DNA of 64,000 nt from Acinetobacter sp. MB5 (lineage in GTDB: Bacteria; Pseudomonadota; Gammaproteobacteria; Pseudomonadales; Moraxellaceae), in assembly GCF_003261585.1 (NCBI RefSeq), contig NZ_POVU01000005.1, forward strand, positions 62,001-126,000. The letters are read 5' to 3'. Below are positions 1 through 64,000 of the stretch, piece by piece. A program made the position numbers and the translations under genes. The notes under the pieces are model-generated. The model had not been told where the DNA came from and did no database searches. It saw only the letters and a list, made by a program, of their open reading frames with translations. The first letter of the stretch is position 1; the number at the start of each line of letters is the position of its first letter.

Positions 1-900
1 GCTACCCAAGTACAGACAGAAGTAACACCTCCAATCGAAGGCGAAGGCAATACGCAGAATGCTGGAACACAGGCACAACAGCAGCCAATTGATGAAAGTC
101 AATTAAATGCTGAAAACGCCGTGGTAATGGCAAAAGATGGGAAACATACCATTCCTTTTGAAAAGCTTGTAGAAGCACGTTCACAAGGTCAGGAGTGGAA
201 GCAAAAGTTTGATGAGGCGCAGCAACAATTAGCGCATCTTCGAGCTGAAGCACAGCAACGTCAAGAAGAAGGTCAAGCAGCAACGCTACAAGATAACCAA
301 GCGAATCTCGCTCAGCAAGCGATTGATCAGGGTGTAGATCCTGCAATCTTTGGTGATTTCAGTGAGAAGGACTTGGCAGCAGGTATTCAAAAGCTTGTTG
401 ATGATCGTGTAGCGCAAATGGTTGACCAACGTGTGAATGCAGCACTATCACCGATGCACCAACAGCAGCAGATCAGTGCAGAGCAAGCACACTTTAATGA
501 AATCTTTACGGCGCACCCTGATGCTGAATCTATTGTGGAATCACAAGAGTTTGGTAACTGGATTAGCAAGCAACCTAGCTTTGTTCAATCTGCGTATGAG
601 ACGGTTCTTAATCAAGGTAATGCGACTCAGGTCGTAGAACTTTTAGGATTGTACAAGTCTGAAACCCAATCAACTCAAGCTGCCCAGCCAAATAATGATG
701 CGGTCATGGCAGCAGCGCAACAAGCTGTAAAAAAAGCTCAAACACCAGTACCACACAGCCTTACTGATTTGCCAGCAGGTTCACCAGCAGGCGTTTCTCG
801 TGATGAGCGCGTGGCAGCAATGTCACCAGCGCAAATGCTCGAAGAAATGAGTAGTTGGTCTCCTGAACAGGTTGAAGAATTTATGAATCGCCGTGTGTAA
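1..900 (+). CDS. Putative phage scaffold / capsid assembly protein (5' partial)
   Basis: The frame is open from base 1, so the gene starts outside the window; an internal start at 121 would discard in-frame upstream coding sequence. The visible 299 residues are rich in Gln, Glu and Ala. A predicted coiled-coil stretch (about residues 50-100 of the visible part) is followed by a helical, acidic C-terminus. A long charged coiled-coil protein immediately upstream of the major capsid gene is the usual position and composition of a scaffold protein. No catalytic motif is seen. The scaffold role is inferred from position and composition and not from a recognised domain; a minor head protein is the alternative. 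The stop is 26 bases before the capsid start. Confidence 0.6.
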   Translation, partial: ATQVQTEVTPPIEGEGNTQNAGTQAQQQPIDESQLNAENAVVMAKDGKHTIPFEKLVEARSQGQEWKQKFDEAQQQLAHLRAEAQQRQEEGQAATLQDNQANLAQQAIDQGVDPAIFGDFSEKDLAAGIQKLVDDRVAQMVDQRVNAALSPMHQQQQISAEQAHFNEIFTAHPDAESIVESQEFGNWISKQPSFVQSAYETVLNQGNATQVVELLGLYKSETQSTQAAQPNNDAVMAAAQQAVKKAQTPVPHSLTDLPAGSPAGVSRDERVAAMSPAQMLEEMSSWSPEQVEEFMNRRV

Positions 901-926
901 AACAAACGTGTAGAGAGTAATTAAAC

Positions 927-2213
927 ATGACAAAAACGAATTCCAGTTACGGCGATAAGACCAATATGGTGACACAGGCCGTTGGCCTGTTCGCAACCAA
1001 CATGCAGCGTAATAGCACCTTAAACCGCTTGGCAGGAAAAATGCCAAAAGGTGAAGCTGGTGCTGAAAATACACTGCGTAAGCAAACCAGCTCAGACATG
1101 CCGATTGTCCGTGTGCAGGATCTTGGGAAAGGTAAGGGTGATGAAGTCACTTTCCACTTACTGAACCCTGTAGGCGCGTATCCGATTATGGGCAGTGCCT
1201 ATGCTGAAGGTCGTGGTGTGGGTATGTCTTTGAATGAAGACCGCTTACGTGTTAATCAGGCACGTTTCCCTGTGGACTTGGGTAACGTCATGTCACAGAT
1301 TCGTAGCCCTGCGGATCTGCGTAAGCTTGGCCGTCCCGTTGCACAGAACTTGATGGATCGCTACATGGATCAATCTTCACTTGTGCATATGTGTGGTGCA
1401 CGTGGTTTTCACGACAATATTGAATGGGTTGTTCCTGTTGATTCCCATAAAGATTTCAATGAGATCATGATTAACCGCGTTAAAGCGCCAACCAAAAACC
1501 GCCACTACCTTGTGGATGGTTCAGGTGTACAGCTTTTTACCACTAACTCAGGTGAAGTTGAGCTTTTAACAAGCGAACAATTTACGATGGATGTTGTGGA
1601 TTCAATGAAGTCGGTTATGGATGAAATGCCATTACCACCACCAATTTGTAAGTTTGAAGGTGATGCAGCAGCCGAAGATAGCCCAATCCGCGTGTGGCTA
1701 GTTTCTCCAGCGCAATATAACAGATTTGCAGCGCAACCAGGTTTCCGTTCATTCCAGTCTGCATCACTTGCACGAGCAAGCCAAGCGAAACAACACCCGT
1801 TGTTCTTGGGTGATGTTGGTCTATGGAATGGATTTATTATCCGCAAAATGCCACGTCCAATCCGTTTCTATGCAGGTGACAAAATCCAGTACTGTGCTTC
1901 ATATAACAGCGAAGTCGAATCAAGTGCCGTTGTGCCTGATAGCTTTGGTCAGAAATATGCGATTGATCGTTCTGTCATTCTTGGTGGACAGGCGCTTGCT
2001 CAAGCTTTAGCTGCAAGTGACAAGTCAGGTGTACCGTTCTTCTGGTCTGAGAAAGAGATGGACCACGGCGACAAATGGGAATTGTTGATTGGTTCAATCA
2101 TGGGTACATCGAAGATCCGCTTTGATGTGAACAATGGGGATAGCAATGAGTTCACTGATTATGGCGTAACTGTTGTGGATACAGCCGTACCTTGTTTGGG
2201 TCGTGGTAAGTAA
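927..2213 (+). CDS. Major capsid protein, Phage_capsid_3/DUF4043-like
   Basis: A 428-residue protein resembling the N4 gp56-type major capsid family (Phage_capsid_3, DUF4043) in length and overall pattern. The N-terminus carries the NxxAGKMPKGEAG-like stretch and the 'RVQDLGKGKGDEVTFHLLNP' region (residues about 55-80) that precedes the beta-rich capsid core. The C-terminal third has the 'WSEKEMDHGDKWELLIGSIM' segment. It forms the shell of the head. It follows the probable scaffold gene by 26 bases and is followed by a strong hairpin terminator, which often helps to set a high capsid dose. The start ATG is preceded by GAGAG-type ribosome-binding sequence. The family assignment is from recognition by eye. 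Confidence 0.8.
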   Translation: MTKTNSSYGDKTNMVTQAVGLFATNMQRNSTLNRLAGKMPKGEAGAENTLRKQTSSDMPIVRVQDLGKGKGDEVTFHLLNPVGAYPIMGSAYAEGRGVGMSLNEDRLRVNQARFPVDLGNVMSQIRSPADLRKLGRPVAQNLMDRYMDQSSLVHMCGARGFHDNIEWVVPVDSHKDFNEIMINRVKAPTKNRHYLVDGSGVQLFTTNSGEVELLTSEQFTMDVVDSMKSVMDEMPLPPPICKFEGDAAAEDSPIRVWLVSPAQYNRFAAQPGFRSFQSASLARASQAKQHPLFLGDVGLWNGFIIRKMPRPIRFYAGDKIQYCASYNSEVESSAVVPDSFGQKYAIDRSVILGGQALAQALAASDKSGVPFFWSEKEMDHGDKWELLIGSIMGTSKIRFDVNNGDSNEFTDYGVTVVDTAVPCLGRGK

Positions 2214-2221
2214 TTCAATTT

Positions 2222-2253
2222 CGTCTAAATCCACAAGGGTTTAGGCGATTTTT
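2222..2253 (+). terminator. Hairpin terminator after the capsid gene
   Basis: Eleven-base arms (2222-2232 and 2237-2247, with two G-T pairs) around an ACAA loop are followed by ATTTTT. It lies just after the capsid stop and probably separates capsid mRNA from downstream genes. Confidence 0.65.
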
Positions 2254-2279
2254 ACAATTTGATGGAAGGAATTTAAAAC

Positions 2280-2756
2280 ATGGCAACGATTAAGCGTACA
2301 GCATCACGTTATGGGCAGTTCGGTGGCTTATCGCCGTATGGCAACTTAACAGTATTAACCTTTTTATTGGCAACCAATGCAACAGGCCAAGTCACTGATT
2401 CAGATGCTACAACAGCACTTGCGAGTGGTGATGTGATTGATCTTGGTGAGTTACCTGAAGGTATGCGTCTCGATGATGCTCAAGCATTCATTACCACGCC
2501 AATGACAGCATCGGTAACAGGTAAGCTCGGCTTCAAATATAGCGATGGTGTCGATGTTGAAGCAGTTCCACAAGATGATGACTACTTTTGGGTAGCCGCA
2601 TCACTGGCAGCAGCAGGGCGCAAACGTGCGGATGGTTCAACACAGGTGACATTACCCAAACCAGCACGTTTGATTTTAACCATTGGTGGTGCAGCAAATG
2701 CTCAAGCCAGTGACATCAAGTTCACCGTAACAGGTGAATTGACTGGTCCAAAATAA
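2280..2756 (+). CDS. Small phage structural protein, possible head decoration
   Basis: A 158-residue protein of unrecognised family with start ATG after GGAAGGAAT. It is Ala/Thr/Gly-rich with alternating hydrophobic strands and no signal peptide or membrane segment. The position between the major capsid protein and the adaptor region, plus an individual terminator on each side, suggests a highly expressed virion component such as a decoration or cement protein. That role is inferred from synteny only. Ordinary codon use and a good ribosome-binding site support it as a real gene. Confidence 0.7.
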   Translation: MATIKRTASRYGQFGGLSPYGNLTVLTFLLATNATGQVTDSDATTALASGDVIDLGELPEGMRLDDAQAFITTPMTASVTGKLGFKYSDGVDVEAVPQDDDYFWVAASLAAAGRKRADGSTQVTLPKPARLILTIGGAANAQASDIKFTVTGELTGPK

Positions 2757-2767
2757 TTGATGGTCTT

Positions 2768-2807
2768 GGTGATGTAGGTTTCAAAGCCGCTTACATCACC
2801 TTTTTTT
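2768..2807 (+). terminator. Hairpin terminator
   Basis: GGTGATGTA (2768-2776) pairs with TACATCACC (2792-2800), followed by seven T residues. It ends the small structural gene transcript. Confidence 0.8.
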
Positions 2808-2831
2808 ATTCAAAATAATAAGGATGAGAAG

Positions 2832-3707
2832 ATGAAAACTCTAGCGATTGCAATGATTTGCCACGGAATTAATGCGGCTTATTGCCAGTCTTTAGGCGAT
2901 ACCAGTCAACCAGCATGGGACGATGCACCAGACTGGCAGAAACAAAGCATTATTGCAGGTGTAGAAATGCACATTGCCAATCCTGACGCAACACCAGAGC
3001 AAAGCCACGAAGCTTGGTATAAGCAAAAAGAAGCTGAAGGTTGGGCATATGGCGAAGTGAAAGACGTTGAAAAGAAACTACATCCATGTTTCTTACCTTA
3101 TGACGAATTACCACAAGCGCAAAAAGCCAAAGATTACTTGTTCCGCTCTACAGTACATCTTGTTAAGAATCTGCCTGACTCCGAAGATTACCTGGCATTA
3201 AGTGCGGAAGTGATCAGCTTACGTCAGAAGGCAGTAGATCAGAAGAATACTGCGATTGTTACAGCAGCAACGGCGACAACCACCATAGCGAGTGGGGTTG
3301 CTATTCAATACGTTGGTAACAAGTCACTGTTTAAAGATCATCTTTACAACTCAGCATTGACCTTCACCACAGGGCAGGTGCGTAACGTAACCAGTGATTT
3401 AGCAACCAAGTTATTGAAGCATCCTGAGTTTAAGCTTTATGTGGCTGAAAGTGATGACTCTACCGAGTCAGAACAGGCTGTTGATGATACAGCGGCAGTC
3501 CTTGCCAATGCTCAACTTGAGCAAGAAAAGAAAGACCAGGAACAAACCGCCGTCCTTGATGAAATTGATGTCGTCAATCAAATGACCAAAGATGCTTTGA
3601 TTGAATATGCCTACAACAAGTATCAGCAAAAACTCAATAAGCAAAATAGCGTTGCAACTTTACGCACACAGGTTGCTGAGTTTGTTCATCAATTTGGGGT
3701 GGTGTAA
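2832..3707 (+). CDS. Phage protein with RyR domain and C-terminal HeH/SAP-like motif
   Basis: A 291-residue protein. Residues about 10-115 match the ryanodine-receptor repeat (RyR, PF02026) pattern: HEAWYKQKEAEGWAYG, then EKKLHP, then LPYDELP and KAKDYLF. The last 45 residues (MTKDALIEYAYNKYQ onward) look like the helix-extension-helix (HeH/SAP-like) motif common at the end of phage proteins. An acidic linker separates the two. RyR domains occur in many phage and bacterial proteins and have been proposed to bind small ligands, possibly nucleotide derived; the role here is unknown. The stop overlaps the next start (TAATG), indicating translational coupling to the adaptor gene. The start ATG follows AAGGATGAG. 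Confidence 0.75.
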   Translation: MKTLAIAMICHGINAAYCQSLGDTSQPAWDDAPDWQKQSIIAGVEMHIANPDATPEQSHEAWYKQKEAEGWAYGEVKDVEKKLHPCFLPYDELPQAQKAKDYLFRSTVHLVKNLPDSEDYLALSAEVISLRQKAVDQKNTAIVTAATATTTIASGVAIQYVGNKSLFKDHLYNSALTFTTGQVRNVTSDLATKLLKHPEFKLYVAESDDSTESEQAVDDTAAVLANAQLEQEKKDQEQTAVLDEIDVVNQMTKDALIEYAYNKYQQKLNKQNSVATLRTQVAEFVHQFGVV

Positions 3708-4381
3708 TGCAACTGGAGGATCTGATTCGCCGTTTCCGTGTTCAAGCCAATGACAAGGTTGAACCTTATTTCAATGAGGATGAGGACGTAATCGCGTGGC
3801 TGAACGATGCTGTAAGTGAGGCGTGTATCCGTGGGCGTTTGCTGCATGAAAGCCGAGATGATGCGGTATGCAAGATTGCTGTCATAGCAGGGGCTTCACA
3901 CTATCCATTGCATCCGTCTCTTTATGAGCTAAGCCGTATTTGGTTTAAACCTGCGGATGGCTCAAGAGGTAATTCACTTTCACTGACATCGGTAGAAACA
4001 CTCGATCATCTACATGGTCGTGAAAACTGGACAGAATTAACAGATTCTCCATGCTTGGCTATTCAGGATGACACAGCGATTCGTCTAGTGCCATGCCCGA
4101 ATATTGATGGTGAGTTGCAACTGGAAGGCTATCGTGTGCCATTGGTGGACATGAAGGATGATACCGATGAGCCTGAGATTAACAGCTTACATCATGTGCA
4201 TCTAATCCAGTGGGCTTTAGCTCAGGCATTTAGCGTACCCGATGCTGAGTTTTTTGATGCGAATCGGGCGGCAATGGCTGAACAGGCATTTACGGAATAC
4301 TTTGGTCAACGTCCAGATAGCGATCTACGCCGTATTACACGCGAAGATGTGCCTCATCACGTTATCCCATTTATGCCTTAA
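3707..4381 (+). CDS. Phage head-tail adaptor-like protein (DUF6682-like)
   Basis: A 224-residue protein whose N-terminus (LEDLIRRFRVQANDK... then VIAWLNDAVSEACIRGR) has the amphipathic helices of phage adaptor/connector proteins annotated as DUF6682. These sit below the portal and form part of the head-tail connector. The ATG overlaps the stop of the RyR-domain gene by one base. The protein is soluble and acidic, without signal sequence. The family call rests on pattern recognition and on its location between capsid and tail genes. Confidence 0.65.
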   Translation: MQLEDLIRRFRVQANDKVEPYFNEDEDVIAWLNDAVSEACIRGRLLHESRDDAVCKIAVIAGASHYPLHPSLYELSRIWFKPADGSRGNSLSLTSVETLDHLHGRENWTELTDSPCLAIQDDTAIRLVPCPNIDGELQLEGYRVPLVDMKDDTDEPEINSLHHVHLIQWALAQAFSVPDAEFFDANRAAMAEQAFTEYFGQRPDSDLRRITREDVPHHVIPFMP

Positions 4382-4421
4382 TTCATTAATTTTTAAATAT
4401 TCTTTTTTGTCGAGGTAACAC

Positions 4422-5456
4422 ATGAGTGGAACTGTTAAAGGCAGTATTGTCGATCCTGATAGCAACGTCATGGCAAACTGCCAGTTATTTATGTATCGGC
4501 GAACCGATGGGGCGTTACTAGGAAGTGCTGTGAGTGATCAGAATGGTGCTTATGAACTCACACATACGGCAGAGGATGGTGAAAAGGTATTTGTAGTTTG
4601 CCTTGATAACGATGATTCACCAGATTTTGAAGGGCTTGTTCATGATCGAGTAACGATTAAGAGTAGTTCTGATGAGTCGACTGATCCTGGTGAATCGACA
4701 GATCCAGAGGTTACTTACCCTGAATCAGCAATGGTTCTACGATCTTCGAATCAGGTTGGTGAAGTAACTCTTTCGCTAAATAAAGGCACACATCAAATTG
4801 ATTGGGGCGATGGAACTATAGATAGTGATGTTAATGGTGACATTACCCACACCTATACCACTTTAGCCAAGTACGACATTATTGTTGAGAAAACCTCAAA
4901 TGAAGGTGGTACGAATGACAACAATACCATGGTGATGACGACTGCCATGGGTATTCAAGAAGTGGTGCAATGGTATAACCAAGGTTATGAGGTGCTTGGT
5001 TTTAATCTTAGCTCACAAACTCTGCAAGATACATTGGTCAAAGTACCGACAACTGCACCACTTGTATTCAATACACAATCTCAGATGTTTATGCGTTGTT
5101 CAGTATTCAATGACGCAAACATCATTAATTGGGATATGTCGCAATATACTGACATGAGCCTCATGTTCTTTGAATGTCATGCCTTTAACCAACCGATTGG
5201 AACATGGGACTTCAGTAATAAGGAAAATCTAGCATCGATGTTCTACAACTGTAGTAGCTTCAATCAAGATCTTGGCATGATTAATGTATCGAACGTGGCA
5301 AATATGGGTTCTATGTTCTATGGCGCTACGCTGTTTGATCAGGACTTGAGTAAGTGGTGTGTTACCAATATCACCGAAGAACCAGGATCTTTCCGTTATG
5401 GTTCTGCATTGACTGATGAGCATTGTCCAGTTTGGGGAACTTGTCCAAATGGATAA
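4422..5456 (+). CDS. BspA-like (DUF285) leucine-rich-repeat virion protein
   Basis: A 344-residue modular protein. Residues 1-85 form an Ig/carboxypeptidase-regulatory-like beta domain (GSIVDPDSNVMANC, then GAYELTHTA). A Ser/Asp/Glu linker (about 86-105) follows, then a PKD-like segment (IDWGDGTIDSD, then HTYTTLAKYDI, about 125-150). The C-terminal half has DUF285/BspA-type repeats: four units built on 'MF..C..FN.....WD.S', about 24 residues apart (residues about 225-325). Such repeats are known in bacterial surface adhesins. There is no signal peptide, and the gene lies between connector and tail genes, so a virion receptor-binding or capsid-decorating role is inferred. The C-terminus has several Cys residues. 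Confidence 0.75.
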   Translation: MSGTVKGSIVDPDSNVMANCQLFMYRRTDGALLGSAVSDQNGAYELTHTAEDGEKVFVVCLDNDDSPDFEGLVHDRVTIKSSSDESTDPGESTDPEVTYPESAMVLRSSNQVGEVTLSLNKGTHQIDWGDGTIDSDVNGDITHTYTTLAKYDIIVEKTSNEGGTNDNNTMVMTTAMGIQEVVQWYNQGYEVLGFNLSSQTLQDTLVKVPTTAPLVFNTQSQMFMRCSVFNDANIINWDMSQYTDMSLMFFECHAFNQPIGTWDFSNKENLASMFYNCSSFNQDLGMINVSNVANMGSMFYGATLFDQDLSKWCVTNITEEPGSFRYGSALTDEHCPVWGTCPNG

Positions 5457-5475
5457 TAAGTAAAGGAGCGTTTTG

Positions 5476-6687
5476 ATGGCGGAGAAATTGTTTCCACTGG
5501 CTGGTATGAACAATGTTCAGGACGATGATGCTTTAAAGCGTGGCGGTGATGCACCTGCATTGTTTGTGCGTGATGCCCTGAATGTTGATATCTCAGCAAC
5601 AGGCAAATTGCACTTACGCAAAGGTGGAAAGCTTGTCACGCCGTTAAAATTTGAGTCTTTATGGCAAAGTCCATTACATCAAGATGTATTCGCTATTGTT
5701 GAGGGGGAGCTGGTTAAGGTGAACCCTCAGACATGGACTTTTGAGAATTTGGCCTACGTTGGTCAGAATGTTCGGTTTGAAGTGATCAATAACCTGGTCT
5801 ATATCAACGGCTCAAGAGGTTTATTTTCTTATAATGGCTTTGCTGTCAGCCCTTTAACCATTGATACGCCAGCTTCGCCATTATTGCAGCAAGACGGCGG
5901 CAATGGTACGCTCAAAACAGGTCAATACGGTGTCGCTATCTCATGGCTTCGTAATGGTGTTGAGTCAGCAGTATCGGCAATGACTCATATCGAATTATCT
6001 GGCCAGAGCAATTATGACCAGACTAATGACTTGAGCATCAATGTGACTTTGCCATTTTGCCTTGATGATACCGTAACAGACGTTGCAATCTATGTGACAC
6101 AACGCAATGGCGGTGAGTTATACAAGTTTGGGACTTATCCAGCATCAACCAACCAAGTCTCTATCCATGAAATTGGGCGATTAGGAAAAATGGCACAGTT
6201 TCAGCACTTGTCACCTATGCCAAGTGGCAAGTTTATGAAGTACTGGAATGGTCGTTTGATTACCGCAGATCGTAATGTAATCAAGTTTTCTGAACCGATG
6301 GCATATCACCTCTACGATGAGCGCCACGGCTATATGATGATGCCGCAGCGGATTACCTTCATCCAGCCTGTCGATGGTGGTATTTGGGTCGGGCAAACGG
6401 ATCACGTTGTCTTTCTGACAGGATCTCAACCAAAGGATATGACCTATACCCGAAAATCAACTCAAGCACCGATTTACGATAGCTGTATGTTGGTGGATGC
6501 GGATTTGGTCGGGGATGATGTTTCCCAAAACTCAAATGCAGCTTTATGGCTGGCAGAGAATGGCTATGTATTAGGCACAGCAACAGGGCAATTGATTCAA
6601 TATCAAACTGGCAAGCTTCAGGGAATTACCGCAAATTCGAGTAGGTCTGTAAGGCTAGGGCGAAGAATCATAACCACAGTAACCTAA
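5476..6687 (+). CDS. Putative phage stabilisation / tail protein
   Basis: A 403-residue, beta-rich protein. The ATG at 5476 (after TAAAGGAG) is preferred over the in-frame TTG just before it. The opening 'PLAGMNNVQDDDALKRGG' with the following DxLNVDIxxTGKLHLRKGGK pattern resembles podoviral packaged-DNA stabilisation or tail-hub proteins that fold as beta-propellers. No enzymatic motif is seen. The gene sits where P22-like phages encode head-completion or stabilisation proteins. The assignment is tentative. The stop codon lies in one arm of a hairpin whose other arm holds the ribosome-binding site of the next gene. Confidence 0.55.
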   Translation: MAEKLFPLAGMNNVQDDDALKRGGDAPALFVRDALNVDISATGKLHLRKGGKLVTPLKFESLWQSPLHQDVFAIVEGELVKVNPQTWTFENLAYVGQNVRFEVINNLVYINGSRGLFSYNGFAVSPLTIDTPASPLLQQDGGNGTLKTGQYGVAISWLRNGVESAVSAMTHIELSGQSNYDQTNDLSINVTLPFCLDDTVTDVAIYVTQRNGGELYKFGTYPASTNQVSIHEIGRLGKMAQFQHLSPMPSGKFMKYWNGRLITADRNVIKFSEPMAYHLYDERHGYMMMPQRITFIQPVDGGIWVGQTDHVVFLTGSQPKDMTYTRKSTQAPIYDSCMLVDADLVGDDVSQNSNAALWLAENGYVLGTATGQLIQYQTGKLQGITANSSRSVRLGRRIITTVT

Positions 6688-6713
6688 GGGCAATTTTATT
6701 GCTTACTTAGGTT
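6681..6713 (+). promoter_or_regulatory. Hairpin that can mask the ribosome-binding site of the next gene
   Basis: AACCTAAG (6681-6688), containing the upstream stop codon, pairs perfectly with CTTAGGTT (6706-6713), which holds the only AGG before the ATG at 6720. Ribosomes reaching the upstream stop would melt the stem, so translational coupling is likely. This is inferred from the sequence. Confidence 0.45.
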
Positions 6714-6719
6714 GCAAAC

Positions 6720-7298
6720 ATGAACAACGCACTACGCAAAGAACTTCAACGCTCTCTTGATCGAGAACAATACGATATCACCGAAGATGGCCTGTATTTC
6801 CCACGTCAAGGGGTAATCGCCAAGGGTAAATACTACGACCGCATCAATGATGGTGAATGGTCGTGTACTGATAACCTTGTGGTTTCTGAAGGTCTAACCC
6901 ATATGCTGAGTGTTGCGTTAGGCAGCACCGCAAAACCAGCAGGGTATTACTTGGCGCTATTCAGTGGTGCAACAGCACCAGCAGCCAATTGGACGGCCGC
7001 AACTTTTCCTTCAGTAGCACAAGAAATCACGAGTTTAACCGAAGGCTATGCCGATGCTACTCGTCCAGTATGGACACCAGGCGCAGCTGCAAATGGTTCA
7101 ATTAGCAATTCAGTAGCAGCATCGTTAACCATTACAACAGCAACAACTTTAAACGTCACAGGGCTGGCACTGCTCACCAATAGCACCCGTGGTGGAACAA
7201 GTGGGGTGCTCGTATCTGCAACTAAGTTTGCATCTGCTCGCTCATTCCAAAATGGCGATGTCTACCAGATCGGTTACGAGTTAGATCTCTCGGCTTAA
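6720..7298 (+). CDS. Phage structural protein of unknown function
   Basis: A 192-residue protein with a charged N-terminus (NNALRKELQRSLDREQYDI) and an Ala/Thr/Ser-rich beta-type C-terminus. The middle 'GLTHMLSVALGSTAKPAGYYLALFSG' pattern is common in small phage tail proteins. No signal peptide, membrane segment or catalytic motif is visible. It is probably translated by coupling to the upstream gene and ends 4 bases before the 1,018-residue gene. It is likely a tail or tail-fibre-associated subunit, by position only. Confidence 0.6.
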   Translation: MNNALRKELQRSLDREQYDITEDGLYFPRQGVIAKGKYYDRINDGEWSCTDNLVVSEGLTHMLSVALGSTAKPAGYYLALFSGATAPAANWTAATFPSVAQEITSLTEGYADATRPVWTPGAAANGSISNSVAASLTITTATTLNVTGLALLTNSTRGGTSGVLVSATKFASARSFQNGDVYQIGYELDLSA

Positions 7299-7302
7299 TG
7301 TT

Positions 7303-10300
7303 ATGTATAGCCCAAGACCTTATGGACTATCGGTTAAAAATGGTGAATTAACTGCACAAGATAAAGTTTATATCGAGGCAGTTGTTCGCCGTTTCTTAAA
7401 CTTTAAAGAAACGTCCAATCTAGCAAACTTGCGAAATTGTTATGATCTGCCCGATGGTGGCGGATTAATTGTGCAAGATATGGGAGGCGTACTTAGAGTC
7501 ATCGCCGACAAGAATCCAATAAAAAATACACTTGCCGATGAGCCAAATAAGGAGGTGTATATCCCGATGCTGTTCTGTGGGAGCATTGATAACTCGCAGG
7601 TCAGCAATAATAAAGTCCAGCTAAAAATAAGCTCAGCAACTCAAAAAAGACTTGTTCACTACAATGATGATGCTGAATTACCACCTACACAAATTGAGCT
7701 TAGTCGCTTTAATATCAGGGCGAACAACTCAATTGTTCCTGAGTTTTATAAGTATTCAACCCAATATGAAGCACAACGGCCTACTTGGTACAGTGGCTCG
7801 ATGGCTGAGGTTATGCAAATTGTTGGCGGCTATGGGAAACAGCCAGCCAAGGTGAATTTTAAAGATACAAGCTTTGAAAAGATCCAGATGCAATTTACGA
7901 CCACTGTATTCAATGCAATGCAAAAGGAAATTGCCGGGACAATACTTCCTGGCTACACAGGCAAGCCAAACAAAGACGGAGAATTTCAATACGATTATAA
8001 ATTTTCCAAGACACACGCAGTTGGTTTTAATGAGGATGGGGAACCGTGGTTATTACAGGTTTCTCAAGATGGCCTCTATGCTATGCCATTGCCTGTCATA
8101 CCAGAAACGACCACCAAAACATTCAAGCGGTACATTACAGACAAGGATGATACCGAACTCAAAATGATTGTTGAAAAGTTTGGCGGAATGCCAAGTGGTG
8201 AGTCATTTCCAACAAACATGAATGAATTTGAGGCATGGCGCAAAGCAGGTGTCATTATAAAATTATGCGACATGCAATCGTTCTACGACAACGAAGAATA
8301 TTCAGAGGCATGTGGCTGGTCATTTAATACCAATGCGTCCGAAGGGTTTAATACTTGTTATACCTATGACGCTGACAATCTAATGATCGGGCTGGCGTAT
8401 AAGTTGATTATCACGCTTGGAAAGTCAATTTATACCAATGGGATAGCGACTAAAACTGAAATTCCAGCCGAGAATGCTGGGGCAGTTGATGCTTACCTGT
8501 CTCAAATTATCCCATTGCTGAATGATTACGATGAAAATAAGAGTAAAGCGATACGATTCAAGTTAAGAAGATCACCAGACCTTCTTATTGAGAGATCAGG
8601 TGGTGTGTTTTCTAACGATGAAATTTCCTATTGGGATGATCTTGAACTTGATCCAATAGCGGATAGCTCAGCAGTACTACGACAAGTTTCAGATGGCTAC
8701 CTGATGTTTGACTCTAATAAGTCTTTGATTGGTGAGTGGCGAACTGAAATAAATAACATGGAAAACTATGGATTAGCATCTGAAATTAGTAATCCACAAG
8801 AATATATGAACTCGCTATATTCATGTATCTATAGTTATTTTAAGCGGTTAGGCAATACTTTTAACTATGATGCACAGACAAATAGTTCTGCCTATAACCT
8901 TGATACTTACATGGCGGATATTGAAAACCGCTATTTTCAGCCAATCATGAGATTTCCAAAGCTTGGATCTAACAACGAGTTTAGCTATTTTGAAATCCAG
9001 AAAGCCAGCTCGGATGAGAGTAAACAGAAGAATTGTGATACCACAATCTTCGGTTACTACGTGGGTGATAAATTAAAGCTGGTCAATTATTACTACAACT
9101 TTAAGCGTGAAAGCAAATATGTAGATTATTCAAAACTGGATATGTCTGAAATCAAATTTCCAGTTGGCTACAAGGATTACAACTCAGGCGAAAAAAGCTT
9201 ATTTGCATTCAAGTATATTGATGAAAACCCATCTGCAATCTCAACAGAGGCGATAGAAAACACAGGAAACTCGCCACGTGGGTATTTCTATACATCGGAC
9301 TTCGATAAGCGGTCTTATGATGAATACCATTGGAAATTGAGCTATAACCTTGCCGTCAAACGCGGGTCTACAAGTGAGAGCATATTGGATGGTCAATATA
9401 TCAGCTCACTTGCTAAGAATGACTTAAAGCTGGTTTCAAATTTAGAAAAAAATATTTCATTTACAGTTCCTTATTTCTCAAGGAACAACCCATTCCTGAA
9501 TACGGAAAAATACAGTGAGTTTAAATTCCTTATACAAGGAGGGCGTAACTATTACGAAAAATTAGATAAGAAATGGTATGTTGCCGCCTACGCAGATTCT
9601 CGCTTCCCAACCAGTATTGAATATGTGGGTGTCGGGATTCGGACTGATTATGGTTATTCATACGCAAGTGATGGCACTCGATTTGAATACGAAAAGTATC
9701 GATTAAGTACCAATTCATGGTTACTTGGCGATACCTACGATGCAAACACGTTTGGATCAAACTTATTGGGTATGCAGGTTTTTGATGATTTCGACAATCA
9801 GGATGAGGTCGTTAATTACATGAACCAGAATTATCCTGGTGCTTATGATTCAAATGCAAAGCAAAACCACTTTTTACAAGACTATCAACAAAGTACAGGG
9901 ACATTTAAGACACAAAATCCAAATCTATTTAGATATTCATTGCCATCTGAGATGGTCAATTATGACTATGATGCTGATTTTTCTAAGTATGTTAGAGATT
10001 TCTTTAATGCCGAGGGTATTTATAACGAATCCAGCGTGAGCAATATTCCTACTGATAATTTCACCATAGCACCCGTTGGTAGTGCAGGCATATCTAAAGG
10101 GATTAAATACCCAAATGTAGAAAAAAGCACCCTTTATGGGACAGTGCTTGGTGATGCCATAGAGATCCGAGATTTAACGGATAGAGACACCTACTTTAGC
10201 AAAGACGCATACCTGAATTACACCCAATCTACTTTCGGCGAAAGACAATACGCAACGATTGGTTTGAGTGATGACGTTGCCGATGTTGTGGCTTATGGAT

Positions 10301-10359
10301 CTACAAAATTTCGCTCAGATGGCGATGACGTATGTTTCATCGGCGTGATTAACGAATAA
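7303..10359 (+). CDS. Large phage protein of unknown function (1,018 aa)
   Basis: A long single frame with no domain I recognise. It is rich in Tyr, Asn, Asp and Ser and contains few Cys. No signal peptide, transmembrane helix, coiled coil or clear repeat is visible. Composition (aromatic and polar, probably beta-rich) is typical of receptor-binding or tail-fibre proteins. The start ATG at 7303 is 4 bases past the previous stop; an overlapping ATG at 7298 is in another frame and closes quickly. Codon use is more AT-rich than in the capsid genes, suggesting separate acquisition. Tail/receptor-binding function is inference from size, composition and location. Confidence 0.65.
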   Translation: MYSPRPYGLSVKNGELTAQDKVYIEAVVRRFLNFKETSNLANLRNCYDLPDGGGLIVQDMGGVLRVIADKNPIKNTLADEPNKEVYIPMLFCGSIDNSQVSNNKVQLKISSATQKRLVHYNDDAELPPTQIELSRFNIRANNSIVPEFYKYSTQYEAQRPTWYSGSMAEVMQIVGGYGKQPAKVNFKDTSFEKIQMQFTTTVFNAMQKEIAGTILPGYTGKPNKDGEFQYDYKFSKTHAVGFNEDGEPWLLQVSQDGLYAMPLPVIPETTTKTFKRYITDKDDTELKMIVEKFGGMPSGESFPTNMNEFEAWRKAGVIIKLCDMQSFYDNEEYSEACGWSFNTNASEGFNTCYTYDADNLMIGLAYKLIITLGKSIYTNGIATKTEIPAENAGAVDAYLSQIIPLLNDYDENKSKAIRFKLRRSPDLLIERSGGVFSNDEISYWDDLELDPIADSSAVLRQVSDGYLMFDSNKSLIGEWRTEINNMENYGLASEISNPQEYMNSLYSCIYSYFKRLGNTFNYDAQTNSSAYNLDTYMADIENRYFQPIMRFPKLGSNNEFSYFEIQKASSDESKQKNCDTTIFGYYVGDKLKLVNYYYNFKRESKYVDYSKLDMSEIKFPVGYKDYNSGEKSLFAFKYIDENPSAISTEAIENTGNSPRGYFYTSDFDKRSYDEYHWKLSYNLAVKRGSTSESILDGQYISSLAKNDLKLVSNLEKNISFTVPYFSRNNPFLNTEKYSEFKFLIQGGRNYYEKLDKKWYVAAYADSRFPTSIEYVGVGIRTDYGYSYASDGTRFEYEKYRLSTNSWLLGDTYDANTFGSNLLGMQVFDDFDNQDEVVNYMNQNYPGAYDSNAKQNHFLQDYQQSTGTFKTQNPNLFRYSLPSEMVNYDYDADFSKYVRDFFNAEGIYNESSVSNIPTDNFTIAPVGSAGISKGIKYPNVEKSTLYGTVLGDAIEIRDLTDRDTYFSKDAYLNYTQSTFGERQYATIGLSDDVADVVAYGSTKFRSDGDDVCFIGVINE

Positions 10360-10374
10360 TAGGGGAACAGCATA

Positions 10375-11919
10375 TTGGACAATATTGACTTCAAGTTCTC
10401 AGAAATAGCGAGTACTTCTTTAACCTCAGACGATTCAATCAACTTTAATTTTAAAAGTGGCAATGAAGTCCTTGTCGATTTTAAATTTTCCGATACGGCA
10501 AATGCGTCTTTAACTTCGGACGATTTAATCAACTTCAATTTTAAGGGTGATATTGATGCAGATTTTCTTAATTTTAAATTTGAAAAAATAGCGGATACGC
10601 CTTTAACTTCTGACGATCTGATTAACTTTAATTTTAAAAATGATGATGATGGCTCTCTGAATTTTAAGTTTTCAGAGGTTGCAGATACGTCTCTAACTTC
10701 TAGTGATCCAATCAATTTTAACTTTAAACGCGATGACAATACCTCTCCAGCCAAGACTGATTTTGTTGTAGAGACAGCTTATGTTTCTGAAAGTATCACA
10801 CACAGTATCTTTCAACGTATCGAAGATAGTTTCAAGATTAGTGATCATTTAAAGCAAACGATTAATCGTACTGAAGTCATTAAAGAGCAATGTGTGATTG
10901 CTGACCAAGTGACGCAAATGATTAATCTCGTTCATATCATTACCGAACGATGTGTTGCTGCGGATCGAGTAACACAGGTGGTTAATCGCTCACAGTTAGC
11001 CGTAGACAAATGTTCGATCAAAGACACGATTACCGACCATTTAAGTCGTTCTGATGTCATTGCAGATCATTTGACCGCTACTGATACCGTTACTGAACAG
11101 CTCCGCACAAGGACTGTTGATCGAGTACATGCTGCCGACCATGACAGAAGCTACAAGCAAGCAACTGTCTTAGTCAAAGAAAAGGCTCGCGTGACTGACA
11201 GAAGCATGCGTGTTTATGTTGATACAGTCACAGATGTCTTGCGAGTTTCAGATAGCTCGAATGCACGTGTACGAGCAACTGAGGCTATTCATGAGCATGT
11301 TGTGATTTTGGATAAGCTCCAATCATCAATCACCTTTTCGCAGCATATTACAGAAAAACTGATCATCCGTGATGCGGCCAAAGGGAGTTTAACGGCAAAA
11401 CAGTATGTTCAAGACCATATCTTTATTGATGATCTCATCCTAAATCAACCAACGGCTGGCTATGCTTGGACTACCAATGCTGATACTTGGGCCATGAGTC
11501 GCTATGACAGTTATAACTATCAGGATTTAGCTGTCATTGATGGTGTACTTTATGGCTTGGGTGAAGATGGTGTGTATCGATTGGACGCTGATACGCCAGT
11601 ACAAGGAAAGTTGACCACAGGCAAAATAGATCTAGGGCGTGGTCAATTGGTGCATCCTGTCGCAGCTTATCTTGAATATGAATTATCGGGTAGCTCAAAG
11701 CAGATCCAAGTCGGAGTTGGAACAACCCAATCGGGTGCCAAGCAGACGTATTTTTATCAACTACCTACAGAAACAGCAGACTATTTGACCAATGGGCGAG
11801 TGCTTTTTGGGCGTGGCTTACGTGGCCGTCATTTTAGTTTTGAAATCAATATTAGTGGTGAGCACGGTTATATCAATGACTTGAATATTGACCTTGCCGC
11901 AACGAAGCGGAGAGTGTAA
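10375..11919 (+). CDS. Repeat-rich phage tail protein with TTG start
   Basis: A 514-residue protein starting at TTG, five bases after AGGGGAACAG; no in-frame ATG lies near. Three parts are visible. Residues 5-118 hold four copies of a unit ending 'TSDDLINFNFK' with a period of 30-31 residues. Residues about 163-362 hold about ten degenerate 20-residue units with 'E.. V.AD.V' spacing (examples: ITERCVAADRVTQV, VTDVLRVSD). The C-terminal 140 residues form a beta-rich domain (GYAWTTNADTWAMSRYDSYN) resembling phage tail or minor-tail C-domains. No enzyme motif is seen. The repeat arms could form an extended fibre. The gene ends 3 bases before the next. Confidence 0.65.
   Translation: MDNIDFKFSEIASTSLTSDDSINFNFKSGNEVLVDFKFSDTANASLTSDDLINFNFKGDIDADFLNFKFEKIADTPLTSDDLINFNFKNDDDGSLNFKFSEVADTSLTSSDPINFNFKRDDNTSPAKTDFVVETAYVSESITHSIFQRIEDSFKISDHLKQTINRTEVIKEQCVIADQVTQMINLVHIITERCVAADRVTQVVNRSQLAVDKCSIKDTITDHLSRSDVIADHLTATDTVTEQLRTRTVDRVHAADHDRSYKQATVLVKEKARVTDRSMRVYVDTVTDVLRVSDSSNARVRATEAIHEHVVILDKLQSSITFSQHITEKLIIRDAAKGSLTAKQYVQDHIFIDDLILNQPTAGYAWTTNADTWAMSRYDSYNYQDLAVIDGVLYGLGEDGVYRLDADTPVQGKLTTGKIDLGRGQLVHPVAAYLEYELSGSSKQIQVGVGTTQSGAKQTYFYQLPTETADYLTNGRVLFGRGLRGRHFSFEINISGEHGYINDLNIDLAATKRRV
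10387..10728 (+). repeat. Four tandem ~90-base coding repeats
   Basis: Units encode residues 5-27, 35-57, 66-88 and 96-118 of the TTG-start tail protein. Each ends in 'INFNFK' and the period is 30-31 codons. Divergence at synonymous and spacer positions indicates an old duplication. Confidence 0.9.
10861..11460 (+). repeat. About ten degenerate 60-base coding repeats
   Basis: In the same tail gene a strictly 20-codon period is visible from the 'INRTEVIKEQ' unit to the 'QYVQDHIFIDD' unit, with a conserved acidic-x-hydrophobic core and little DNA identity. Confidence 0.7.
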
Positions 11920-11922
11920 GTC

Positions 11923-14436
11923 ATGGCAGAAGACTACCAAAATGCGTATCAAGAGTCGATTACTCAAGTTCAGAATGGGATGGCTTATTTTGAAAAGTTG
12001 ACGAATGGATTTACCGCAGAAGTATCGGAAGTATTAGCGCAATTAACCAATATTCAAGTTGAAGCTGTTGCTGATCCTCAAGATTTGCCTACGCCAAGTA
12101 GCAGCAACTTTACGCCGATGCCGAGCATTGCCATCCCTGATTTAGATGTCAATTTACCTACTGCACCAACGATCAATGTTGATATTCAAACGCCAACAGA
12201 TATGGTTGCGCCAGCATTTAGCGGTTTGGATATTGATATTCCAGATGCACCGATCCTAACCAATGATCTCAGTACCCCAGCATTCTTAGATGTCAGCCAA
12301 GTCCAAGACATCAATACCACCATTAATTTACCAACATTACCAACTTTCGCCGTTGGCAATATTGATACTGGTAATCTTCCTGAGAAAGTAAATTTAGATA
12401 ATTTACTGACATTGTTAGATTTAAGTGATCTTGATATACCCGATGCACCAGCATCACCAATTCTAAATTTACCAACTGCACCAAACTTAACGCAGTTTGA
12501 TTTACCAGCTCGGCCAGTGATTAACGATGATGTCGTGATTCCTGATGCACCATCGCTAGTACTTCCTGACATGGACGTATTAGAAAAAATCAACTTGCCA
12601 ACATTTCAGTATGAGGAAGTGCCTATTTTTGATGGTGTTGCACCTGTATTTAATGTGACGATGCCTGATAATTTAGATGTGATTCTGGCAGACACCAAAA
12701 GCATAGTCAGTCAGGACTACTACAAGGCAAATGTGGACAGCGCCATTAAGCCGCTAGTCCTTGAAATTCGCCAGTGGTTGGATGGTTCGCACGTTGGTTT
12801 AGGTTTACCGCAAGCGGTCGAGGATGCATTATTTAACCGAGCGCGTGAGCGTGACAATGCGGAAACGGAAAAGGCAGTTCAGGAAATTACCGAAACATGG
12901 GCTAGTCGTGGCTTTTCATTGCCACAGGGTGCATTAGATAAGCAGATCGCCGTTGTCCGTGAACAAGGTCGCCTGAAAGCGGCTGAATTGAATCGTGACA
13001 TCATGATTCAGTCATTTGATAAGCAGCTTGAACATATCCGCTTCCTGACTGAACAGGGCATTGCACTTGAGAAGATGAAGCAGGATCTTTGGCTGGCTTA
13101 TGTTGGCAATGTGATGCAGTTGGCCAAGTTTCAGGTTGATAGCAAGATCAGTATTTTGAATGCTCAGATCAGCTTATTCAATGCACAGAATACGGCGTTT
13201 GAGTCATTGGTCAATGTCTATAAAACCAAGATCGAGGGGACAATCTCCAAAATTACGGCGTATAAGACCATGCTCGATGCACAGTCGGTTGTTGGTCAAA
13301 TTAACCAGCAGAAAGTTGATTTGTTTAAGGCAAAAATTGAGGCCGTGCAATCCAATGTTGAGATTTATAAGGCATTAGTGCAAGGGCAAACAGCCAAAGC
13401 AGCTTTAATCCAATCCAAGTTTGATGTCTATAAAACCGAAGTTCAGGCGTATTCTGAACAGATGAATGCTGAAAAACTCAAGATCGAGGCATACGATTCC
13501 CAAGTTAAGGCGGAAGCGACCAAGGCTGGAATGTATGACACCTTGGCACGTATGTATGCTTCAACCGTTGAAGGCATTTCAACCAAAGCCAACATTAAGA
13601 GTAAACAAGCAGATCTGCACATGGAAGCCGCAAGAATTCGGCTTTCTGAGTATCAGGCGAATATCGAAGCCTACAAAGCTGACATCGATGCAAAAATGAG
13701 TGCTGCACAGAACCAAACGTCAGTATTTAATGCACAGGTTGAAGCATTCAAGGCAAAAGCCAGTGTGGAAACGACAAAGCTCAGCACTCAGGCCAACGTG
13801 ATTGAATCCTCATCACGTACCAAAATTGCTTATGCCGATGCACAGGCCAAATATGCAGAGATGCGTATGCGTGTAGGTATTGCCAATACAGATGCGCTGG
13901 CGCGTTTTGCAGATATGAAATCGCGTACAGCAATTGCTATATCAGAAGCACATCAACATTATGCAGATCTGGCGTTACGCACAACCATTGCCAATGCAGA
14001 TGTCTATAACAAGTATATCGACATGAAGATGCGGACCAATATTGCCAATGCAGATATGCAAGCACGTTATGCGGATATGAATGCCAGGACAAATATTGCG
14101 TATGCTGAAACGCATGCTCGATATGTGGACATGAATTTGCGTACGCAAATTGCCAATGCTGAAACACAGGCACGGTATATGGATATGAACGTCCGTACCA
14201 ATATTGCATACGCAGAAATGATGCTAAAAGAGTACGAGGCCAAAATGCAGAATGCCATTCAAAAAGCGCAGCTGGCGATTGAAGCAGTGAAAGCAACAGG
14301 TCAGGTGCATGCACAACTTGCATCTGGTGCAATGTCAGCGATGCACGTTTCAGCCAGTATTAGCGGTTCGGGATCTGTCAACGAGAGTACAAGCACTAGC
14401 ACAAGTACGAGCACAAGCTACAGCTATAGTTACTAA
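11923..14436 (+). CDS. Long coiled-coil phage tail protein with 18-residue repeats
   Basis: An 837-residue protein. Residues about 45-260 are an extended Pro/Asp region with recurring 'IPDAP' and 'LPTAP' motifs. Residues about 260-630 are a continuous helical, charged stretch. Residues about 633-770 contain eight units of 18 residues built on 'IANADxxARYxDMxxRT'. The C-terminus is Ser/Thr-rich and ends in alternating Ser-Tyr. No transmembrane tape-measure segment is seen. The architecture suits an elongated tail or internal structural rod. The start is 3 bases past the previous stop, with ATG after GAGTGTAAGTC. Function is inferred from architecture and position. Confidence 0.65.
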   Translation: MAEDYQNAYQESITQVQNGMAYFEKLTNGFTAEVSEVLAQLTNIQVEAVADPQDLPTPSSSNFTPMPSIAIPDLDVNLPTAPTINVDIQTPTDMVAPAFSGLDIDIPDAPILTNDLSTPAFLDVSQVQDINTTINLPTLPTFAVGNIDTGNLPEKVNLDNLLTLLDLSDLDIPDAPASPILNLPTAPNLTQFDLPARPVINDDVVIPDAPSLVLPDMDVLEKINLPTFQYEEVPIFDGVAPVFNVTMPDNLDVILADTKSIVSQDYYKANVDSAIKPLVLEIRQWLDGSHVGLGLPQAVEDALFNRARERDNAETEKAVQEITETWASRGFSLPQGALDKQIAVVREQGRLKAAELNRDIMIQSFDKQLEHIRFLTEQGIALEKMKQDLWLAYVGNVMQLAKFQVDSKISILNAQISLFNAQNTAFESLVNVYKTKIEGTISKITAYKTMLDAQSVVGQINQQKVDLFKAKIEAVQSNVEIYKALVQGQTAKAALIQSKFDVYKTEVQAYSEQMNAEKLKIEAYDSQVKAEATKAGMYDTLARMYASTVEGISTKANIKSKQADLHMEAARIRLSEYQANIEAYKADIDAKMSAAQNQTSVFNAQVEAFKAKASVETTKLSTQANVIESSSRTKIAYADAQAKYAEMRMRVGIANTDALARFADMKSRTAIAISEAHQHYADLALRTTIANADVYNKYIDMKMRTNIANADMQARYADMNARTNIAYAETHARYVDMNLRTQIANAETQARYMDMNVRTNIAYAEMMLKEYEAKMQNAIQKAQLAIEAVKATGQVHAQLASGAMSAMHVSASISGSGSVNESTSTSTSTSTSYSYSY
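13823..14232 (+). repeat. Eight tandem 54-base coding repeats
   Basis: These encode 18-residue units in the 837-residue tail protein, consensus 'IANADxxARYxDMxxRT'. Eighteen residues make five helical turns, so the block could form a nearly straight coiled coil. Confidence 0.85.
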
Positions 14437-14469
14437 TCCCTGTAAGGCTGGAGAAAAAGGCTCAAAAAC

Positions 14470-14519
14470 TAAACCATACGTGATATTGCAATTTTTGGTG
14501 ATAACACATGTATGGTTTA
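14470..14519 (+). promoter_or_regulatory. Inverted repeat enclosing the start codon of the 693-aa gene
   Basis: TAAACCATAC (14470-14479) pairs with GTATGGTTTA (14510-14519). The ATG at 14508-14510 touches the second arm and the GGTGAT ribosome-binding sequence is in the loop. The structure could control initiation; this is inferred. Confidence 0.45.
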
Positions 14520-16589
14520 AAACGCTCTAAACAAGATGGATCTGGGGTGATTAAAGGTGCTGGAACTGGCACCTCAGACGATATTCAAAAAAATGTCCCT
14601 GCTGGTACTTACATCATGCCAGCAGATTCCACTCAAAAACTAGGTGCCAGGAAGATCAAAAATCTTGGCCAACCTTCTGTTCCTGTCAATGTATCGAATG
14701 GTGAGTATGAACTACCACCCGAACAAGTGCATGCTGTGGGTGTGCAAGCACTCAATCAAATGAAAGATGCAACACATACCGATGTACCAGACCAACAAGG
14801 CTTTGGTTTAAAACAAGGGGGAAGATATGCTTCTCAACAGGGTAATGATCTTCCGCTTGGCTTAAATCCTGAAGCATTAGCAAATTATCAAAATAGCTCT
14901 AATGTAAAGATCGGGAAAAGTGGTAAGCCTGAGCTATTCTTTGCGAATGGCGGTGATGTTCCATCCAGCCCATATCCATCTGCAGATGATATTCGCCGTG
15001 CTCAACAGAATCGTTTAGGTGGCCCTCAAATGCGTGATGTCACGCCAATTGAGCGACAACTGCCAGCATCAAATACAACTACACCATCGAATGGTAATGT
15101 TAAATTCCCTCAATTTAATACACCAACTACAGGGCAGATGCTTAAAAGTACAGCCATAAATAGCGCTAAAGGCTTGGTTAAAGGAAATGTTTATCTAGGG
15201 GCGGCATCTGCATTATTTGCCAATGCAGCAACGCCGAGTGAGCAGTATCGAGAACGGTTTGGCTTGGGTGATCAGTCACCAGAAGATTTAGGTACAGTGA
15301 AAGGTTTTGCTAAGGACTTTGGTGTACGTGCTTTGGGATATGCATCAGATCTAGGCAATGCGCTTACATATGGTCAGGCAGGTCGCTTTTACGCAGATAA
15401 ACAACGTATTGCTCAAGAAGCAAAAGCAGCTCAACCAGCATTTAATCAGCAACAGAACAACAATTCAAAAACCATAGATAATCCATTTGGTGATAAATCA
15501 GCACAACAGGCAGCAGCACAGCAAGCGGCAGCTAAAAAGGCAGCAGCAGCTAAAACACCTGCTACCAATAATATTTTTAATTTAGGTCATGATCAGCCGC
15601 AAAACCAGCAAAGCACTCAGTCAAATCCTTATGCGATTCAGCAAAAAGGGAATAGCTTTAGCTATAGTAATCCTGCGGCGGCTGCCCAAGCCCATGCAGC
15701 AGGCATTCCTGAATTGCAAAACTCTGGGTTCGGAATGCGGAGAACAAGTGATCCACGTGGCGTGGCTAACTTACTTGCCAATACTCGTGAAATGGGTCCA
15801 AATGATCAACAAGTCCAAAATGCAATTGCACAACGTGAAGCCTCAACTGGTAATGGTGGTGGATTTGGTGCACGTGTTTATAGTTTGGGAGATAGTGGCC
15901 AAGCAGCAGATACGTTGCAAAAGAGAATTGATGCAGTGAGTCAACCATTACCAGGATCAAGGGGATTGACGGCAAGTCAGCGTAACCAGATTGTAGAGTT
16001 GCAAAATGGGTTTGATAATCGTGCAAACGATGTCTATAAGACCGATGCAAATAACGCAGCAGCACTACAGCGTGAAGCAATGGGTCAAGCTGGTGCTAAC
16101 TATCGTGCAGACCTGCAAGAAGGAGGACAAAATAATCGCTACTTTGCTGGTCTTGCCCAAGATACCCAAAAATTCAATGCAACAAATGATTTGGCAAATC
16201 GTCAGTTTGGATTGGAGCAAAGCCGTTATGCACCAGAGATCATGAAACAACGTGCTGAGTTAAATGCTTTACAGCGTTATGATCAAGCAAAAACTCCAGA
16301 GGAACGACAAGCGGCTGAGGCAGCATTAGCCACTCTGCGTGGTCAGGTGAAGACTGGATCAAGTAAAGATGATTATGTTCTTATGGGTGGTGGGCAGCGG
16401 TGGGATGAAAAAGCAGGAACAATGGTTAATCTACCACAGCAATTATTTAATACTAAGACGCAGCAGTTTGTTAATTCGCCAACAGCAGCATCAAGTAGCT
16501 TACCAAGTGGGATGACGCGTCAGGTAGGTACAAGTAATGGCAAGCCTGTCTATGAAGATGCAAAGGGTAATCGATTTATTGGAAATTAA
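14508..16589 (+). CDS. Phage virion-associated protein of unknown function (693 aa)
   Basis: A 693-residue Gln/Asn/Ala-rich protein. The N-terminus has the phage pattern 'GVIKGAGTGTSDDI' followed by 'VSNGEYELPPEQVHAVG' (residues about 10-85), seen in many tail and structural genes that carry 'GTGTSDSIPA...NGEYVI'-type segments. A short hydrophobic stretch lies near residues 215-240. The remainder is a low-complexity, Gln/Ala-rich helical region with some coiled-coil character. No enzymatic motif is visible. It precedes the giant internal protein, suggesting an ejection or internal core role, as in other podovirus-like phages. The start region is within an inverted repeat. A hairpin terminator follows. 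Confidence 0.6.
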   Translation: MYGLKRSKQDGSGVIKGAGTGTSDDIQKNVPAGTYIMPADSTQKLGARKIKNLGQPSVPVNVSNGEYELPPEQVHAVGVQALNQMKDATHTDVPDQQGFGLKQGGRYASQQGNDLPLGLNPEALANYQNSSNVKIGKSGKPELFFANGGDVPSSPYPSADDIRRAQQNRLGGPQMRDVTPIERQLPASNTTTPSNGNVKFPQFNTPTTGQMLKSTAINSAKGLVKGNVYLGAASALFANAATPSEQYRERFGLGDQSPEDLGTVKGFAKDFGVRALGYASDLGNALTYGQAGRFYADKQRIAQEAKAAQPAFNQQQNNNSKTIDNPFGDKSAQQAAAQQAAAKKAAAAKTPATNNIFNLGHDQPQNQQSTQSNPYAIQQKGNSFSYSNPAAAAQAHAAGIPELQNSGFGMRRTSDPRGVANLLANTREMGPNDQQVQNAIAQREASTGNGGGFGARVYSLGDSGQAADTLQKRIDAVSQPLPGSRGLTASQRNQIVELQNGFDNRANDVYKTDANNAAALQREAMGQAGANYRADLQEGGQNNRYFAGLAQDTQKFNATNDLANRQFGLEQSRYAPEIMKQRAELNALQRYDQAKTPEERQAAEAALATLRGQVKTGSSKDDYVLMGGGQRWDEKAGTMVNLPQQLFNTKTQQFVNSPTAASSSLPSGMTRQVGTSNGKPVYEDAKGNRFIGN

Positions 16590-16594
16590 TAGGG

Positions 16595-16630
16595 ATAGCC
16601 ACTTTCGGGTGGCTATTTATTATTATTTTT
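16595..16630 (+). terminator. Terminator between convergent tail and lipoprotein genes
   Basis: ATAGCCAC (16595-16602) and GTGGCTAT (16609-16616) form a hairpin followed by a T-rich run. It closes the forward tail operon before the reverse-strand moron. Confidence 0.75.
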
Positions 16631-17021
16631 CACCATCTAATTTTTCATAAAAAGGTTTTAACTCTGGTGCAAAAGGGTTTCCGTTGCACATTTCACCTTC
16701 ATACGATGGTTTTTCATATAAACATGAGCAAGCAATATTTATATTAATTATGGCGTTTTGATTGATTGTATGTTTGTTTTTTGCAATGACACATTCATCT
16801 CTATTTTTAAAATTAGCACCGAACCCTAGACCGCTTCCTTTTTTAATTTCATTGTATCGGTCTGGGAATTTTGTACTGCACTGTCTATGTACGGAAGATC
16901 TAACAGATTCATTGCTTACATCTGGCATGTTTTTCAAGATACATCCAGCAAAGTTATTAGGTTCTTTTTGAGTGCAACCAGCAATAGCAATAATGCTTAA
17001 TAGGCATAAAAAAATTCGCAC
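16623..17021 (-). CDS. Phage-encoded lipoprotein (moron), unknown function
   Basis: A 132-residue protein beginning at GTG (17021) seven bases after GAGGA. It has a lipoprotein signal (FLCLLSIIAIAGC, lipobox AIAGC, lipidated Cys15) and several further Cys residues that could form disulfides. It lies on the reverse strand between two forward virion genes and is bounded by its own terminator, the classic layout of a moron expressed from the lysogen. An outer-membrane or periplasmic role such as superinfection exclusion or serum protection is possible but not shown. Its C-terminus (LKPFYEKLDGEK) resembles the two N-terminal motifs of the giant virion protein next door. Confidence 0.7.
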   Translation of the reverse strand: MRIFLCLLSIIAIAGCTQKEPNNFAGCILKNMPDVSNESVRSSVHRQCSTKFPDRYNEIKKGSGLGFGANFKNRDECVIAKNKHTINQNAIININIACSCLYEKPSYEGEMCNGNPFAPELKPFYEKLDGEK

Positions 17022-17144
17022 TGTAATCCTCGTATTTGTAATTTTTAGAACACACCCAGCAATCCTAAAATGTCTATCCCCCTCTAAGGTTCGATCTTTT
17101 TTAGACCTTTATTCATGCTATGCACATACCAATAGGAGTGCATC

Positions 17145-20100
17145 ATGTCGGAATCTACCCTAAAACCATTTACAGGTAAACTTGACGAAAATACTGATAC
17201 GAAACAACAGCCAACATTACAACCATTTACAGGTGCGCTAGATGGTGAAAAAAAGGGTTTTCTAGGACAGGCTAAAGATCTTGGAGTATCACTTGTACCT
17301 CAAGGGCTTGCAGGTGTTGCTGAGCTAGGCGTTGGCTTATCTAATATAATGTCCGATGGTGCAACAGGAAAGATTTTACAAGATAAAGGAGTTTATAACG
17401 CCAAAGCAGTACGAGACGAACTCAACACATGGCATACAGATCAGTATCAGGAACAATTAAAGCAAAAAGCCAACATCCCAAAACAAGAAATTAAAGAGGG
17501 TGATAGTCTATCAACACAAGCAGGTAAGTTATTTAATAACACTAAAGAGTATTTAAAATTCTACAAAGATAACCCTGCAATGATTGCGAATACTGCCGCA
17601 GAGTCTATTGCTCCAATGATTGCGGGTGGTTTACTGGGTCGAGCTACAGGGATTGCTAATCCTGTAGTTGCTGGCGCGGTTGGTGAAGGTCTATCAATGA
17701 CAGGTAGCCAAGCTGAGCAGATCCGCCAAAATACAGTTGATGGACGTTTAACAGCAGATCAAAGCTTGGCTTCTGTGGGGACTGGTGCATTAGGCAGTTT
17801 ATTTAGCTTGGCTGGTGGTCGAGTTGCCCAAAAATTAGGTATTGGTGATGCTAATACTCTTTTGGCAGGTGGACGTGCTGGAGCAGCCGATATTGCAAAT
17901 GAAATTGCAAGTATGCCAGCCAAATCAGTGCCTCGTAAGGTTATTGAAGGTGCATTGCATGAGGGTTTATTAGAAGAATTACCGCAGTCGGTATCTGAAC
18001 AGATCCTACAAAACCTTGCTTTAAGTAAACCATGGAGTGATGGCATTGAAGATGCCGCAGTCATGGGTACATTGGCTGGTATGGCAATGGGTGCTGCGGC
18101 TGGCCCTATGCATGGTGGACATGGTAATAATCAGAGTTCTAATTCAGTTGAACAAGATAACCTTCAACAAAACCAAAATATTAATGCTCCCCAGCTTGGT
18201 ATGCGAGATCAAGCGATTGATGGTGAGTATATCCCACGCCAGGATATGTCATCACAAGATCCTCAGCAGCACACAACCTACACTTATGATCAACAATCCA
18301 CCGATGCAGAAAATCTATTAGGAAATAATAATTCTAATTTTGGTGCACCAGATGATCTTGCTGGTTCAAATCCTTCAGATATTCCGCCTAATGGGCCAAA
18401 TACACCAATTGCGCCAAATGGTTCATATTTTGATGCACCACAAAAACCATCGGAGCAAATGGGCATTGATCCCAATAACGGCCCAATGTCATCGGCAGCA
18501 GCTTTAGCGGTAGATTCAGGTGCTTCATCAGTACTACAAGCAGGTCTTGCACAAGAACAGCAAACACAAAGTCAAACCGTTGCACCGCTTAGTGATGCAG
18601 TGCCAAGTGATTATCGTCAATTAATGGAGTCTCAGAATAATAGACAATCCTTTGGGACAGGCTTTGAAAATGCAGCATTACAGCAAGGAAATACGCAAGC
18701 TGACAATGCAAGCAAATCACGTCCTCAACAAAGTGAATCTACTACTCCAACCTCAGTAAAACCGACATTCACCAGCAATCAGGCCGTTGGTTCGGTTGGC
18801 TATGCTCAAGATGTTGCGAAACAGGCCGTTCAACAATACCAGGGCGATAAATCTACCTTAGAAGAATCTAAATCATCTTTAACAGGCAAAGGACCTGCAA
18901 CAGATCTTCTCTACTACAAAAACTCGCCTTCATTTAGCGATGTTCAGGTTGAACCCAATGCTTCAGGTGATAAGGCAATTGTAAAGCTCACCAGCGCAAA
19001 AACAGGCCGCATTGAACAGCGTGAATATCCAAGTTCATTGATTGATTTTAATAATTTCTTAGAAGGAACAAACAATAATGCCTCAAAAACCGAGCAAGAC
19101 AATCTACAAAATGGCAATACAGAAACTCAAGCTGCAAGTGAAAGCCCAACAGCTTTGGATAATGCTCACCAATCTACTGATCAAGTTATTGGTCAGGAAG
19201 TACATGATCCTCAAGATCAAATAACAGCATTAGAAAATCAGCTTTCTAATGAAAAAAATGTTGTTCAGAAAACCAAGCTGCGTAAGCAAATTAATGAATT
19301 GAAAGCAAATGTAGCTGCATCTGCTGCGAAGAATTTAGAAGTTTCAGCTCATACAGCAGCAACCAGTCCTGAGAACAATTTGCCTGAGCCGACACAGGCA
19401 CAAAAGGAAGCTGGAAATTACAAGAAAGGGCATGTTCAGTTTCACGGCCTAGACATTTCGGTTGAGAACCCACGTGGATCTGATCGTACAGGGCAACGTC
19501 CAGACGGTACAGAATGGCGGCATACCATGACTGACCACTATGGCTATATTAAAAAGACCATGGGGGCGGATGGTGATCATGTCGATAGCTATATTGGCCC
19601 TGATCTTGAATCACAGCATGTTTATATCGTAGACCAGGTTGATCAGAAAACTGGAAAGTTTGATGAGCATAAAGTCATGCTTGGTTTTAATGATCAGGAT
19701 ACGGCAACCAAAGCGTATCAGGCGAATTTCGATAAAGGTTGGAATGTTGGCCACATTCGTGCAATGACCATGAATGGCTTTAAACAGTGGCTTAAAGAGG
19801 GTGATACCACAAAACCTTCAGCAGAATTTGACGATAAAACCGAAACAGTCACAACAGCCGCAGGGCGAGATTTACAGGTACGCCCAAAAGTTGTTGAAGC
19901 ATCGGATCTGATTGCATCTAATACATCAACAGGCACGGTCAACGAGGCTTACCCTCAAGAATTACAACCGCGTGACCGCACACGCCTAGCATCACTGCAT
20001 CAAATCAATTCGATTGCCAATGATTTAAAACCCAATCTATTAGGGAAAAGTCCAAGCGCATCTCATGGTGCACCAATTGTATCGAGCGACAATATTGTTG

Positions 20101-23100
20101 AAAGCGGTAACGGTCGTACATTGGCAATTGCCCAAGCGTATGCTCAAGGCAAGGCGGAGCATTATCGTAACTGGTTGAAATCAGAAGGCCATGACATTAC
20201 AGGCATGAAGCATCCTGTATTGGTCCGTGAGCGTATGACACCGATGTCGATGCAAGATCGTATGGACTTTACCAAAGAAGCAAATACGTCCAATACATTG
20301 AATTTGAGCGCAACAGAGCAAGCCCAAACCGATGCAGCAAAACTAAACGATGTGATTTTGAGTCAATATCAGGGTGGTGATTTAACGCTTTCAAAGAATT
20401 TAGGTTTTGTTCGCCAATTCATGTCTCAAGTGATTGGCCATACTGAAGCTGGCAATATGATCCTGGATGATGGCTCATTATCCCAAAATGGGGTGCGCCG
20501 TATTCAAGGTGCTTTGTTGTATAAAGCCTACAGTGATGAAAGCCTACTGCATGAAATTTTAGAAAATACCGATAGCGATATTAAAGCGATTGGTAATGCT
20601 TTGCTCGATGTCTCAGGGGATTGGGCATTGATGCGCGAACAATCTGAAAATGGCACGATTTCGCGCCGTATAGATGTCACAGCCAACTTGGTTGAGGCGG
20701 TGCAACTGGTACGTCATGCACGTGCGACTGGTACACATATTTCGGAAGTGATCGAGCAGGGTGATATTTTTGAGGGCGAGATTGATCCAGTCACTCAGGA
20801 TTTTATCCGCCTGTTTTTCCGTGGTGAAAACTACAACCGTGCCAGTGGTCGAGATTCTGTTGCGAGCGCATTGAAATACTATGTTAATTTAGCGACAGAA
20901 ACCAAAGCTGGTGAAAATATTTTTGGTGAACCTGAACTTACAGGGCAAGAACTAATCCGAGGCGTAAATGAAAAACTCTCAAACCAAGAAAAAAGCAAGC
21001 AGCAACAAAACCTCTTTACAGGCGAGAGAGCTAATGACTCAAATGTTGGAAAGAACGGCACAACAGGAGAAGGACAAAGAACTGGCCAATCAAATGAAAG
21101 TTCGTCGAATCAGCCAAAAACAATAAAAGAAAGTATTGAGCAAATTCATGCAGAAAAGATTCGTCAAAAAACCATAAGTGATTTACATAGCGGTGTTTAC
21201 GGTAAGGCATCTATAGCAGATTTGGAAAATTCACTTAAACTTTTAAATAAACAAATCCAAAAAGCCCATAAACAAAGTGAAAATGAAGTTATTAATGGTA
21301 AACGAAGTACTCGAAAAGCTGTTTCATCAGGTGCTTTAGATCGGTTCTTAAAAAATCGTGTTGATTTAGAAACTTATATCAAAGCAAGAAAGTCGGGTGA
21401 AGTAGAGCAAAGAACGTCAGTCATTGAAAAATTTAGTCGTGAGAGATTGAAACCTGATCAAGAGCGCAAAGGTGTTTCATCACTGGATACGATTTTTGGA
21501 ACTCTCTCTGCTACTACTGCTATTCAGCGTGTTCTTGCGATTCTTAATCATCTCAAATTGTCCGCTACACAAGATACGTCTCTGAATGGGCGAATTACTG
21601 TTGGAACTGCTGGAATTAAAGGGGGCTTTAATATTCAAGTCATTTCTAGCTTTGATGGACTTCCAACGAAAATACAACAAGATGCAACTTACCAAGATGA
21701 AAATGGTGATACCAAAAATTATGATGTAAGTGGTGTTTGGCATAATGGCACACTCTATGTGGTCGCCGATCAGGTATATGGAGATAGTGACAAGCAGCTT
21801 ACTACATTTGATGCTTATGAGGAATTATTAGCACATGAAATCATTGGGCATTTGGGTGTTCAGCAGATCTTTGGTCAAGAATATAAGACCAAGTTACAGC
21901 AGCTCTATAATGCACTTGGTGGTTTAGAGGGTATCCGCAAAATTGCTAAGGAAAATAATGTGGATATGCAGCAGTTTGAGGGTGCATATATCCAACCGTA
22001 TACTCAAGCAGCCCAAGATGGCATTTATACTCAATCAGATGTGCAGCAAGCACTGGTAGGGGAGTTATTTGCATTCATTGCACAGAATGCTGAAAAAAAA
22101 CCACTGATTCGACAGAAATTAAAAGAAGTTGTGGGTTATCTTCGCCAGTGGTTGCGTAATCACGGCTTTGAAAAACTATTATCTCGCTATAATGATGCTG
22201 ATTTAATGATGTTTTTGGCTGAAGCACGTAAAGCGGTTGTTGACCAAAAGTACTTTGGAAAATATAAAGATCGAGACATTTCTAAGAATAATGGTGATGA
22301 ATTATTCAGCCGTGGTCAATCAGAAACACGTACTACCACTTCGGTAGAACAAATTCGAGATAAGCTTTCTTCACGATTTGGCGAAGCCATTATTTCAAAA
22401 TTGGAACAAGATAGTAAGCTAAATATTCTTGAAACCTATGATCAGCAAGGGATTGAAGGTTTTTATCAGAATGGCAAAGTCACTTTAATTGCAGACGCAT
22501 TGACCGATGACAGCATCATCCCGACATTTCTGCATGAGCTTGGCGGTCATGGCGGTTTCCAGAACATGATGAACCAGGAACAATATTCAAACTTGATGAA
22601 GCAGTTTGATGAGATGGTTCGCCGTGGCCATCCTGTTTTTACCGAGGCTAAGCGATTGGCTGAGCGTGAATCAGATCTAGAAACCCAAAAGCTTGAATAT
22701 CTACCTTACTTGTTATCACTGGCCAGCCACATGCAGCTTAGGAATGTTATTCAAAAAGGTGCTTTGAAATCATTTATTGGTAACTTGATCTCAAATGTAA
22801 AAGCTTGGCTATTTGATCGTCTTGGTATGAATATCAACTTGAATCAAGATGATATTTTGGCACTGGCTGAGCGTATGATTAACAAATCTGCTAACCATAC
22901 CGACCAACAAGCTATCAGTTTTAGTGAGCAAGATAAGCCAGTCTTTACAGATGCTTTTACAATTTCTGAGGCTGAACAGCAACGTGTGGCCAAAGAGATT
23001 GATCGATTGGCTGAGTCCATTCAAAGTTACCCAAAACCTGTACAGATGAAAATGCCGCCTGTATTGCTTGCCTTAAATGGTATTCGTGATGGTTTAAATA

Positions 23101-26100
23101 TCCAGAATTTACCTTTGGAGCTAGATAAACAGACTTTACGCAAAATTACAGGGCAGGTTGATGGTAAAAAAGATGTCAGTCATCAATTGACTATAGATCA
23201 GATTAAACAGCTTCCTAATGAGTTCACAGATCCATTAGCAGTATTACATTCTGACAAAAAGGATGGCTTGATTATTCTAACCTCAATGAAAGATAGTGCA
23301 GGTAATCCAGTAATTTCAGCCATTCATTTAAGTAAGAATAAGGGACGATATACCATTAATGAGCTTGCAACAGCTTTTGGAAAGGAGAATTTTAAGACTT
23401 GGCTAAACAAACAATTAGATAATCTTGTTTACTATAGAAATAAAAAAAGCCAAGGCTTTGTACGACAGTCCCAACTTCAGAAACAAAAAGATGTTTCGTT
23501 GGGTGTGGTTCACAAAGACTCAGCTTCAATTGAAGATTCTGCAAATTCTACGCTTCCCTCGCTCCAATTGCGAGGAGTAGTAGATAGCAAATCTTCTAAT
23601 CAAAGTGTACTTAGCCCTGATGCTGTTGTCAATTTCTTCGAAAAATCAAAAGCTGAGAATGACAAGCTATATAGCCGTAATTCTAATTATGGTGACATTG
23701 CTGATCGAATTTCTAAGGGCTTACAGAATTTACCTAAAACAGGGGATTGGATTCAGAATAAAAGTGTGGATTGGTTGAAAATTGGATTAGGCTTTTTAAG
23801 TCGCAGGCATTTAACTGAAATTTATCACAAAATATTACCACAGTTGACCAAGTATAATAATTTAGCTGCTCAAATGGATGCAGATAAAAATGATATTGCT
23901 GCTGAGGCGGATAATATTGCGCGTGAATGGTCTAAATTAAAGGATGAAGAAGCTTTAGCAAATGTCATGCATGATGCAACTCTTGCTCAGATTGACCCAG
24001 CCAAACCTTACCAACAGGGCGATGATAAGATGAAGTATCAGCGTCTTTTGCATGCATATAATAATCTGTCACCTGAAGCTCGGGCGATGTATGTCAAAGT
24101 CCGTAATGCTTACAGTAGTCATTATTTAAAAGTTCGAGAAGCAATTCGAGAGCGGATTTTACGGTCTGCTTTAAGTAGTGAAAAGAAAACAGATCTATTG
24201 AAAAAAATAGAAGGCTCCTTTGGACAAATCAAAGGTGTGTACTTTCCGTTAGCACGTTTTGGTCGATATATGGTTGTCGTCCGCAACTCAAATGGTGGAG
24301 TTGAAAGTGTTAGTCGGGCTGAAACCAAGGGCGAAGCTGAAACTTTACGTGCTGAACTTGTAGAAAAATACCCACAGTTTAAAGTTGATAAAGTAAAGCT
24401 GGATAAAGAGTTTAATGCCTCTCACGATGGGGTTAGTCGTGGATTTATGTCTAGTCTGTTTGATGAAGTTGGTCATTTAGGCTTAGATGCAGATGCTCAA
24501 GCTGAGTTTAAAGATACCTTAAGTCAATTATATTTATCTTCCATGCCTGATCTATCTTGGGCAAAGCATGGAATTCACCGCAAGGGGACTGCGGGATTCA
24601 GTCAAGATGCTCGCCGTGCATTTGCTCAGAATATGGTGAGTGGTGCGAACTATCTTGCCAAATTGAGGTATAGCGACCAATTGGCAGAACAGCTTGATGA
24701 AATGCAGAAATATGCCGATGAGAAATTTGAAAAAGATTCAGAGTATGACCAGCGATCTGCTCAAAGCGTTCTGGATGAAATGAAAAAACGCCATGAAAAC
24801 TTAATGAATCCTAAAGGACACCCATTATCTAGTTTGCTTACGAGTGTTGGCTTTATGTATTACATGGGCTTATCTCCTGCAGCCGCGATTGTAAACGTGT
24901 CACAGACTGCATTAGTTGCCTATCCAATGATGGGTGCGAAGTGGGGATTTGATCGAGCAGGAAAGGAATTATTAAAGGCATCAAAAGATTTTGCGAAAGG
25001 TATTGAATTTAAAGCGCCTAAATTTTCAAATTTAGAAGATTTTAAAAATACTGTAGGAAGCATTTATAACCCAGATATTGCCAAGGCGTTAAGTAATGAT
25101 GAGTTAAAGGCTTATGATGAAGCTGTAAAACGTGGCGTTATTGATGTTACACAGGCTCATGACTTAGCAGGTATTGCCCAAGGGGAGGATAGTAAAGTGA
25201 TGTGGTATTTCCGACCTGCCATGCGTTTGGCTAGCGGAATGTTTCACCATACTGAACGCTTTAACCGTGAAGTAACTTTTATCGCAGCATATCGTCTAGC
25301 CAGTCAAGCTGGATCTAGTCACGCTGAGGCATTTGATCAAGCTGTAGATACAGTTTATCGAGGACATTTTGATTATTCATCAGGGAATAGAGCACGGTTT
25401 ATGCAGAGCAATGTAGCCAAAGTGGTTTTACTGTTCAAGCAATATGCTCAAAATATGTTGTATACCTTGTTGCGAAATGCCCATCAAGCTATTTATGCCC
25501 TTGATCCCAAAGAACAAAAAGAAGCACGCCGTGCTTTAGGTGGGATGTTGGCTATGCATGCTTTAGCTGCTGGTGCTTTAGGTTTACCAATAACAGGAAT
25601 GCTGGGTGCCGCATCCCTTTTGATTGCTAAGAAAAGCAAACTAGGTGCTGCTGCATTCGGGGTTGCAGCACTGGCGGCATTGGCAGGCGGTGGTGGTGAC
25701 GATGATCCATACGAATTGCAAAATGTGATTCGAAATTGGTTGGCAGACATTAACCCGATGCTTGCCGATGCCGTTTTTGGCGGATTACCTCGGGCATTTT
25801 CTCCTGTTGATCTATCTGGGCGTGTTGGGTTGAATAATTTAATCTTCCCTGATGTACAGGATGGACTTGAAGGTGCTGATTGGTCGAATGCATACACTGC
25901 AGCATTGCTTGGACCTGTCGCTGGCATTGGTACAAATATAGCAAAAGGAATGCAGCAGATTGGGGATGGGAATTTGGGGCGTGGCATTGAAACAATACTA
26001 CCCGTTGCTTTAAAGAATGGAATGAAGGCTTATCGATTTGGGAATGAGGGTGTTCTCACTAAGGATAAACAAGTGATACAAGAGGATGTGAGTGGTGTTG

Positions 26101-26462
26101 GCGTTGCTGCACAAGCTATTGGTTTCTCTCCTTCAGATGTTCGGACATCTATGGAAGGTCGTTCAGCAATTTATCAATATAAAACTAAACTCAAGAATCA
26201 TCGTAGTGATTTGATGCGTAAGTGGGTTTTAGCAAGAAAAGATGATGACAGTAATGCTATGGATAAGGTTTGGGCAGAAATTTTACGCTTCAATGAAAAT
26301 GTGAATGAGAAAAATCCTGGTATGCGTATTACTCGTTTAAATTTGATCCAGAGTTATAAGACCAGTCAGAGAAAAGATAAAAGTACTGGTGATGGTGGTG
26401 TTTATCTAACCAAACGTGAACAAGGTGCTGAGGAACAAGGGCAATTTGCTTTTAGTCAGTAG
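17145..26462 (+). CDS. Giant polyvalent PLxRFG internal virion protein (3,105 aa)
   Basis: A single 3,105-residue frame with ATG after AGGAGTGCATC. In order: two PFTG-x-LD motifs (residues about 6-30); a Gly/Ala-rich membrane-like segment (140-330); a low-complexity Gln/Ser/Asn region (330-740); an InPase-like domain with HVDSYIGPD (about 765-890); a DdrB/ParB-like domain with ESGNGRTLAIAQAY (about 930-1270); two HExxGH zincin-like motifs (HEIIGH near 1562, HELGGH near 1794); a MuF-C/BECR-like region (about 1990-2120); the PLARFG signature near 2366; and a C-terminal region with hydrophobic segments near 2800-2850. Such proteins are packed in the capsid and ejected with DNA. Several domains are known from anti-restriction (DdrB) and toxin contexts. 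Which of them are active is unknown. Confidence 0.85.
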   Translation: MSESTLKPFTGKLDENTDTKQQPTLQPFTGALDGEKKGFLGQAKDLGVSLVPQGLAGVAELGVGLSNIMSDGATGKILQDKGVYNAKAVRDELNTWHTDQYQEQLKQKANIPKQEIKEGDSLSTQAGKLFNNTKEYLKFYKDNPAMIANTAAESIAPMIAGGLLGRATGIANPVVAGAVGEGLSMTGSQAEQIRQNTVDGRLTADQSLASVGTGALGSLFSLAGGRVAQKLGIGDANTLLAGGRAGAADIANEIASMPAKSVPRKVIEGALHEGLLEELPQSVSEQILQNLALSKPWSDGIEDAAVMGTLAGMAMGAAAGPMHGGHGNNQSSNSVEQDNLQQNQNINAPQLGMRDQAIDGEYIPRQDMSSQDPQQHTTYTYDQQSTDAENLLGNNNSNFGAPDDLAGSNPSDIPPNGPNTPIAPNGSYFDAPQKPSEQMGIDPNNGPMSSAAALAVDSGASSVLQAGLAQEQQTQSQTVAPLSDAVPSDYRQLMESQNNRQSFGTGFENAALQQGNTQADNASKSRPQQSESTTPTSVKPTFTSNQAVGSVGYAQDVAKQAVQQYQGDKSTLEESKSSLTGKGPATDLLYYKNSPSFSDVQVEPNASGDKAIVKLTSAKTGRIEQREYPSSLIDFNNFLEGTNNNASKTEQDNLQNGNTETQAASESPTALDNAHQSTDQVIGQEVHDPQDQITALENQLSNEKNVVQKTKLRKQINELKANVAASAAKNLEVSAHTAATSPENNLPEPTQAQKEAGNYKKGHVQFHGLDISVENPRGSDRTGQRPDGTEWRHTMTDHYGYIKKTMGADGDHVDSYIGPDLESQHVYIVDQVDQKTGKFDEHKVMLGFNDQDTATKAYQANFDKGWNVGHIRAMTMNGFKQWLKEGDTTKPSAEFDDKTETVTTAAGRDLQVRPKVVEASDLIASNTSTGTVNEAYPQELQPRDRTRLASLHQINSIANDLKPNLLGKSPSASHGAPIVSSDNIVESGNGRTLAIAQAYAQGKAEHYRNWLKSEGHDITGMKHPVLVRERMTPMSMQDRMDFTKEANTSNTLNLSATEQAQTDAAKLNDVILSQYQGGDLTLSKNLGFVRQFMSQVIGHTEAGNMILDDGSLSQNGVRRIQGALLYKAYSDESLLHEILENTDSDIKAIGNALLDVSGDWALMREQSENGTISRRIDVTANLVEAVQLVRHARATGTHISEVIEQGDIFEGEIDPVTQDFIRLFFRGENYNRASGRDSVASALKYYVNLATETKAGENIFGEPELTGQELIRGVNEKLSNQEKSKQQQNLFTGERANDSNVGKNGTTGEGQRTGQSNESSSNQPKTIKESIEQIHAEKIRQKTISDLHSGVYGKASIADLENSLKLLNKQIQKAHKQSENEVINGKRSTRKAVSSGALDRFLKNRVDLETYIKARKSGEVEQRTSVIEKFSRERLKPDQERKGVSSLDTIFGTLSATTAIQRVLAILNHLKLSATQDTSLNGRITVGTAGIKGGFNIQVISSFDGLPTKIQQDATYQDENGDTKNYDVSGVWHNGTLYVVADQVYGDSDKQLTTFDAYEELLAHEIIGHLGVQQIFGQEYKTKLQQLYNALGGLEGIRKIAKENNVDMQQFEGAYIQPYTQAAQDGIYTQSDVQQALVGELFAFIAQNAEKKPLIRQKLKEVVGYLRQWLRNHGFEKLLSRYNDADLMMFLAEARKAVVDQKYFGKYKDRDISKNNGDELFSRGQSETRTTTSVEQIRDKLSSRFGEAIISKLEQDSKLNILETYDQQGIEGFYQNGKVTLIADALTDDSIIPTFLHELGGHGGFQNMMNQEQYSNLMKQFDEMVRRGHPVFTEAKRLAERESDLETQKLEYLPYLLSLASHMQLRNVIQKGALKSFIGNLISNVKAWLFDRLGMNINLNQDDILALAERMINKSANHTDQQAISFSEQDKPVFTDAFTISEAEQQRVAKEIDRLAESIQSYPKPVQMKMPPVLLALNGIRDGLNIQNLPLELDKQTLRKITGQVDGKKDVSHQLTIDQIKQLPNEFTDPLAVLHSDKKDGLIILTSMKDSAGNPVISAIHLSKNKGRYTINELATAFGKENFKTWLNKQLDNLVYYRNKKSQGFVRQSQLQKQKDVSLGVVHKDSASIEDSANSTLPSLQLRGVVDSKSSNQSVLSPDAVVNFFEKSKAENDKLYSRNSNYGDIADRISKGLQNLPKTGDWIQNKSVDWLKIGLGFLSRRHLTEIYHKILPQLTKYNNLAAQMDADKNDIAAEADNIAREWSKLKDEEALANVMHDATLAQIDPAKPYQQGDDKMKYQRLLHAYNNLSPEARAMYVKVRNAYSSHYLKVREAIRERILRSALSSEKKTDLLKKIEGSFGQIKGVYFPLARFGRYMVVVRNSNGGVESVSRAETKGEAETLRAELVEKYPQFKVDKVKLDKEFNASHDGVSRGFMSSLFDEVGHLGLDADAQAEFKDTLSQLYLSSMPDLSWAKHGIHRKGTAGFSQDARRAFAQNMVSGANYLAKLRYSDQLAEQLDEMQKYADEKFEKDSEYDQRSAQSVLDEMKKRHENLMNPKGHPLSSLLTSVGFMYYMGLSPAAAIVNVSQTALVAYPMMGAKWGFDRAGKELLKASKDFAKGIEFKAPKFSNLEDFKNTVGSIYNPDIAKALSNDELKAYDEAVKRGVIDVTQAHDLAGIAQGEDSKVMWYFRPAMRLASGMFHHTERFNREVTFIAAYRLASQAGSSHAEAFDQAVDTVYRGHFDYSSGNRARFMQSNVAKVVLLFKQYAQNMLYTLLRNAHQAIYALDPKEQKEARRALGGMLAMHALAAGALGLPITGMLGAASLLIAKKSKLGAAAFGVAALAALAGGGGDDDPYELQNVIRNWLADINPMLADAVFGGLPRAFSPVDLSGRVGLNNLIFPDVQDGLEGADWSNAYTAALLGPVAGIGTNIAKGMQQIGDGNLGRGIETILPVALKNGMKAYRFGNEGVLTKDKQVIQEDVSGVGVAAQAIGFSPSDVRTSMEGRSAIYQYKTKLKNHRSDLMRKWVLARKDDDSNAMDKVWAEILRFNENVNEKNPGMRITRLNLIQSYKTSQRKDKSTGDGGVYLTKREQGAEEQGQFAFSQ

Positions 26463-26465
26463 CTA

Positions 26466-26495
26466 AATAAAGCACCCTAGGGTGCTTTATTTTTT
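26466..26495. terminator. Bidirectional terminator (perfect 26-base palindrome)
   Basis: AATAAAGCACCC (26466-26477), TA, then its exact complement to 26491, followed by T residues. It serves the giant gene and also contains the stop codon of the convergent reverse-strand membrane gene. Confidence 0.85.
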
Positions 26496-27010
26496 AGATC
26501 CAGAGCTCTTACTATATTTATTAACTCATCTCTATTCTTTGAAATAGGTGCATAGTGTTGATATACATCTGCTACTTTATTTCTATTCTTGAAGTAGATG
26601 TATAAAAAAAGCATAGCTTGAAAAAGTGCACCAAGAAATAAACTACTAGCTATCCATATAAATAATGATGAAATAAAATTGTGTGTAAGTTCATTTGATA
26701 AAAACAGTGGTATATATACAATTGCAGCAGCAATGAAATAACAGTTTTTAATGTATTTTGAGCTTTGCTGTATTTTATTTATATCCTTATAAATTAAAAT
26801 TTTAGTCTTTTTTTTGATCTTGCTGGTAAGCTCTTTTTCAGATAGTTTTTCTAACGGTATATATTCAATTATAAAGTATTCAAAAAAAAGTACTAATCCG
26901 ATAGTTAAAATCAAAACAAGCATACCTTGAATGTTATATTTGCCTATTAACCATAGATTAACTAATAGAATAATCCCACAAATAACACGAATTATAGTTG
27001 TGATTGTCAA
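26477..27010 (-). CDS. Phage-encoded membrane protein (moron), unknown function
   Basis: A 177-residue, very hydrophobic protein with about four transmembrane helices (residues about 4-22, 28-50, 92-108 and 112-136) and a Lys-rich cytoplasmic loop between helices 2 and 3. It is on the opposite strand to the flanking virion and lysis genes and is visibly AT-rich. It ends inside the shared palindromic terminator. The position suggests a lysogenic-conversion gene; membrane morons often block phage adsorption or DNA entry, but no family is recognised here. Confidence 0.65.
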   Translation of the reverse strand: MTITTIIRVICGIILLVNLWLIGKYNIQGMLVLILTIGLVLFFEYFIIEYIPLEKLSEKELTSKIKKKTKILIYKDINKIQQSSKYIKNCYFIAAAIVYIPLFLSNELTHNFISSLFIWIASSLFLGALFQAMLFLYIYFKNRNKVADVYQHYAPISKNRDELINIVRALDLKNKAP

Positions 27011-27121
27011 TTTTATTTCCTAATGTAATTTTTAAAAGTTTACTGACAGTTTTAAAAATGCCTGCCTATTGTACTAAATAATGCCAACCCCTGTAAGCCT
27101 CGCTTAATTTCCTCAATTTCT

Positions 27122-27153
27122 AAAAACTCTACGTTCAAACGTGGAGTTTTTTT
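27122..27153 (+). terminator. Hairpin terminator before the lysis cassette
   Basis: Arms 27122-27134 and 27139-27151 (with a G-T and similar minor imperfections) around a TCAA loop, followed by a T run. It insulates the lysis genes from upstream transcription and may be an antitermination target. Confidence 0.7.
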
Positions 27154-27175
27154 ATTGCCAAAATCGGGGGAAACC

Positions 27176-27457
27176 GTGGCAGATCAGCAAGCAATTGATA
27201 CCGCAGCAAGCATGACAGCAATGGCGGCAAAGACCGCAGTAGCAGGTGGTGCAACAGGGGTGTTTACGTGGCTAGGTGGCTTAGATATTGGTTTATTAAT
27301 CAGTATCTTTGCCGCAATTAGCGGCCTTTTGGTGAGTGTTTTTGGCTCTGTTGTGACTTGGTATTACAAGTACAAAGCAGACCAACGCGCCCAAGAGATA
27401 CATGCACTTGAAATGAAAAAAATAGAGAAAGGAGGGCGTGATGTCGAACAAGACTAA
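27176..27457 (+). CDS. Holin, HP1-like
   Basis: A 93-residue protein starting at GTG 27176 after a GGGGG ribosome-binding site; an in-frame TTG at 27155 lies inside the terminator and is less likely. It has two hydrophobic segments separated by 'GGLDIG' (residues about 15-35 and 40-62) and a charged C-terminus (KYKADQRAQEIHALEMKKIEKGG), the usual shape of small class II holins. It would form the membrane lesion that releases or activates the endolysin. It overlaps the endolysin gene by 17 bases. The family match is by topology and context. Confidence 0.75.
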   Translation: MADQQAIDTAASMTAMAAKTAVAGGATGVFTWLGGLDIGLLISIFAAISGLLVSVFGSVVTWYYKYKADQRAQEIHALEMKKIEKGGRDVEQD

Positions 27458-27962
27458 AATCGCCGTATTGCTTACATCAATGGTCAGTTCAGGCGGAGTT
27501 TTATGGACATCTGGATACGAGGGGTGGCGTTCAAAGCCGTACTATGACACGGGCCGAGTCGTGACACAGGGTTTTGGCTCAACAGTTAAGCCTGATGGCT
27601 CAAAAATCAAGATCACAGATAAGCCAATCACCCAAAAACAAGGGCTTGAATACTTAAAAGTACACATGGCCAAAGATGCGAAAGTCTTTAACAAATCACT
27701 GTCAGGCGTGAAGCTTTCACAGAATGAATATGATGTTTATATGGACTTCACTTATCAGTTTGGGACGGGTGCCTGGTCATCATCTAAGATGTTGGCCAAC
27801 TTAAAGCAAGGTAAATACGTTCAGGCTTGTAAGTCATTAGAAGCATGGCGTTTTTCGCGTGTACAGGGCAAGAAAGTTGATTGTCGTATTAATCGGGGCT
27901 GTGCTGGGGTTTGGAATCGTCAACATGCACGTATGCAGAAATGTTTAGGAGCAAACGCATGA
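27441..27962 (+). CDS. SAR-type endolysin, glycoside hydrolase family 24
   Basis: A 173-residue lysozyme starting at ATG 27441 after GGAGGGCG. The catalytic triad of the T4/P21 lysozyme family is spaced exactly as expected: Glu27 (GYEGWR), Asp36 (YYDTGR), Thr42. The N-terminus (KIAVLLTSMVSSGGVLWTS, residues about 5-25) is a weakly hydrophobic Gly/Ser-containing segment without a cleavage site, typical of a signal-arrest-release anchor. The enzyme would be exported by Sec, held inactive in the membrane and released when the membrane is depolarised. It cleaves peptidoglycan between MurNAc and GlcNAc. It overlaps the holin upstream and the Rz gene downstream (ATGA). Confidence 0.92.
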   Translation: MSNKTKIAVLLTSMVSSGGVLWTSGYEGWRSKPYYDTGRVVTQGFGSTVKPDGSKIKITDKPITQKQGLEYLKVHMAKDAKVFNKSLSGVKLSQNEYDVYMDFTYQFGTGAWSSSKMLANLKQGKYVQACKSLEAWRFSRVQGKKVDCRINRGCAGVWNRQHARMQKCLGANA

Positions 27963-28549
27963 CAACTGCACTTTTAATCATAAAGGCGATTTGGGACTTC
28001 TTATGCAAAGTTTTTCTTTGGGTACTATCGAATAAGCGTTGGTCTCTAATCATTGTCCTAGTGATATATAGCGTATTCCAGACTTGGCAAGCTAACAGTC
28101 TGGCAAGTGATCTGAACAGTACTGATGCTAAATGCACAACGAAAGTGAACCAGGTGCAAGCTGATTTTGATAAATACAAAGCAGACCAAAAAACAGCAAT
28201 TGAAACAGCTAAAACTACAGTTGCCACACAGCAACAGAAATGGGCTGAAAAACTTTTAAAGGTAGAACAAAATGCGAATCAAAAAATTCAAGATGCGGCT
28301 GCTGCCGCTCGTAGTGCTGAGCTGGTTAATCATGGGCTGTCAGAGCAGATCAATCGTGCAAACGAACGTCTGTCCACAGCTTCCCGAGAAGCCATTGCGG
28401 ACTACGCCAAAACCTGTAATTCAGTACTCAAAAACTTGGCAGTTAGAGGTGGAGAAATCGCAAAAGCTGCTGACGGACACGAAATTGATACAGAGCGATT
28501 AGAAGAATCTTGGGACGTTGTAGCAAGTGGAGTAAAGCCCTCTAAGTGA
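27959..28549 (+). CDS. Rz-like inner-membrane spanin
   Basis: A 196-residue protein beginning at ATG 27959, which overlaps the endolysin stop as ATGA and follows TTTAGGAGC. One N-terminal transmembrane helix (about residues 27-45, SLIIVLVIYSVF) is followed by a long Lys/Gln/Ala-rich coiled coil (about 65-140), the hallmark of an i-spanin. With the outer-membrane lipoprotein Rz1 encoded inside it, it would fuse inner and outer membranes at the end of lysis. The longer in-frame start at 27911 is rejected because it lies inside the endolysin gene and has no good ribosome-binding site. Confidence 0.88.
   Translation: MTTALLIIKAIWDFLCKVFLWVLSNKRWSLIIVLVIYSVFQTWQANSLASDLNSTDAKCTTKVNQVQADFDKYKADQKTAIETAKTTVATQQQKWAEKLLKVEQNANQKIQDAAAAARSAELVNHGLSEQINRANERLSTASREAIADYAKTCNSVLKNLAVRGGEIAKAADGHEIDTERLEESWDVVASGVKPSK
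28272..28502 (+). CDS. Rz1-like outer-membrane spanin lipoprotein, nested in Rz
   Basis: A 76-residue protein entirely inside the Rz gene in another frame. It has a lipoprotein signal (LPLVVLSWLIMGC, lipobox LIMGC) followed by a short Pro-rich mature region (CPQLPEKPLRTTPKP), exactly the Rz1 pattern. It starts at ATG 28272 after AAAGG; an internal ATG at 28293 is also possible. Together with Rz it forms the two-component spanin that bridges the periplasm. Confidence 0.88.
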   Translation: MRIKKFKMRLLPLVVLSWLIMGCQSRSIVQTNVCPQLPEKPLRTTPKPVIQYSKTWQLEVEKSQKLLTDTKLIQSD

Positions 28550-28559
28550 GGGCTTATTT
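28535..28559 (+). terminator. Terminator after the lysis cassette
   Basis: AAGCCCTC (28535-28542) pairs with GAGGGCTT (28548-28555), followed by a modest AT-rich tail. It lies between Rz and the convergent reverse-strand gene. Confidence 0.65.
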
Positions 28560-29148
28560 AAATAATATTAGAAATAATGCTTTCGATGCTTTTTAATGAG
28601 TTGATTGTTGCTTTAAATGCATTATCTATATTAACTTCATCATCCAACCAAATTGACTTGGCCCCATTCGTATTAGATTCATATGAATTCTTAGGACTAT
28701 TATTTAATAATAAACTTTTAAGATGAACCACCTTGATTATTTGATCTTGCAAAATATGATTTGGTATTTTTTCTAAGACTAATCGGTCATTAAATGACTG
28801 AAAATTATTTTTTAATATTAAAATCTCTCTAGAGATTATCATAATATTTGATAAATTTACTTTTACATTTTCCTCATGGAATGGGTCATTTGACCCTCTA
28901 GTATGTAAGTCTCTTAGATAGTAAGAGCAGCTAGTCTCTATATTTTCAAAAAATATGACTAAATCGGAGAAAACATTCATACACAAAAAAGATTCTTGTT
29001 GGATTCTAAAGTAAAGCTCCATTGTTTGAGTTTTATTTTGGAGTAAATAACCTCTAAATGTTAGAAATCCAATCAAAACTAAATTTAAAATAGCAACTAT
29101 AGCTTCTATAGCTGAGTTATTTTTACTAATAAAATCAAATATTTGCAT
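28558..29148 (-). CDS. AT-rich membrane-anchored protein of unknown function
   Basis: A 196-residue protein with one clear N-terminal transmembrane helix (IEAIVAILNLVLIGFLTFRG, about residues 13-33) and a long helical cytoplasmic part without recognised domains. The composition (Asn, Ile, Lys, Ser) and base content are more AT-rich than the neighbouring phage genes. It faces away from the VRR-NUC gene across a 162-base AT-rich gap. Its place between the lysis cassette and umuDC is an accessory slot, so a lysogenic-conversion or anti-phage role with its neighbour is possible but only inferred. Confidence 0.65.
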   Translation of the reverse strand: MQIFDFISKNNSAIEAIVAILNLVLIGFLTFRGYLLQNKTQTMELYFRIQQESFLCMNVFSDLVIFFENIETSCSYYLRDLHTRGSNDPFHEENVKVNLSNIMIISREILILKNNFQSFNDRLVLEKIPNHILQDQIIKVVHLKSLLLNNSPKNSYESNTNGAKSIWLDDEVNIDNAFKATINSLKSIESIISNII

Positions 29149-29310
29149 TAATAATTGTGTCCAATAAAATTTATTTTTTTACTAATTTTCATTTTTCCAA
29201 AATTCCATATATTAACTAATTTTATTAAGATATATTATATACATGAAATTTAACTTTGAGTTATTTACTTAAAATAAAAAATATCAATCTATTGTACATA
29301 GGAAATTAAT

Positions 29311-29946
29311 ATGAAAAAAAGATTATCATTAAAAGATCAATGTATAGAGTCTGGGATTGACTTTGAAGAGATTAAAATAGCTTATGATGCTAAACCGGAA
29401 TTAGCATTATTAAAATATTATGAAAAACAGGGTTATATTGGCTCATTCATTGAAGGCTATACAATCCTAACAGTTTTAAAGGCATTGATGTTAGATAAAT
29501 TAACTCAACTAAATCCATTTAATGATAGGAATGATGCTTGTAGCAGATATCTTGAAGCTCAATTTACAATTCATAAAGGACTAGAGTCTGTGATCATAAA
29601 TTCGATTCGTAGCATTAATAGAGGAAAATATTTATCAAATTTACGAGAAATTTTTAAGCAGCCTTTTATAAAATCACAACACCCAAATTTATCATTTCAA
29701 TGTTGTGAAGCATTGTATGATGCTATTGATTTAGAAATTTTTATAAGGGTCGCAAGAAAATTTTCTGAGGATCCATATACATATAGAAATGGTTGGCCCG
29801 ATTTAATAATCGTAAAAGATAATGAAGTTAGGTTTATAGAAGTAAAAACAACTGATAAGTTGCATAGTAGTCAGCTAATAACAATACCAACTTTTAGTAA
29901 AATTTTACCTTATAACTTTTCTGTTTGTAAGCTTATAAAAATTTGA
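29311..29946 (+). CDS. VRR-NUC domain nuclease, AT-rich accessory gene
   Basis: A 211-residue protein. The last 60 residues hold the VRR-NUC (PF08774) core of the PD-(D/E)xK superfamily: 'GWPDLIIV' (catalytic Asp), then 'VRFIEVKTTDKLHSSQ' (ExK plus the family's Gln), then a Val/Cys-rich strand. The N-terminal 140 residues are helical and unrecognised. Many VRR-NUC proteins process branched DNA or act as phage recombination nucleases; free-standing ones also occur in defence loci. The start ATG follows AGGAAATTAAT. It is divergent from the membrane gene and ends 2 bases before the convergent umuC stop. Base content suggests horizontal origin. Confidence 0.8.
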   Translation: MKKRLSLKDQCIESGIDFEEIKIAYDAKPELALLKYYEKQGYIGSFIEGYTILTVLKALMLDKLTQLNPFNDRNDACSRYLEAQFTIHKGLESVIINSIRSINRGKYLSNLREIFKQPFIKSQHPNLSFQCCEALYDAIDLEIFIRVARKFSEDPYTYRNGWPDLIIVKDNEVRFIEVKTTDKLHSSQLITIPTFSKILPYNFSVCKLIKI

Positions 29947-29948
29947 AG

Positions 29949-31247
29949 TTAAGAGTTAATGCTAATCAATCCATCCCAAGTGAATGGATTTCTACTCAAT
30001 TTATCTCTACTCATGGACCAAGGGCGGTTCGGTATATAGCAAGCACCTATACCTAATTTCTTTTTCCCAAACCGTTCATGTACATTTTCAAAAGCACACA
30101 TTAACTTTTCATTTCTATCAATTTTGGCCATATCAGTGAGAAGATCAAAAGTATGGCCACCTTTAGGTTCTAATCCAGTTAGCATCACCCCACATTTCTT
30201 GTACTTGATGCCTTCTTTGTAGATATGGTCTAGCATCGCAGTTGCGGCTTTAACAAGATCAATGACACAGTCTGTAGATTCAGGAAAAGCATAAGAAATC
30301 GCTTTGTTATAAAAAGGCACATTAGGATCAAAGGGATTAGACTGTACAAAAGCCACGATACATCCACAAAGCAACTCACCTGCACGTAATCTAGAGCAGG
30401 CATCTTGTGCATACATGCTAATCGCTTCTTTTAAGTCGTTGAGCTCAGTGACTCGAGATCCAAAAGATCGACTGGCCACAATCTGTTTCTTACTTGGTGG
30501 TGTGTGTTCAACTTCAATGCAAGAAATTCCTTGCAGCTCCGTAACAGTTCTCGCCATGACAATTGAGAATTGTTTTTTTATTTCTGCTGGGTTTGTACGA
30601 GCAAGATCAAGAACAGTATGTATCCCCATACTTTGTAGTTTCTTAGAGTGCTTCCGCCCAACACCCCAAACCTCTGAAACATCAACTATGCTCTCAAAAT
30701 AATCACGATGCTTAGGATTCATAGAGACCAAATTACACACGCCATTAAAGCGTTTGCCTTTCTTGGCCATATGGTTGGCAATTTTTGCTTCGGTCTTACT
30801 CCGACCGATACCCACACACACGGGTAAACCTAACCACTTCAATATCCGCTGTCGCATTTGCTGAGCGTACTCAGTGAGATTATAAATCTCTGCATATGCT
30901 GTAAGTTCTAAAAAGCACTCATCAATCGAATAGATTTCTTGCTCAGAGGGCGTAACAAAATCCGCAAGAATCCGATGAAATCGCTGAGACATCTCATTGT
31001 ATAAAGCATAATTACTGGAAAGCACCTGAACATTGTGCTGCTGAACAATATCTTTGATTTGAAATAGGGGGACACCCATTTTGATTCCGAGATCTTTAGC
31101 TTCTTGCGAACGTGCGACCGCACAGCCGTCATTATTCGACAGGACAATGACAGGTTTGTTATTGAGAGACGGATTAAACACTCGTTCACAACTGACGTAA
31201 CAATTGTTCACGTCAATCAAGGCAAAGATTTGGTTCTGGTGTTTCAT
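29949..31247 (-). CDS. umuC: Error-prone DNA polymerase V subunit UmuC
   Basis: A 432-residue Y-family polymerase. The opening '[17 protein letters not shown]' contains the first catalytic Asp; '[11 protein letters not shown]' and '[10 protein letters not shown]' carry the other metal ligands; the '[21 protein letters not shown]' stretch is the thumb/finger signature. With activated UmuD' it copies past DNA lesions after SOS induction. The ATG overlaps the umuD stop (ATGA), so the pair is translationally coupled. The region equivalent to the E. coli beta-clamp motif QLNLF reads as 'HTFDLL', a weak match. Phage-borne umuDC pairs are common in Acinetobacter prophages. Confidence 0.95.
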
Positions 31248-31816
31248 CTAAAGTTCTTCAAAACACGTGTTACAACACCCCAAATGATTAGCTCTTGGCC
31301 TTCATCAAAATGAATATCATCAAAGTCGGGGTTTTCTGCTTTCAACCAATGCTGATCACCCTCAATCATAAGTCGCTTAACCGTAAAATCATTATCGATG
31401 AGTGCGATCACGATATCTCGATGCTTTGCATCTAAACTACGATCGACAATCAATTCATCATTAATATCAATTCCGATGCCCAGCATAGATAGTGAATTTA
31501 CGCGAACAATAAAGGTTGCAGCAGGGTTCTTGATGAGGTGTTCATTTAGATCGAGAGTTTGTTCAACATAGTCTTGAGCAGGAGAAGGAAAGCCAGCTTG
31601 AACTCGCTCAGATGCGAGGGGAATTGCAATATGGGTTACAGGATCTACTTGACGAATATGATTAATCTCGATTTCATTTTTATTTTTCTTCAGATATTCT
31701 TTGATGTCTAATACACGTGATTCAGGTACGCGCAGCACTTTCGTTGGCTCATTATATTCTAGCTTACGGCCAGCGCCTTCACGCTTACCTCCATGCTGTT
31801 GTTTTAAATGCTTCAT
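31244..31816 (-). CDS. umuD: UmuD-like self-cleaving SOS protein
   Basis: A 190-residue protein of the UmuD/LexA S24 family. The N-terminal extension (about 60 residues, '[12 protein letters not shown]' then '[16 protein letters not shown]') is longer than in E. coli UmuD. The cleavage site is Ala-Gly in '[12 protein letters not shown]'. The catalytic Ser lies in '[10 protein letters not shown]' and the Lys in 'FTVKRL'. RecA-ssDNA would trigger cleavage to UmuD', which activates UmuC. A long N-terminus is also seen in the Acinetobacter regulator UmuDAb, but no clear DNA-binding helix-turn-helix is visible here. Its own promoter region has a palindrome. Confidence 0.92.
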
Positions 31817-31849
31817 GATGCCAAATCTCGATTTTGTTACATAATCAAA

Positions 31850-31878
31850 ATTTTAGAATTTGGCAATAATAAATTCAA
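31850..31878 (-). promoter_or_regulatory. umuDC promoter with overlapping palindrome
   Basis: On the reverse strand TTGAAT (31873-31878), a 17-base spacer and TAAAAT (31850-31855) form a good sigma-70 promoter. A 21-base palindrome, GAATTT-N9-AAATTC (31856-31876), fills the spacer and enters the -35 box. Its arm length and spacing resemble the TTGAAA-N9-TTTCAA operators bound by UmuDAb-type SOS repressors, so it is a candidate SOS operator. Confidence 0.5.
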
Positions 31879-31976
31879 ATTTAAAAGTTGTGGATAATCA
31901 AGGGGACTTTCATCTTTAAGACAAGTGGTCTTAGGATAGAGCAGTGATTTCAAAGTTTTGATAAATTGGACATATA

Positions 31977-32267
31977 ATGAAAAAAATATTCTTTTTGCTT
32001 GCTACAGTACTCATTTTTGCATCATCTGAAGTTCCTGCAAAAAAAACTCATGTAGTGAGTGATGATGCGATAAAAGAAAAAATCATTCAGGATTCAATAG
32101 ACTCGTATCCAGGGCCATGTGCTTGCCCGTACAATTCAGCTAGAAATGGTAGCCGCTGCGGTAAACGTAGTGCATATTCGAGAGCAGGGGGATATGAAAC
32201 GATTTGCTATAAAGAAGATGTAACCAAACAAATGATTCAAGACTATAAAAACAGGAATAAAAAATGA
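31977..32267 (+). CDS. Small secreted Cys-containing protein, unknown function
   Basis: A 96-residue protein with a cleavable signal peptide (KKIFFLLATVLIFASSEVPA). The mature part has the conserved pattern 'YPGPCACPYNSARNGSRCG' then 'RSAYSRAGGYETICY', which includes four Cys likely in two disulfides. I have the impression that this pattern recurs in small proteins of prophages and islands in Proteobacteria, but I cannot name the function. The stop overlaps the next start (ATGA), so it is coupled to the following membrane gene. A short palindrome lies upstream (31917-31933). Confidence 0.7.
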   Translation: MKKIFFLLATVLIFASSEVPAKKTHVVSDDAIKEKIIQDSIDSYPGPCACPYNSARNGSRCGKRSAYSRAGGYETICYKEDVTKQMIQDYKNRNKK

Positions 32268-32545
32268 GCAAGACTCTAAAGATTTCAACTTTTATTCAAG
32301 ACGTTATTACCATCATAGTGATTTCAGCTGTAATCATCATAGGACTATTGCAGCTTCAGATCAGCCATAAAGACAGAGCTGGTAGCTATGTCGAGGGAAC
32401 AGATGGTTACTCAGGTTACACATTTGCAAGAGATAATAATTTGAAGTCAAAAGCTGAATGTGAGTATGCAAAGCTACCACCATCGTCTGCCGAAGAAACC
32501 AGTGATGAGTTTATGCAGGGCTGTCACAAGTATTTTGAAGAATAA
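32264..32545 (+). CDS. Small single-span membrane protein, unknown function
   Basis: A 93-residue protein with one transmembrane helix (IITIIVISAVIIIGLLQL type, about residues 13-33) and a periplasmic, Cys-containing tail (SGYTFARDNNLKSKAECEYA). It is translationally coupled (ATGA) to the secreted four-Cys protein before it, so the two may act together in the periplasm. No family is recognised. It belongs to the accessory block between umuDC and the integrase. Confidence 0.6.
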   Translation: MSKTLKISTFIQDVITIIVISAVIIIGLLQLQISHKDRAGSYVEGTDGYSGYTFARDNNLKSKAECEYAKLPPSSAEETSDEFMQGCHKYFEE

Positions 32546-32548
32546 AAT

Positions 32549-33201
32549 ATGCTAGAAATTTTTTTTAAAATTATTGCTGTAGTTACTGGTTTTTGTTTAC
32601 CAATAATCATGCATATTTGAATAACAAGTTGGCACATTTAAAAAATGGTAGAGAGATAAGAAGTGAGCTTCTACAACTAGCCGAAGACTTTGGTAAAAAT
32701 GATCTGCATAAAAAGCCTATCCTTTATAAGGATAGAATGGCGCAATCGCTCTTCAATAATGACAATTTAACCTATCAGGAAGCAAAATATTTTTCGAATT
32801 ATGAAAATGCTGATTTTTGGGTACGGGAGTATGCCAAAATTAGGGGGTTGTTAAATAGAGAAAGAAGCTCTTTAGGAGAAATTATAGGATTTACACCTAG
32901 ATTTACTAATTGGGGGATTTTTTTTAGGCTCGTTGGATATTTTTTCTGTGCTTCACTTGGTCTAATCCCATTTATCATGGTGAATAAATATATTGATTTG
33001 ATAGAAAAATATTATGAAAATGGAATGTTGGTAAGTATATTTCTAATGATTGCCTTGCCTGCAATTTTACTTTGGATTTCGTATGTTTGCTTAAAATATG
33101 CCGAGCGCTGTGCAGCATGTAAAATGTTCTTAAAGGATTTTCAAAATAATGCTTTTGAAGTTCCACCCCTAATAGGTCCACCAGAAAACACTCAAGCATG
33201 A
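32549..33201 (+). pseudogene. Membrane protein gene with a probable one-base frameshift near its start
   Basis: The main frame (202 codons from TTG 32593) has two transmembrane helices (about residues 113-133 and 146-168). It has no usable ATG near the beginning and no ribosome-binding site before the TTG. An ATG at 32549, six bases after the previous stop, opens a 23-codon frame (MLEIFFKIIAVVTGF...) encoding a signal-like hydrophobic segment. Adding one T to the five-T run at 32590-32594 would join both frames without any stop. This suggests a recent single-base deletion, a sequencing error, or slippage. The product is otherwise unrecognised. Confidence 0.5.
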
Positions 33202-33234
33202 GCGGATTAATTGTTTTAATGTCGATCTATCATT

Positions 33235-33264
33235 AATAGCTCATACATTGTGTATGAGCTATTT
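33235..33264. terminator. Bidirectional hairpin terminator
   Basis: AATAGCTCATACA (33235-33247) pairs perfectly with TGTATGAGCTATT (33251-33263), loop TTG. It separates the forward accessory genes from the reverse-strand gene and integrase. Confidence 0.75.
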
Positions 33265-33281
33265 AAAAATCTGAAATGCCG

Positions 33282-33500
33282 TTATTTGACTGTACCTAAA
33301 ACTGGAATCATTCTTGGTCCAGCTTCACGTGCTTTACTAACAATTTCAACCAATTCATCGTATGTTAAGTTGAAAGAGTCTGAGCTATCAAAAATGTACA
33401 CAACATTCTTGTCTTTTAGCTCTTCTGGCTTTTCAGGGATAAAGCGTTCAGGAATCAATTTCTGAGTTAATCCTTCATCAGATAGGTGTTTAGGTATCAT
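33282..33500 (-). CDS. Small hypothetical protein downstream of the integrase
   Basis: A 72-residue soluble, charged protein (ATG after ATAGGACA on the reverse strand). It lies 20 bases after the integrase stop and is transcribed in the same direction, so it probably belongs to the integrase transcript. It has no clear winged-helix fold, so it is not confidently an excisionase. No domain is recognised. Confidence 0.6.
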   Translation of the reverse strand: MIPKHLSDEGLTQKLIPERFIPEKPEELKDKNVVYIFDSSDSFNLTYDELVEIVSKAREAGPRMIPVLGTVK

Positions 33501-33520
33501 TTTTTGTCCTATGCAAATTG

Positions 33521-35140
33521 TTAAGATCGTTGAATAAGGTTTGTTTGATCATAACTATAATAACGAGTTATATCGATCCATGTAGAAATGTCTTTTTCCC
33601 ATTTGTAAACTCGATTGCCATCTAACCTTAAGAGATCTAGTCCTTTGATCCCAAAATGTGTGGAATCATTAGGGAGTAGATCCCATGGAATATCTGAGTT
33701 TTCTGATAGCCAGTTTTCCCAGGCATTTTGAATATAAGGAACAACGAAGTTTTGCTGCAGCTCATTCCAAGAGAAAATATTTTGAATATTCGATTTCTCT
33801 TTATATGAATCAATGACACTTTTTGTTGGTCTAAATGATTTGATGAACTTTTCTAATAGTTCCTTAACAAAAGGATAGTCAGTATTGAGGTTATTTGGTG
33901 ATTCAATTACTGAATATGCTTCTTCAGCATCGGCAATATCTGCAGCAGAAATATAACGCTGTTTAAGCGCAAATTTTGAGTAATTCTCCCCAAACTGTTC
34001 TTTGGCAAATTGAATAGCATCTTTGTATTCAATACGCTTGCCACGTTTCTTTAAATTGACGTAGCGTTTTAGGCTACCCCAAGATGAATGAAGAGTGATT
34101 GTCTGGAGCTGGGGAATGGTAAAACCATCTTCGGCATAGCGAGTCGCTGCTTCATGCCGTAAGTCATGGAATCTTAGATCCATGATGTTATTCAATCTGC
34201 ATGCTCTACGGAAATAGTCAGAAACAGTTTGAACATTAACAGGTAGTAAAAGCTCATCACTATAACCAAGCTCTAGCATTCGTTTACGTGTCGAAGGTTC
34301 CAGTAATTCATCAATGATCAACAGTGCATTTGGTTCAAGATGTGCAAATTTATGGTTGCCTTTTGAGCCATCAGGATTTTTAACATCACGGATCTTCCAT
34401 TGATTGTTTTTACGATCAAAATCCTCAAGCCGCATTTCGCACAGCTCACCTTCACGGCGACCAGTATAGATCGCAAGCCACATTACCAAATGCATTGGAA
34501 TAGCATTACGGACGCGCTTCCAGCCTTTATAAAAGTGGTTTGTGAGTGTGAAAAGTTCCTCTGTTGTAATCAGACGATCACGCTCTTTGGATTTGGTGAC
34601 GATACGGGCCTTTTTTAACCCAATGATTGCTTGAGATAGTTCATTTTTGGCGTTTGCAACATCTTCTCCCCAAACAAGCTCAGCATGGCCTAGAACACTC
34701 GAGATATGCGAAATGTCTTTCAGAGCGGTTGATGGACTAACACCATCAATCATTTCCATCGGGTTGCCTTTACGCCGCTCAATTGCAAAATTTGAGAAGT
34801 CCTGGCGAGAAAGGGTATAGACATCTTTTTGAGAAATATCATAGTTACAAATATTTTTTAAAGCTGCTTTCTTCGTCCCGGCAAATTCATCCCCAATTTC
34901 TTCGATATACTTCTCGATAAACTGATCTAAAGTTTTTGACACAGTTTGAGTTTCTGGATTTAAAATAGCGGGATTAACAAGTATTTCTGCTTCAACTCGT
35001 TTAATCCATTCTTTGGCTAATGATTCTTTGGCAAAAGTTCTTGTTTTGTTGAATGTGGTTTTATCTGGTCGTTTGATGCGTATTTGTGCTGTGTAAGTAA
35101 ACCTCCCATCAATTTTCTGACGTTTTGTAATTGTTCCCAT
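33521..35140 (-). CDS. int: Tyrosine site-specific integrase with long C-terminal extension
   Basis: A 539-residue tyrosine recombinase. The catalytic residues are visible: Arg in 'YTGRREGELCEM', His-x-x-Arg in 'FHDLRHEAATRYA', His in 'TLHSSWGSLKRY' and the nucleophile Tyr at about position 360. An N-terminal arm-binding region and a core-binding SAM-like domain precede these. About 180 residues follow the Tyr, whereas most phage integrases end within 20-30. Their function is unknown. The gene begins about 110 bases before dusB and points away from it, so it sits at the attachment site and would insert the phage into dusB. Confidence 0.93.
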   Translation of the reverse strand: MGTITKRQKIDGRFTYTAQIRIKRPDKTTFNKTRTFAKESLAKEWIKRVEAEILVNPAILNPETQTVSKTLDQFIEKYIEEIGDEFAGTKKAALKNICNYDISQKDVYTLSRQDFSNFAIERRKGNPMEMIDGVSPSTALKDISHISSVLGHAELVWGEDVANAKNELSQAIIGLKKARIVTKSKERDRLITTEELFTLTNHFYKGWKRVRNAIPMHLVMWLAIYTGRREGELCEMRLEDFDRKNNQWKIRDVKNPDGSKGNHKFAHLEPNALLIIDELLEPSTRKRMLELGYSDELLLPVNVQTVSDYFRRACRLNNIMDLRFHDLRHEAATRYAEDGFTIPQLQTITLHSSWGSLKRYVNLKKRGKRIEYKDAIQFAKEQFGENYSKFALKQRYISAADIADAEEAYSVIESPNNLNTDYPFVKELLEKFIKSFRPTKSVIDSYKEKSNIQNIFSWNELQQNFVVPYIQNAWENWLSENSDIPWDLLPNDSTHFGIKGLDLLRLDGNRVYKWEKDISTWIDITRYYSYDQTNLIQRS

Positions 35141-35157
35141 ATTTATTTACCTATTCG

Positions 35158-35207
35158 AATGCTACATTTTTTAATAATGCTACAATTAAGAAAATTGTAG
35201 CATTATT
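35158..35207. repeat. Inverted and direct repeats between int and dusB
   Basis: AATAATGCTACAATT (35173-35187) and its exact reverse complement (35193-35207) form 15-base arms around a 5-base loop. The core AATGCTACA is repeated once more at 35158-35166. The site lies in the shared int/dusB upstream region and may be an integrase arm site, a regulator operator, or both. Confidence 0.7.
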
Positions 35208-35230
35208 TTAGCAATGAATAGTAAAGAATG

Positions 35231-35270
35231 ATTCAGAATGTTGGAAAATGATTGAGAATATAGGAATTGG
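35231..35270 (+). repeat. Imperfect 20-base tandem repeat at the prophage edge
   Basis: ATTCAGAATGTTGGAAAATG (35231-35250) is followed directly by a variant with the same frame of A/T/G positions (35251-35270, ATTGAGAATATAGGAATTGG). The second copy forms part of the new dusB coding start. It may be an integrase-binding repeat. Confidence 0.5.
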
Positions 35271-36324
35271 AAAATTGAGTAAAAACAAAGTCATCGAAGA
35301 ATTGTTCGATAAAACAAAGCGTAACCAAATTTGGGTCGCGCCGATGGCAGGTGTAACTGATCGGCCATTTAGAACACTGTGTAAATACTTTGGTGCAGGG
35401 CATGCGGTCAGTGAAATGATGACCGCTGATAAAACACTTCGCATGAGCAAGAAAAGCTTATATCGCGCCAACTTTGATGGTGAAATTGCCCCAATCTCAG
35501 CACAAATTGCAGGCTCAGACCCAGAACAGCTAGCTGAAGCTGCTCGTTATCAGGTTGAGAATGGTGCACAGATTGTCGATATTAATATGGGCTGCCCAGC
35601 CAAAAAGGTTTGCAATAAACTGGCTGGTTCAGCATTACTTCAAGATGAAGATCTGGTCGCTCGAATTTTAGATACCGTAGTCGCTGCTGTCGATGTGCCA
35701 GTAACTTTAAAAACACGCCTTGGTTATCTGAATGGTCATGAAAATATCGTGCGGGTGGCGAAACGTGCTGAACAGGCAGGCATTGCAGCGTTAGCACTGC
35801 ATGGGCGTACCCGTGAAGATATGTATTTAAATACGGCACGTTATGAACTGATTAAACAAGTTAAAAGTCATATTGATATTCCCGTGATTGCCAATGGTGA
35901 TATTGACAGTCCAGAAAAGGCCAAATATGTACTTGATTACACGGGTGCAGATGCGATTATGATTGGTCGTGCTGCTCAGGGGAGACCGTGGATTTTTCGT
36001 GAAATCGCCCATTATTTAAAAACAGGGCAGCATTTGTCTGCGCCGAGTATTGAAGAAGTTAAAACCGTTTTGCTTGGACACTTGAGCGAGCTGTATGAGT
36101 TCTATGGCGAATATTCAGGATGCCGTATTGCACGTAAACATATTGCTTGGTACACCAAGGGCCTACATTCAAGTAATGAGTTTCGTCAGAATATGTACAA
36201 GGTTGAATCGACCCTTGAACAAGCAAAAGTGGTGGAAGCCTACTTCAATTTATTGCTTGATCAAGGGCAAAATATGGATGATGTGCAAGTTGAGTCGGTC
36301 GATTTACTCGGTGCTCAGGCTTAA
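35248..36324 (+). CDS. dusB: tRNA-dihydrouridine synthase B with prophage-supplied N-terminus
   Basis: A 358-residue FMN enzyme that reduces a tRNA uridine (position 17 in E. coli DusB) to dihydrouridine. DusB-type motifs: 'APMAGVTDRPFRTLC', 'DINMGCPAKKVCNKLAGSAL' (catalytic Cys), 'ALHGRTREDMY', 'IPVIANGDI' and 'TGADAIMIGRAAQGRPWIFR'. These differ from DusA. The first 25 residues (to about Lys24-Arg25) have no DusB similarity and come from phage DNA, whereas E. coli DusB has only about ten residues there. ATG 35248 has a weak ribosome-binding site; TTG 35275 is an alternative. The stop overlaps the convergent oxidoreductase stop. Expression now depends on a phage-derived promoter. Confidence 0.95.
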   Translation: MIENIGIGKLSKNKVIEELFDKTKRNQIWVAPMAGVTDRPFRTLCKYFGAGHAVSEMMTADKTLRMSKKSLYRANFDGEIAPISAQIAGSDPEQLAEAARYQVENGAQIVDINMGCPAKKVCNKLAGSALLQDEDLVARILDTVVAAVDVPVTLKTRLGYLNGHENIVRVAKRAEQAGIAALALHGRTREDMYLNTARYELIKQVKSHIDIPVIANGDIDSPEKAKYVLDYTGADAIMIGRAAQGRPWIFREIAHYLKTGQHLSAPSIEEVKTVLLGHLSELYEFYGEYSGCRIARKHIAWYTKGLHSSNEFRQNMYKVESTLEQAKVVEAYFNLLLDQGQNMDDVQVESVDLLGAQA

Positions 36325-37361
36325 GCACGCATCTCTTTAACCAATGTTTTGATCAGCTCATGGGCTTCAAGCTGTCGGATTTGTCCGACATTGCTACCAG
36401 CCCAAAATGCTGCATATCCGTGATGATCATGTTTTGCAGCGAGTGCATTTAGTTTTTTAGCAATGTCATAAGTATATGGGTATGCAGGAATTTCTGGTCG
36501 ATGAATTCCATCAATTTTTTTATGCCAGTCATTGAATATACCGCGTGCAGGACGACCAGAAATTGCCGCACTAATCTGGGTGACAGGCTCGTCAAACAAA
36601 GCTTCTCGATACATGGTATTGGCATTTGACGAAGAACATTGAATAAATGCCGTTCCTAATTGCACCGCAGATGCTCCTAAATTCTGCATTTGTTCAGCTT
36701 GTTGACCATTCATAATACCACCTGCTGCCACAATCGGTAGCGAGCAGTATTCTCGAAGAAGCTGAACAAGATCCGCTGTGGTGATCGCCGCATCGCTATC
36801 TGAATTGAAAATCCCGCGATGCCCACCTGCTTCAATACCTTGAGCAATAACGATATCAATGCCTGCTTGCTCAATCGCTTGAGCTTCACTCAAATTAGTC
36901 GCGGTTACCATTGTGATAATCCCAGCTTTTTTCAAAGCTTGGATTTGATGATGATGTGGAATACCAAAATGGAAGCTCACAGCAGCAGGACGTAATTCTA
37001 AAACAAGATTCAGATAATCATCTGAATCTAAAAAGCTCGGATAAATACATTTCAAACTTTCAGGTGCTAGTTGATCAAATTGTTCAAAATGTGGCTGTAA
37101 ATATTCAATCCATTGTTGGCTGATTTCAACATCAACCATTTCACTGCGATGGCAAAAAAAATTGACCTGAAAGGGTCTGTCGGTGAGTGCTTGGGTTTCT
37201 AGGATTTGTTTCCGACAACTTTCAAGATCACTTGCTCCTAAACCAAGTGAGCCTAATCCGCCTGCATTTGAAACTTCGGCTGCGAGTTTTGGCGTTGAAA
37301 TACCTGCCATTGGTGCAAGAAAAATCGGATATTCGAGATTAAGCTGAGAAAGAATAGACAT
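36321..37361 (-). CDS. Nitronate monooxygenase-like FMN oxidoreductase
   Basis: A 346-residue TIM-barrel flavoprotein. The start is ATG 37361; the in-frame TTG nine bases upstream is not needed. Motifs: 'YPIFLAPMAGISTP' at the N-terminus, 'GGLGSLG', and 'GIEAGGHRG' then 'VAAGGIMNGQQ' for FMN phosphate, with the conserved 'GHRG' His. The family (2-nitropropane dioxygenase / NMO) oxidises propionate 3-nitronate and related toxic nitronates; some members are enoyl reductases. The gene is reverse-strand and converges on dusB with a 3-base overlap. Confidence 0.85.
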   Translation of the reverse strand: MSILSQLNLEYPIFLAPMAGISTPKLAAEVSNAGGLGSLGLGASDLESCRKQILETQALTDRPFQVNFFCHRSEMVDVEISQQWIEYLQPHFEQFDQLAPESLKCIYPSFLDSDDYLNLVLELRPAAVSFHFGIPHHHQIQALKKAGIITMVTATNLSEAQAIEQAGIDIVIAQGIEAGGHRGIFNSDSDAAITTADLVQLLREYCSLPIVAAGGIMNGQQAEQMQNLGASAVQLGTAFIQCSSSNANTMYREALFDEPVTQISAAISGRPARGIFNDWHKKIDGIHRPEIPAYPYTYDIAKKLNALAAKHDHHGYAAFWAGSNVGQIRQLEAHELIKTLVKEMRA

Positions 37362-37412
37362 AACGACCAACTTTTTTATCTTTAATTGCTGAGAGAAAGT
37401 GAGAAAAAACGA

Positions 37413-37610
37413 CTACTGATCTGCGTTCTTAAGCCCACTGGCGACCTGATCGTTCGCTTGCTGAGTTTTGAGTTTCACAGTATCAAGTGTCTGTTTATAC
37501 TGATTCTCTGCTTGTGTCGTACGTGCTCCTGACTCTGAGTCAGGTTGCTTGGTACAACCGACGAGCGACATTACAAGAATAACCGTACTGATGACAACAT
37601 GATGTTTCAT
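37413..37610 (-). CDS. Small lipoprotein, unknown function
   Basis: A 65-residue protein starting at ATG 37610 after GAGAGG. It has a lipoprotein signal (VISTVILVMSLVGC, lipobox LVGC) and a Gln/Ala-rich helical mature part of about 45 residues. It is probably anchored in the outer membrane or the periplasmic face. No family function is recognised. It lies alone between two reverse-strand genes. Confidence 0.75.
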   Translation of the reverse strand: MKHHVVISTVILVMSLVGCTKQPDSESGARTTQAENQYKQTLDTVKLKTQQANDQVASGLKNADQ

Positions 37611-37754
37611 TCGATGCACCTCTCATTGATCAATCGTTGTGAGATTCTGTATAGGAATTTGTCTCAATCAAAAAAAGTGAAAATTACACTTTTTTATCGG
37701 TTGTCATAGCCTTAAACATTTTGAAGAGTTGGACAATAAGACCTTCATACTAGG

Positions 37755-37785
37755 GGCATTACAAGGTAGCTTTCCTTGTAATGCC
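37755..37785 (-). other. Stable hairpin after the alpha/beta hydrolase gene
   Basis: GGCATTACAAGG (37755-37766) pairs perfectly with CCTTGTAATGCC (37774-37785). It lies just beyond the stop of the reverse-strand hydrolase. There is no T run, so it may protect the 3' end or end transcription only with Rho. Confidence 0.5.
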
Positions 37786-37793
37786 AGATCATC

Positions 37794-38495
37794 CTAATTA
37801 GTTAGCCACGCTGTGAGTAACGAGGTTGTTTCTTCTGGACATTCCATAGGGGGTAAATGCCCACACTGTTTGAAAATATGTAGCTGTGAATTTTCAATCC
37901 CTTCATGCATTTCCTGAGCGAGTTTTACAGGAGTCACGAGATCATTTTCACCCACTGCAACCAGTGTTGGAACTTTAATGTCTGCGAGTGATGGACGTGA
38001 GTCTATACGACCTAAAATTGCAGTTTGCTGATTGATAAAGCCTAAGCCACCAATACGCTGAGCCATGGCTTTAATTTCTTCAGCGAAGGGTTCATGCACA
38101 CGAGATGGATGAATGATTTGAGGGAGTAGCTTATTGGTGACACCCATAAATTTACCGACTTTCAGCGAATGAATCGTTGCTTGGCGGTGTTTTGCTGAAG
38201 TCACGCTGTCAGGGCGAGCGCTGGTATCGAACAGCGCAAGTTTGGTCACACGCTCAGGTGCTTGACGCATGACTTCAAAGGCAACATAGCCACCCATAGA
38301 CAGTCCAACCAGAGCAAATTCTGCTGGTGCTTGGTTCAAGATTCGTTCTGCCATGGCTGGTAAATTGTCATCTTGTGACAGGTCTGCAACGATGATATCT
38401 GAATGTTGTGATAAGGCATCAGTCTGATGCTGCCACAGTTTTTCATCGTTGAGTAAACCAGGAATAAAAACGACAGTAGGACGAGGAGAAAGCAT
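37794..38495 (-). CDS. Alpha/beta hydrolase
   Basis: A 233-residue soluble hydrolase. The oxyanion strand 'VVFIPGLLNDEKLWQ', the nucleophile elbow 'GLSMGGYVA' (Ser), a likely acid near 'GENDLVTPV' and the His in 'QCGHLPPME' form the complete triad. The family includes enol-lactonases and esterases; the substrate is unknown. It starts 12 bases downstream of the MFS gene stop on the same strand and is probably co-transcribed with it. Confidence 0.85.
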   Translation of the reverse strand: MLSPRPTVVFIPGLLNDEKLWQHQTDALSQHSDIIVADLSQDDNLPAMAERILNQAPAEFALVGLSMGGYVAFEVMRQAPERVTKLALFDTSARPDSVTSAKHRQATIHSLKVGKFMGVTNKLLPQIIHPSRVHEPFAEEIKAMAQRIGGLGFINQQTAILGRIDSRPSLADIKVPTLVAVGENDLVTPVKLAQEMHEGIENSQLHIFKQCGHLPPMECPEETTSLLTAWLTN

Positions 38496-38507
38496 AAATA
38501 ACCTAAA

Positions 38508-39785
38508 TTAACGTTTGATTTGCAGTAAAGATAAAATACTGCCCAGAGTAGCAAAGCATAGAGTTAAAGCGACAATTGCAATCCAGCCACCATGGAGCCA
38601 GAACCAGCCGCCCACCGAACCAATAATGCTTGAACCCATATAATAAAATAAAAGATATAAAGATGCCGCATGACCTTTATTTTCACGTGCTGTAGGGCCA
38701 ACACAGCCACTGGTCACAGAGTGACTAATAAAAAATCCTGTCGTCACTAAAATGACCCCGGCAATCACAGAGATAATTGAGCTGGCCAATGTGAAAACAA
38801 TCCCTAATCCCATAATGGCAAAGCCGCTGAACATCAGCGGACGTTTACCAAAACGATCTGCCAAGCTACCTGCGATCGATGAAGACACCACACCAAAGGC
38901 ATAGACTAAAAAGATCAGGCTGATAGTCGTTTGGCTAAACGAATAAGGCGCATCTGACAAACGGAAAGTTGCATAGTTAAAGAGAGTGACAAAAATACTG
39001 GTCAGACAGAAACCAATGGCATACAGGCGAATGAGACCAACATTCCGAAGATGTTTTGCCCATGTGCGTAGATGAAATGCAATCCGAAAACCTGGTTGTG
39101 CGACAAAATTGCGCGATTCGGGGAGTAATTTATAAAAACCAAATGAGAATGCAAGGCAGATTACTCCTAAGACTTCAAGCGCAATTCGCCACGAATAAAA
39201 TTCGCTCATGAGTCCCATACCTACCCGACCGATCATTGCCCCAAAAGCGGTACCACCGACATAAAGCCCCATGGCTTTACCCAAATGCGCAGGATCAATT
39301 TCTTCAGCCAGCCATGCCATTGCCACAGCAGGGACACCCCCTAGAACTAATCCTTCAAGTGCGCGGGCAATCAGTAGGGCATGCCAGTCTTGCATAAATG
39401 ATGCAATAATGTTCAAAACTGAAGCGATCGCCATAGAAAAGAACATAATTCCGCGGCGGCCAACAGCTTGAGAAAATGCACTGGCCAGCACAATCGAAAA
39501 CGCCAGTAAGCCTGTCGTTAAGGACAGAGCCAAAGAACTGGTCGCAGGGCTAATATTGAAACTATGTGAAAATGCAGGAAGAAGCGGTTGTACACAATAA
39601 ATCAGGGAGAAGCTGGCAAAACCTAGTAAAAACAGGGCAAAGCCAGCACGGTAATAGTCTTGAGAGCCTTGCTGAATCCAGACATTTTTGAGAGGAGTGC
39701 GTGTTGAGAGGGCAGGTTTTTTGTGTTCTGTCCAAGTTTGTGTTGATGAAACTTGTACAGATTTTGGGGAGGAGTCGCTCGCCAT
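38508..39785 (-). CDS. MFS transporter, YnfM-like
   Basis: A 425-residue major facilitator with about 12 transmembrane helices after a 45-residue hydrophilic N-terminus. 'RALEGLVLGGVPAVAMAWLAEE' and the 'GRVGMGLM' region resemble the YnfM/YybF arabinose-efflux type. 'DRFGKRPLMF' between helices 8 and 9 is the MFS signature loop. The substrate is unknown. It is divergent from a LysR regulator that probably controls it, and is followed by the co-directional hydrolase. Confidence 0.88.
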   Translation of the reverse strand: MASDSSPKSVQVSSTQTWTEHKKPALSTRTPLKNVWIQQGSQDYYRAGFALFLLGFASFSLIYCVQPLLPAFSHSFNISPATSSLALSLTTGLLAFSIVLASAFSQAVGRRGIMFFSMAIASVLNIIASFMQDWHALLIARALEGLVLGGVPAVAMAWLAEEIDPAHLGKAMGLYVGGTAFGAMIGRVGMGLMSEFYSWRIALEVLGVICLAFSFGFYKLLPESRNFVAQPGFRIAFHLRTWAKHLRNVGLIRLYAIGFCLTSIFVTLFNYATFRLSDAPYSFSQTTISLIFLVYAFGVVSSSIAGSLADRFGKRPLMFSGFAIMGLGIVFTLASSIISVIAGVILVTTGFFISHSVTSGCVGPTARENKGHAASLYLLFYYMGSSIIGSVGGWFWLHGGWIAIVALTLCFATLGSILSLLQIKR

Positions 39786-39899
39786 GATGAATGCTCGATT
39801 GCTGAGAGTGTTGCAGGGGGAGATTATTTATGATTAATCTAGCAATTTATTAGGTATTTTTCTAATATATTTAAATATGTACCTTGATATGTTTTATAT
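39786..39899. promoter_or_regulatory. Divergent MFS/LysR control region
   Basis: The 114-base AT-rich gap contains the palindrome ATATTTAAATAT (about 39866-39877) and several TA-rich stretches suitable for LysR T-N11-A sites. No base-exact operator can be fixed by eye. Confidence 0.4.
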
Positions 39900-40811
39900 A
39901 TGGAACTTCGACATATACGCTACTTTTTGGCAGCGGCAGAAGAAAAAAATCTGACCAAAGCAGCAATGCGCTTAGGGATTAGTCAGCCGCCTTTGAGTAT
40001 GCAGATTCGGGATTTGGAAAATGAAATTGGGGCAGTGCTGTTTCACCGTAATCCACATGGTATTGAGCTGACTGAAGCGGGTCAGGCTTTTTTAAAGGCA
40101 GTACAGCCTTTGCAGCAACGTGCTGATGAAGCCATTCAAATTGCACGACAAGTTGCCAATGGTGAACTTGGACAGTTAAATTTGGGTTTTACAGGAACAG
40201 CAGCATTAAACCCACTGATTCCTACCGCAATTCGTGAGTTTCAAAAAACTTATCCGAAGGTAAAAGTAAAAATCGAGGAAGCCAATTCGGCTGCATTGAT
40301 TCAAAAACTACTCAATGAACAAGTCGATATTGCCTTCCTTCGACCTTCAGACCCTCAACCAGACGCTTTAAAAATTCAGCATTTAATGGATGAGCCTTTG
40401 GTTGCGGTTGTGCCATCGCATCATCCTGCGGCAGAACATTCCCAAGCTTTGGCCTTGATGGCACTCAAAGACGACCCGTTTATTATGATTCCTGAGTCAT
40501 TTTCAGGAATGGGGTTGTATGATGCGATTGTACAGGCCTGTTTGCAGGCAGGATTTGACCCTAAAATTGGACAAAGTGCACCACAGTTGGTGTCTATTTT
40601 ATCTTTAATTTCTGGTAATTTGGGTGTTTCTTTGGTTCCTGAATCTGTTATTCAGGTACAACTGGCAGGCATTCAGCATTGTCGATTGCAAGCGCCTGTG
40701 CCACATGTCAGTCTTGGCTTGGCTTACCATGCGGAAAATCCGTCACAACTGGCGATCAACTTTGCCAGTATTGTGATGTCATTGTGTCATCAAAATCAAT
40801 ATTCATTCTAA
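39900..40811 (+). CDS. LysR-family transcriptional regulator
   Basis: A 303-residue regulator. The winged helix-turn-helix occupies residues 1-60 ('RHIRYFLAAAEEKNLTKAA', 'LGISQPPLSMQIRDLE'). A two-lobe substrate-binding domain follows ('LNLGFTGTAALNPLIP' then 'VDIAFLRP'), similar to the BenM/CatM class common in Acinetobacter. It would bind the MFS promoter and sense an aromatic or organic acid ligand; the ligand is unknown. It is divergently arranged with the MFS-hydrolase unit. The DUF1653 gene begins 13 bases after its stop. Confidence 0.9.
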   Translation: MELRHIRYFLAAAEEKNLTKAAMRLGISQPPLSMQIRDLENEIGAVLFHRNPHGIELTEAGQAFLKAVQPLQQRADEAIQIARQVANGELGQLNLGFTGTAALNPLIPTAIREFQKTYPKVKVKIEEANSAALIQKLLNEQVDIAFLRPSDPQPDALKIQHLMDEPLVAVVPSHHPAAEHSQALALMALKDDPFIMIPESFSGMGLYDAIVQACLQAGFDPKIGQSAPQLVSILSLISGNLGVSLVPESVIQVQLAGIQHCRLQAPVPHVSLGLAYHAENPSQLAINFASIVMSLCHQNQYSF

Positions 40812-40824
40812 ATTTGGAGGGTTT

Positions 40825-41046
40825 ATGCAATTACAGCGTGGAATTTATCAACATTATAAAGGACAGCTTTATCAGGTTTTTTCGGTTGCTCGACATAGCG
40901 AAACAGAAGAAGAACATGTGGTTTATCAATGTTTATATGGCGATTACTCCATGTGGATTCGCCCATTAAGCATGTTTTTGGAACATGTCACTTTGCAGGA
41001 TGGTACGGTTTGTCCGCGCTTTGCATTGATTCAAAGTCTTGAGTGA
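40825..41046 (+). CDS. DUF1653 family protein
   Basis: A 73-residue protein that matches DUF1653 (PF07866): 'GIYQHYKGQLYQVFSVARHS' then 'VVYQCLYGDYSMWIRPLSMF'. The family is small, soluble and of unknown function. The ATG follows GGAGGG. It is probably co-transcribed with the LysR gene 13 bases upstream. Confidence 0.9.
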   Translation: MQLQRGIYQHYKGQLYQVFSVARHSETEEEHVVYQCLYGDYSMWIRPLSMFLEHVTLQDGTVCPRFALIQSLE

Positions 41047-41168
41047 GTTCTAGGGCAGGAATTGCATTAGGTGGGTGTCAGTATTTATTTGATAAAACTG
41101 ACACTGGTTTGAATTTAAGTCAGGTCATGCAAATTTGTATAAGTAGTGGCGTGTTTTTATAAATCAGA

Positions 41169-41378
41169 TCAGGCAAGCATGATGCTTGAAAAATGTAAGT
41201 TGTAGGTGAGATATTTTTCTATAAAAGCGGTTTTATTTTGCACACGTAACATGCTGTCATAAACAAAACGGGGAACAGAGTAAAACAGCACGGCTGTACC
41301 GTCCGAATAAAAAATTTTTAAATAACGTGAACTCGCACTGTATTTCCAAGTTTTAACGATGTGATCAGTTCTATACAT
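41169..41378 (-). CDS. KTSC domain-like small protein
   Basis: A 69-residue protein, start ATG 41378 after AGGATGAT. The core 'SSRYLKIFYSDGTAVLFYSV' and 'PRFVYDSMLRVQNKTAFIEK' match the KTSC fold found in Lys-tRNA synthetase-associated and phage proteins, although the KTSC residues themselves are partly replaced. Function is unknown. The longer frame upstream (to 41498) has no conservation and is unlikely to be translated. Confidence 0.65.
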   Translation of the reverse strand: MYRTDHIVKTWKYSASSRYLKIFYSDGTAVLFYSVPRFVYDSMLRVQNKTAFIEKYLTYNLHFSSIMLA

Positions 41379-41550
41379 ACATATCATCCTGTATCGTTGT
41401 TGGTATCTTCCTAAAAAATAGTGCAATTTTTGAACCAAGAAATGCATTATTCCTTCTATTCTTATGATTATTTCATTTATGCGTCCTATGCCTGTCACTG
41501 CTCCTAATGCATTTTTATTTATCTTCCTGTTTAAATCATATCTAGAGTCT

Positions 41551-41593
41551 AAAAAACAAACAAGTAACCTTATGTGTCACACAAGGTTACTTG
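41551..41593 (-). terminator. Terminator of the thiolase gene
   Basis: On the reverse strand CAAGTAACCTT (41583-41593) pairs with AAGGTTACTTG (41561-41571), followed by TTTGTTTTTT. It is a clear rho-independent terminator 32 bases after the thiolase stop. Confidence 0.85.
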
Positions 41594-41624
41594 TAGTTGA
41601 ATGGGTGTAGAAAAGATTTAAGTC

Positions 41625-42905
41625 TTATTTTTCGATAATTGCTGTGACGCCTTGACCACCTGCGGCACAAATCGAAATGAGTACACGTCCTGAACCTTTT
41701 TGGTGAATCAGTTTGGCTGCGGTTGCCAAAATGCGCCCACCTGTTGCTGCAAAAGGGTGACCTGCAGCAAGGGATGAACCATTGACATTGAGTTTGCTAC
41801 GATCAATTTTACCTAGTGGTTCAGCCAAACCAAGACGTTGTTGGCAGAACTCAGGGTCTTCCCATGCTTTTAAGGTACTGAGGACTTGTGAGGCAAAGGC
41901 TTCATGAATTTCGTAAAAGTCAAAATCCTGTAGCTTTAAATTGGCACGAGCGAGCATGCGTGGCATAGCATAAGCAGGCGCCATGAGCAAACCTTCTTTT
42001 TTATGCACAAAATCAACTGCCGCTGTTTCAGAAAAACTTAAATAGGCCAGTACTTCATGTCCATTGGCTTTTGCCCATTCTTCCGAGGCAAGTAATACAC
42101 AGGATGCGCCGTCAGTTAGAGGTGTTGAGTTACCTGCGGTCATGGTGGCGTTGTCACCTTTACCAAATACAGGGCGTAAAGTTGACAGTTTTTCAATAGA
42201 AGAATCTGGACGTAAGTTTTGATCGCGGTTTAAGCCTAAAAATGGGGTGATCAAGTCATCAAAGAAACCTGCTTCATAGGCAGCAGCCAGTTTATGATGG
42301 CTGGCAACGGCAAGCTCATCCTGTGCCTGACGAGAAATTCCCCATTCTAAAGCAGTTAAAGCGGCATGTTCACCCATCGATAAACCTGTACGGGGTTCAC
42401 CATTTTTAGGGGCTTCGATCAGCGATTTAAAGTTGATGCTGCTGAGTGCCTGAAGGCGGGCTTTTGCAGTTTTGGCAACATTGAGTTCAAGCAGTGCTTT
42501 ACGTAAGCCATCGCCAAGTGCAACGGGTGCATCGGAGGTGGTATCGACACCGCCAGCAATTCCGACTTCGATTTGCCCAAGTGCAATTTTATTGGCAACA
42601 GCAAAAGCTGCCTGTAAACCCGTGCCACAAGCCTGTTGTAAGTCGTAAGCAGGCGTTTCAGGCGCAAGCTGACTATTGAGCAGGCATTCACGTGTTAAAT
42701 TAAAATCACGGCTATGTTTAAGAACAGCACCAGCAACCACTTCCCCCAGTCGTTGCCCTTGTAAGTGGAAGCGTTCAACCAGACCATTGAGCGCAGCAGT
42801 GAACATGTCGGTATTGCTGGCTTTCAAATAAGGACCATTAGAACGGGCAAAAGGAATACGATTGCCACCCAAAATTGCAACACGACGAATAGTAGTCTGA
42901 CTCAT
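41625..42905 (-). CDS. Acetyl-CoA acyltransferase (thiolase), FadA2/FadI-like
   Basis: A 426-residue thiolase starting at ATG 42905 (MSQTTIRRVAILGGNRIPFA); the upstream frame to 43061 lacks conservation. The active-site Cys is in 'LQQACGTGLQAAFA', the His in 'GHPFAATGGRI' and the second Cys in 'ISICAAGGQG'. It exchanges an acyl and acetyl group on CoA, usually the last step of beta-oxidation. It is divergent from a large FabG and a MaoC gene, the same gene content as mycobacterial fadA2-fabG4-htdX, suggesting a linked fatty-acyl pathway. Confidence 0.93.
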   Translation of the reverse strand: MSQTTIRRVAILGGNRIPFARSNGPYLKASNTDMFTAALNGLVERFHLQGQRLGEVVAGAVLKHSRDFNLTRECLLNSQLAPETPAYDLQQACGTGLQAAFAVANKIALGQIEVGIAGGVDTTSDAPVALGDGLRKALLELNVAKTAKARLQALSSINFKSLIEAPKNGEPRTGLSMGEHAALTALEWGISRQAQDELAVASHHKLAAAYEAGFFDDLITPFLGLNRDQNLRPDSSIEKLSTLRPVFGKGDNATMTAGNSTPLTDGASCVLLASEEWAKANGHEVLAYLSFSETAAVDFVHKKEGLLMAPAYAMPRMLARANLKLQDFDFYEIHEAFASQVLSTLKAWEDPEFCQQRLGLAEPLGKIDRSKLNVNGSSLAAGHPFAATGGRILATAAKLIHQKGSGRVLISICAAGGQGVTAIIEK

Positions 42906-43070
42906 AGTGATGTTCCTGTGCAAAAAATGAAAAAAAGGTTGGATGGAAAAATAAAGTGAAATTAGAGATAATTTTGTTTTACCATAGCATAGAATAGAAC
43001 TCGGGCAATTGACCGAAATGACACAATAACAACGATTCAAGTCAACACATCTCATACGCAATTTCAGTAT

Positions 43071-43088
43071 GATAATTTCAAAATTATC
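43071..43088. promoter_or_regulatory. Perfect 18-base palindrome between thiolase and FabG genes
   Basis: GATAATTT-CA-AAATTATC lies in the 245-base divergent region, about 60 bases before the FabG start. It is a candidate repressor operator for the divergent fatty-acid genes. The regulator is not in the window. Confidence 0.5.
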
Positions 43089-43150
43089 GACCCTCTAGAT
43101 GTGTTTCATGCTGTATCTATATGATTCACCGAAGCGAAGAGAACATTATT

Positions 43151-44542
43151 ATGACCGATCAATATCAACATTTCTCTACAACGCCGATTGGTAAATTTGT
43201 CATTAAACACCTCGGACTCCCTGCACCTGTCGATTTGGAACGTTACCGAACGGCAACACCTGTGATTCAGGGGGCAGTTTTGTTGGGGACGACAGCGCAA
43301 GCTAATTTTACCGCAGCTATAGTCGATACCTTGCGACAGGTACATGCCAATACCTATGTGGTAGAGGATGCAGGGTTACTTGAGCAAACCAAGAATGCAG
43401 ATTTAGACGTGAGCGTTTTTAGCCCTGAAACTAAAAGCCATCGTTTTAAAGCCATCGTTTTTGATGCATCAGGTATCCGTAGTACAGAACAGCTCAAAGA
43501 TATTTACAATTTTTTCCACCCGATTGCCCGACAAATTCAAACTTCAGGTCGGGTCATTATTGTTGGGGTTGACCCTGATCAAGCTGAATCTGTTGCTCAA
43601 GCCATTGCCCAACGAGCTTTGGTCGGGTTTGTAAAGTCTTTGGGCAAAGAGTTGCGTAAAGGCATTACGGCGCAGTTGGTTTATGCAGCGCCAGATGCGG
43701 CGGATAATCTGGCATCGACTTTACGCTTTTTCTTGTCACCACGTTCGGCTTATGTGTCTGGACAAGTGGTTGTGGTGCAAAAGGCGGATGTCATTGCAGT
43801 CGACTGGTCAAAACCGCTTGCAGGAAAAACCGCATTAGTCACAGGGGCGAGTCGTGGTATTGGTGAAGCGATTGTGCATGTATTGGCGAGAGATGGCGCG
43901 CATGTGATTTGTCTCGATGTTGAACCACAACAAGCCGATCTCGATCGAGTGGCTCAAAGTATTGGTGGTTCAACCTTGGCGCTCGACATTACCGCTGCCG
44001 ATGCAGGTGAAAAAATTGCACAGGCTTGTCAGCAACAAGGTGGTCTGGACATTTTGGTGCATAACGCAGGGGTCACAAGAGATAAAACCCTTGCTAATAT
44101 GAAAGAGCAGTTTTGGGATATGGTGATTAACATCAACTTATCTGCGGCTGAGCGGATTAATCACTATTTGCTTGAACATAATGCTTTGAATGAGCAAGGG
44201 CGTATTGTCTGTGTGTCTTCAATTAGCGGGATTGCAGGGAATTTAGGGCAAACCAACTATGCCACCTCAAAAGCTGGGGTCATTGGTTTAGTGAAATACA
44301 CTGCACCACATTTGAAAAAAGGCATTACTATCAATGCAGTTGCCCCTGGATTTATTGAAACGCAAATGACGGCTGCAATTCCATTTGCGATCCGTGAAGC
44401 GGGTCGCCGTATGAACTCGATGAGTCAGGGTGGCTTGCCTGTCGATGTTGCAGAAACCATTGCGTGGTTTGCCGCGCCTGCGTCTTCAGGGGTGAATGCC
44501 AATATTGTACGGGTTTGCGGACAAAGCTTGCTTGGCGCTTAA
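43151..44542 (+). CDS. High-molecular-weight 3-oxoacyl reductase, FabG4-like
   Basis: A 463-residue protein with two Rossmann modules. Residues about 1-215 form a degenerate first module. Residues about 215-463 hold an intact SDR: 'ALVTGASRGIGEAI' for NAD(P), 'LVHNAGV', catalytic Ser in 'SSISGIAGN' and Tyr-x-x-x-Lys in 'NYATSKAG'. This two-domain layout is that of mycobacterial FabG4 (HMwFabG), which reduces 3-oxoacyl-CoA. Start ATG 43151 is chosen over 43121 because the conserved part begins soon after it. It is followed by a MaoC hydratase and faces a thiolase. Confidence 0.88.
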   Translation: MTDQYQHFSTTPIGKFVIKHLGLPAPVDLERYRTATPVIQGAVLLGTTAQANFTAAIVDTLRQVHANTYVVEDAGLLEQTKNADLDVSVFSPETKSHRFKAIVFDASGIRSTEQLKDIYNFFHPIARQIQTSGRVIIVGVDPDQAESVAQAIAQRALVGFVKSLGKELRKGITAQLVYAAPDAADNLASTLRFFLSPRSAYVSGQVVVVQKADVIAVDWSKPLAGKTALVTGASRGIGEAIVHVLARDGAHVICLDVEPQQADLDRVAQSIGGSTLALDITAADAGEKIAQACQQQGGLDILVHNAGVTRDKTLANMKEQFWDMVININLSAAERINHYLLEHNALNEQGRIVCVSSISGIAGNLGQTNYATSKAGVIGLVKYTAPHLKKGITINAVAPGFIETQMTAAIPFAIREAGRRMNSMSQGGLPVDVAETIAWFAAPASSGVNANIVRVCGQSLLGA

Positions 44543-44556
44543 AATCATGCGAAGTT

Positions 44557-44587
44557 TGGGGGAGAAATCATCCCCCATTTTTCTTTT
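44557..44587 (+). terminator. Terminator or attenuator between FabG and MaoC
   Basis: TGGGGGA (44557-44563) pairs with TCCCCCA (44571-44577), followed by TTTTTCTTTTT. The next gene is co-directional, so it may reduce rather than abolish read-through. Confidence 0.7.
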
Positions 44588-44608
44588 TATAATCAAAACA
44601 GGTGCATC

Positions 44609-45469
44609 ATGAGAACACGTCATTTTAGTCAATTTCCAAAACCCTATTTTGCTTATCCAAAAGTGATTCAGGGATTGATCTTAAAAAATAAGCGACTAGA
44701 ACAACAGTTGCCTGAAGTTGAATATGTGGTCGATGCTTTTCATGTCGATGCCAAACATTTACGTTCTTACAACCAGCTTTGTGGTTTTGCCAACAATGGC
44801 TACGTACCTGCAATTTATTTTGCGGTGCTTTCACAAAGCTTACAAATGCAGATGATGACGCAAGAAGCTTTTCCATTTGCGATTTTAGGTTTGGTGCACA
44901 TTCATAATCAGGTGACACAATACAAACCATTGGCAGCCAATTTACAATATCGTTTAAGTTGTCGCTTTGGTGAAATGAAGCCGCATCATAAAGGGCAACA
45001 ATTTGAGTTTATTACGGAAGTTTATGTCGGTAATGATGTGGTGATGCAAGGCGTGAGTACTTATTTGGCACGTCAAAAAACCAATAATGCGCGTGTTGAA
45101 GAAAAACCGACAGAAAAAGCCAATTTAGAATGGATGTTGCATGATCGTTGGTCAATTAGTGAAAGTACAGGACGCCGTTATGCATTGATTTCGGGGGATG
45201 TCAACCCGATACATTTACATGCTTTGACTGCAAAAGCATTTGGTTTTAAACAGGCAATTGCACATGGTATGTGGACAAAAGCGAAAGCACTGGCTGCCTT
45301 GAGCCTGCCTGAAAAATATCAAGCAGATGTCAGTTTTAAACTGCCGGTATTTTTACCTTCTGAGGTTGAGTTGATGACGCATCAACAAAGTAAAACCATC
45401 AATCAGTTTTTAATCCGAAATGCCAAATCGCATAAGCCGCATGTTGTGGGTGAAATTTTGAGTTTGTAA
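44609..45469 (+). CDS. MaoC-like (R)-specific enoyl-acyl hydratase
   Basis: A 286-residue double-hotdog hydratase. The C-terminal hotdog has the catalytic signature 'YALISGDVNPIHLHALTAKA' (Asp and His) followed by 'AFGFKQAIAHGMW'; the N-terminal hotdog is degenerate. The family hydrates trans-2-enoyl-CoA to (R)-3-hydroxyacyl-CoA. Together with FabG4-like and thiolase genes it can form a (R)-hydroxy branch of fatty-acid turnover, as with HtdX in mycobacteria. The ATG follows AGGTGCATC. Confidence 0.9.
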   Translation: MRTRHFSQFPKPYFAYPKVIQGLILKNKRLEQQLPEVEYVVDAFHVDAKHLRSYNQLCGFANNGYVPAIYFAVLSQSLQMQMMTQEAFPFAILGLVHIHNQVTQYKPLAANLQYRLSCRFGEMKPHHKGQQFEFITEVYVGNDVVMQGVSTYLARQKTNNARVEEKPTEKANLEWMLHDRWSISESTGRRYALISGDVNPIHLHALTAKAFGFKQAIAHGMWTKAKALAALSLPEKYQADVSFKLPVFLPSEVELMTHQQSKTINQFLIRNAKSHKPHVVGEILSL

Positions 45470-45638
45470 GTCATGGCATGATTAAAGTGAAGGGTTTTTA
45501 TCCGCATAAATAGCCTAAGTATTTTTAAGGAAATGCAAATCTTGAACATAAACATGTTGCTATTTAAGCGAATAAATAGCGTTGCATTCACTATTGCTAA
45601 AAAAAACAGTATGCTTAGCAACGTGGAAAGGAGCATAC

Positions 45639-47570
45639 ATGTATCAAGTTCTTGCTAGAAAATATCGTCCTCGTAATTTCAATGAATTAGTTGGGCAAAA
45701 CCATGTGGCTAGAGCACTGATTAGTGCTTTAGAGCGTGGACGTTTGCATCATGCTTATTTGTTTACAGGGACACGTGGCGTAGGGAAAACCACCATTGCG
45801 CGGATTTTGGCAAAGTGCTTGAACTGTGAAACAGGGGTGACAGCAACTCCGTGTGAAACCTGTGCAACCTGTCGTGCGGTCAATGAAGGGCGTTTTATTG
45901 ATCTGATTGAGATTGATGCGGCTTCGCGTACCAAAGTGGAAGACACGCGTGAGTTACTCGACAACGTTCCTTATGCACCGACGCAAGGGCGGTTTAAGGT
46001 TTACCTGATTGACGAAGTACACATGCTTTCTACGCATTCTTTCAATGCTTTGCTGAAGACATTGGAAGAGCCGCCTGAGCACGTTAAATTTCTGTTTGCA
46101 ACCACCGATCCACAAAAATTACCGATTACTGTTATTTCACGTTGTTTGCAATTTACCTTGCGTCCTTTGGATGCCAATGAAATTCATCATCACCTTGATG
46201 TTATTTTAATTAAAGAACAGATACAGGCTGAGCCAGATGCGCTTTGGCAAATCGCTGAGGCAGCACAAGGGTCACTGCGTGATGCCTTGTCTTTAACTGA
46301 TCAGGCCATTGCCTATGGTCAGGGTAAAGTCCAGCATCAAGATGTCAAAGATATGCTCGGTCTGATTGATCGCTCGATTATTTATGATTTGATTCTTGCG
46401 ATTCATCAAAATCAACCTCAACAGGTCAGTCAGTTATTGCTGCAATTTCGTCAGCAAGCACTGGATGTGGCATTGGTGCTGGATCAGCTCATTTCGACCT
46501 TGCATGAACTGGCACTGATGCAATATTTGCCAGATTTAAGTTTGAAATACAGTCAGGAAATTAATCAGAAAATTAAGAAACTGGCTCAAGTGGTGTCTGC
46601 ACAAGATTTGCAATTGTATTATCAAATCGCGTGTAAAGGTCGTTCCGAGTTAACATGGGCGGTGACACAAGAGCAAGGTTTTGAAATGTGTATCTTGCGC
46701 TTGCTCGCATTTCGTCCCTTACAGGTCAATGAAGTGATTCAAACGGTTGAATCTCCTTCATCTGTTGCTTTTGATGCACCTGCGATAAGCTTGCCTGAGC
46801 CTGAGCCTGAGCCAATTGTCATTGAAGTCGAGCCACGGGTTGAGTCACCGAAAACCTTAGTCGAGTTTGATGCAGTCGATGAAAGCACCCTGATTGAGGT
46901 TGGCTTACCTTCAGCCCAACATCCAGTGATTGCCGCTAATATTTACACAGAAGACAATCTTTTCCCGTTTGCATTGCCTGAAGAACTTGAGCAACAGACT
47001 ACACAGCATATTCAGCCATCTGAACCTGAAGCAGATACGTTCTCGTTATTTGCTGAGTCTGTTGTTGAGCCAGTCTCTGAACCGGTGATTGAGCAACCTG
47101 TTACTGCTTCGAACAAAGATGATCTTGTTGAATCAGATGCACAACTGTTACCACAAGATATTTTAAAATTGCCTGAGCAACAGCTCGAAGGTGAGTGGAC
47201 AGTTGAAAAATGGGAATACTGGTTTAGAAATAGTGCATTATCGCCTGCGGTTCAAGAACTGGCACAGTATGGTTTAATGCATGGACAAATTAATGGTGAA
47301 AGTATTTTTCATATTCCCCAGCAATATGAAAAATTATTGACTCAACAGCAACATAATCTCGAACAAGCATTGAAAGACCAGTGGCAAAATACGCATTTTT
47401 CGGTGCAGTATGGTGATGTCACTCAAGTCACGCCGTATATGATGCAGCATTTACGTCGTGAAAAAGCGCAACAACGCGCTGCTGATCTGATTCATCAAGA
47501 TCCGATTGTGCAGCAGTTACTCAATACATTCGATGGTGATATTCAGCAGATTCAACTCAAACATGATTAA
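45639..47570 (+). CDS. dnaX: DNA polymerase III subunit tau/gamma
   Basis: A 643-residue clamp-loader ATPase. Start ATG 45639 after GGAAAGGAGC. Walker A is 'GTRGVGKTT', the zinc-binding Cys cluster is 'CLNC...CETCATC', Walker B/DExx is 'YLIDEVHMLS', and the Sensor 1/2 regions follow. Residues about 375-530 are an acidic Pro/Glu-rich linker. The C-terminal tau domain (from about 540) binds the polymerase alpha subunit. No E. coli-type slippery heptamer is seen at the gamma/tau border, so only tau may be made. Confidence 0.97.
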   Translation: MYQVLARKYRPRNFNELVGQNHVARALISALERGRLHHAYLFTGTRGVGKTTIARILAKCLNCETGVTATPCETCATCRAVNEGRFIDLIEIDAASRTKVEDTRELLDNVPYAPTQGRFKVYLIDEVHMLSTHSFNALLKTLEEPPEHVKFLFATTDPQKLPITVISRCLQFTLRPLDANEIHHHLDVILIKEQIQAEPDALWQIAEAAQGSLRDALSLTDQAIAYGQGKVQHQDVKDMLGLIDRSIIYDLILAIHQNQPQQVSQLLLQFRQQALDVALVLDQLISTLHELALMQYLPDLSLKYSQEINQKIKKLAQVVSAQDLQLYYQIACKGRSELTWAVTQEQGFEMCILRLLAFRPLQVNEVIQTVESPSSVAFDAPAISLPEPEPEPIVIEVEPRVESPKTLVEFDAVDESTLIEVGLPSAQHPVIAANIYTEDNLFPFALPEELEQQTTQHIQPSEPEADTFSLFAESVVEPVSEPVIEQPVTASNKDDLVESDAQLLPQDILKLPEQQLEGEWTVEKWEYWFRNSALSPAVQELAQYGLMHGQINGESIFHIPQQYEKLLTQQQHNLEQALKDQWQNTHFSVQYGDVTQVTPYMMQHLRREKAQQRAADLIHQDPIVQQLLNTFDGDIQQIQLKHD

Positions 47571-47574
47571 GTCA

Positions 47575-47645
47575 AGACTTTGCTGAACAAGATACAAGAT
47601 CGTTGTATTTCTTTACAAGAAATAGCGTTTGTTTAAGCAAAGTCT
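47575..47645. repeat. Branched inverted-repeat element between dnaX and the phosphatase gene
   Basis: An outer stem of 10 bases (AGACTTTGCT 47575-47584 with AGCAAAGTCT 47636-47645) encloses two smaller hairpins: ATACAA/TTGTAT (47592-47597, 47603-47608) and TTCTT/AAGAA (47609-47613, 47617-47621). The RNA could fold as a three-way junction. It begins just after the dnaX stop. Confidence 0.55.
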
Positions 47646-47714
47646 ATAGAGCTGTATTTCATCTTTGAAATGAAAATAATATAATTGATATTTAAGCAAT
47701 TATTGAGGTCGGAC

Positions 47715-48224
47715 ATGTCGTCGCAACAGCCTTACAAGGTTTTGTGTGTATGCTTGGGAAACATTTGCCGTTCTCCAACTGCTGAAGCGGTTCTGCGCCA
47801 CTTCTGTCAGCAACAGCAACTCAATGTACATGTCGATTCTGCTGGAACAGCCGCCTATCATATTGGTGAAGCGCCTGACTCTCGTAGCCAGCAATATGCG
47901 AAGCAAAGAGGTTATGATCTGTCTAATTTGCGCGCACGCCAACTCTCTCCCCAAGATTTTCAGGATTTTGATTTAATTCTCGCAATGGATGAACAAAATC
48001 TTAAAAATATTCAAAGTATTGAACAGCAAGCCCAAGCACAGTTTTCTACACAAAGCCTTCGTGCACAGGTCGCAATGATGACTGAACATGCCCAAGCATT
48101 GAAAGGACAACCCATTTCAGATCCATACTATGGCGGTGCAGCAGGTTTTGAGCAGGTACTCGATCAGTGTGAAATTGCCAGTCAGGCATGGGTTCTTGTC
48201 TTTAAGTCTTCACAAAAACAATAA
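47715..48224 (+). CDS. Low-molecular-weight protein tyrosine phosphatase
   Basis: A 169-residue phosphatase starting at ATG 47715 after GAGGTCGGAC. The P-loop CX5R is 'CLGNICRSP' and the general acid Asp lies in 'ISDPYYGG'. It removes phosphate from tyrosine, often from bacterial tyrosine kinases of capsule export; no wzc-like kinase is near, so the substrate is unknown. It is followed by murB after 12 bases. Confidence 0.93.
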   Translation: MSSQQPYKVLCVCLGNICRSPTAEAVLRHFCQQQQLNVHVDSAGTAAYHIGEAPDSRSQQYAKQRGYDLSNLRARQLSPQDFQDFDLILAMDEQNLKNIQSIEQQAQAQFSTQSLRAQVAMMTEHAQALKGQPISDPYYGGAAGFEQVLDQCEIASQAWVLVFKSSQKQ

Positions 48225-48236
48225 GGTTCTGTTTCA

Positions 48237-49280
48237 GTGATTCAAGTTAAACCACATTTTCAACTGCAAGCGTTGAATACATTACATTTAAGTTCAGTTA
48301 CATCACATTATGTACAGATTGCCTCAACTGTTGAGCTTGAGGAAGCGCTGGCTTATGCAAAAGCTGAGCAGTTGAATGTTCTGATCCTTTCTGGTGGAAG
48401 CAATATGTTACTTCCTCAACAGATCCGAGCATTGGTGATTCATATCAATCTTCAAGGTATAGATATTCTTGATGAAAATGATCAGCATGTTCGAGTGAAA
48501 GTTGGAGCAGGGCAAAACTGGCACGAATTTGTTTTGTATAGCACAGCGCATGAGTGGTTTGGCTTACAAAATCTCGCTTTGATTCCGGGCTTGGTTGGTG
48601 CATCGCCTGTACAAAATATTGGTGCGTATGGAGTTGAAGCGGGTGAGTTTATTGAACAGGTTCATGTCTATGACCGTGAGCTTGAACAGTTTGCAAATTT
48701 AAGTGCTGCAGAATGTCATTTTTCTTATCGTCACAGTATTTTTAAAGAACAGCCAAACCGTTATGTGATTGTTGCAGTGACATTTAAGCTCTGCAAACAG
48801 CCCAATTTAAAATTGGCTTATGGCGATTTACGTCAAGCTGTTGGTGAAGATCAGACCGCAGAAAATCTGCAAAAACAGGTGATTGCAATTCGCCAAAGTA
48901 AATTGCCTGACCCCAAAGAATATCCAAATGTTGGAAGCTTTTTCAAAAATCCAATTATTTCTACTGCGCAATATGAGCAACTGTCTCAGCAGTATCCAAA
49001 TCTGCCACATTACCCACAGCCCAATGGTGATATGAAAATTGCAGCAGGCTGGCTGATTGATCAGGCGGGTTGGAAAGGGCAACGCTTGGGTGCAGTTGGA
49101 ATGTTTGCACGACAAGCACTGGTTCTTGTGAATTATGAATCTGCCGATTTGAGTGATGTACAGCGGACCTATCGTGCCGTTCAAGCGGCTGTTCAACAAA
49201 AATTTAATATTGCTCTTGAGCCTGAGCCTGTATTGTTTAATGAATCGGGTCTGATTCAACCGCATGTGAGTACCAACTAA
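48237..49280 (+). CDS. murB: UDP-N-acetylenolpyruvoylglucosamine reductase
   Basis: A 347-residue cytoplasmic FAD enzyme starting at GTG 48237. It reduces UDP-GlcNAc-enolpyruvate to UDP-MurNAc, the second committed step of peptidoglycan synthesis. Motifs: 'LSGGSNMLL' (FAD), '[20 protein letters not shown]', catalytic Ser in '[10 protein letters not shown]' and Glu in '[11 protein letters not shown]'. The E. coli-type (type I) length and C-terminal domain are complete. The stop overlaps the next start (TAATGG), giving coupling to the YdcF-like gene. Confidence 0.97.
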
Positions 49281-50410
49281 TGGCTGATAAACAACATTGG
49301 ATGATCGGTATAGTGCGAATAGCTGCTGTGCTATTTGCCCTGATTGCATGTCTGACAGTGTTGGTTTATACGCCGTTTTATTCAAAATTTGTTATTTTCT
49401 TGCTGAATCGGTTTGTGCCAGTTGAAGTCAATACGGTTGCAGCTCGTAGTCAGCAGATGGCGGCTTTAAGTGAACATGATGATCTGGAGCCAGGCTCGGA
49501 CTTATGGGTCGCTCGGCAAGCGTATTTGAAAGTCATGCAAGAAGCGGCACGAAAACAAGATGCAGCAAGCCTAAACATTATTCAGGCACGTTATGATCTT
49601 TTACAGTCTGAAATTAAGCGTAATCAGGATCATGAAGATGCTTTGCAGCCTGATCAGCAGATTGAACGTGTACTCAAGCACAAAAAACATGAGCTTCGTG
49701 AAGAACTTGAAGCAGACAATACGAAATTGGCCAGTGAAATTGCCAATTTAGACATGCCAGATAATCTGGCATTAATGGATAAATATATTCACTTCCTAAA
49801 AACATTTCCTGTTGATGCCAGTGCCAGTGAAGTGGTGAATCAGCAAATGTATAAAGAGTTGAAACAGGGTAATAACTCTGAAACTCGACGTACGGATGCG
49901 ACACAGCCCTCAGCCATTGTGGTTTTGGGTGGTGGTTTAACCTTGGCACCAAATCGTAAAGACATTGTGGTGAATAATTACACACGCTTGCGTTTAGAAA
50001 AAACCTTAGAATTAGAAAAGAAAAATCATTTACCGATTGTATTAAGTGGTGTTGAAGCGCCTTATATGCAAGTTTGGTTAAATCAGCATGGTGTCTCAGC
50101 GACGTTGTTAGAAAATCGGAGTATGAATACCTGTGAAAATAGCCGCTTTAGTTCATTATTATTACAAAAGAAAGGTGGAGCACCGAAAGTGATGCTAGTA
50201 ACCGATGAATATCACATGCCACGTACTCGGCGTTTATTTGCAATGAATGGAATCGCAACAATTCCAGTCAATGCACCAATGCCAACTTCATTAACCACAT
50301 GGAAACCATCGGTTCAGAACTATGATCATAGTCGCCGTGCGAACTATGAATTACTTGCCACAATTCGTGATGTCGTTTTTGGTGTCAGTGATTGTCGGGA
50401 GGTGCCTTAA
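49280..50410 (+). CDS. YdcF/ElyC-like DUF218 envelope protein
   Basis: A 376-residue protein. One N-terminal transmembrane helix (about residues 12-35) is followed by a Lys/Glu-rich coiled region (45-155) and a C-terminal DUF218 domain: 'VVLGGGLTLAPNR', 'LPIVLSGVEAPYM', 'LENRSMNTCENSRF' and 'VTDEYHMPRTRRLF'. DUF218 proteins (ElyC/SanA/YdcF) are involved in envelope integrity and vancomycin exclusion in E. coli; the enzymatic activity is not established. It overlaps murB and the following hydrolase by one base each. Confidence 0.85.
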   Translation: MADKQHWMIGIVRIAAVLFALIACLTVLVYTPFYSKFVIFLLNRFVPVEVNTVAARSQQMAALSEHDDLEPGSDLWVARQAYLKVMQEAARKQDAASLNIIQARYDLLQSEIKRNQDHEDALQPDQQIERVLKHKKHELREELEADNTKLASEIANLDMPDNLALMDKYIHFLKTFPVDASASEVVNQQMYKELKQGNNSETRRTDATQPSAIVVLGGGLTLAPNRKDIVVNNYTRLRLEKTLELEKKNHLPIVLSGVEAPYMQVWLNQHGVSATLLENRSMNTCENSRFSSLLLQKKGGAPKVMLVTDEYHMPRTRRLFAMNGIATIPVNAPMPTSLTTWKPSVQNYDHSRRANYELLATIRDVVFGVSDCREVP

Positions 50411-51441
50411 TGGCTGATACTCCATTTTTAACACCATCTATTTTAAAGCAGTTAAATTTACCTGTTCCGAGTCGGGAAGTCACAGCAAATTTACTGCCTC
50501 AGTTAAATTTGAATCGGGCCTTTGAACCTTCTGATGATTTAATCGCTTACCAAAAACTGTATGGCTTAGATAAGTTAGATTGTCATCATTGGCAAGGCTA
50601 CATCGAAATGCCCTTGTTTAAGCTGCATACCCAAGTCTTTGAACCGAAAGGTGTGCCTGTACAGGGAACGGTGTTTTTGCTACATGGTTACTTAGAGCAT
50701 AGCGGGATTTATCAGCCAATTATTGCTGAAATTCTGTCTCAGGGTTTTAGTGTGTTGGTCTTTGACTTGCCAGGGCATGGGTTGAGCAGTGGTTCGCCTG
50801 CGAGTATTCAGGATTTTGATCATTATCAGGATGTTTTGACTGCGGTTTACCACTATGTCAAAAATGCAGACCAGTTGCCAAAACCATGGCTCGGCATTGG
50901 ACAAAGTACAGGTGGTGCGATTTTTATGCATCATTTACTGGCTTATGCTGAACAGCGGAAAAATCCATTTGTTGATCGGGTTTTGCTTTTATCCCCATTG
51001 GTTCGACCTGCCAAAACTGCATGGTGGCATAACCCTGTTGGACTCGGTATTATTCGTCGCGTCCGTCGTCAGGTTCCACGTCATTTTCGTCGTAATAACC
51101 ATAACCCCGAGTTTTTGCGCTTTGTCCGTTTAACGGATCCTTTGCAGCCAAGAATGATGGGCATGGACTGGATTTTAGCCATGTCGAAATGGATGCAGGA
51201 AATGGAAGAACGACCAGCATGTCGTATCCCAATCTGGTTGGCACAGGGCGCACGAGATCAGACGGTAGACTGGAAATACAATATTGAATTTATTCGTAGA
51301 AAATTCCGTTTACAGACTTTGTTGATGCTTGAAGAAGGTTCACATCAATTGATTAATGAACGTGCAGATATTCGTGCTGCATTGACAGGATTAATCCCCG
51401 CATTTTTACATGCTAACCACAGTCAACCCTATTTTGAATAG
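50410..51441 (+). CDS. Alpha/beta hydrolase, lysophospholipase-like
   Basis: A 343-residue hydrolase starting at ATG 50410 after GGGAGG; its start overlaps the previous stop (TAATG). Motifs: 'VFLLHGYLEHSGIYQ' (oxyanion), 'LVFDLPGHGLSSG', nucleophile elbow 'GIGQSTGGAIFMH', acid near 'QGARDQTVDW' and His in 'GSHQLINE'. This is the Hydrolase_4 (monoglyceride/lysophospholipase) pattern. No signal peptide is seen. A membrane-lipid substrate fits the neighbouring envelope genes, but is inference. Confidence 0.88.
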   Translation: MADTPFLTPSILKQLNLPVPSREVTANLLPQLNLNRAFEPSDDLIAYQKLYGLDKLDCHHWQGYIEMPLFKLHTQVFEPKGVPVQGTVFLLHGYLEHSGIYQPIIAEILSQGFSVLVFDLPGHGLSSGSPASIQDFDHYQDVLTAVYHYVKNADQLPKPWLGIGQSTGGAIFMHHLLAYAEQRKNPFVDRVLLLSPLVRPAKTAWWHNPVGLGIIRRVRRQVPRHFRRNNHNPEFLRFVRLTDPLQPRMMGMDWILAMSKWMQEMEERPACRIPIWLAQGARDQTVDWKYNIEFIRRKFRLQTLLMLEEGSHQLINERADIRAALTGLIPAFLHANHSQPYFE

Positions 51442-51480
51442 ATCTCAATAGCGCAGTTTATCTTTGCTCAAGGATTTTGC

Positions 51481-52494
51481 ATGAAGCAAAAAACGCTGCG
51501 CTATACCTTAGCCATTCTGGGCTTAAGTGTCTTTACAAGTCTCCCGGCTTTTGCTGAACCAAGCTATGGTGAACACTTAGAAGGATTTCAGTATCCGTAT
51601 CCGCTACAATTTTTCCAGTTTGACTCACAGCAACAGAACCTGAAAATGGGCTATATGGATGTGCATCCAAAACATGCCAATGGTCGAACTGTGGTTTTGT
51701 TGCATGGAAAAAATTTCTGCGCTGCGACATGGCAAAACACCATACAGGTTTTAACCCAACAGGGTTATCGTGTGGTTGCGCCTAATCAAATTGGATTCTG
51801 CACATCAACAAAGCCCGATGGTTATCAGTACAGTTTTCAGCAGCTTGCTGGAAATACCCATGCTTTATTACAACACCTTAATATTTCCAATGCAGTGATT
51901 ATGGGACATTCGACAGGAGGTATGCTTGCGGTTCGATATGCGCTGATGTATCCGAAAGAAACGCAGCAATTGCTGCTGGTCAATCCAATTGGTTTGGAAG
52001 ATTGGAAAGCCAAAGGTGTACCATACCGCACGATTGATCAATGGTATGAACGAGAGTTAAAACTGAGTGCACAAAGTGTTCATGCGTATGAACAAAAAAC
52101 CTATTATATGGGGCACTGGAAACCAGATTATGATCGCTGGGTGGATATGTTGGCAGGTTTAAATACAGGCCCAGGCCATAAAAAAGTGGCTTGGAATTCA
52201 GCCTTGATCTACGACATGATCTTTACGCAACCTGTGTATTATGAACTTCCAAACATTCAGGTACCGACTGTTTTATTTATTGGCACCAGTGATACGACAG
52301 CGATTGGTAGTGATATTGCACCGCCTGAGGTCAAACAGCAAATTGGTCATTACAATGTATTGGGAAAACAGGCAGCTCAGCGTATTCCACATGCCAAGCT
52401 AGTTGAATTTGCCAATATGGGTCATGCACCGCAAATGCAAGACCCAGCGAAATTTAACCGCGCTTTATTGACTGAATTAAAAATGGTTCAATAA
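51481..52494 (+). CDS. Secreted alpha/beta hydrolase
   Basis: A 337-residue protein with a cleavable signal peptide (LAILGLSVFTSLPAFA). The mature part has 'VVLLHGKNFCAATWQ', nucleophile elbow 'IMGHSTGGMLAVR', an acid region near 'IGTSDTTAIG' and His in 'NMGHAPQMQDP'. It is probably a periplasmic esterase or lipase; the substrate is unknown. It is 39 bases downstream of the preceding hydrolase and likely in the same operon. ATG after AAGGATTTTGC. Confidence 0.88.
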   Translation: MKQKTLRYTLAILGLSVFTSLPAFAEPSYGEHLEGFQYPYPLQFFQFDSQQQNLKMGYMDVHPKHANGRTVVLLHGKNFCAATWQNTIQVLTQQGYRVVAPNQIGFCTSTKPDGYQYSFQQLAGNTHALLQHLNISNAVIMGHSTGGMLAVRYALMYPKETQQLLLVNPIGLEDWKAKGVPYRTIDQWYERELKLSAQSVHAYEQKTYYMGHWKPDYDRWVDMLAGLNTGPGHKKVAWNSALIYDMIFTQPVYYELPNIQVPTVLFIGTSDTTAIGSDIAPPEVKQQIGHYNVLGKQAAQRIPHAKLVEFANMGHAPQMQDPAKFNRALLTELKMVQ

Positions 52495-52503
52495 AATAAA
52501 TTG

Positions 52504-52529
52504 GTGCTGAATCTAAAAAGTTTCAGCAC
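52504..52529. terminator. Hairpin between convergent hydrolase and GltB-like genes
   Basis: GTGCTGAA (52504-52511) pairs with TTCAGCAC (52522-52529). The stop codon of the reverse-strand gene lies in the loop. The T-rich tails on both sides are modest. Confidence 0.45.
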
Positions 52530-54183
52530 TTGCCATATTCCACATCCGATAATAAAAGTTTTCCTCATCTTTCATTTCACAGTTCAGCAGTTCACCACCT
52601 TTAAAGAAAAAGTGTAGTTGAGCATAGTTTTTGATTTCACGGTCATTGAGGCGCTGTGCCAAATGATGCGCTTTCACTTCAGATGGGTGCTCCAAACCTG
52701 CCGCGGCAATCAATTCTGACAGCGCATGCAAAGTGTTTTTATGGAAATTAAACACTCGTTCAGCTTTGGTTGGGACATGTAATGCTTTTTGGCGGTCTTG
52801 ATCTTGTGTGGCGACACCGACAGGGCACAAGTTTGTATGGCAGCTTTGCGCTTGAATACAACCAATGGCAAACATAAAGCCGCGTGCAGAATTGACCCAG
52901 TCAGCGCCCAATGCAAAAGTGCTGGCAATATCAAATGCACTAATCACTTTGCCACTTGCCCCAATCTTGATGTGCTGACGCAAGTTGGTGCCAACGAGTG
53001 TGTTATGTACAAAACGTAAGCCTTCACGCAGTGGTGTACCCATATAATCACTCAGTTCAATCGGCGCTGCTCCTGTACCGCCTTCAGAGCCATCCACAAC
53101 GATAAAGTCAGGATAAATTTGAGTTTTTAGCATGGCTTTGACAATGCTCATAAATTGCCAAGGTTGTCCGATACAGAGTTTAAATCCAACGGGTTTACCA
53201 TCAGAAAGTTCACGTAGTTGTTGTAAAAATTGCAGCATTTCAATTGGGTTGCTAAAAGCTGAATGTCGGGCAGGGGAAATACAATCCTGATCCCGAGAAA
53301 CTCCACGAATTTGGGCAATTTCTGCTGTAATTTTCTTTTTAGGCAAAATACCGCCATGTCCAGGTTTAGCGCCTTGTGACAGTTTAAGCTCAATCATTTT
53401 GATTTGTGGGCGTTTGGCTTGTTCGCTAAATTTCACAGGATCAAAATGCCCATCGAGCGTACGGCAGCCAAAGTAGCCACTGGCAATCTGCCAAACGACA
53501 TCACCACCATTCTCTAAATGATAGGGACTCAGGCTACCTTCACCCGTGTCATGATAAAAGCCACCCATTTTTGCACCTAAGTTGAGTGCACGAATTGCAT
53601 TGGCACTCAAACTCCCAAAACTCATGGCTGAAATATTCATGATCGAGGCATTGTAAGGCTGTTTGCATTGGACATTCCCAATTTGAATACGAAACGTGCT
53701 GGGATCGGCAGGTTTGCAGGGTAGCATTGAATGCGTGATAAAACGGTAGTCTTCCTGATAGACATCAATAATTGAGCCAAAAGGCTTGTCTGAATTTTGA
53801 TTTTTTGCCCGTCGATAGACCAAAGAGCGTTGCACACGAGAAAATGGAAGGGCATCTTGCTCAGCTTCAATAAAATATTGTCGAAATTCAGGGCGAAATT
53901 CTTCAAATAAAAAGCGGAAATGTCCCATGATCGGATAGTTTTTTAAAATGGAATGTCGGTTTTGTAGAAGATCATAGACACCGAGCATACTGAGTAAAAA
54001 ACTGATGAGCCAAAGACTGTGAATAACAGGCGTGCTAAAGAAGTATTCAGGGTATTTAGGATTATCAAACAGTTCAAAAAAGCTCAGCGCAATAAAAATG
54101 AATAAGCAAAGAAACCAAACTGAGTGACGTGAGAAAAATGTATTGAGTAAGCGATGTCGAATTGTCTGTGCTGGGCTTGCCAT
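52513..54183 (-). CDS. FMN-binding glutamate synthase-like protein, membrane-anchored
   Basis: A 556-residue protein. Two N-terminal transmembrane helices (about residues 18-37 and 47-64) precede a GltB-type FMN TIM barrel: 'NISAMSFGSLSANAIRALN', 'GAKPGHGGILPKKKIT' and 'DFIVVDGSEGGTGAAPIEL', and a Cys cluster 'AIGCIQAQSCHTNLCPVGVA' for the Fe-S centre. It lacks the glutaminase domain of GltB. Related stand-alone proteins are annotated as FMN-binding glutamate synthase family; the substrate and membrane role are unknown. It is on the reverse strand and converges with the hydrolase. Confidence 0.9.
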   Translation of the reverse strand: MASPAQTIRHRLLNTFFSRHSVWFLCLFIFIALSFFELFDNPKYPEYFFSTPVIHSLWLISFLLSMLGVYDLLQNRHSILKNYPIMGHFRFLFEEFRPEFRQYFIEAEQDALPFSRVQRSLVYRRAKNQNSDKPFGSIIDVYQEDYRFITHSMLPCKPADPSTFRIQIGNVQCKQPYNASIMNISAMSFGSLSANAIRALNLGAKMGGFYHDTGEGSLSPYHLENGGDVVWQIASGYFGCRTLDGHFDPVKFSEQAKRPQIKMIELKLSQGAKPGHGGILPKKKITAEIAQIRGVSRDQDCISPARHSAFSNPIEMLQFLQQLRELSDGKPVGFKLCIGQPWQFMSIVKAMLKTQIYPDFIVVDGSEGGTGAAPIELSDYMGTPLREGLRFVHNTLVGTNLRQHIKIGASGKVISAFDIASTFALGADWVNSARGFMFAIGCIQAQSCHTNLCPVGVATQDQDRQKALHVPTKAERVFNFHKNTLHALSELIAAAGLEHPSEVKAHHLAQRLNDREIKNYAQLHFFFKGGELLNCEMKDEENFYYRMWNMASAETF

Positions 54184-54350
54184 TTTTTATTTTCAAATAA
54201 GTGAATAATATCAATCAAATTGCCAATATCGATTCAAGAGTGCAAGTTGTAATTTGTTATTGATGCAGTATTTAGGATCGTTGTCAGAATGGTATGATAT
54301 TAAGATTCTTGAATAAGGACTTATTCTTGATTTTATTCGAATGACTTAAA

Positions 54351-54386
54351 AGCGATCTGAAAAACATTTGAATTCGCCAGATCGCT
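54351..54386 (-). terminator. Hairpin terminator after roxA
   Basis: AGCGATCTG (54351-54359) and CAGATCGCT (54378-54386) pair on either side of an 18-base loop. On the reverse strand it is followed by TTTTAAG. The remainder of the 216-base gap 54184-54399 holds another small hairpin near 54310-54330 and no gene. Confidence 0.55.
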
Positions 54387-54399
54387 AAATCTTTGAATA

Positions 54400-55569
54400 T
54401 TACGCGTCTTCGTCAGGCGGTAATAACATTAAGATGGATTCGTTCAGCAAGTGTGCTAAATCTTCCAGACTTTCCTCTTGAGAAAATTCTTGGTTAAGTT
54501 CAAAACGTTGACCATCAGCAATTGCTGCCAACATTTCGGCAAACTCAGGTGAAATGCACAGTGCTTCGCCGTTGCCCCAGAACAGGGTTTCATTATCCTG
54601 CTGTTTGTAGAGTAAGCGTGATGCAGGTTCAAGTTGCAGTAAATAGCCTTGATCTAGCACAGCTTCTAAATCAGCGACTTCAATTTCATCAGGCTCTGGC
54701 ACATTGTCAGGATATTTTGGTTCGCTCATCAGCGACATAATTGCAGCATCAAGCAAAGGTGAATCCTGTAACTGGGCTAAAACTTGCTGTTTGAGATAGC
54801 TGAGTTCTTCGGCATCAATCTGACCGACACGGTGAGGGAGTGTGCGTGCAATATCTGCCAATGGATTTTTTAGTAAAGCATTGTCAGCAAACTGGTCACT
54901 TACGCGATCCATCATGTTCGCTACATTTGGCATACGGAAACCAAAAGAGAACGTTAAGCAGTCATCTTCTGCAACGCCGTAGTGTGACAAACCTGGTGGG
55001 ACATACAACAAGTCACCTGGTGCAAGCACTTCATCAAAATTGATGTCCATTTCAGGCAAGAGTTTTAGTGGTTGATTTGGCACAAATGCGGTGTCTGCAT
55101 CGCACATTTGACCAAGCTGCCAGCGGCGATGACCATAGCCTTGAACCAAGAACACATCATAAAAGTCAAAGTGTTGACCCACTGAACCGCCTTTTGGTGC
55201 ATAAGACACCATAATGTCATCGCGGCGCCATTGTGGAATAAAGCTGAACTGTTGCCAAAGTTCCGCCAAATCCATTGAATAATGGTCAACAGCTTGAACC
55301 AGAAGCGTCCATAATTTTGGCATTTTCTGGAAATCACTTTTGGCTAAAGGTGACGATTTCACTGACCACTGGTTTGGATCACGATCTTTCTGCTTGATCA
55401 AACGTGCGCTGACATTGTCTTCAAGCGCCAGTTCCATCACATCTTTGGGTTCTAAAATGTTGGCAATTTCAGGAAGTGCCCGACGAACCAGCAGTGGTTT
55501 TTTCTGCCAGTATTCATTGAGGAATTGTTCTGCGGTGATACCGCCTAAAATGGTTAAAGGTTGAGACAT
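54400..55569 (-). CDS. roxA: Ribosomal protein L16 arginine hydroxylase, YcfD/RoxA-like
   Basis: A 389-residue JmjC-type 2-oxoglutarate/Fe(II) oxygenase. The iron site H-x-D is 'GQHFDFYDVFLVQG', with the distal His in 'PPGLSHYGVAEDD'. The 'QGYGHRRWQLGQ' strand is typical of the YcfD family, which hydroxylates an arginine of ribosomal protein L16. The length and the acidic C-terminal dimerisation / winged-helix region agree with the family. It is reverse-strand, 18 bases from the maf gene, and likely in one unit with it. Confidence 0.9.
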   Translation of the reverse strand: MSQPLTILGGITAEQFLNEYWQKKPLLVRRALPEIANILEPKDVMELALEDNVSARLIKQKDRDPNQWSVKSSPLAKSDFQKMPKLWTLLVQAVDHYSMDLAELWQQFSFIPQWRRDDIMVSYAPKGGSVGQHFDFYDVFLVQGYGHRRWQLGQMCDADTAFVPNQPLKLLPEMDINFDEVLAPGDLLYVPPGLSHYGVAEDDCLTFSFGFRMPNVANMMDRVSDQFADNALLKNPLADIARTLPHRVGQIDAEELSYLKQQVLAQLQDSPLLDAAIMSLMSEPKYPDNVPEPDEIEVADLEAVLDQGYLLQLEPASRLLYKQQDNETLFWGNGEALCISPEFAEMLAAIADGQRFELNQEFSQEESLEDLAHLLNESILMLLPPDEDA

Positions 55570-55587
55570 GCGAGTACCTTTAAAAGA

Positions 55588-56181
55588 TTAAGGAATTTGA
55601 ATCTGTAGTTGGCGCAGTAGTGTACACAGTTGAATCATCGGTAGCCCCATCAATGTGGTCTGATCTTGTCCAGTCATGCTGGCAAATAGGCTAATTCCTA
55701 GACTTTCGCATTTAAAACTGCCTGCGCAGTGGAGTGGTTGATCTTTTTCAATATAGCGCTGAATTTCTGTCAAGCTGAGTTCACGGAATTTGACTTGGTA
55801 GCGTTCAACCAAAGTCTGCTCAAAACCTGAAGCCAGATGTTGCACGCTTAAACCTGTGCTGAAATAAACTGTTTTTCCTGAGTTGAGTTGTAATTGCTGA
55901 ATAGCATTTTCAACAGTCAACGGTTTACCCATAAAGTCCTGTGGTGCAGTTTCACGCCATGCCACCTGATCTGAGCCAATCACAATAGCATCGGGATATT
56001 GTTCAGCAATCACGCGGGCTTTTTCAAATGCCAGACGTTTTGCCAAATCATCCGCATGGATTTCATTTTGCGTTGACTCATCGATATCAGGCGCAATCGC
56101 CAAATACTCTAAACCTAAACGGTCCATCAGGGCTTTTCGGGTTTGACTACTCGATGCCAAAATAATCTGCGGTTGTTTCAT
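55588..56181 (-). CDS. Maf-like nucleotide pyrophosphatase, YceF type
   Basis: A 197-residue protein starting at ATG 56181 ('KQPQIILASSSQTRKALMDR'). 'ASSSxTRK' binds phosphates; 'AIVIGSDQVAW' and 'MGKPLTVENA' and 'CAGSFKCESLGISLF' match the YceF subgroup, which hydrolyses 7-methyl-GTP and is proposed to keep modified nucleotides out of RNA. It overlaps the DUF2237 stop by one base (TAATG) and is upstream of roxA on the same strand. Confidence 0.92.
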   Translation of the reverse strand: MKQPQIILASSSQTRKALMDRLGLEYLAIAPDIDESTQNEIHADDLAKRLAFEKARVIAEQYPDAIVIGSDQVAWRETAPQDFMGKPLTVENAIQQLQLNSGKTVYFSTGLSVQHLASGFEQTLVERYQVKFRELSLTEIQRYIEKDQPLHCAGSFKCESLGISLFASMTGQDQTTLMGLPMIQLCTLLRQLQIQIP

Positions 56182-56564
56182 TAGACAGCAAAGTCCATCA
56201 ATACATCCATCGGTACATAGCTCAGCACCGACTGGTGACAAGCATGCAGTTTCAGCTTGGGTGCATGACCTGCTTCATAAGCTTCCACCCAACGATTAAC
56301 ACAGATACACCAAAAATCACCTGGTTTGAGTCCAGGAAAACCAATTTCAGGTAGGGGCGTAATCAGGTCATTGCCAATTTTTTGTGAAAAATTTAAAAAA
56401 TCAGCGGTCATTCTGGCGCAAACGGTATGTTGGCCTAAGTCTGTGGTTGCAGTATGGCAAAAACCATTACGAAAGTAGCCTGTAATCGGGTCAAAACAAC
56501 AGCTTGCCAGCGCTTCACCAAACACATTCAGGCGGTTGATTTTTGGATCTGGATGAATAGACAT
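56181..56564 (-). CDS. DUF2237 family protein
   Basis: A 127-residue protein matching DUF2237 (PF09996): 'NVFGEALASCCFDPITGYFR', 'VCARMTADFLNFSQKIGNDL', 'GFPGLKPGDFWCICVNRWVE'. The family is small, has conserved Cys residues and no known function. ATG 56564 is chosen because the conserved part begins there; the longer frame to 56609 is not conserved. It is coupled to maf. Confidence 0.9.
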   Translation of the reverse strand: MSIHPDPKINRLNVFGEALASCCFDPITGYFRNGFCHTATTDLGQHTVCARMTADFLNFSQKIGNDLITPLPEIGFPGLKPGDFWCICVNRWVEAYEAGHAPKLKLHACHQSVLSYVPMDVLMDFAV

Positions 56565-56710
56565 ACAAAATAATATTTTTAAAAGATGTCTTATCATAAT
56601 CAAAACCACATTTTTCTACAGCTTTTCTACTAAAGAAGCTAATTTTTTTTTGCATAATCATTTAAAATGTCGCGATTTTAAATTTCAGCAAACCAGAAAG
56701 AGAGCATTCC

Positions 56711-57898
56711 ATGAATTTTCAGCGCATGACAGACCTTGATTTAACAGGGAAACGCGTCCTTATTCGTGAAGATTTGAACGTGCCTGTTAAAAATGGTGTG
56801 ATTACCAGTGATGCACGTTTGCGTGCTGCACTTCCAACAATTAAAGCAGCTCTTGAGAAAGGCGCAGCAGTTATGGTGTTTTCACACCTTGGTCGACCAG
56901 TGGAAGGCGAGCCAAAACCAGAACAATCTTTAGCACCTGTTGCTGCTTACTTAACTGAAGCATTGGGGCAAAATGTACAACTGATCACTGACTATTTAGA
57001 GGGTGTTGAAGTTCAAGCAGGTCAGGTGGTGTTGCTTGAAAATGTGCGTTTTAATCACGGTGAAAAGAAAAACAATTCTGAACTTGCACAAAAATATGCA
57101 GCACTGTGTGATGTATTTGTGATGGATGCCTTTGGTACAGCACACCGTGCAGAAGCATCAACTGAAGGTGTGGCACGTTTTGCGCCAGTTGCAGCAGCAG
57201 GCCCATTGCTTGCAGCTGAGCTTGATGCTCTAGGCCGTGCCTTACAAACTCCAGCGAAACCAATGGTTGCGATTGTTGCAGGTTCTAAAGTTTCAACGAA
57301 GCTCGATGTTTTAACTTCACTTTCAACGATTTGTGACCAGATTATTGTGGGTGGTGGTATTGCGAATACATTCTTGGCGGCAGCAGGCTTCAATGTTGGT
57401 AAATCACTGTATGAAGCTGACCTGATCGACACTGCAAAAGCGATTGCAGCAAAAGTATCTGTTCCTTTACCAACAGATGTTGTGGTTGCTGATGCAACAC
57501 AAATCAACTTTGAAGATTTCTTGGGTTCTTTAGCCAACACACCTGCAATTGTGAAAAAAGTTGAAGATGTTGCAGAAAACGACATGATTCTAGATGTTGG
57601 TCCTGAAACAGCAGCGACTTTTGCAACATTATTGAAACAATCCAAGACTATTCTATGGAATGGCCCAGTTGGGGTGTTTGAAGTCGATCAATTTGGCGAA
57701 GGCACAAAAGCATTGTCATTGGCGATTGCAGAAAGCGAAGGTTTCTCGATTGCAGGTGGTGGTGACACATTGGCTGCGATTGATAAATATGATGTTGCAT
57801 CTCAAATCAGCTATATTTCAACAGGCGGCGGTGCGTTTTTAGAATTTGTAGAAGGTAAAACTTTGCCTGCAGTTGCGGTTTTACTTGAGCGTGCCTAA
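56711..57898 (+). CDS. pgk: Phosphoglycerate kinase
   Basis: A 395-residue glycolytic kinase that interconverts 1,3-bisphosphoglycerate and 3-phosphoglycerate with ADP/ATP. N-domain motifs: '[18 protein letters not shown]' and '[11 protein letters not shown]'; hinge and C-domain: '[19 protein letters not shown]', '[11 protein letters not shown]', 'WNGPVGVFE' and the terminal '[18 protein letters not shown]'. It is complete. Twenty bases downstream lies a small lipoprotein gene, then fba, a pgk-x-fba arrangement. Confidence 0.98.
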
Positions 57899-57917
57899 GT
57901 CTTCTTAGGAGCGTTTC

Positions 57918-58151
57918 ATGAAAAAACAATTGATCATTGCATTGGCATGCCTTGCACCGCTTGCATTCACTGCGTGTTCAAAAAAATCAGAAGATGCTAA
58001 TACTGAGCAATCAGCAGTAGCATCGGATGACCAGCCGACATCTCCAGAACAGCAGGCAAAAATTGATGCTTTAGACAAACCTGTACTTGATGAAAAAAAT
58101 ACAGATGTTAAAAAAGCAAATGCTCATGCTTCTGAAGTGAAAGTGCAATGA
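57918..58151 (+). CDS. Small lipoprotein between pgk and fba
   Basis: A 77-residue protein with a lipoprotein signal (QLIIALACLAPLAFTAC, lipobox FTAC) and an acidic, Gln/Lys-rich, disordered mature region. No function is recognised. ATG after TAGGAGCG. It is in the pgk transcript and ends before a strong terminator. Confidence 0.75.
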   Translation: MKKQLIIALACLAPLAFTACSKKSEDANTEQSAVASDDQPTSPEQQAKIDALDKPVLDEKNTDVKKANAHASEVKVQ

Positions 58152-58170
58152 TTTGTTGATTTTTTAATTA

Positions 58171-58201
58171 AAATCCCTGCCGATGCAGGGATTTTTTTTT
58201 A
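58171..58201 (+). terminator. Terminator of the pgk-lipoprotein unit
   Basis: AAAATCCCTGC (58171-58181), CGAT loop, GCAGGGA (58186-58192), then nine T residues. It indicates that fba has its own promoter. Confidence 0.88.
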
Positions 58202-58272
58202 AATGATGTTTTTTGATGCTGAATTGCAATCGAGCAGCATGTAGAATAAGGCCCACTACCTGGGAGGATACT

Positions 58273-59307
58273 ATGGCTCTTATTTCGTTGCGCCAGCTCT
58301 TGGATCACGCTGCAGAACACAACTACGGCGTACCAGCATTTAACGTAAACAATCTAGAACAAATGCGTGCAATCATGTTGGCTGCAGATGCAACTAACTC
58401 ACCTGTTATTGTTCAAGCATCTGCGGGTGCTCGTAAATATGCAGGCGCACCATTCTTGCGTCACCTGATTTTGGCAGCAGTTGAAGAATGGCCACATATT
58501 CCAGTGGTAATGCACCAAGACCACGGAACGAGTCCTGACGTATGTCAACGTTCAATCCAGTTGGGCTTTAGCTCAGTGATGATGGATGGTTCTTTGGGAA
58601 CTGATGGTAAAACACCAACAAGCTATGACTACAATGTTGACGTAACACGTCGTGTTGTTGCAATGGCACATGCGTGTGGCGTTTCTGTCGAAGGTGAAAT
58701 CGGTTGTTTAGGTAGCCTTGAAACAGGCATGGCAGGCGAAGAAGATGGCGTAGGCGCAGAAGGCGTACTTGACCATTCTCAATTGTTAACTTCAGTTGAA
58801 GAAGCAACTCAATTCGTTGCAGATACCAATGTTGATGCCTTGGCAATTGCTGTAGGTACTTCACACGGTGCATACAAATTTACCCGTCCACCTACAGGCG
58901 ACATTTTGGCAATTGACCGCATTAAAGAAATTCATGCGGCATTACCAAACACTCACCTTGTAATGCACGGTTCAAGCTCTGTTCCACAAGAATGGTTGAA
59001 AGTGATCAACGAATTTGGTGGTAACATTGGCGAAACTTACGGTGTGCCAGTTGAGCAGTTGGTTGAAGCAATCAAACACGGTGTTCGTAAAATCAACATC
59101 GACACTGACTTACGTTTGGCTTCTACTGGTGCGATTCGTCGCTTCTTGGCAGAAAACCCTGCTGAGTTTGACCCACGTAAATACTTCGCGAAAACTGTTG
59201 ATGCAATGAAACAAGTCTGTATCGACCGTTACGAAGCATTTGGTACTTCAGGTAATGCTGACAAGATTCGTCCAATTTCTTTAGAGAAAATGGTTGAACG
59301 TTATTAA
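58273..59307 (+). CDS. fba: Class II fructose-bisphosphate aldolase
   Basis: A 344-residue zinc aldolase starting at ATG 58273 after GGGAGGATACT. It cleaves fructose-1,6-bisphosphate to dihydroxyacetone phosphate and glyceraldehyde 3-phosphate. Motifs: '[14 protein letters not shown]', zinc His in '[10 protein letters not shown]', '[15 protein letters not shown]', '[13 protein letters not shown]' and '[14 protein letters not shown]', and the Asp/Gly-rich phosphate site '[12 protein letters not shown]'. The 345-type length is that of the Pseudomonas-like (Calvin-type) subclass. A terminator follows. Confidence 0.97.
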
Positions 59308-59357
59308 TTGAGTCTTTGACCCAATTCAATTTATCTGACCCTAGTGTTAGATAGATC

Positions 59358-59392
59358 AGTTAAGGAGCTCGTGATAGCTCCTTAACTTTTTT
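59358..59392 (+). terminator. Terminator of fba
   Basis: AGTTAAGGAGCT (59358-59369) pairs with AGCTCCTTAACT (59376-59387), followed by a T run. Confidence 0.9.
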
Positions 59393-59435
59393 GGTTTTAT
59401 TGCCATAATTTAAATGAAACATTCGATATTTAAAG

Positions 59436-60194
59436 TCAGTTCATTTCAACCACTTTTAATGGATTAAAAGACTGCGAGGTTGGCATCATTTCAATACGGT
59501 TGATGTTGATATGCACAGGCTGAGCTGCGACCCATGCCACTGTATTGGCAATATCTTCAGGCAAGATCGGATTTTTGTGGTCGTATAAATCTTTGACTTT
59601 TTCTGCATCTCCTTTGAAGCGCACCAGAGAAAACTCAGTTCCACCACATAGCCCAGGTTCAATATTACAAACGCGTACACCTGTACCAGAGAGATCTGCA
59701 CGAAGGTTTAAACTGAATTGTTTCACAAAGGCTTTAGTTGCACCGTAGACATTGCCCCCTGGATAAGGGTATGAACCTGCAATAGAGCCGATATTGATGA
59801 CTAAGCCTGATTTTTTCTCCACCATATAGGGTAAAACCAAGTGCGTCATGGTGATCAGTCCTTTAATATTGGTATCGACCATACTGTACCAATCTTCTAG
59901 GTCTGCTTTATCTGCGGACTCTAAGCCGAGCGCCAAACCTGCGTTATTGACCAGTAAATCAATTTGACTGATTTGAAAAGCTTGTGGCACAGCAGCCAAG
60001 GCTTCTTTTAATTTTTCAGCGGAGTTCGTCAAGTCTAAGGCCAACGGATAGAAGGATTGTCCAAGTTCGGTATGGAGCTGATTTAGATTTTCTATACGCC
60101 GTGCAACCCCAATCACTTTATAACCTGACTCAACCAGCTTTTTCGCAATGTGATATCCAAAGCCTGATGAAGCACCAGTAACGATCGCTAACAT
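59436..60194 (-). CDS. ydfG: SDR oxidoreductase, YdfG-like
   Basis: A 252-residue short-chain dehydrogenase starting at ATG 60194 after GAGGATATAAAC. NADP site 'VTGASSGFGYHIA', 'LLVNNAGLALG', catalytic Ser in 'INIGSIAGSYPYPGGN' and Tyr-x-x-x-Lys in 'VYGATKAFVKQFSLNL'. The match to E. coli YdfG is good, including 'IEPGLCGGTEFSLVRFKGD' and the C-terminal 'HININRIEMMPTSQS'. YdfG reduces malonic semialdehyde and oxidises L-allo-threonine and serine. The gene is convergent with fba. Confidence 0.92.
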   Translation of the reverse strand: MLAIVTGASSGFGYHIAKKLVESGYKVIGVARRIENLNQLHTELGQSFYPLALDLTNSAEKLKEALAAVPQAFQISQIDLLVNNAGLALGLESADKADLEDWYSMVDTNIKGLITMTHLVLPYMVEKKSGLVINIGSIAGSYPYPGGNVYGATKAFVKQFSLNLRADLSGTGVRVCNIEPGLCGGTEFSLVRFKGDAEKVKDLYDHKNPILPEDIANTVAWVAAQPVHININRIEMMPTSQSFNPLKVVEMN

Positions 60195-60288
60195 GTTTAT
60201 ATCCTCTATTGAGTCCATCGGGTGGGCTTGATGGGCTAAGTCAACTGTACTTTGCAGTTCAAGATAGAGAATTTAAAAGTTGTAAAAC

Positions 60289-60323
60289 AGATACAGTTTT
60301 GATTAAAAATAAGATACAGTTTT
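60289..60323. repeat. Two 12-base direct repeats
   Basis: AGATACAGTTTT occurs at 60289-60300 and 60312-60323, 23 bases apart, about two helical turns. It lies about 95 bases upstream of the ydfG start, as expected for a regulator binding site of that gene. Confidence 0.6.
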
Positions 60324-60388
60324 TGGGGAATAAGCAATTTTTAGAATTGACTGTAACATGGAATGGAATCGATAAAATTTTATTAATA

Positions 60389-60402
60389 TTGATATAAATC
60401 AA
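60389..60402. promoter_or_regulatory. FNR/ANR-box-like palindrome
   Basis: TTGATATAAATCAA is a perfect match to the TTGAT-N4-ATCAA consensus. It is about 80 bases upstream of the sigma-54-like promoter, so it could also be an activator enhancer site. In AT-rich DNA chance occurrence cannot be excluded. Confidence 0.45.
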
Positions 60403-60476
60403 TATATTGAAATAATTTTATATCTCTTATAACAGGATATGTTCTTTGGCGGAAAGATCATCAATTTTGATTTTTC

Positions 60477-60495
60477 TTGGCATATAAATTGCTTT
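60477..60495 (+). promoter_or_regulatory. Sigma-54-type promoter for the amino-acid transporter
   Basis: TTGGCATATAAATTGCTTT has GG at 60479-60480 and GC at 60491-60492 with exactly ten bases between, as in the consensus TGGCAC-N5-TTGC. It is about 82 bases before the substrate-binding protein start. Nitrogen-regulated (NtrC/RpoN) control of similar amino-acid transporters is known in enterobacteria. Confidence 0.55.
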
Positions 60496-60574
60496 TTCGT
60501 ACATCAGGGAAGATGGGTAAGTGTGTAAATTCTTGCATTATCTTCAGTAAATTGATTTATCAGGGGAAATTTTG

Positions 60575-61363
60575 ATGATGAAAAGCTGGAAAAACAAAGT
60601 ATTGGTATCAACCACACTCTTGTTGACTGCATTCGGTACAAATGTTCAAGCAAAGGATTGGAAAGTTATTCGTTTTGGTACAGAGTCTTCTTATGCGCCA
60701 TTCGAATATAAAGCACCAGGTAACAAACTGGTAGGCTTCGATGTCGATTTGGGTAACGCCATTTGTGCTAAATTGAAAGCAAAATGTGTATGGGTTGAAA
60801 ACTCTTTTGATGGCATGATTCCAGCGCTGAAAGCTAAAAAATTCGATGGTATTCTTTCATCAATGACAGTAACCGCTGATCGTTCTAAGCAAATCGCGTT
60901 TAGTAATAAAATTTATAACACGCCAACGCGTATGATCGCGAAAAAAGGTTCTCCATTGCTACCAACAGCAGCGTCTTTAAGAGGTAAACGCGTCGGTGTT
61001 CAACAAGGTACGATGCAAGAAAGCTATGCAAAAGCGTACTGGGCAACCAAAGGTGTGAATGTTATTCCATATCCAAACCAAGACATTCTGTACCAAGACA
61101 TGATGTCAGGTCGTTTAGATGCCTCTTTACAAGATGCACTGATGGTTGATGCGGGCTTCTTGAAATCACCGAAAGGCAAAAACTTTGGCTTTGCAGGTGG
61201 CAATGTGGTGGATGCCAAAACTTTAGGTGTAGGTGCAGCAATTGGTTTACGTAAGGAAGATGTAGACCTGAAAAATGACATTAACAAAGCTTTAGCACAA
61301 ATTATTGCTGATGGAACATATAAAAAATTAGAGAAAAAATATTTCCCTTTCAGTATTTATTAA
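60575..61363 (+). CDS. Amino-acid ABC transporter substrate-binding protein, HisJ/ArgT-like
   Basis: A 262-residue periplasmic protein starting at ATG 60575 after AGGGG. Signal peptide 'VLVSTTLLLTAFGTNVQA'. The mature part has the family pattern 'IRFGTESSYAPFEYKAPGNK', 'LVGFDVDLGNAICAKLKAKC', 'GMIPALKAKKFDGILSSMTV' and 'RGKRVGVQQGTM'. A Cys pair (about Cys66 and Cys73) matches the HisJ disulfide. It would bind a basic amino acid (arginine, lysine, ornithine or histidine). The permease genes follow after a terminator that would leave it more abundant than the membrane parts. Confidence 0.92.
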   Translation: MMKSWKNKVLVSTTLLLTAFGTNVQAKDWKVIRFGTESSYAPFEYKAPGNKLVGFDVDLGNAICAKLKAKCVWVENSFDGMIPALKAKKFDGILSSMTVTADRSKQIAFSNKIYNTPTRMIAKKGSPLLPTAASLRGKRVGVQQGTMQESYAKAYWATKGVNVIPYPNQDILYQDMMSGRLDASLQDALMVDAGFLKSPKGKNFGFAGGNVVDAKTLGVGAAIGLRKEDVDLKNDINKALAQIIADGTYKKLEKKYFPFSIY

Positions 61364-61370
61364 TTCAGAG

Positions 61371-61401
61371 AAAAGTGTCGGTCTAGTACCGACACTTTTT
61401 C
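61371..61401 (+). terminator. Attenuating terminator between binding protein and permease genes
   Basis: AAAAGTGTCGGT (61371-61382) pairs with ACCGACACTTTT (61388-61399), with a T run to 61401. It is typical in this type of operon, where it favours expression of the binding protein. Confidence 0.88.
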
Positions 61402-61458
61402 TATGAGCTTTACTCTCATCACTATCAGATCGATTGTTTTTACTTGGAGAAGATGAGT

Positions 61459-62148
61459 ATGTTTTTGTCTGGTTATGGTTCTGTGCTATGGGATGGCACT
61501 TGGATGACCATAAAACTTGCACTGTTATCGCTCTTACTCTCGGTGATTATTGGCTTAATTGGCGCAGTTTGTAAGCTATCTCGCATTAAAATGGTGCGAT
61601 ATGTCGCGACAGTGTATACCACCCTGATTCGTAGTGTTCCAGATTTGGTCATTATGCTGCTTCTATTCTATAGCCTTCAGCTTGGACTCAATTCAATTAC
61701 TGACTCTTTGCAAATGGACCAAATCGATATTGATCCATTCGCGGCTGGTGTCATTACACTGGCATTTATTTATGGGGCGTATTTTACCGAAACTTTTCGT
61801 GGGGCGTTTCAGTCTGTACCCAAAGGGCAAATTGAAGCCGCTTATGCTTATGGCATGACGCCATTTCAAGTCTTTCGACGGGTATTATTTCCGCAAATGA
61901 TGCGTTTTGCATTGCCTGGGATTGGCAATAACTGGCAGGTTTTAATTAAAGCGACGGCTTTGGTTTCGTTGATTGGTCTGACAGACATTGTCAAAATTAC
62001 CCAAGATGCAGGTCGTAGCACCATGCAAGTGTTTTATTTTAGTGTACTTGCTGCGGCAATTTATCTTGCGATTACCACGGTTTCCAATCTCGTTTTGATG
62101 TGGCTTGAGCGCCGTTACTCTGCTGGTGTCAAAAAGGGGCAACTATGA
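61459..62148 (+). CDS. Amino-acid ABC transporter permease, HisQ-like
   Basis: A 229-residue membrane protein with about five helices. Start ATG 61459 gives a correct distance to GGAG; ATG 61453 is too close. The EAA loop is 'EAAYAYGMTPFQVFRRVLFPQ' (residues about 130-150), contacting the ATPase. It pairs with the next permease. The stop overlaps the next ATG (ATGA). Confidence 0.92.
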   Translation: MFLSGYGSVLWDGTWMTIKLALLSLLLSVIIGLIGAVCKLSRIKMVRYVATVYTTLIRSVPDLVIMLLLFYSLQLGLNSITDSLQMDQIDIDPFAAGVITLAFIYGAYFTETFRGAFQSVPKGQIEAAYAYGMTPFQVFRRVLFPQMMRFALPGIGNNWQVLIKATALVSLIGLTDIVKITQDAGRSTMQVFYFSVLAAAIYLAITTVSNLVLMWLERRYSAGVKKGQL

Positions 62149-62858
62149 TTGAAATTATTCAACAATATTGGCAGCAATACCTGTGGACAGATGGTTTTCA
62201 AATGACTGGCGTTGCCATGACTTCATGGCTGTTGGTACTGTCAATTGCGATTGGTTTTGTATTGTCTGTTCCACTGTCGATTGCACGGGTATCGAGTAAT
62301 CCATTGATTCGTGGCCCAGTATGGCTATTTACCTATGTATTTCGTGGCACGCCATTGTATGTACAGCTACTAATTATTTATTCGGGGATTTATAGCTTTG
62401 ATTTCATTCATGATCATCAAATCTTAAATGATTTTTTTCAAAGTGGCTTAAAATGTACGATTTTGGCATTTGCACTGAACACAGGTGCTTATACCACTGA
62501 AATTTTTGCAGGGGCAATCCGTTCTATTCCTTACGGTGAGATTGAGGCTGCGCAGGCTTTTGGTATGTCACCGTGGAAACGCTATACCCGCATTATTATT
62601 CCTTCAATGTTACGTCGTGCCTTGCCATTTTATGGCAATGAAGTCATTTTGATGTTGCATGCAACCACCATCGCGTTTACGGCGACCGTACCTGATATTT
62701 TAAAAGTTGCGCGTGATGTCAATGCGGCAACTTATGAAACCTTTAATGCTTTTGGGATTGCCGCAGTGCTGTATGCCTGCTTGGCTTTTATCTTGATTGG
62801 CATATTCCGCAAACTGGAAAAACGCTGGTTGGCATTTTTAAAACCATCGGATCATTAG
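62145..62858 (+). CDS. Amino-acid ABC transporter permease, HisM-like
   Basis: A 237-residue permease with about five helices. The EAA loop is '[19 protein letters not shown]'. It forms the heterodimeric channel with the HisQ-like subunit, is coupled to it by ATGA overlap and is followed after 10 bases by the ATPase gene. Confidence 0.92.
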
Positions 62859-62868
62859 GAGAATACAG

Positions 62869-63645
62869 ATGGAAGATTCAGCAAAACTGGTGATTCGAGA
62901 TTTATGTAAAACCTTCGGGGACAATGAAGTACTCAAAGGCGTCTCACTCGATGCCAAAGCAGGCGATGTGATTAGTATTATCGGCTCATCGGGTTCGGGA
63001 AAAAGTACATTTTTACGCTGTATTAATTTTCTGGAACAGCCGAGTAATGGCTCAATCAAACTCAATGGTGAGAAGCTACAAACTGTTTTTGACAAGCATG
63101 GCAACCTGAAAGCGACCAATCCCAAACAACTGCAAAAAATGCGTACCCAGCTCATGATGGTGTTTCAGCATTTTAATTTATGGTCACATATGACAGTTTT
63201 ACAAAATGTGATTGAAGGCCCGATTCATGTACTGGGCGTGAAACGTGCGGAAGCAGAAGAACGTGCGCGTAAATATTTACGCAAAGTGGGTTTAAACGAA
63301 AGTGTGGAAAATAAATATCCTGCATTCTTGTCGGGTGGGCAACAACAACGGGTTGCGATTGCCCGCGCTTTGGCGATGGAACCAGAGGTGATGCTTTTCG
63401 ATGAACCGACCAGTGCTTTAGACCCTGAACTGGTGGGGGAAGTCCTTAAAGTGATGCAAGGTTTGGCAGAAGAAGGGAGAACCATGATTGTGGTGACGCA
63501 TGAAATGGGCTTTGCACGTCATGTGTCAAATCAGGTGATCTTTTTGCATCAAGGGAAGATCGAAGAGCAGGGTGATCCGAAAGAAGTCCTGACTCATCCG
63601 AAAAGTGAGCGTCTAAAACAGTTTTTGGAAGGAAACTTTAAATAA
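62869..63645 (+). CDS. Amino-acid ABC transporter ATPase, HisP-like
   Basis: A 258-residue ATPase. Walker A '[15 protein letters not shown]', Q-loop '[15 protein letters not shown]', signature '[14 protein letters not shown]', Walker B '[18 protein letters not shown]' and switch His in '[12 protein letters not shown]'. The length and '[15 protein letters not shown]' stretch are those of HisP/ArtP/GlnQ. ATP hydrolysis drives amino-acid uptake. ATG after AGGAGAATACAG. It is the last gene of the operon. Confidence 0.96.
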
Positions 63646-63733
63646 TGCGAAAGGTTTAAAAATTGCTATAGGGCATATCTTCGCTGAATTAAATAAAAAA
63701 TTTAATTAATTTAATTATTTATAATATGTTTTT

Positions 63734-63772
63734 ATAAGCAGTAACTAGAGGTAGTTATTGCTTATTTTTTTT
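63734..63772 (+). terminator. Terminator of the ABC transporter operon
   Basis: ATAAGCAGTAACTA (63734-63747), GAGG loop, TAGTTATTGCTTAT (63752-63765), then T residues. The rest of the gap 63646-63877 is AT-rich and holds no gene I can support. Confidence 0.85.
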
Positions 63773-63877
63773 CCGAACGATAAATAATTGCTTAAAAAAG
63801 TATTGTCTGAATATATTCTAAGTGAAAAGAGGGTGCTATCCTCTGCGCTAAATCATATATGAACGTAATTATAATTT

Positions 63878-64000
63878 ATGAATGCTGGATTCGATCAGGT
63901 GATTGACAAGGATTTTCAACGCCAATTATTAGATAGAAAACTTAATTTTCTTAGAAAAGTCGTTATTCAACGAGGTAATAAAATTCAGTCTTTACGTGCT
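63878..64000 (+). CDS. Start of an unrecognised gene (3' partial)
   Basis: A frame opening at ATG 63878 runs without a stop to the right edge (41 codons: NAGFDQVIDKDFQRQLLDRK at the N-terminus, then basic and amphipathic). There is no strong ribosome-binding site. No family is recognised from this piece. An overlapping ATG at 63860 closes after a few codons. Confidence is limited by the truncation. Confidence 0.5.
   Translation, partial: MNAGFDQVIDKDFQRQLLDRKLNFLRKVVIQRGNKIQSLRA

Follow-up and report, generated by a model that had tools for sequence, protein, structure and literature searches.

Our findings indicate that a temperate phage very probably integrated at a 19-bp site within dusB of Acinetobacter sp. 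MB5 and swapped the 5' end of the gene, and that the 5' end displaced in this way was already of phage type, presumably left behind by an earlier occupant. The DNA analyzed here (the window) comprises 64,000 nucleotides (62001-126000) of C55, a 243,040-base contig in a genome of 63 contigs (G000). In mechanistic terms, the tyrosine recombinase of the phage would direct integration to the 19-bp site, which encodes the residues VAPMAG of DusB. Because the crossover catalyzed by the integrase would lie inside dusB, within these 19 bp, the resident 5' end would come to lie at the opposite end of the prophage. The phage would in turn provide its own ribosome-binding site and about 20 in-frame codons opening with a TTG start, and a full-length DusB would thus still be encoded.

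Both junctions can be read directly on C55. The right part of the prophage lies in the window (Table 1); its left core is located outside, 61,515 bp from the right core as calculated from coordinates, and the whole element thus measures about 61.5 kb. Window positions 35254-35353 are duplicated at C55:35739-35838 with 93% identity over 100 bp (E 9.8e-37), so that the second copy is not a product of chance. The identical run at the two prophage ends spans 72 bp and terminates in the 19-bp core GTCGCGCCGATGGCAGGTG, immediately to the right of which the sequences diverge; direct repeats (attL and attR) are accordingly present within the dus 5' end. Similarity to four A. baumannii records begins where the core does, at position 35335. 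These belong to 14 matching records in a plasmid collection, where they align from the core onward, and three of the four are chromosome-sized (3.7-4.1 Mb). A comparison of positions 34900-36400 with a phage collection returned no match. The repeated core and the tyrosine recombinase gene, which adjoins the 5' end of dusB, bear out the first-pass annotation, which had proposed a prophage insertion in dusB. The gene had also been named correctly: in addition to its PF01207 match, the product scores 393.3 bits against TIGR00737, for which the family cut-off is 293.3 bits, and its nearest named relatives are Acinetobacter DusB proteins. Elsewhere in the prophage, genes for a UmuC-like polymerase and a UmuD-like protein are found at 29949-31816 (minus strand), and a protein of 3105 residues (17145-26462, plus strand) matches DarB-like antirestriction, endolysin and head-protein families.

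Table 1. Features at the right end of the prophage and in dusB (window coordinates)
Feature	Position	Strand	Basis
Prophage, right part	1..35353		Repeat at both ends; capsid and head-closure family matches in window
Tyrosine integrase, 539 aa	33521..35140	-	PF00589 E 3.3e-19; PHROG integrase E 3.8e-42
Phage DNA, integrase to dusB start	35141..35261		Inverted and direct repeats
AGGA, likely Shine-Dalgarno, 9 nt before TTG	35262..35265	+	Sequence
Phage-side 5' end of dusB, probable TTG start, 20 codons MSKNKVIEELFDKTKRNQIW	35275..35334	+	Comparison with 64 phage-type and 18 ancestral-type genes
19-bp attachment core GTCGCGCCGATGGCAGGTG (attR)	35335..35353	+	Identical at C55:35820-35838
Host part of dusB	35354..36324	+	PF01207 E 4.4e-100; TIGR00737

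The integrase has relatives at 76-87% identity on seven contigs of a viral collection, two of which extend into dusB, both with a phage-type start. Its best matches are to an uncultured Caudovirales phage (45.8% identity) and to Acinetobacter phage MD-2021a (41.4%), both over 71% of the protein. It also matches, at 32-34.5% identity over 68-71% of its length, the phages BcepIL02, DC1, H66, BcepMigl and AH2, which are named among the DAI hits in the available part of PMC4482086. The first-pass annotation had considered the dusB target a notable variant; the mechanism is, however, already published (Farrugia et al., 2015, PMC4482086). The available text of that paper describes pAICU30, a dusB-specific island of A. 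baumannii ACICU: its att sites measure 19 bp, its excision was detected by PCR, and it offers a potential alternative 5' end for dusB. The authors also argue that DusA obtains a replacement beta strand, and they count 16 dusB or dusC hits. The window element resembles pAICU30 in its dusB target, its 19-bp att sites and its element-derived alternative 5' end but, with ACICU compared by description, differs in having displaced a 5' end that was already phage-type. With the DAI family it shares a tyrosine integrase at the dus 5' end and the replacement of that end, whereas the target is dusB, unlike that of the dusA-specific members (PMC4482086). In the portions of other papers at hand, a pneumococcal prophage lies 3' of dusB rather than inside the gene (PMC8637289), dusB is mentioned once in a manner relevant to dusB integration (PMC6070778), and no phage insertion inside dusB appears (PMC12503941). 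Within the open-licence literature searched, the available part of PMC4482086 does not mention how large a share of the genus has replaced ends, that one replacement can follow another, or that the new ends persist once the integrase is lost, as described below; as far as that text extends, our genus-wide counts go beyond it.

Where does translation of the chimeric gene begin? We consider the TTG at 35275 the probable start, and not the ATG at 35248; the product then reads MSKNKVIEELFDKTKRNQIW-VAPMAG. Among 64 phage-type genes, the codon 20 positions before the V of VAPMAG is TTG in 51, ATG in nine, GTG in three and ATT in one, and three of the four GTG or ATT genes (G014, G165, G098) have an ATG directly after it. 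From that codon up to the upstream stop, 43 of the 64 lack any in-frame ATG, GTG or TTG. Because of these codon counts and the many genes without an upstream start, the ATG at 35248 is probably unused, and about 20 rather than 25 residues would therefore precede VAPMAG. The earlier attribution of the first ~25 residues to the phage thus holds as to their side of the junction and their lack of resemblance to the ancestral N-terminus, but probably not as to their number. It had further been assumed that the phage supplies a ribosome-binding site, for which the AGGA of Table 1 is a likely candidate, and a promoter. The latter is suggested by geometry only, because a simple sigma-70 scan of 35100-35340 found none. 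The spacer between integrase and dusB contains a perfect 15-bp inverted repeat (35173-35187/35193-35207, with a 5-bp loop) and a 12-nt direct repeat (at 35158 and 35176); at a guess, the repeats in this spacer are arm sites of the integrase.

DusB is present in all 149 Acinetobacter genomes of our genus sample. Alignment to the window protein starts at residue 13 or earlier in 65 of them, which we call phage-type, and only at residue 25 or 26 in the other 84. The ancestral N-terminus, MxIGxYxLxN, is absent from the window dusB, which has the phage side in its place. The ancestral-type genes inspected begin MYIG[SP]Y[QR]LSNNLI or MRIGPYQLDNALI, and the replacements are alike across elements, roughly MSxNxVIxELFD. 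We also compared 80 named loci, 74 from outside Acinetobacter and six from within. Most of the 74 begin MxIGxYxLxNxLI. Variants occur: the lead is longer in Psychrobacter and Moraxella, which lack the Y at this place, and some Betaproteobacteria read FxGFxLRN. No phage-type N-terminus was seen among the 74; two of the six Acinetobacter loci are phage-type. A search of named phages with the 36-residue phage-type N-terminus gave 13 records, none of which matches the phage-specific part, because no alignment begins before residue 16. Two of these records, Moraxella phage Mcat6 and Pseudomonas phage Y11, were rejected as carriers of the phage-type start, since both hold ordinary dusB starts.

If integration moves the resident 5' end to the far side of the element, ancestral ends should be found displaced in other lysogens. 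A probe of 137 bases covering the ancestral promoter and N-terminus matches at least 111 of the 149 genomes, with few candidates scored per genome. The match runs to the last base in ancestral-type genomes, and in ten phage-type genomes (G013, G029, G033, G059, G081, G086, G114, G117, G135 and G141) it stops where the core ends, at base 133. In eight of these the ancestral copy shares contig and strand with dusB and lies 34-61 kb upstream; in G033 and G135 it is found on a different contig. Some 15 further phage-type genomes contain shorter ancestral copies, most on the dusB contig, and a few weak probe matches fall on another contig or on the opposite strand. In G086, G141 and G117, the far junction consists of the ancestral 5' end, the core and then AT-rich sequence resembling the left end of the window phage. 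Comparison of types, displaced ends and junctions thus shows that the element supplies the replacement dus 5' end. In G022 and G088, an ancestral-type dusB is accompanied upstream by a second, more diverged ancestral-like 5' copy, at a distance of about 20 kb in G022 and 9 kb in G088; in G088 this copy ends at the same core base. It is as if an element had carried in an ancestral-type start, and these two genomes do not fit a simple one-way scenario.

The junctions of G086, G141 and G117 would fit the proposal of the first-pass annotation that the phage replaced an ancestral N-terminus in this very strain and that excision restores it. For G000, we nevertheless regard this as highly improbable. 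At the left junction of its prophage there is already a phage-type 5' end (87% identity over 71 bp to G113), complete with a separate AGGA and TTG, the ancestral probe finds nothing in the 63 contigs at E <= 0.001, and all five genomes of its DusB clade (G000, G015, G154, G113, G076) are phage-type. With a 5' end of this type in the left flank, excision would not be expected to restore the original gene: judging from the two junctions, it should yield MFENKVIEELF instead of MSKNKVIEELF, with only residues 2 and 3 changed.

Evidence for an earlier occupant comes from the close relatives. G076 and G113 retain only integrase remnants (~40% identity) and have an N-terminus of the same phage type. 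At the left junction of G154 there is a phage-type 5' end different from that at the right junction, 88% identical over 472 bp to G076, and the remains of an integrase lie 250-441 bp from the core. As read from this junction, one phage-written dusB start has been displaced by another. The left flank genes of G000 are collinear with those of G076 and G113, except that ~14 kb present there is missing here. A search to the left of the G000 prophage gave no convincing integrase remnant (best E 0.38), and for this reason the earlier element in G000 itself is something we infer. The first-pass annotation had also reasoned that the same N-terminus in phage-free relatives would argue against a phage origin. 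Such relatives exist in part, given the phage-type left junction, the absence of an ancestral match in G000 at the above threshold and the shared type of G076 and G113, in which only integrase remnants persist. The DNA left of the G154 prophage (L182-L183) also contains a CRISPR array, with repeats of ~28 bp every 60 bp and in part reading N; together with cas-like genes, it is flanked by a FabH-like gene on one side and by the old integrase remnant on the other. In G076 and G113, single CRISPR repeats occur at the same place. We take the genes beside the array to be a type I-F cas set.

Could the phage-type N-terminus instead be a vertically inherited host variant that phages have captured? 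Its frequency (65 of 149 genomes) would be in keeping with such an origin, as would the 26 of 64 phage-type genes that have no trace of an integrase in their upstream DNA; a further 16 have a full integrase ORF (>=450 codons) and 22 have remnants. Within 3.5 kb, however, an integrase or remnant is found beside 38 of 64 phage-type genes and none of 18 ancestral-type genes (Fisher p 1.8e-6; G153 and G164 were assigned to the ancestral type by eye). These counts omit G135, the 65th phage-type genome, because its contig starts three bases before the match. They include four phage-type genomes and one ancestral-type genome with less than 3.5 kb of upstream DNA; two genomes without a trace, G031 and G032, have upstream contig of only 509 and 293 bp, and one of the 22 remnants, in G015, is cut by the contig end 195 bp upstream. 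No integrase was found beside 20 ancestral-type loci with flanks of up to 1.5 kb, four genomes being shared with the 18. We built a quick tree from the dusB body, leaving out the N-terminus; its 73 rows comprise 70 of the 149 genomes (35 per type with available loci) and three Psychrobacter. It needs 12 changes of type, at least seven of them forced by starred branches, with a long-branch warning for G019, which joined with G090. The repeated changes, the integrase association, the ancestral pattern in outgroup loci and the ancestral 5' ends displaced by whole elements all speak against a host variant, and we give that origin very little credence.

On the upstream side of the phage-type dusB of G011, G073, G087, G129 and G142 lies an insert of 17-20 kb with ketoacyl-synthase-like and related genes, which we presume to resemble an aryl polyene cluster. 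Likewise upstream of the gene, in G063, G105, G109, G134, G140 and G158, what we take to be pgaB- and pgaC-like genes separate the phage-type dusB from its usual neighbor, presumably accompanied by a pgaD-like gene in all but G140.

How might the exchanged N-terminus affect the enzyme? In AlphaFold models of the two types (mean pLDDT 87.7 and 89.0), the first barrel strand is kept in both. Ahead of it, the ancestral model has short strands at residues 2-3 and 6-7, and the phage-type model has a helix at residues 5-10, its residues 1-3 falling below pLDDT 50. The phage-type model superimposes on E. coli DusB (6ei9) with a TM score of 0.80 by query length and 0.91 by target length. DusB function is presumably kept with the phage-type N-terminus. 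In addition to integration and exchange, it is conceivable but rather unlikely that the new N-terminus alters the activity, dose or substrate of DusB to the benefit of the phage. The similarity of the replacements across elements and the predicted helix in place of short strands would be in line with such a role, but this likeness may mean no more than that the elements share an ancestor and require a functional start.

From a broader perspective, the 5' end of Acinetobacter dusB might be a phage-written module, overwritten many times, at least once twice running, and kept after decay of the phage, with an N-terminal beta hairpin giving way to a phage-made helix and with changed expression or activity. 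We put this forward tentatively, and the odds are against it. If true, many species would run a tRNA-modifying enzyme with a phage-made N-terminus. Lying in a conserved tRNA-modification gene, the integration site apparently works as a genus-wide ratchet, whereby insertion swaps the start and phage decay fixes the swap. Natural pairs of DusB N-termini would offer a direct test of the role of this end of the enzyme.
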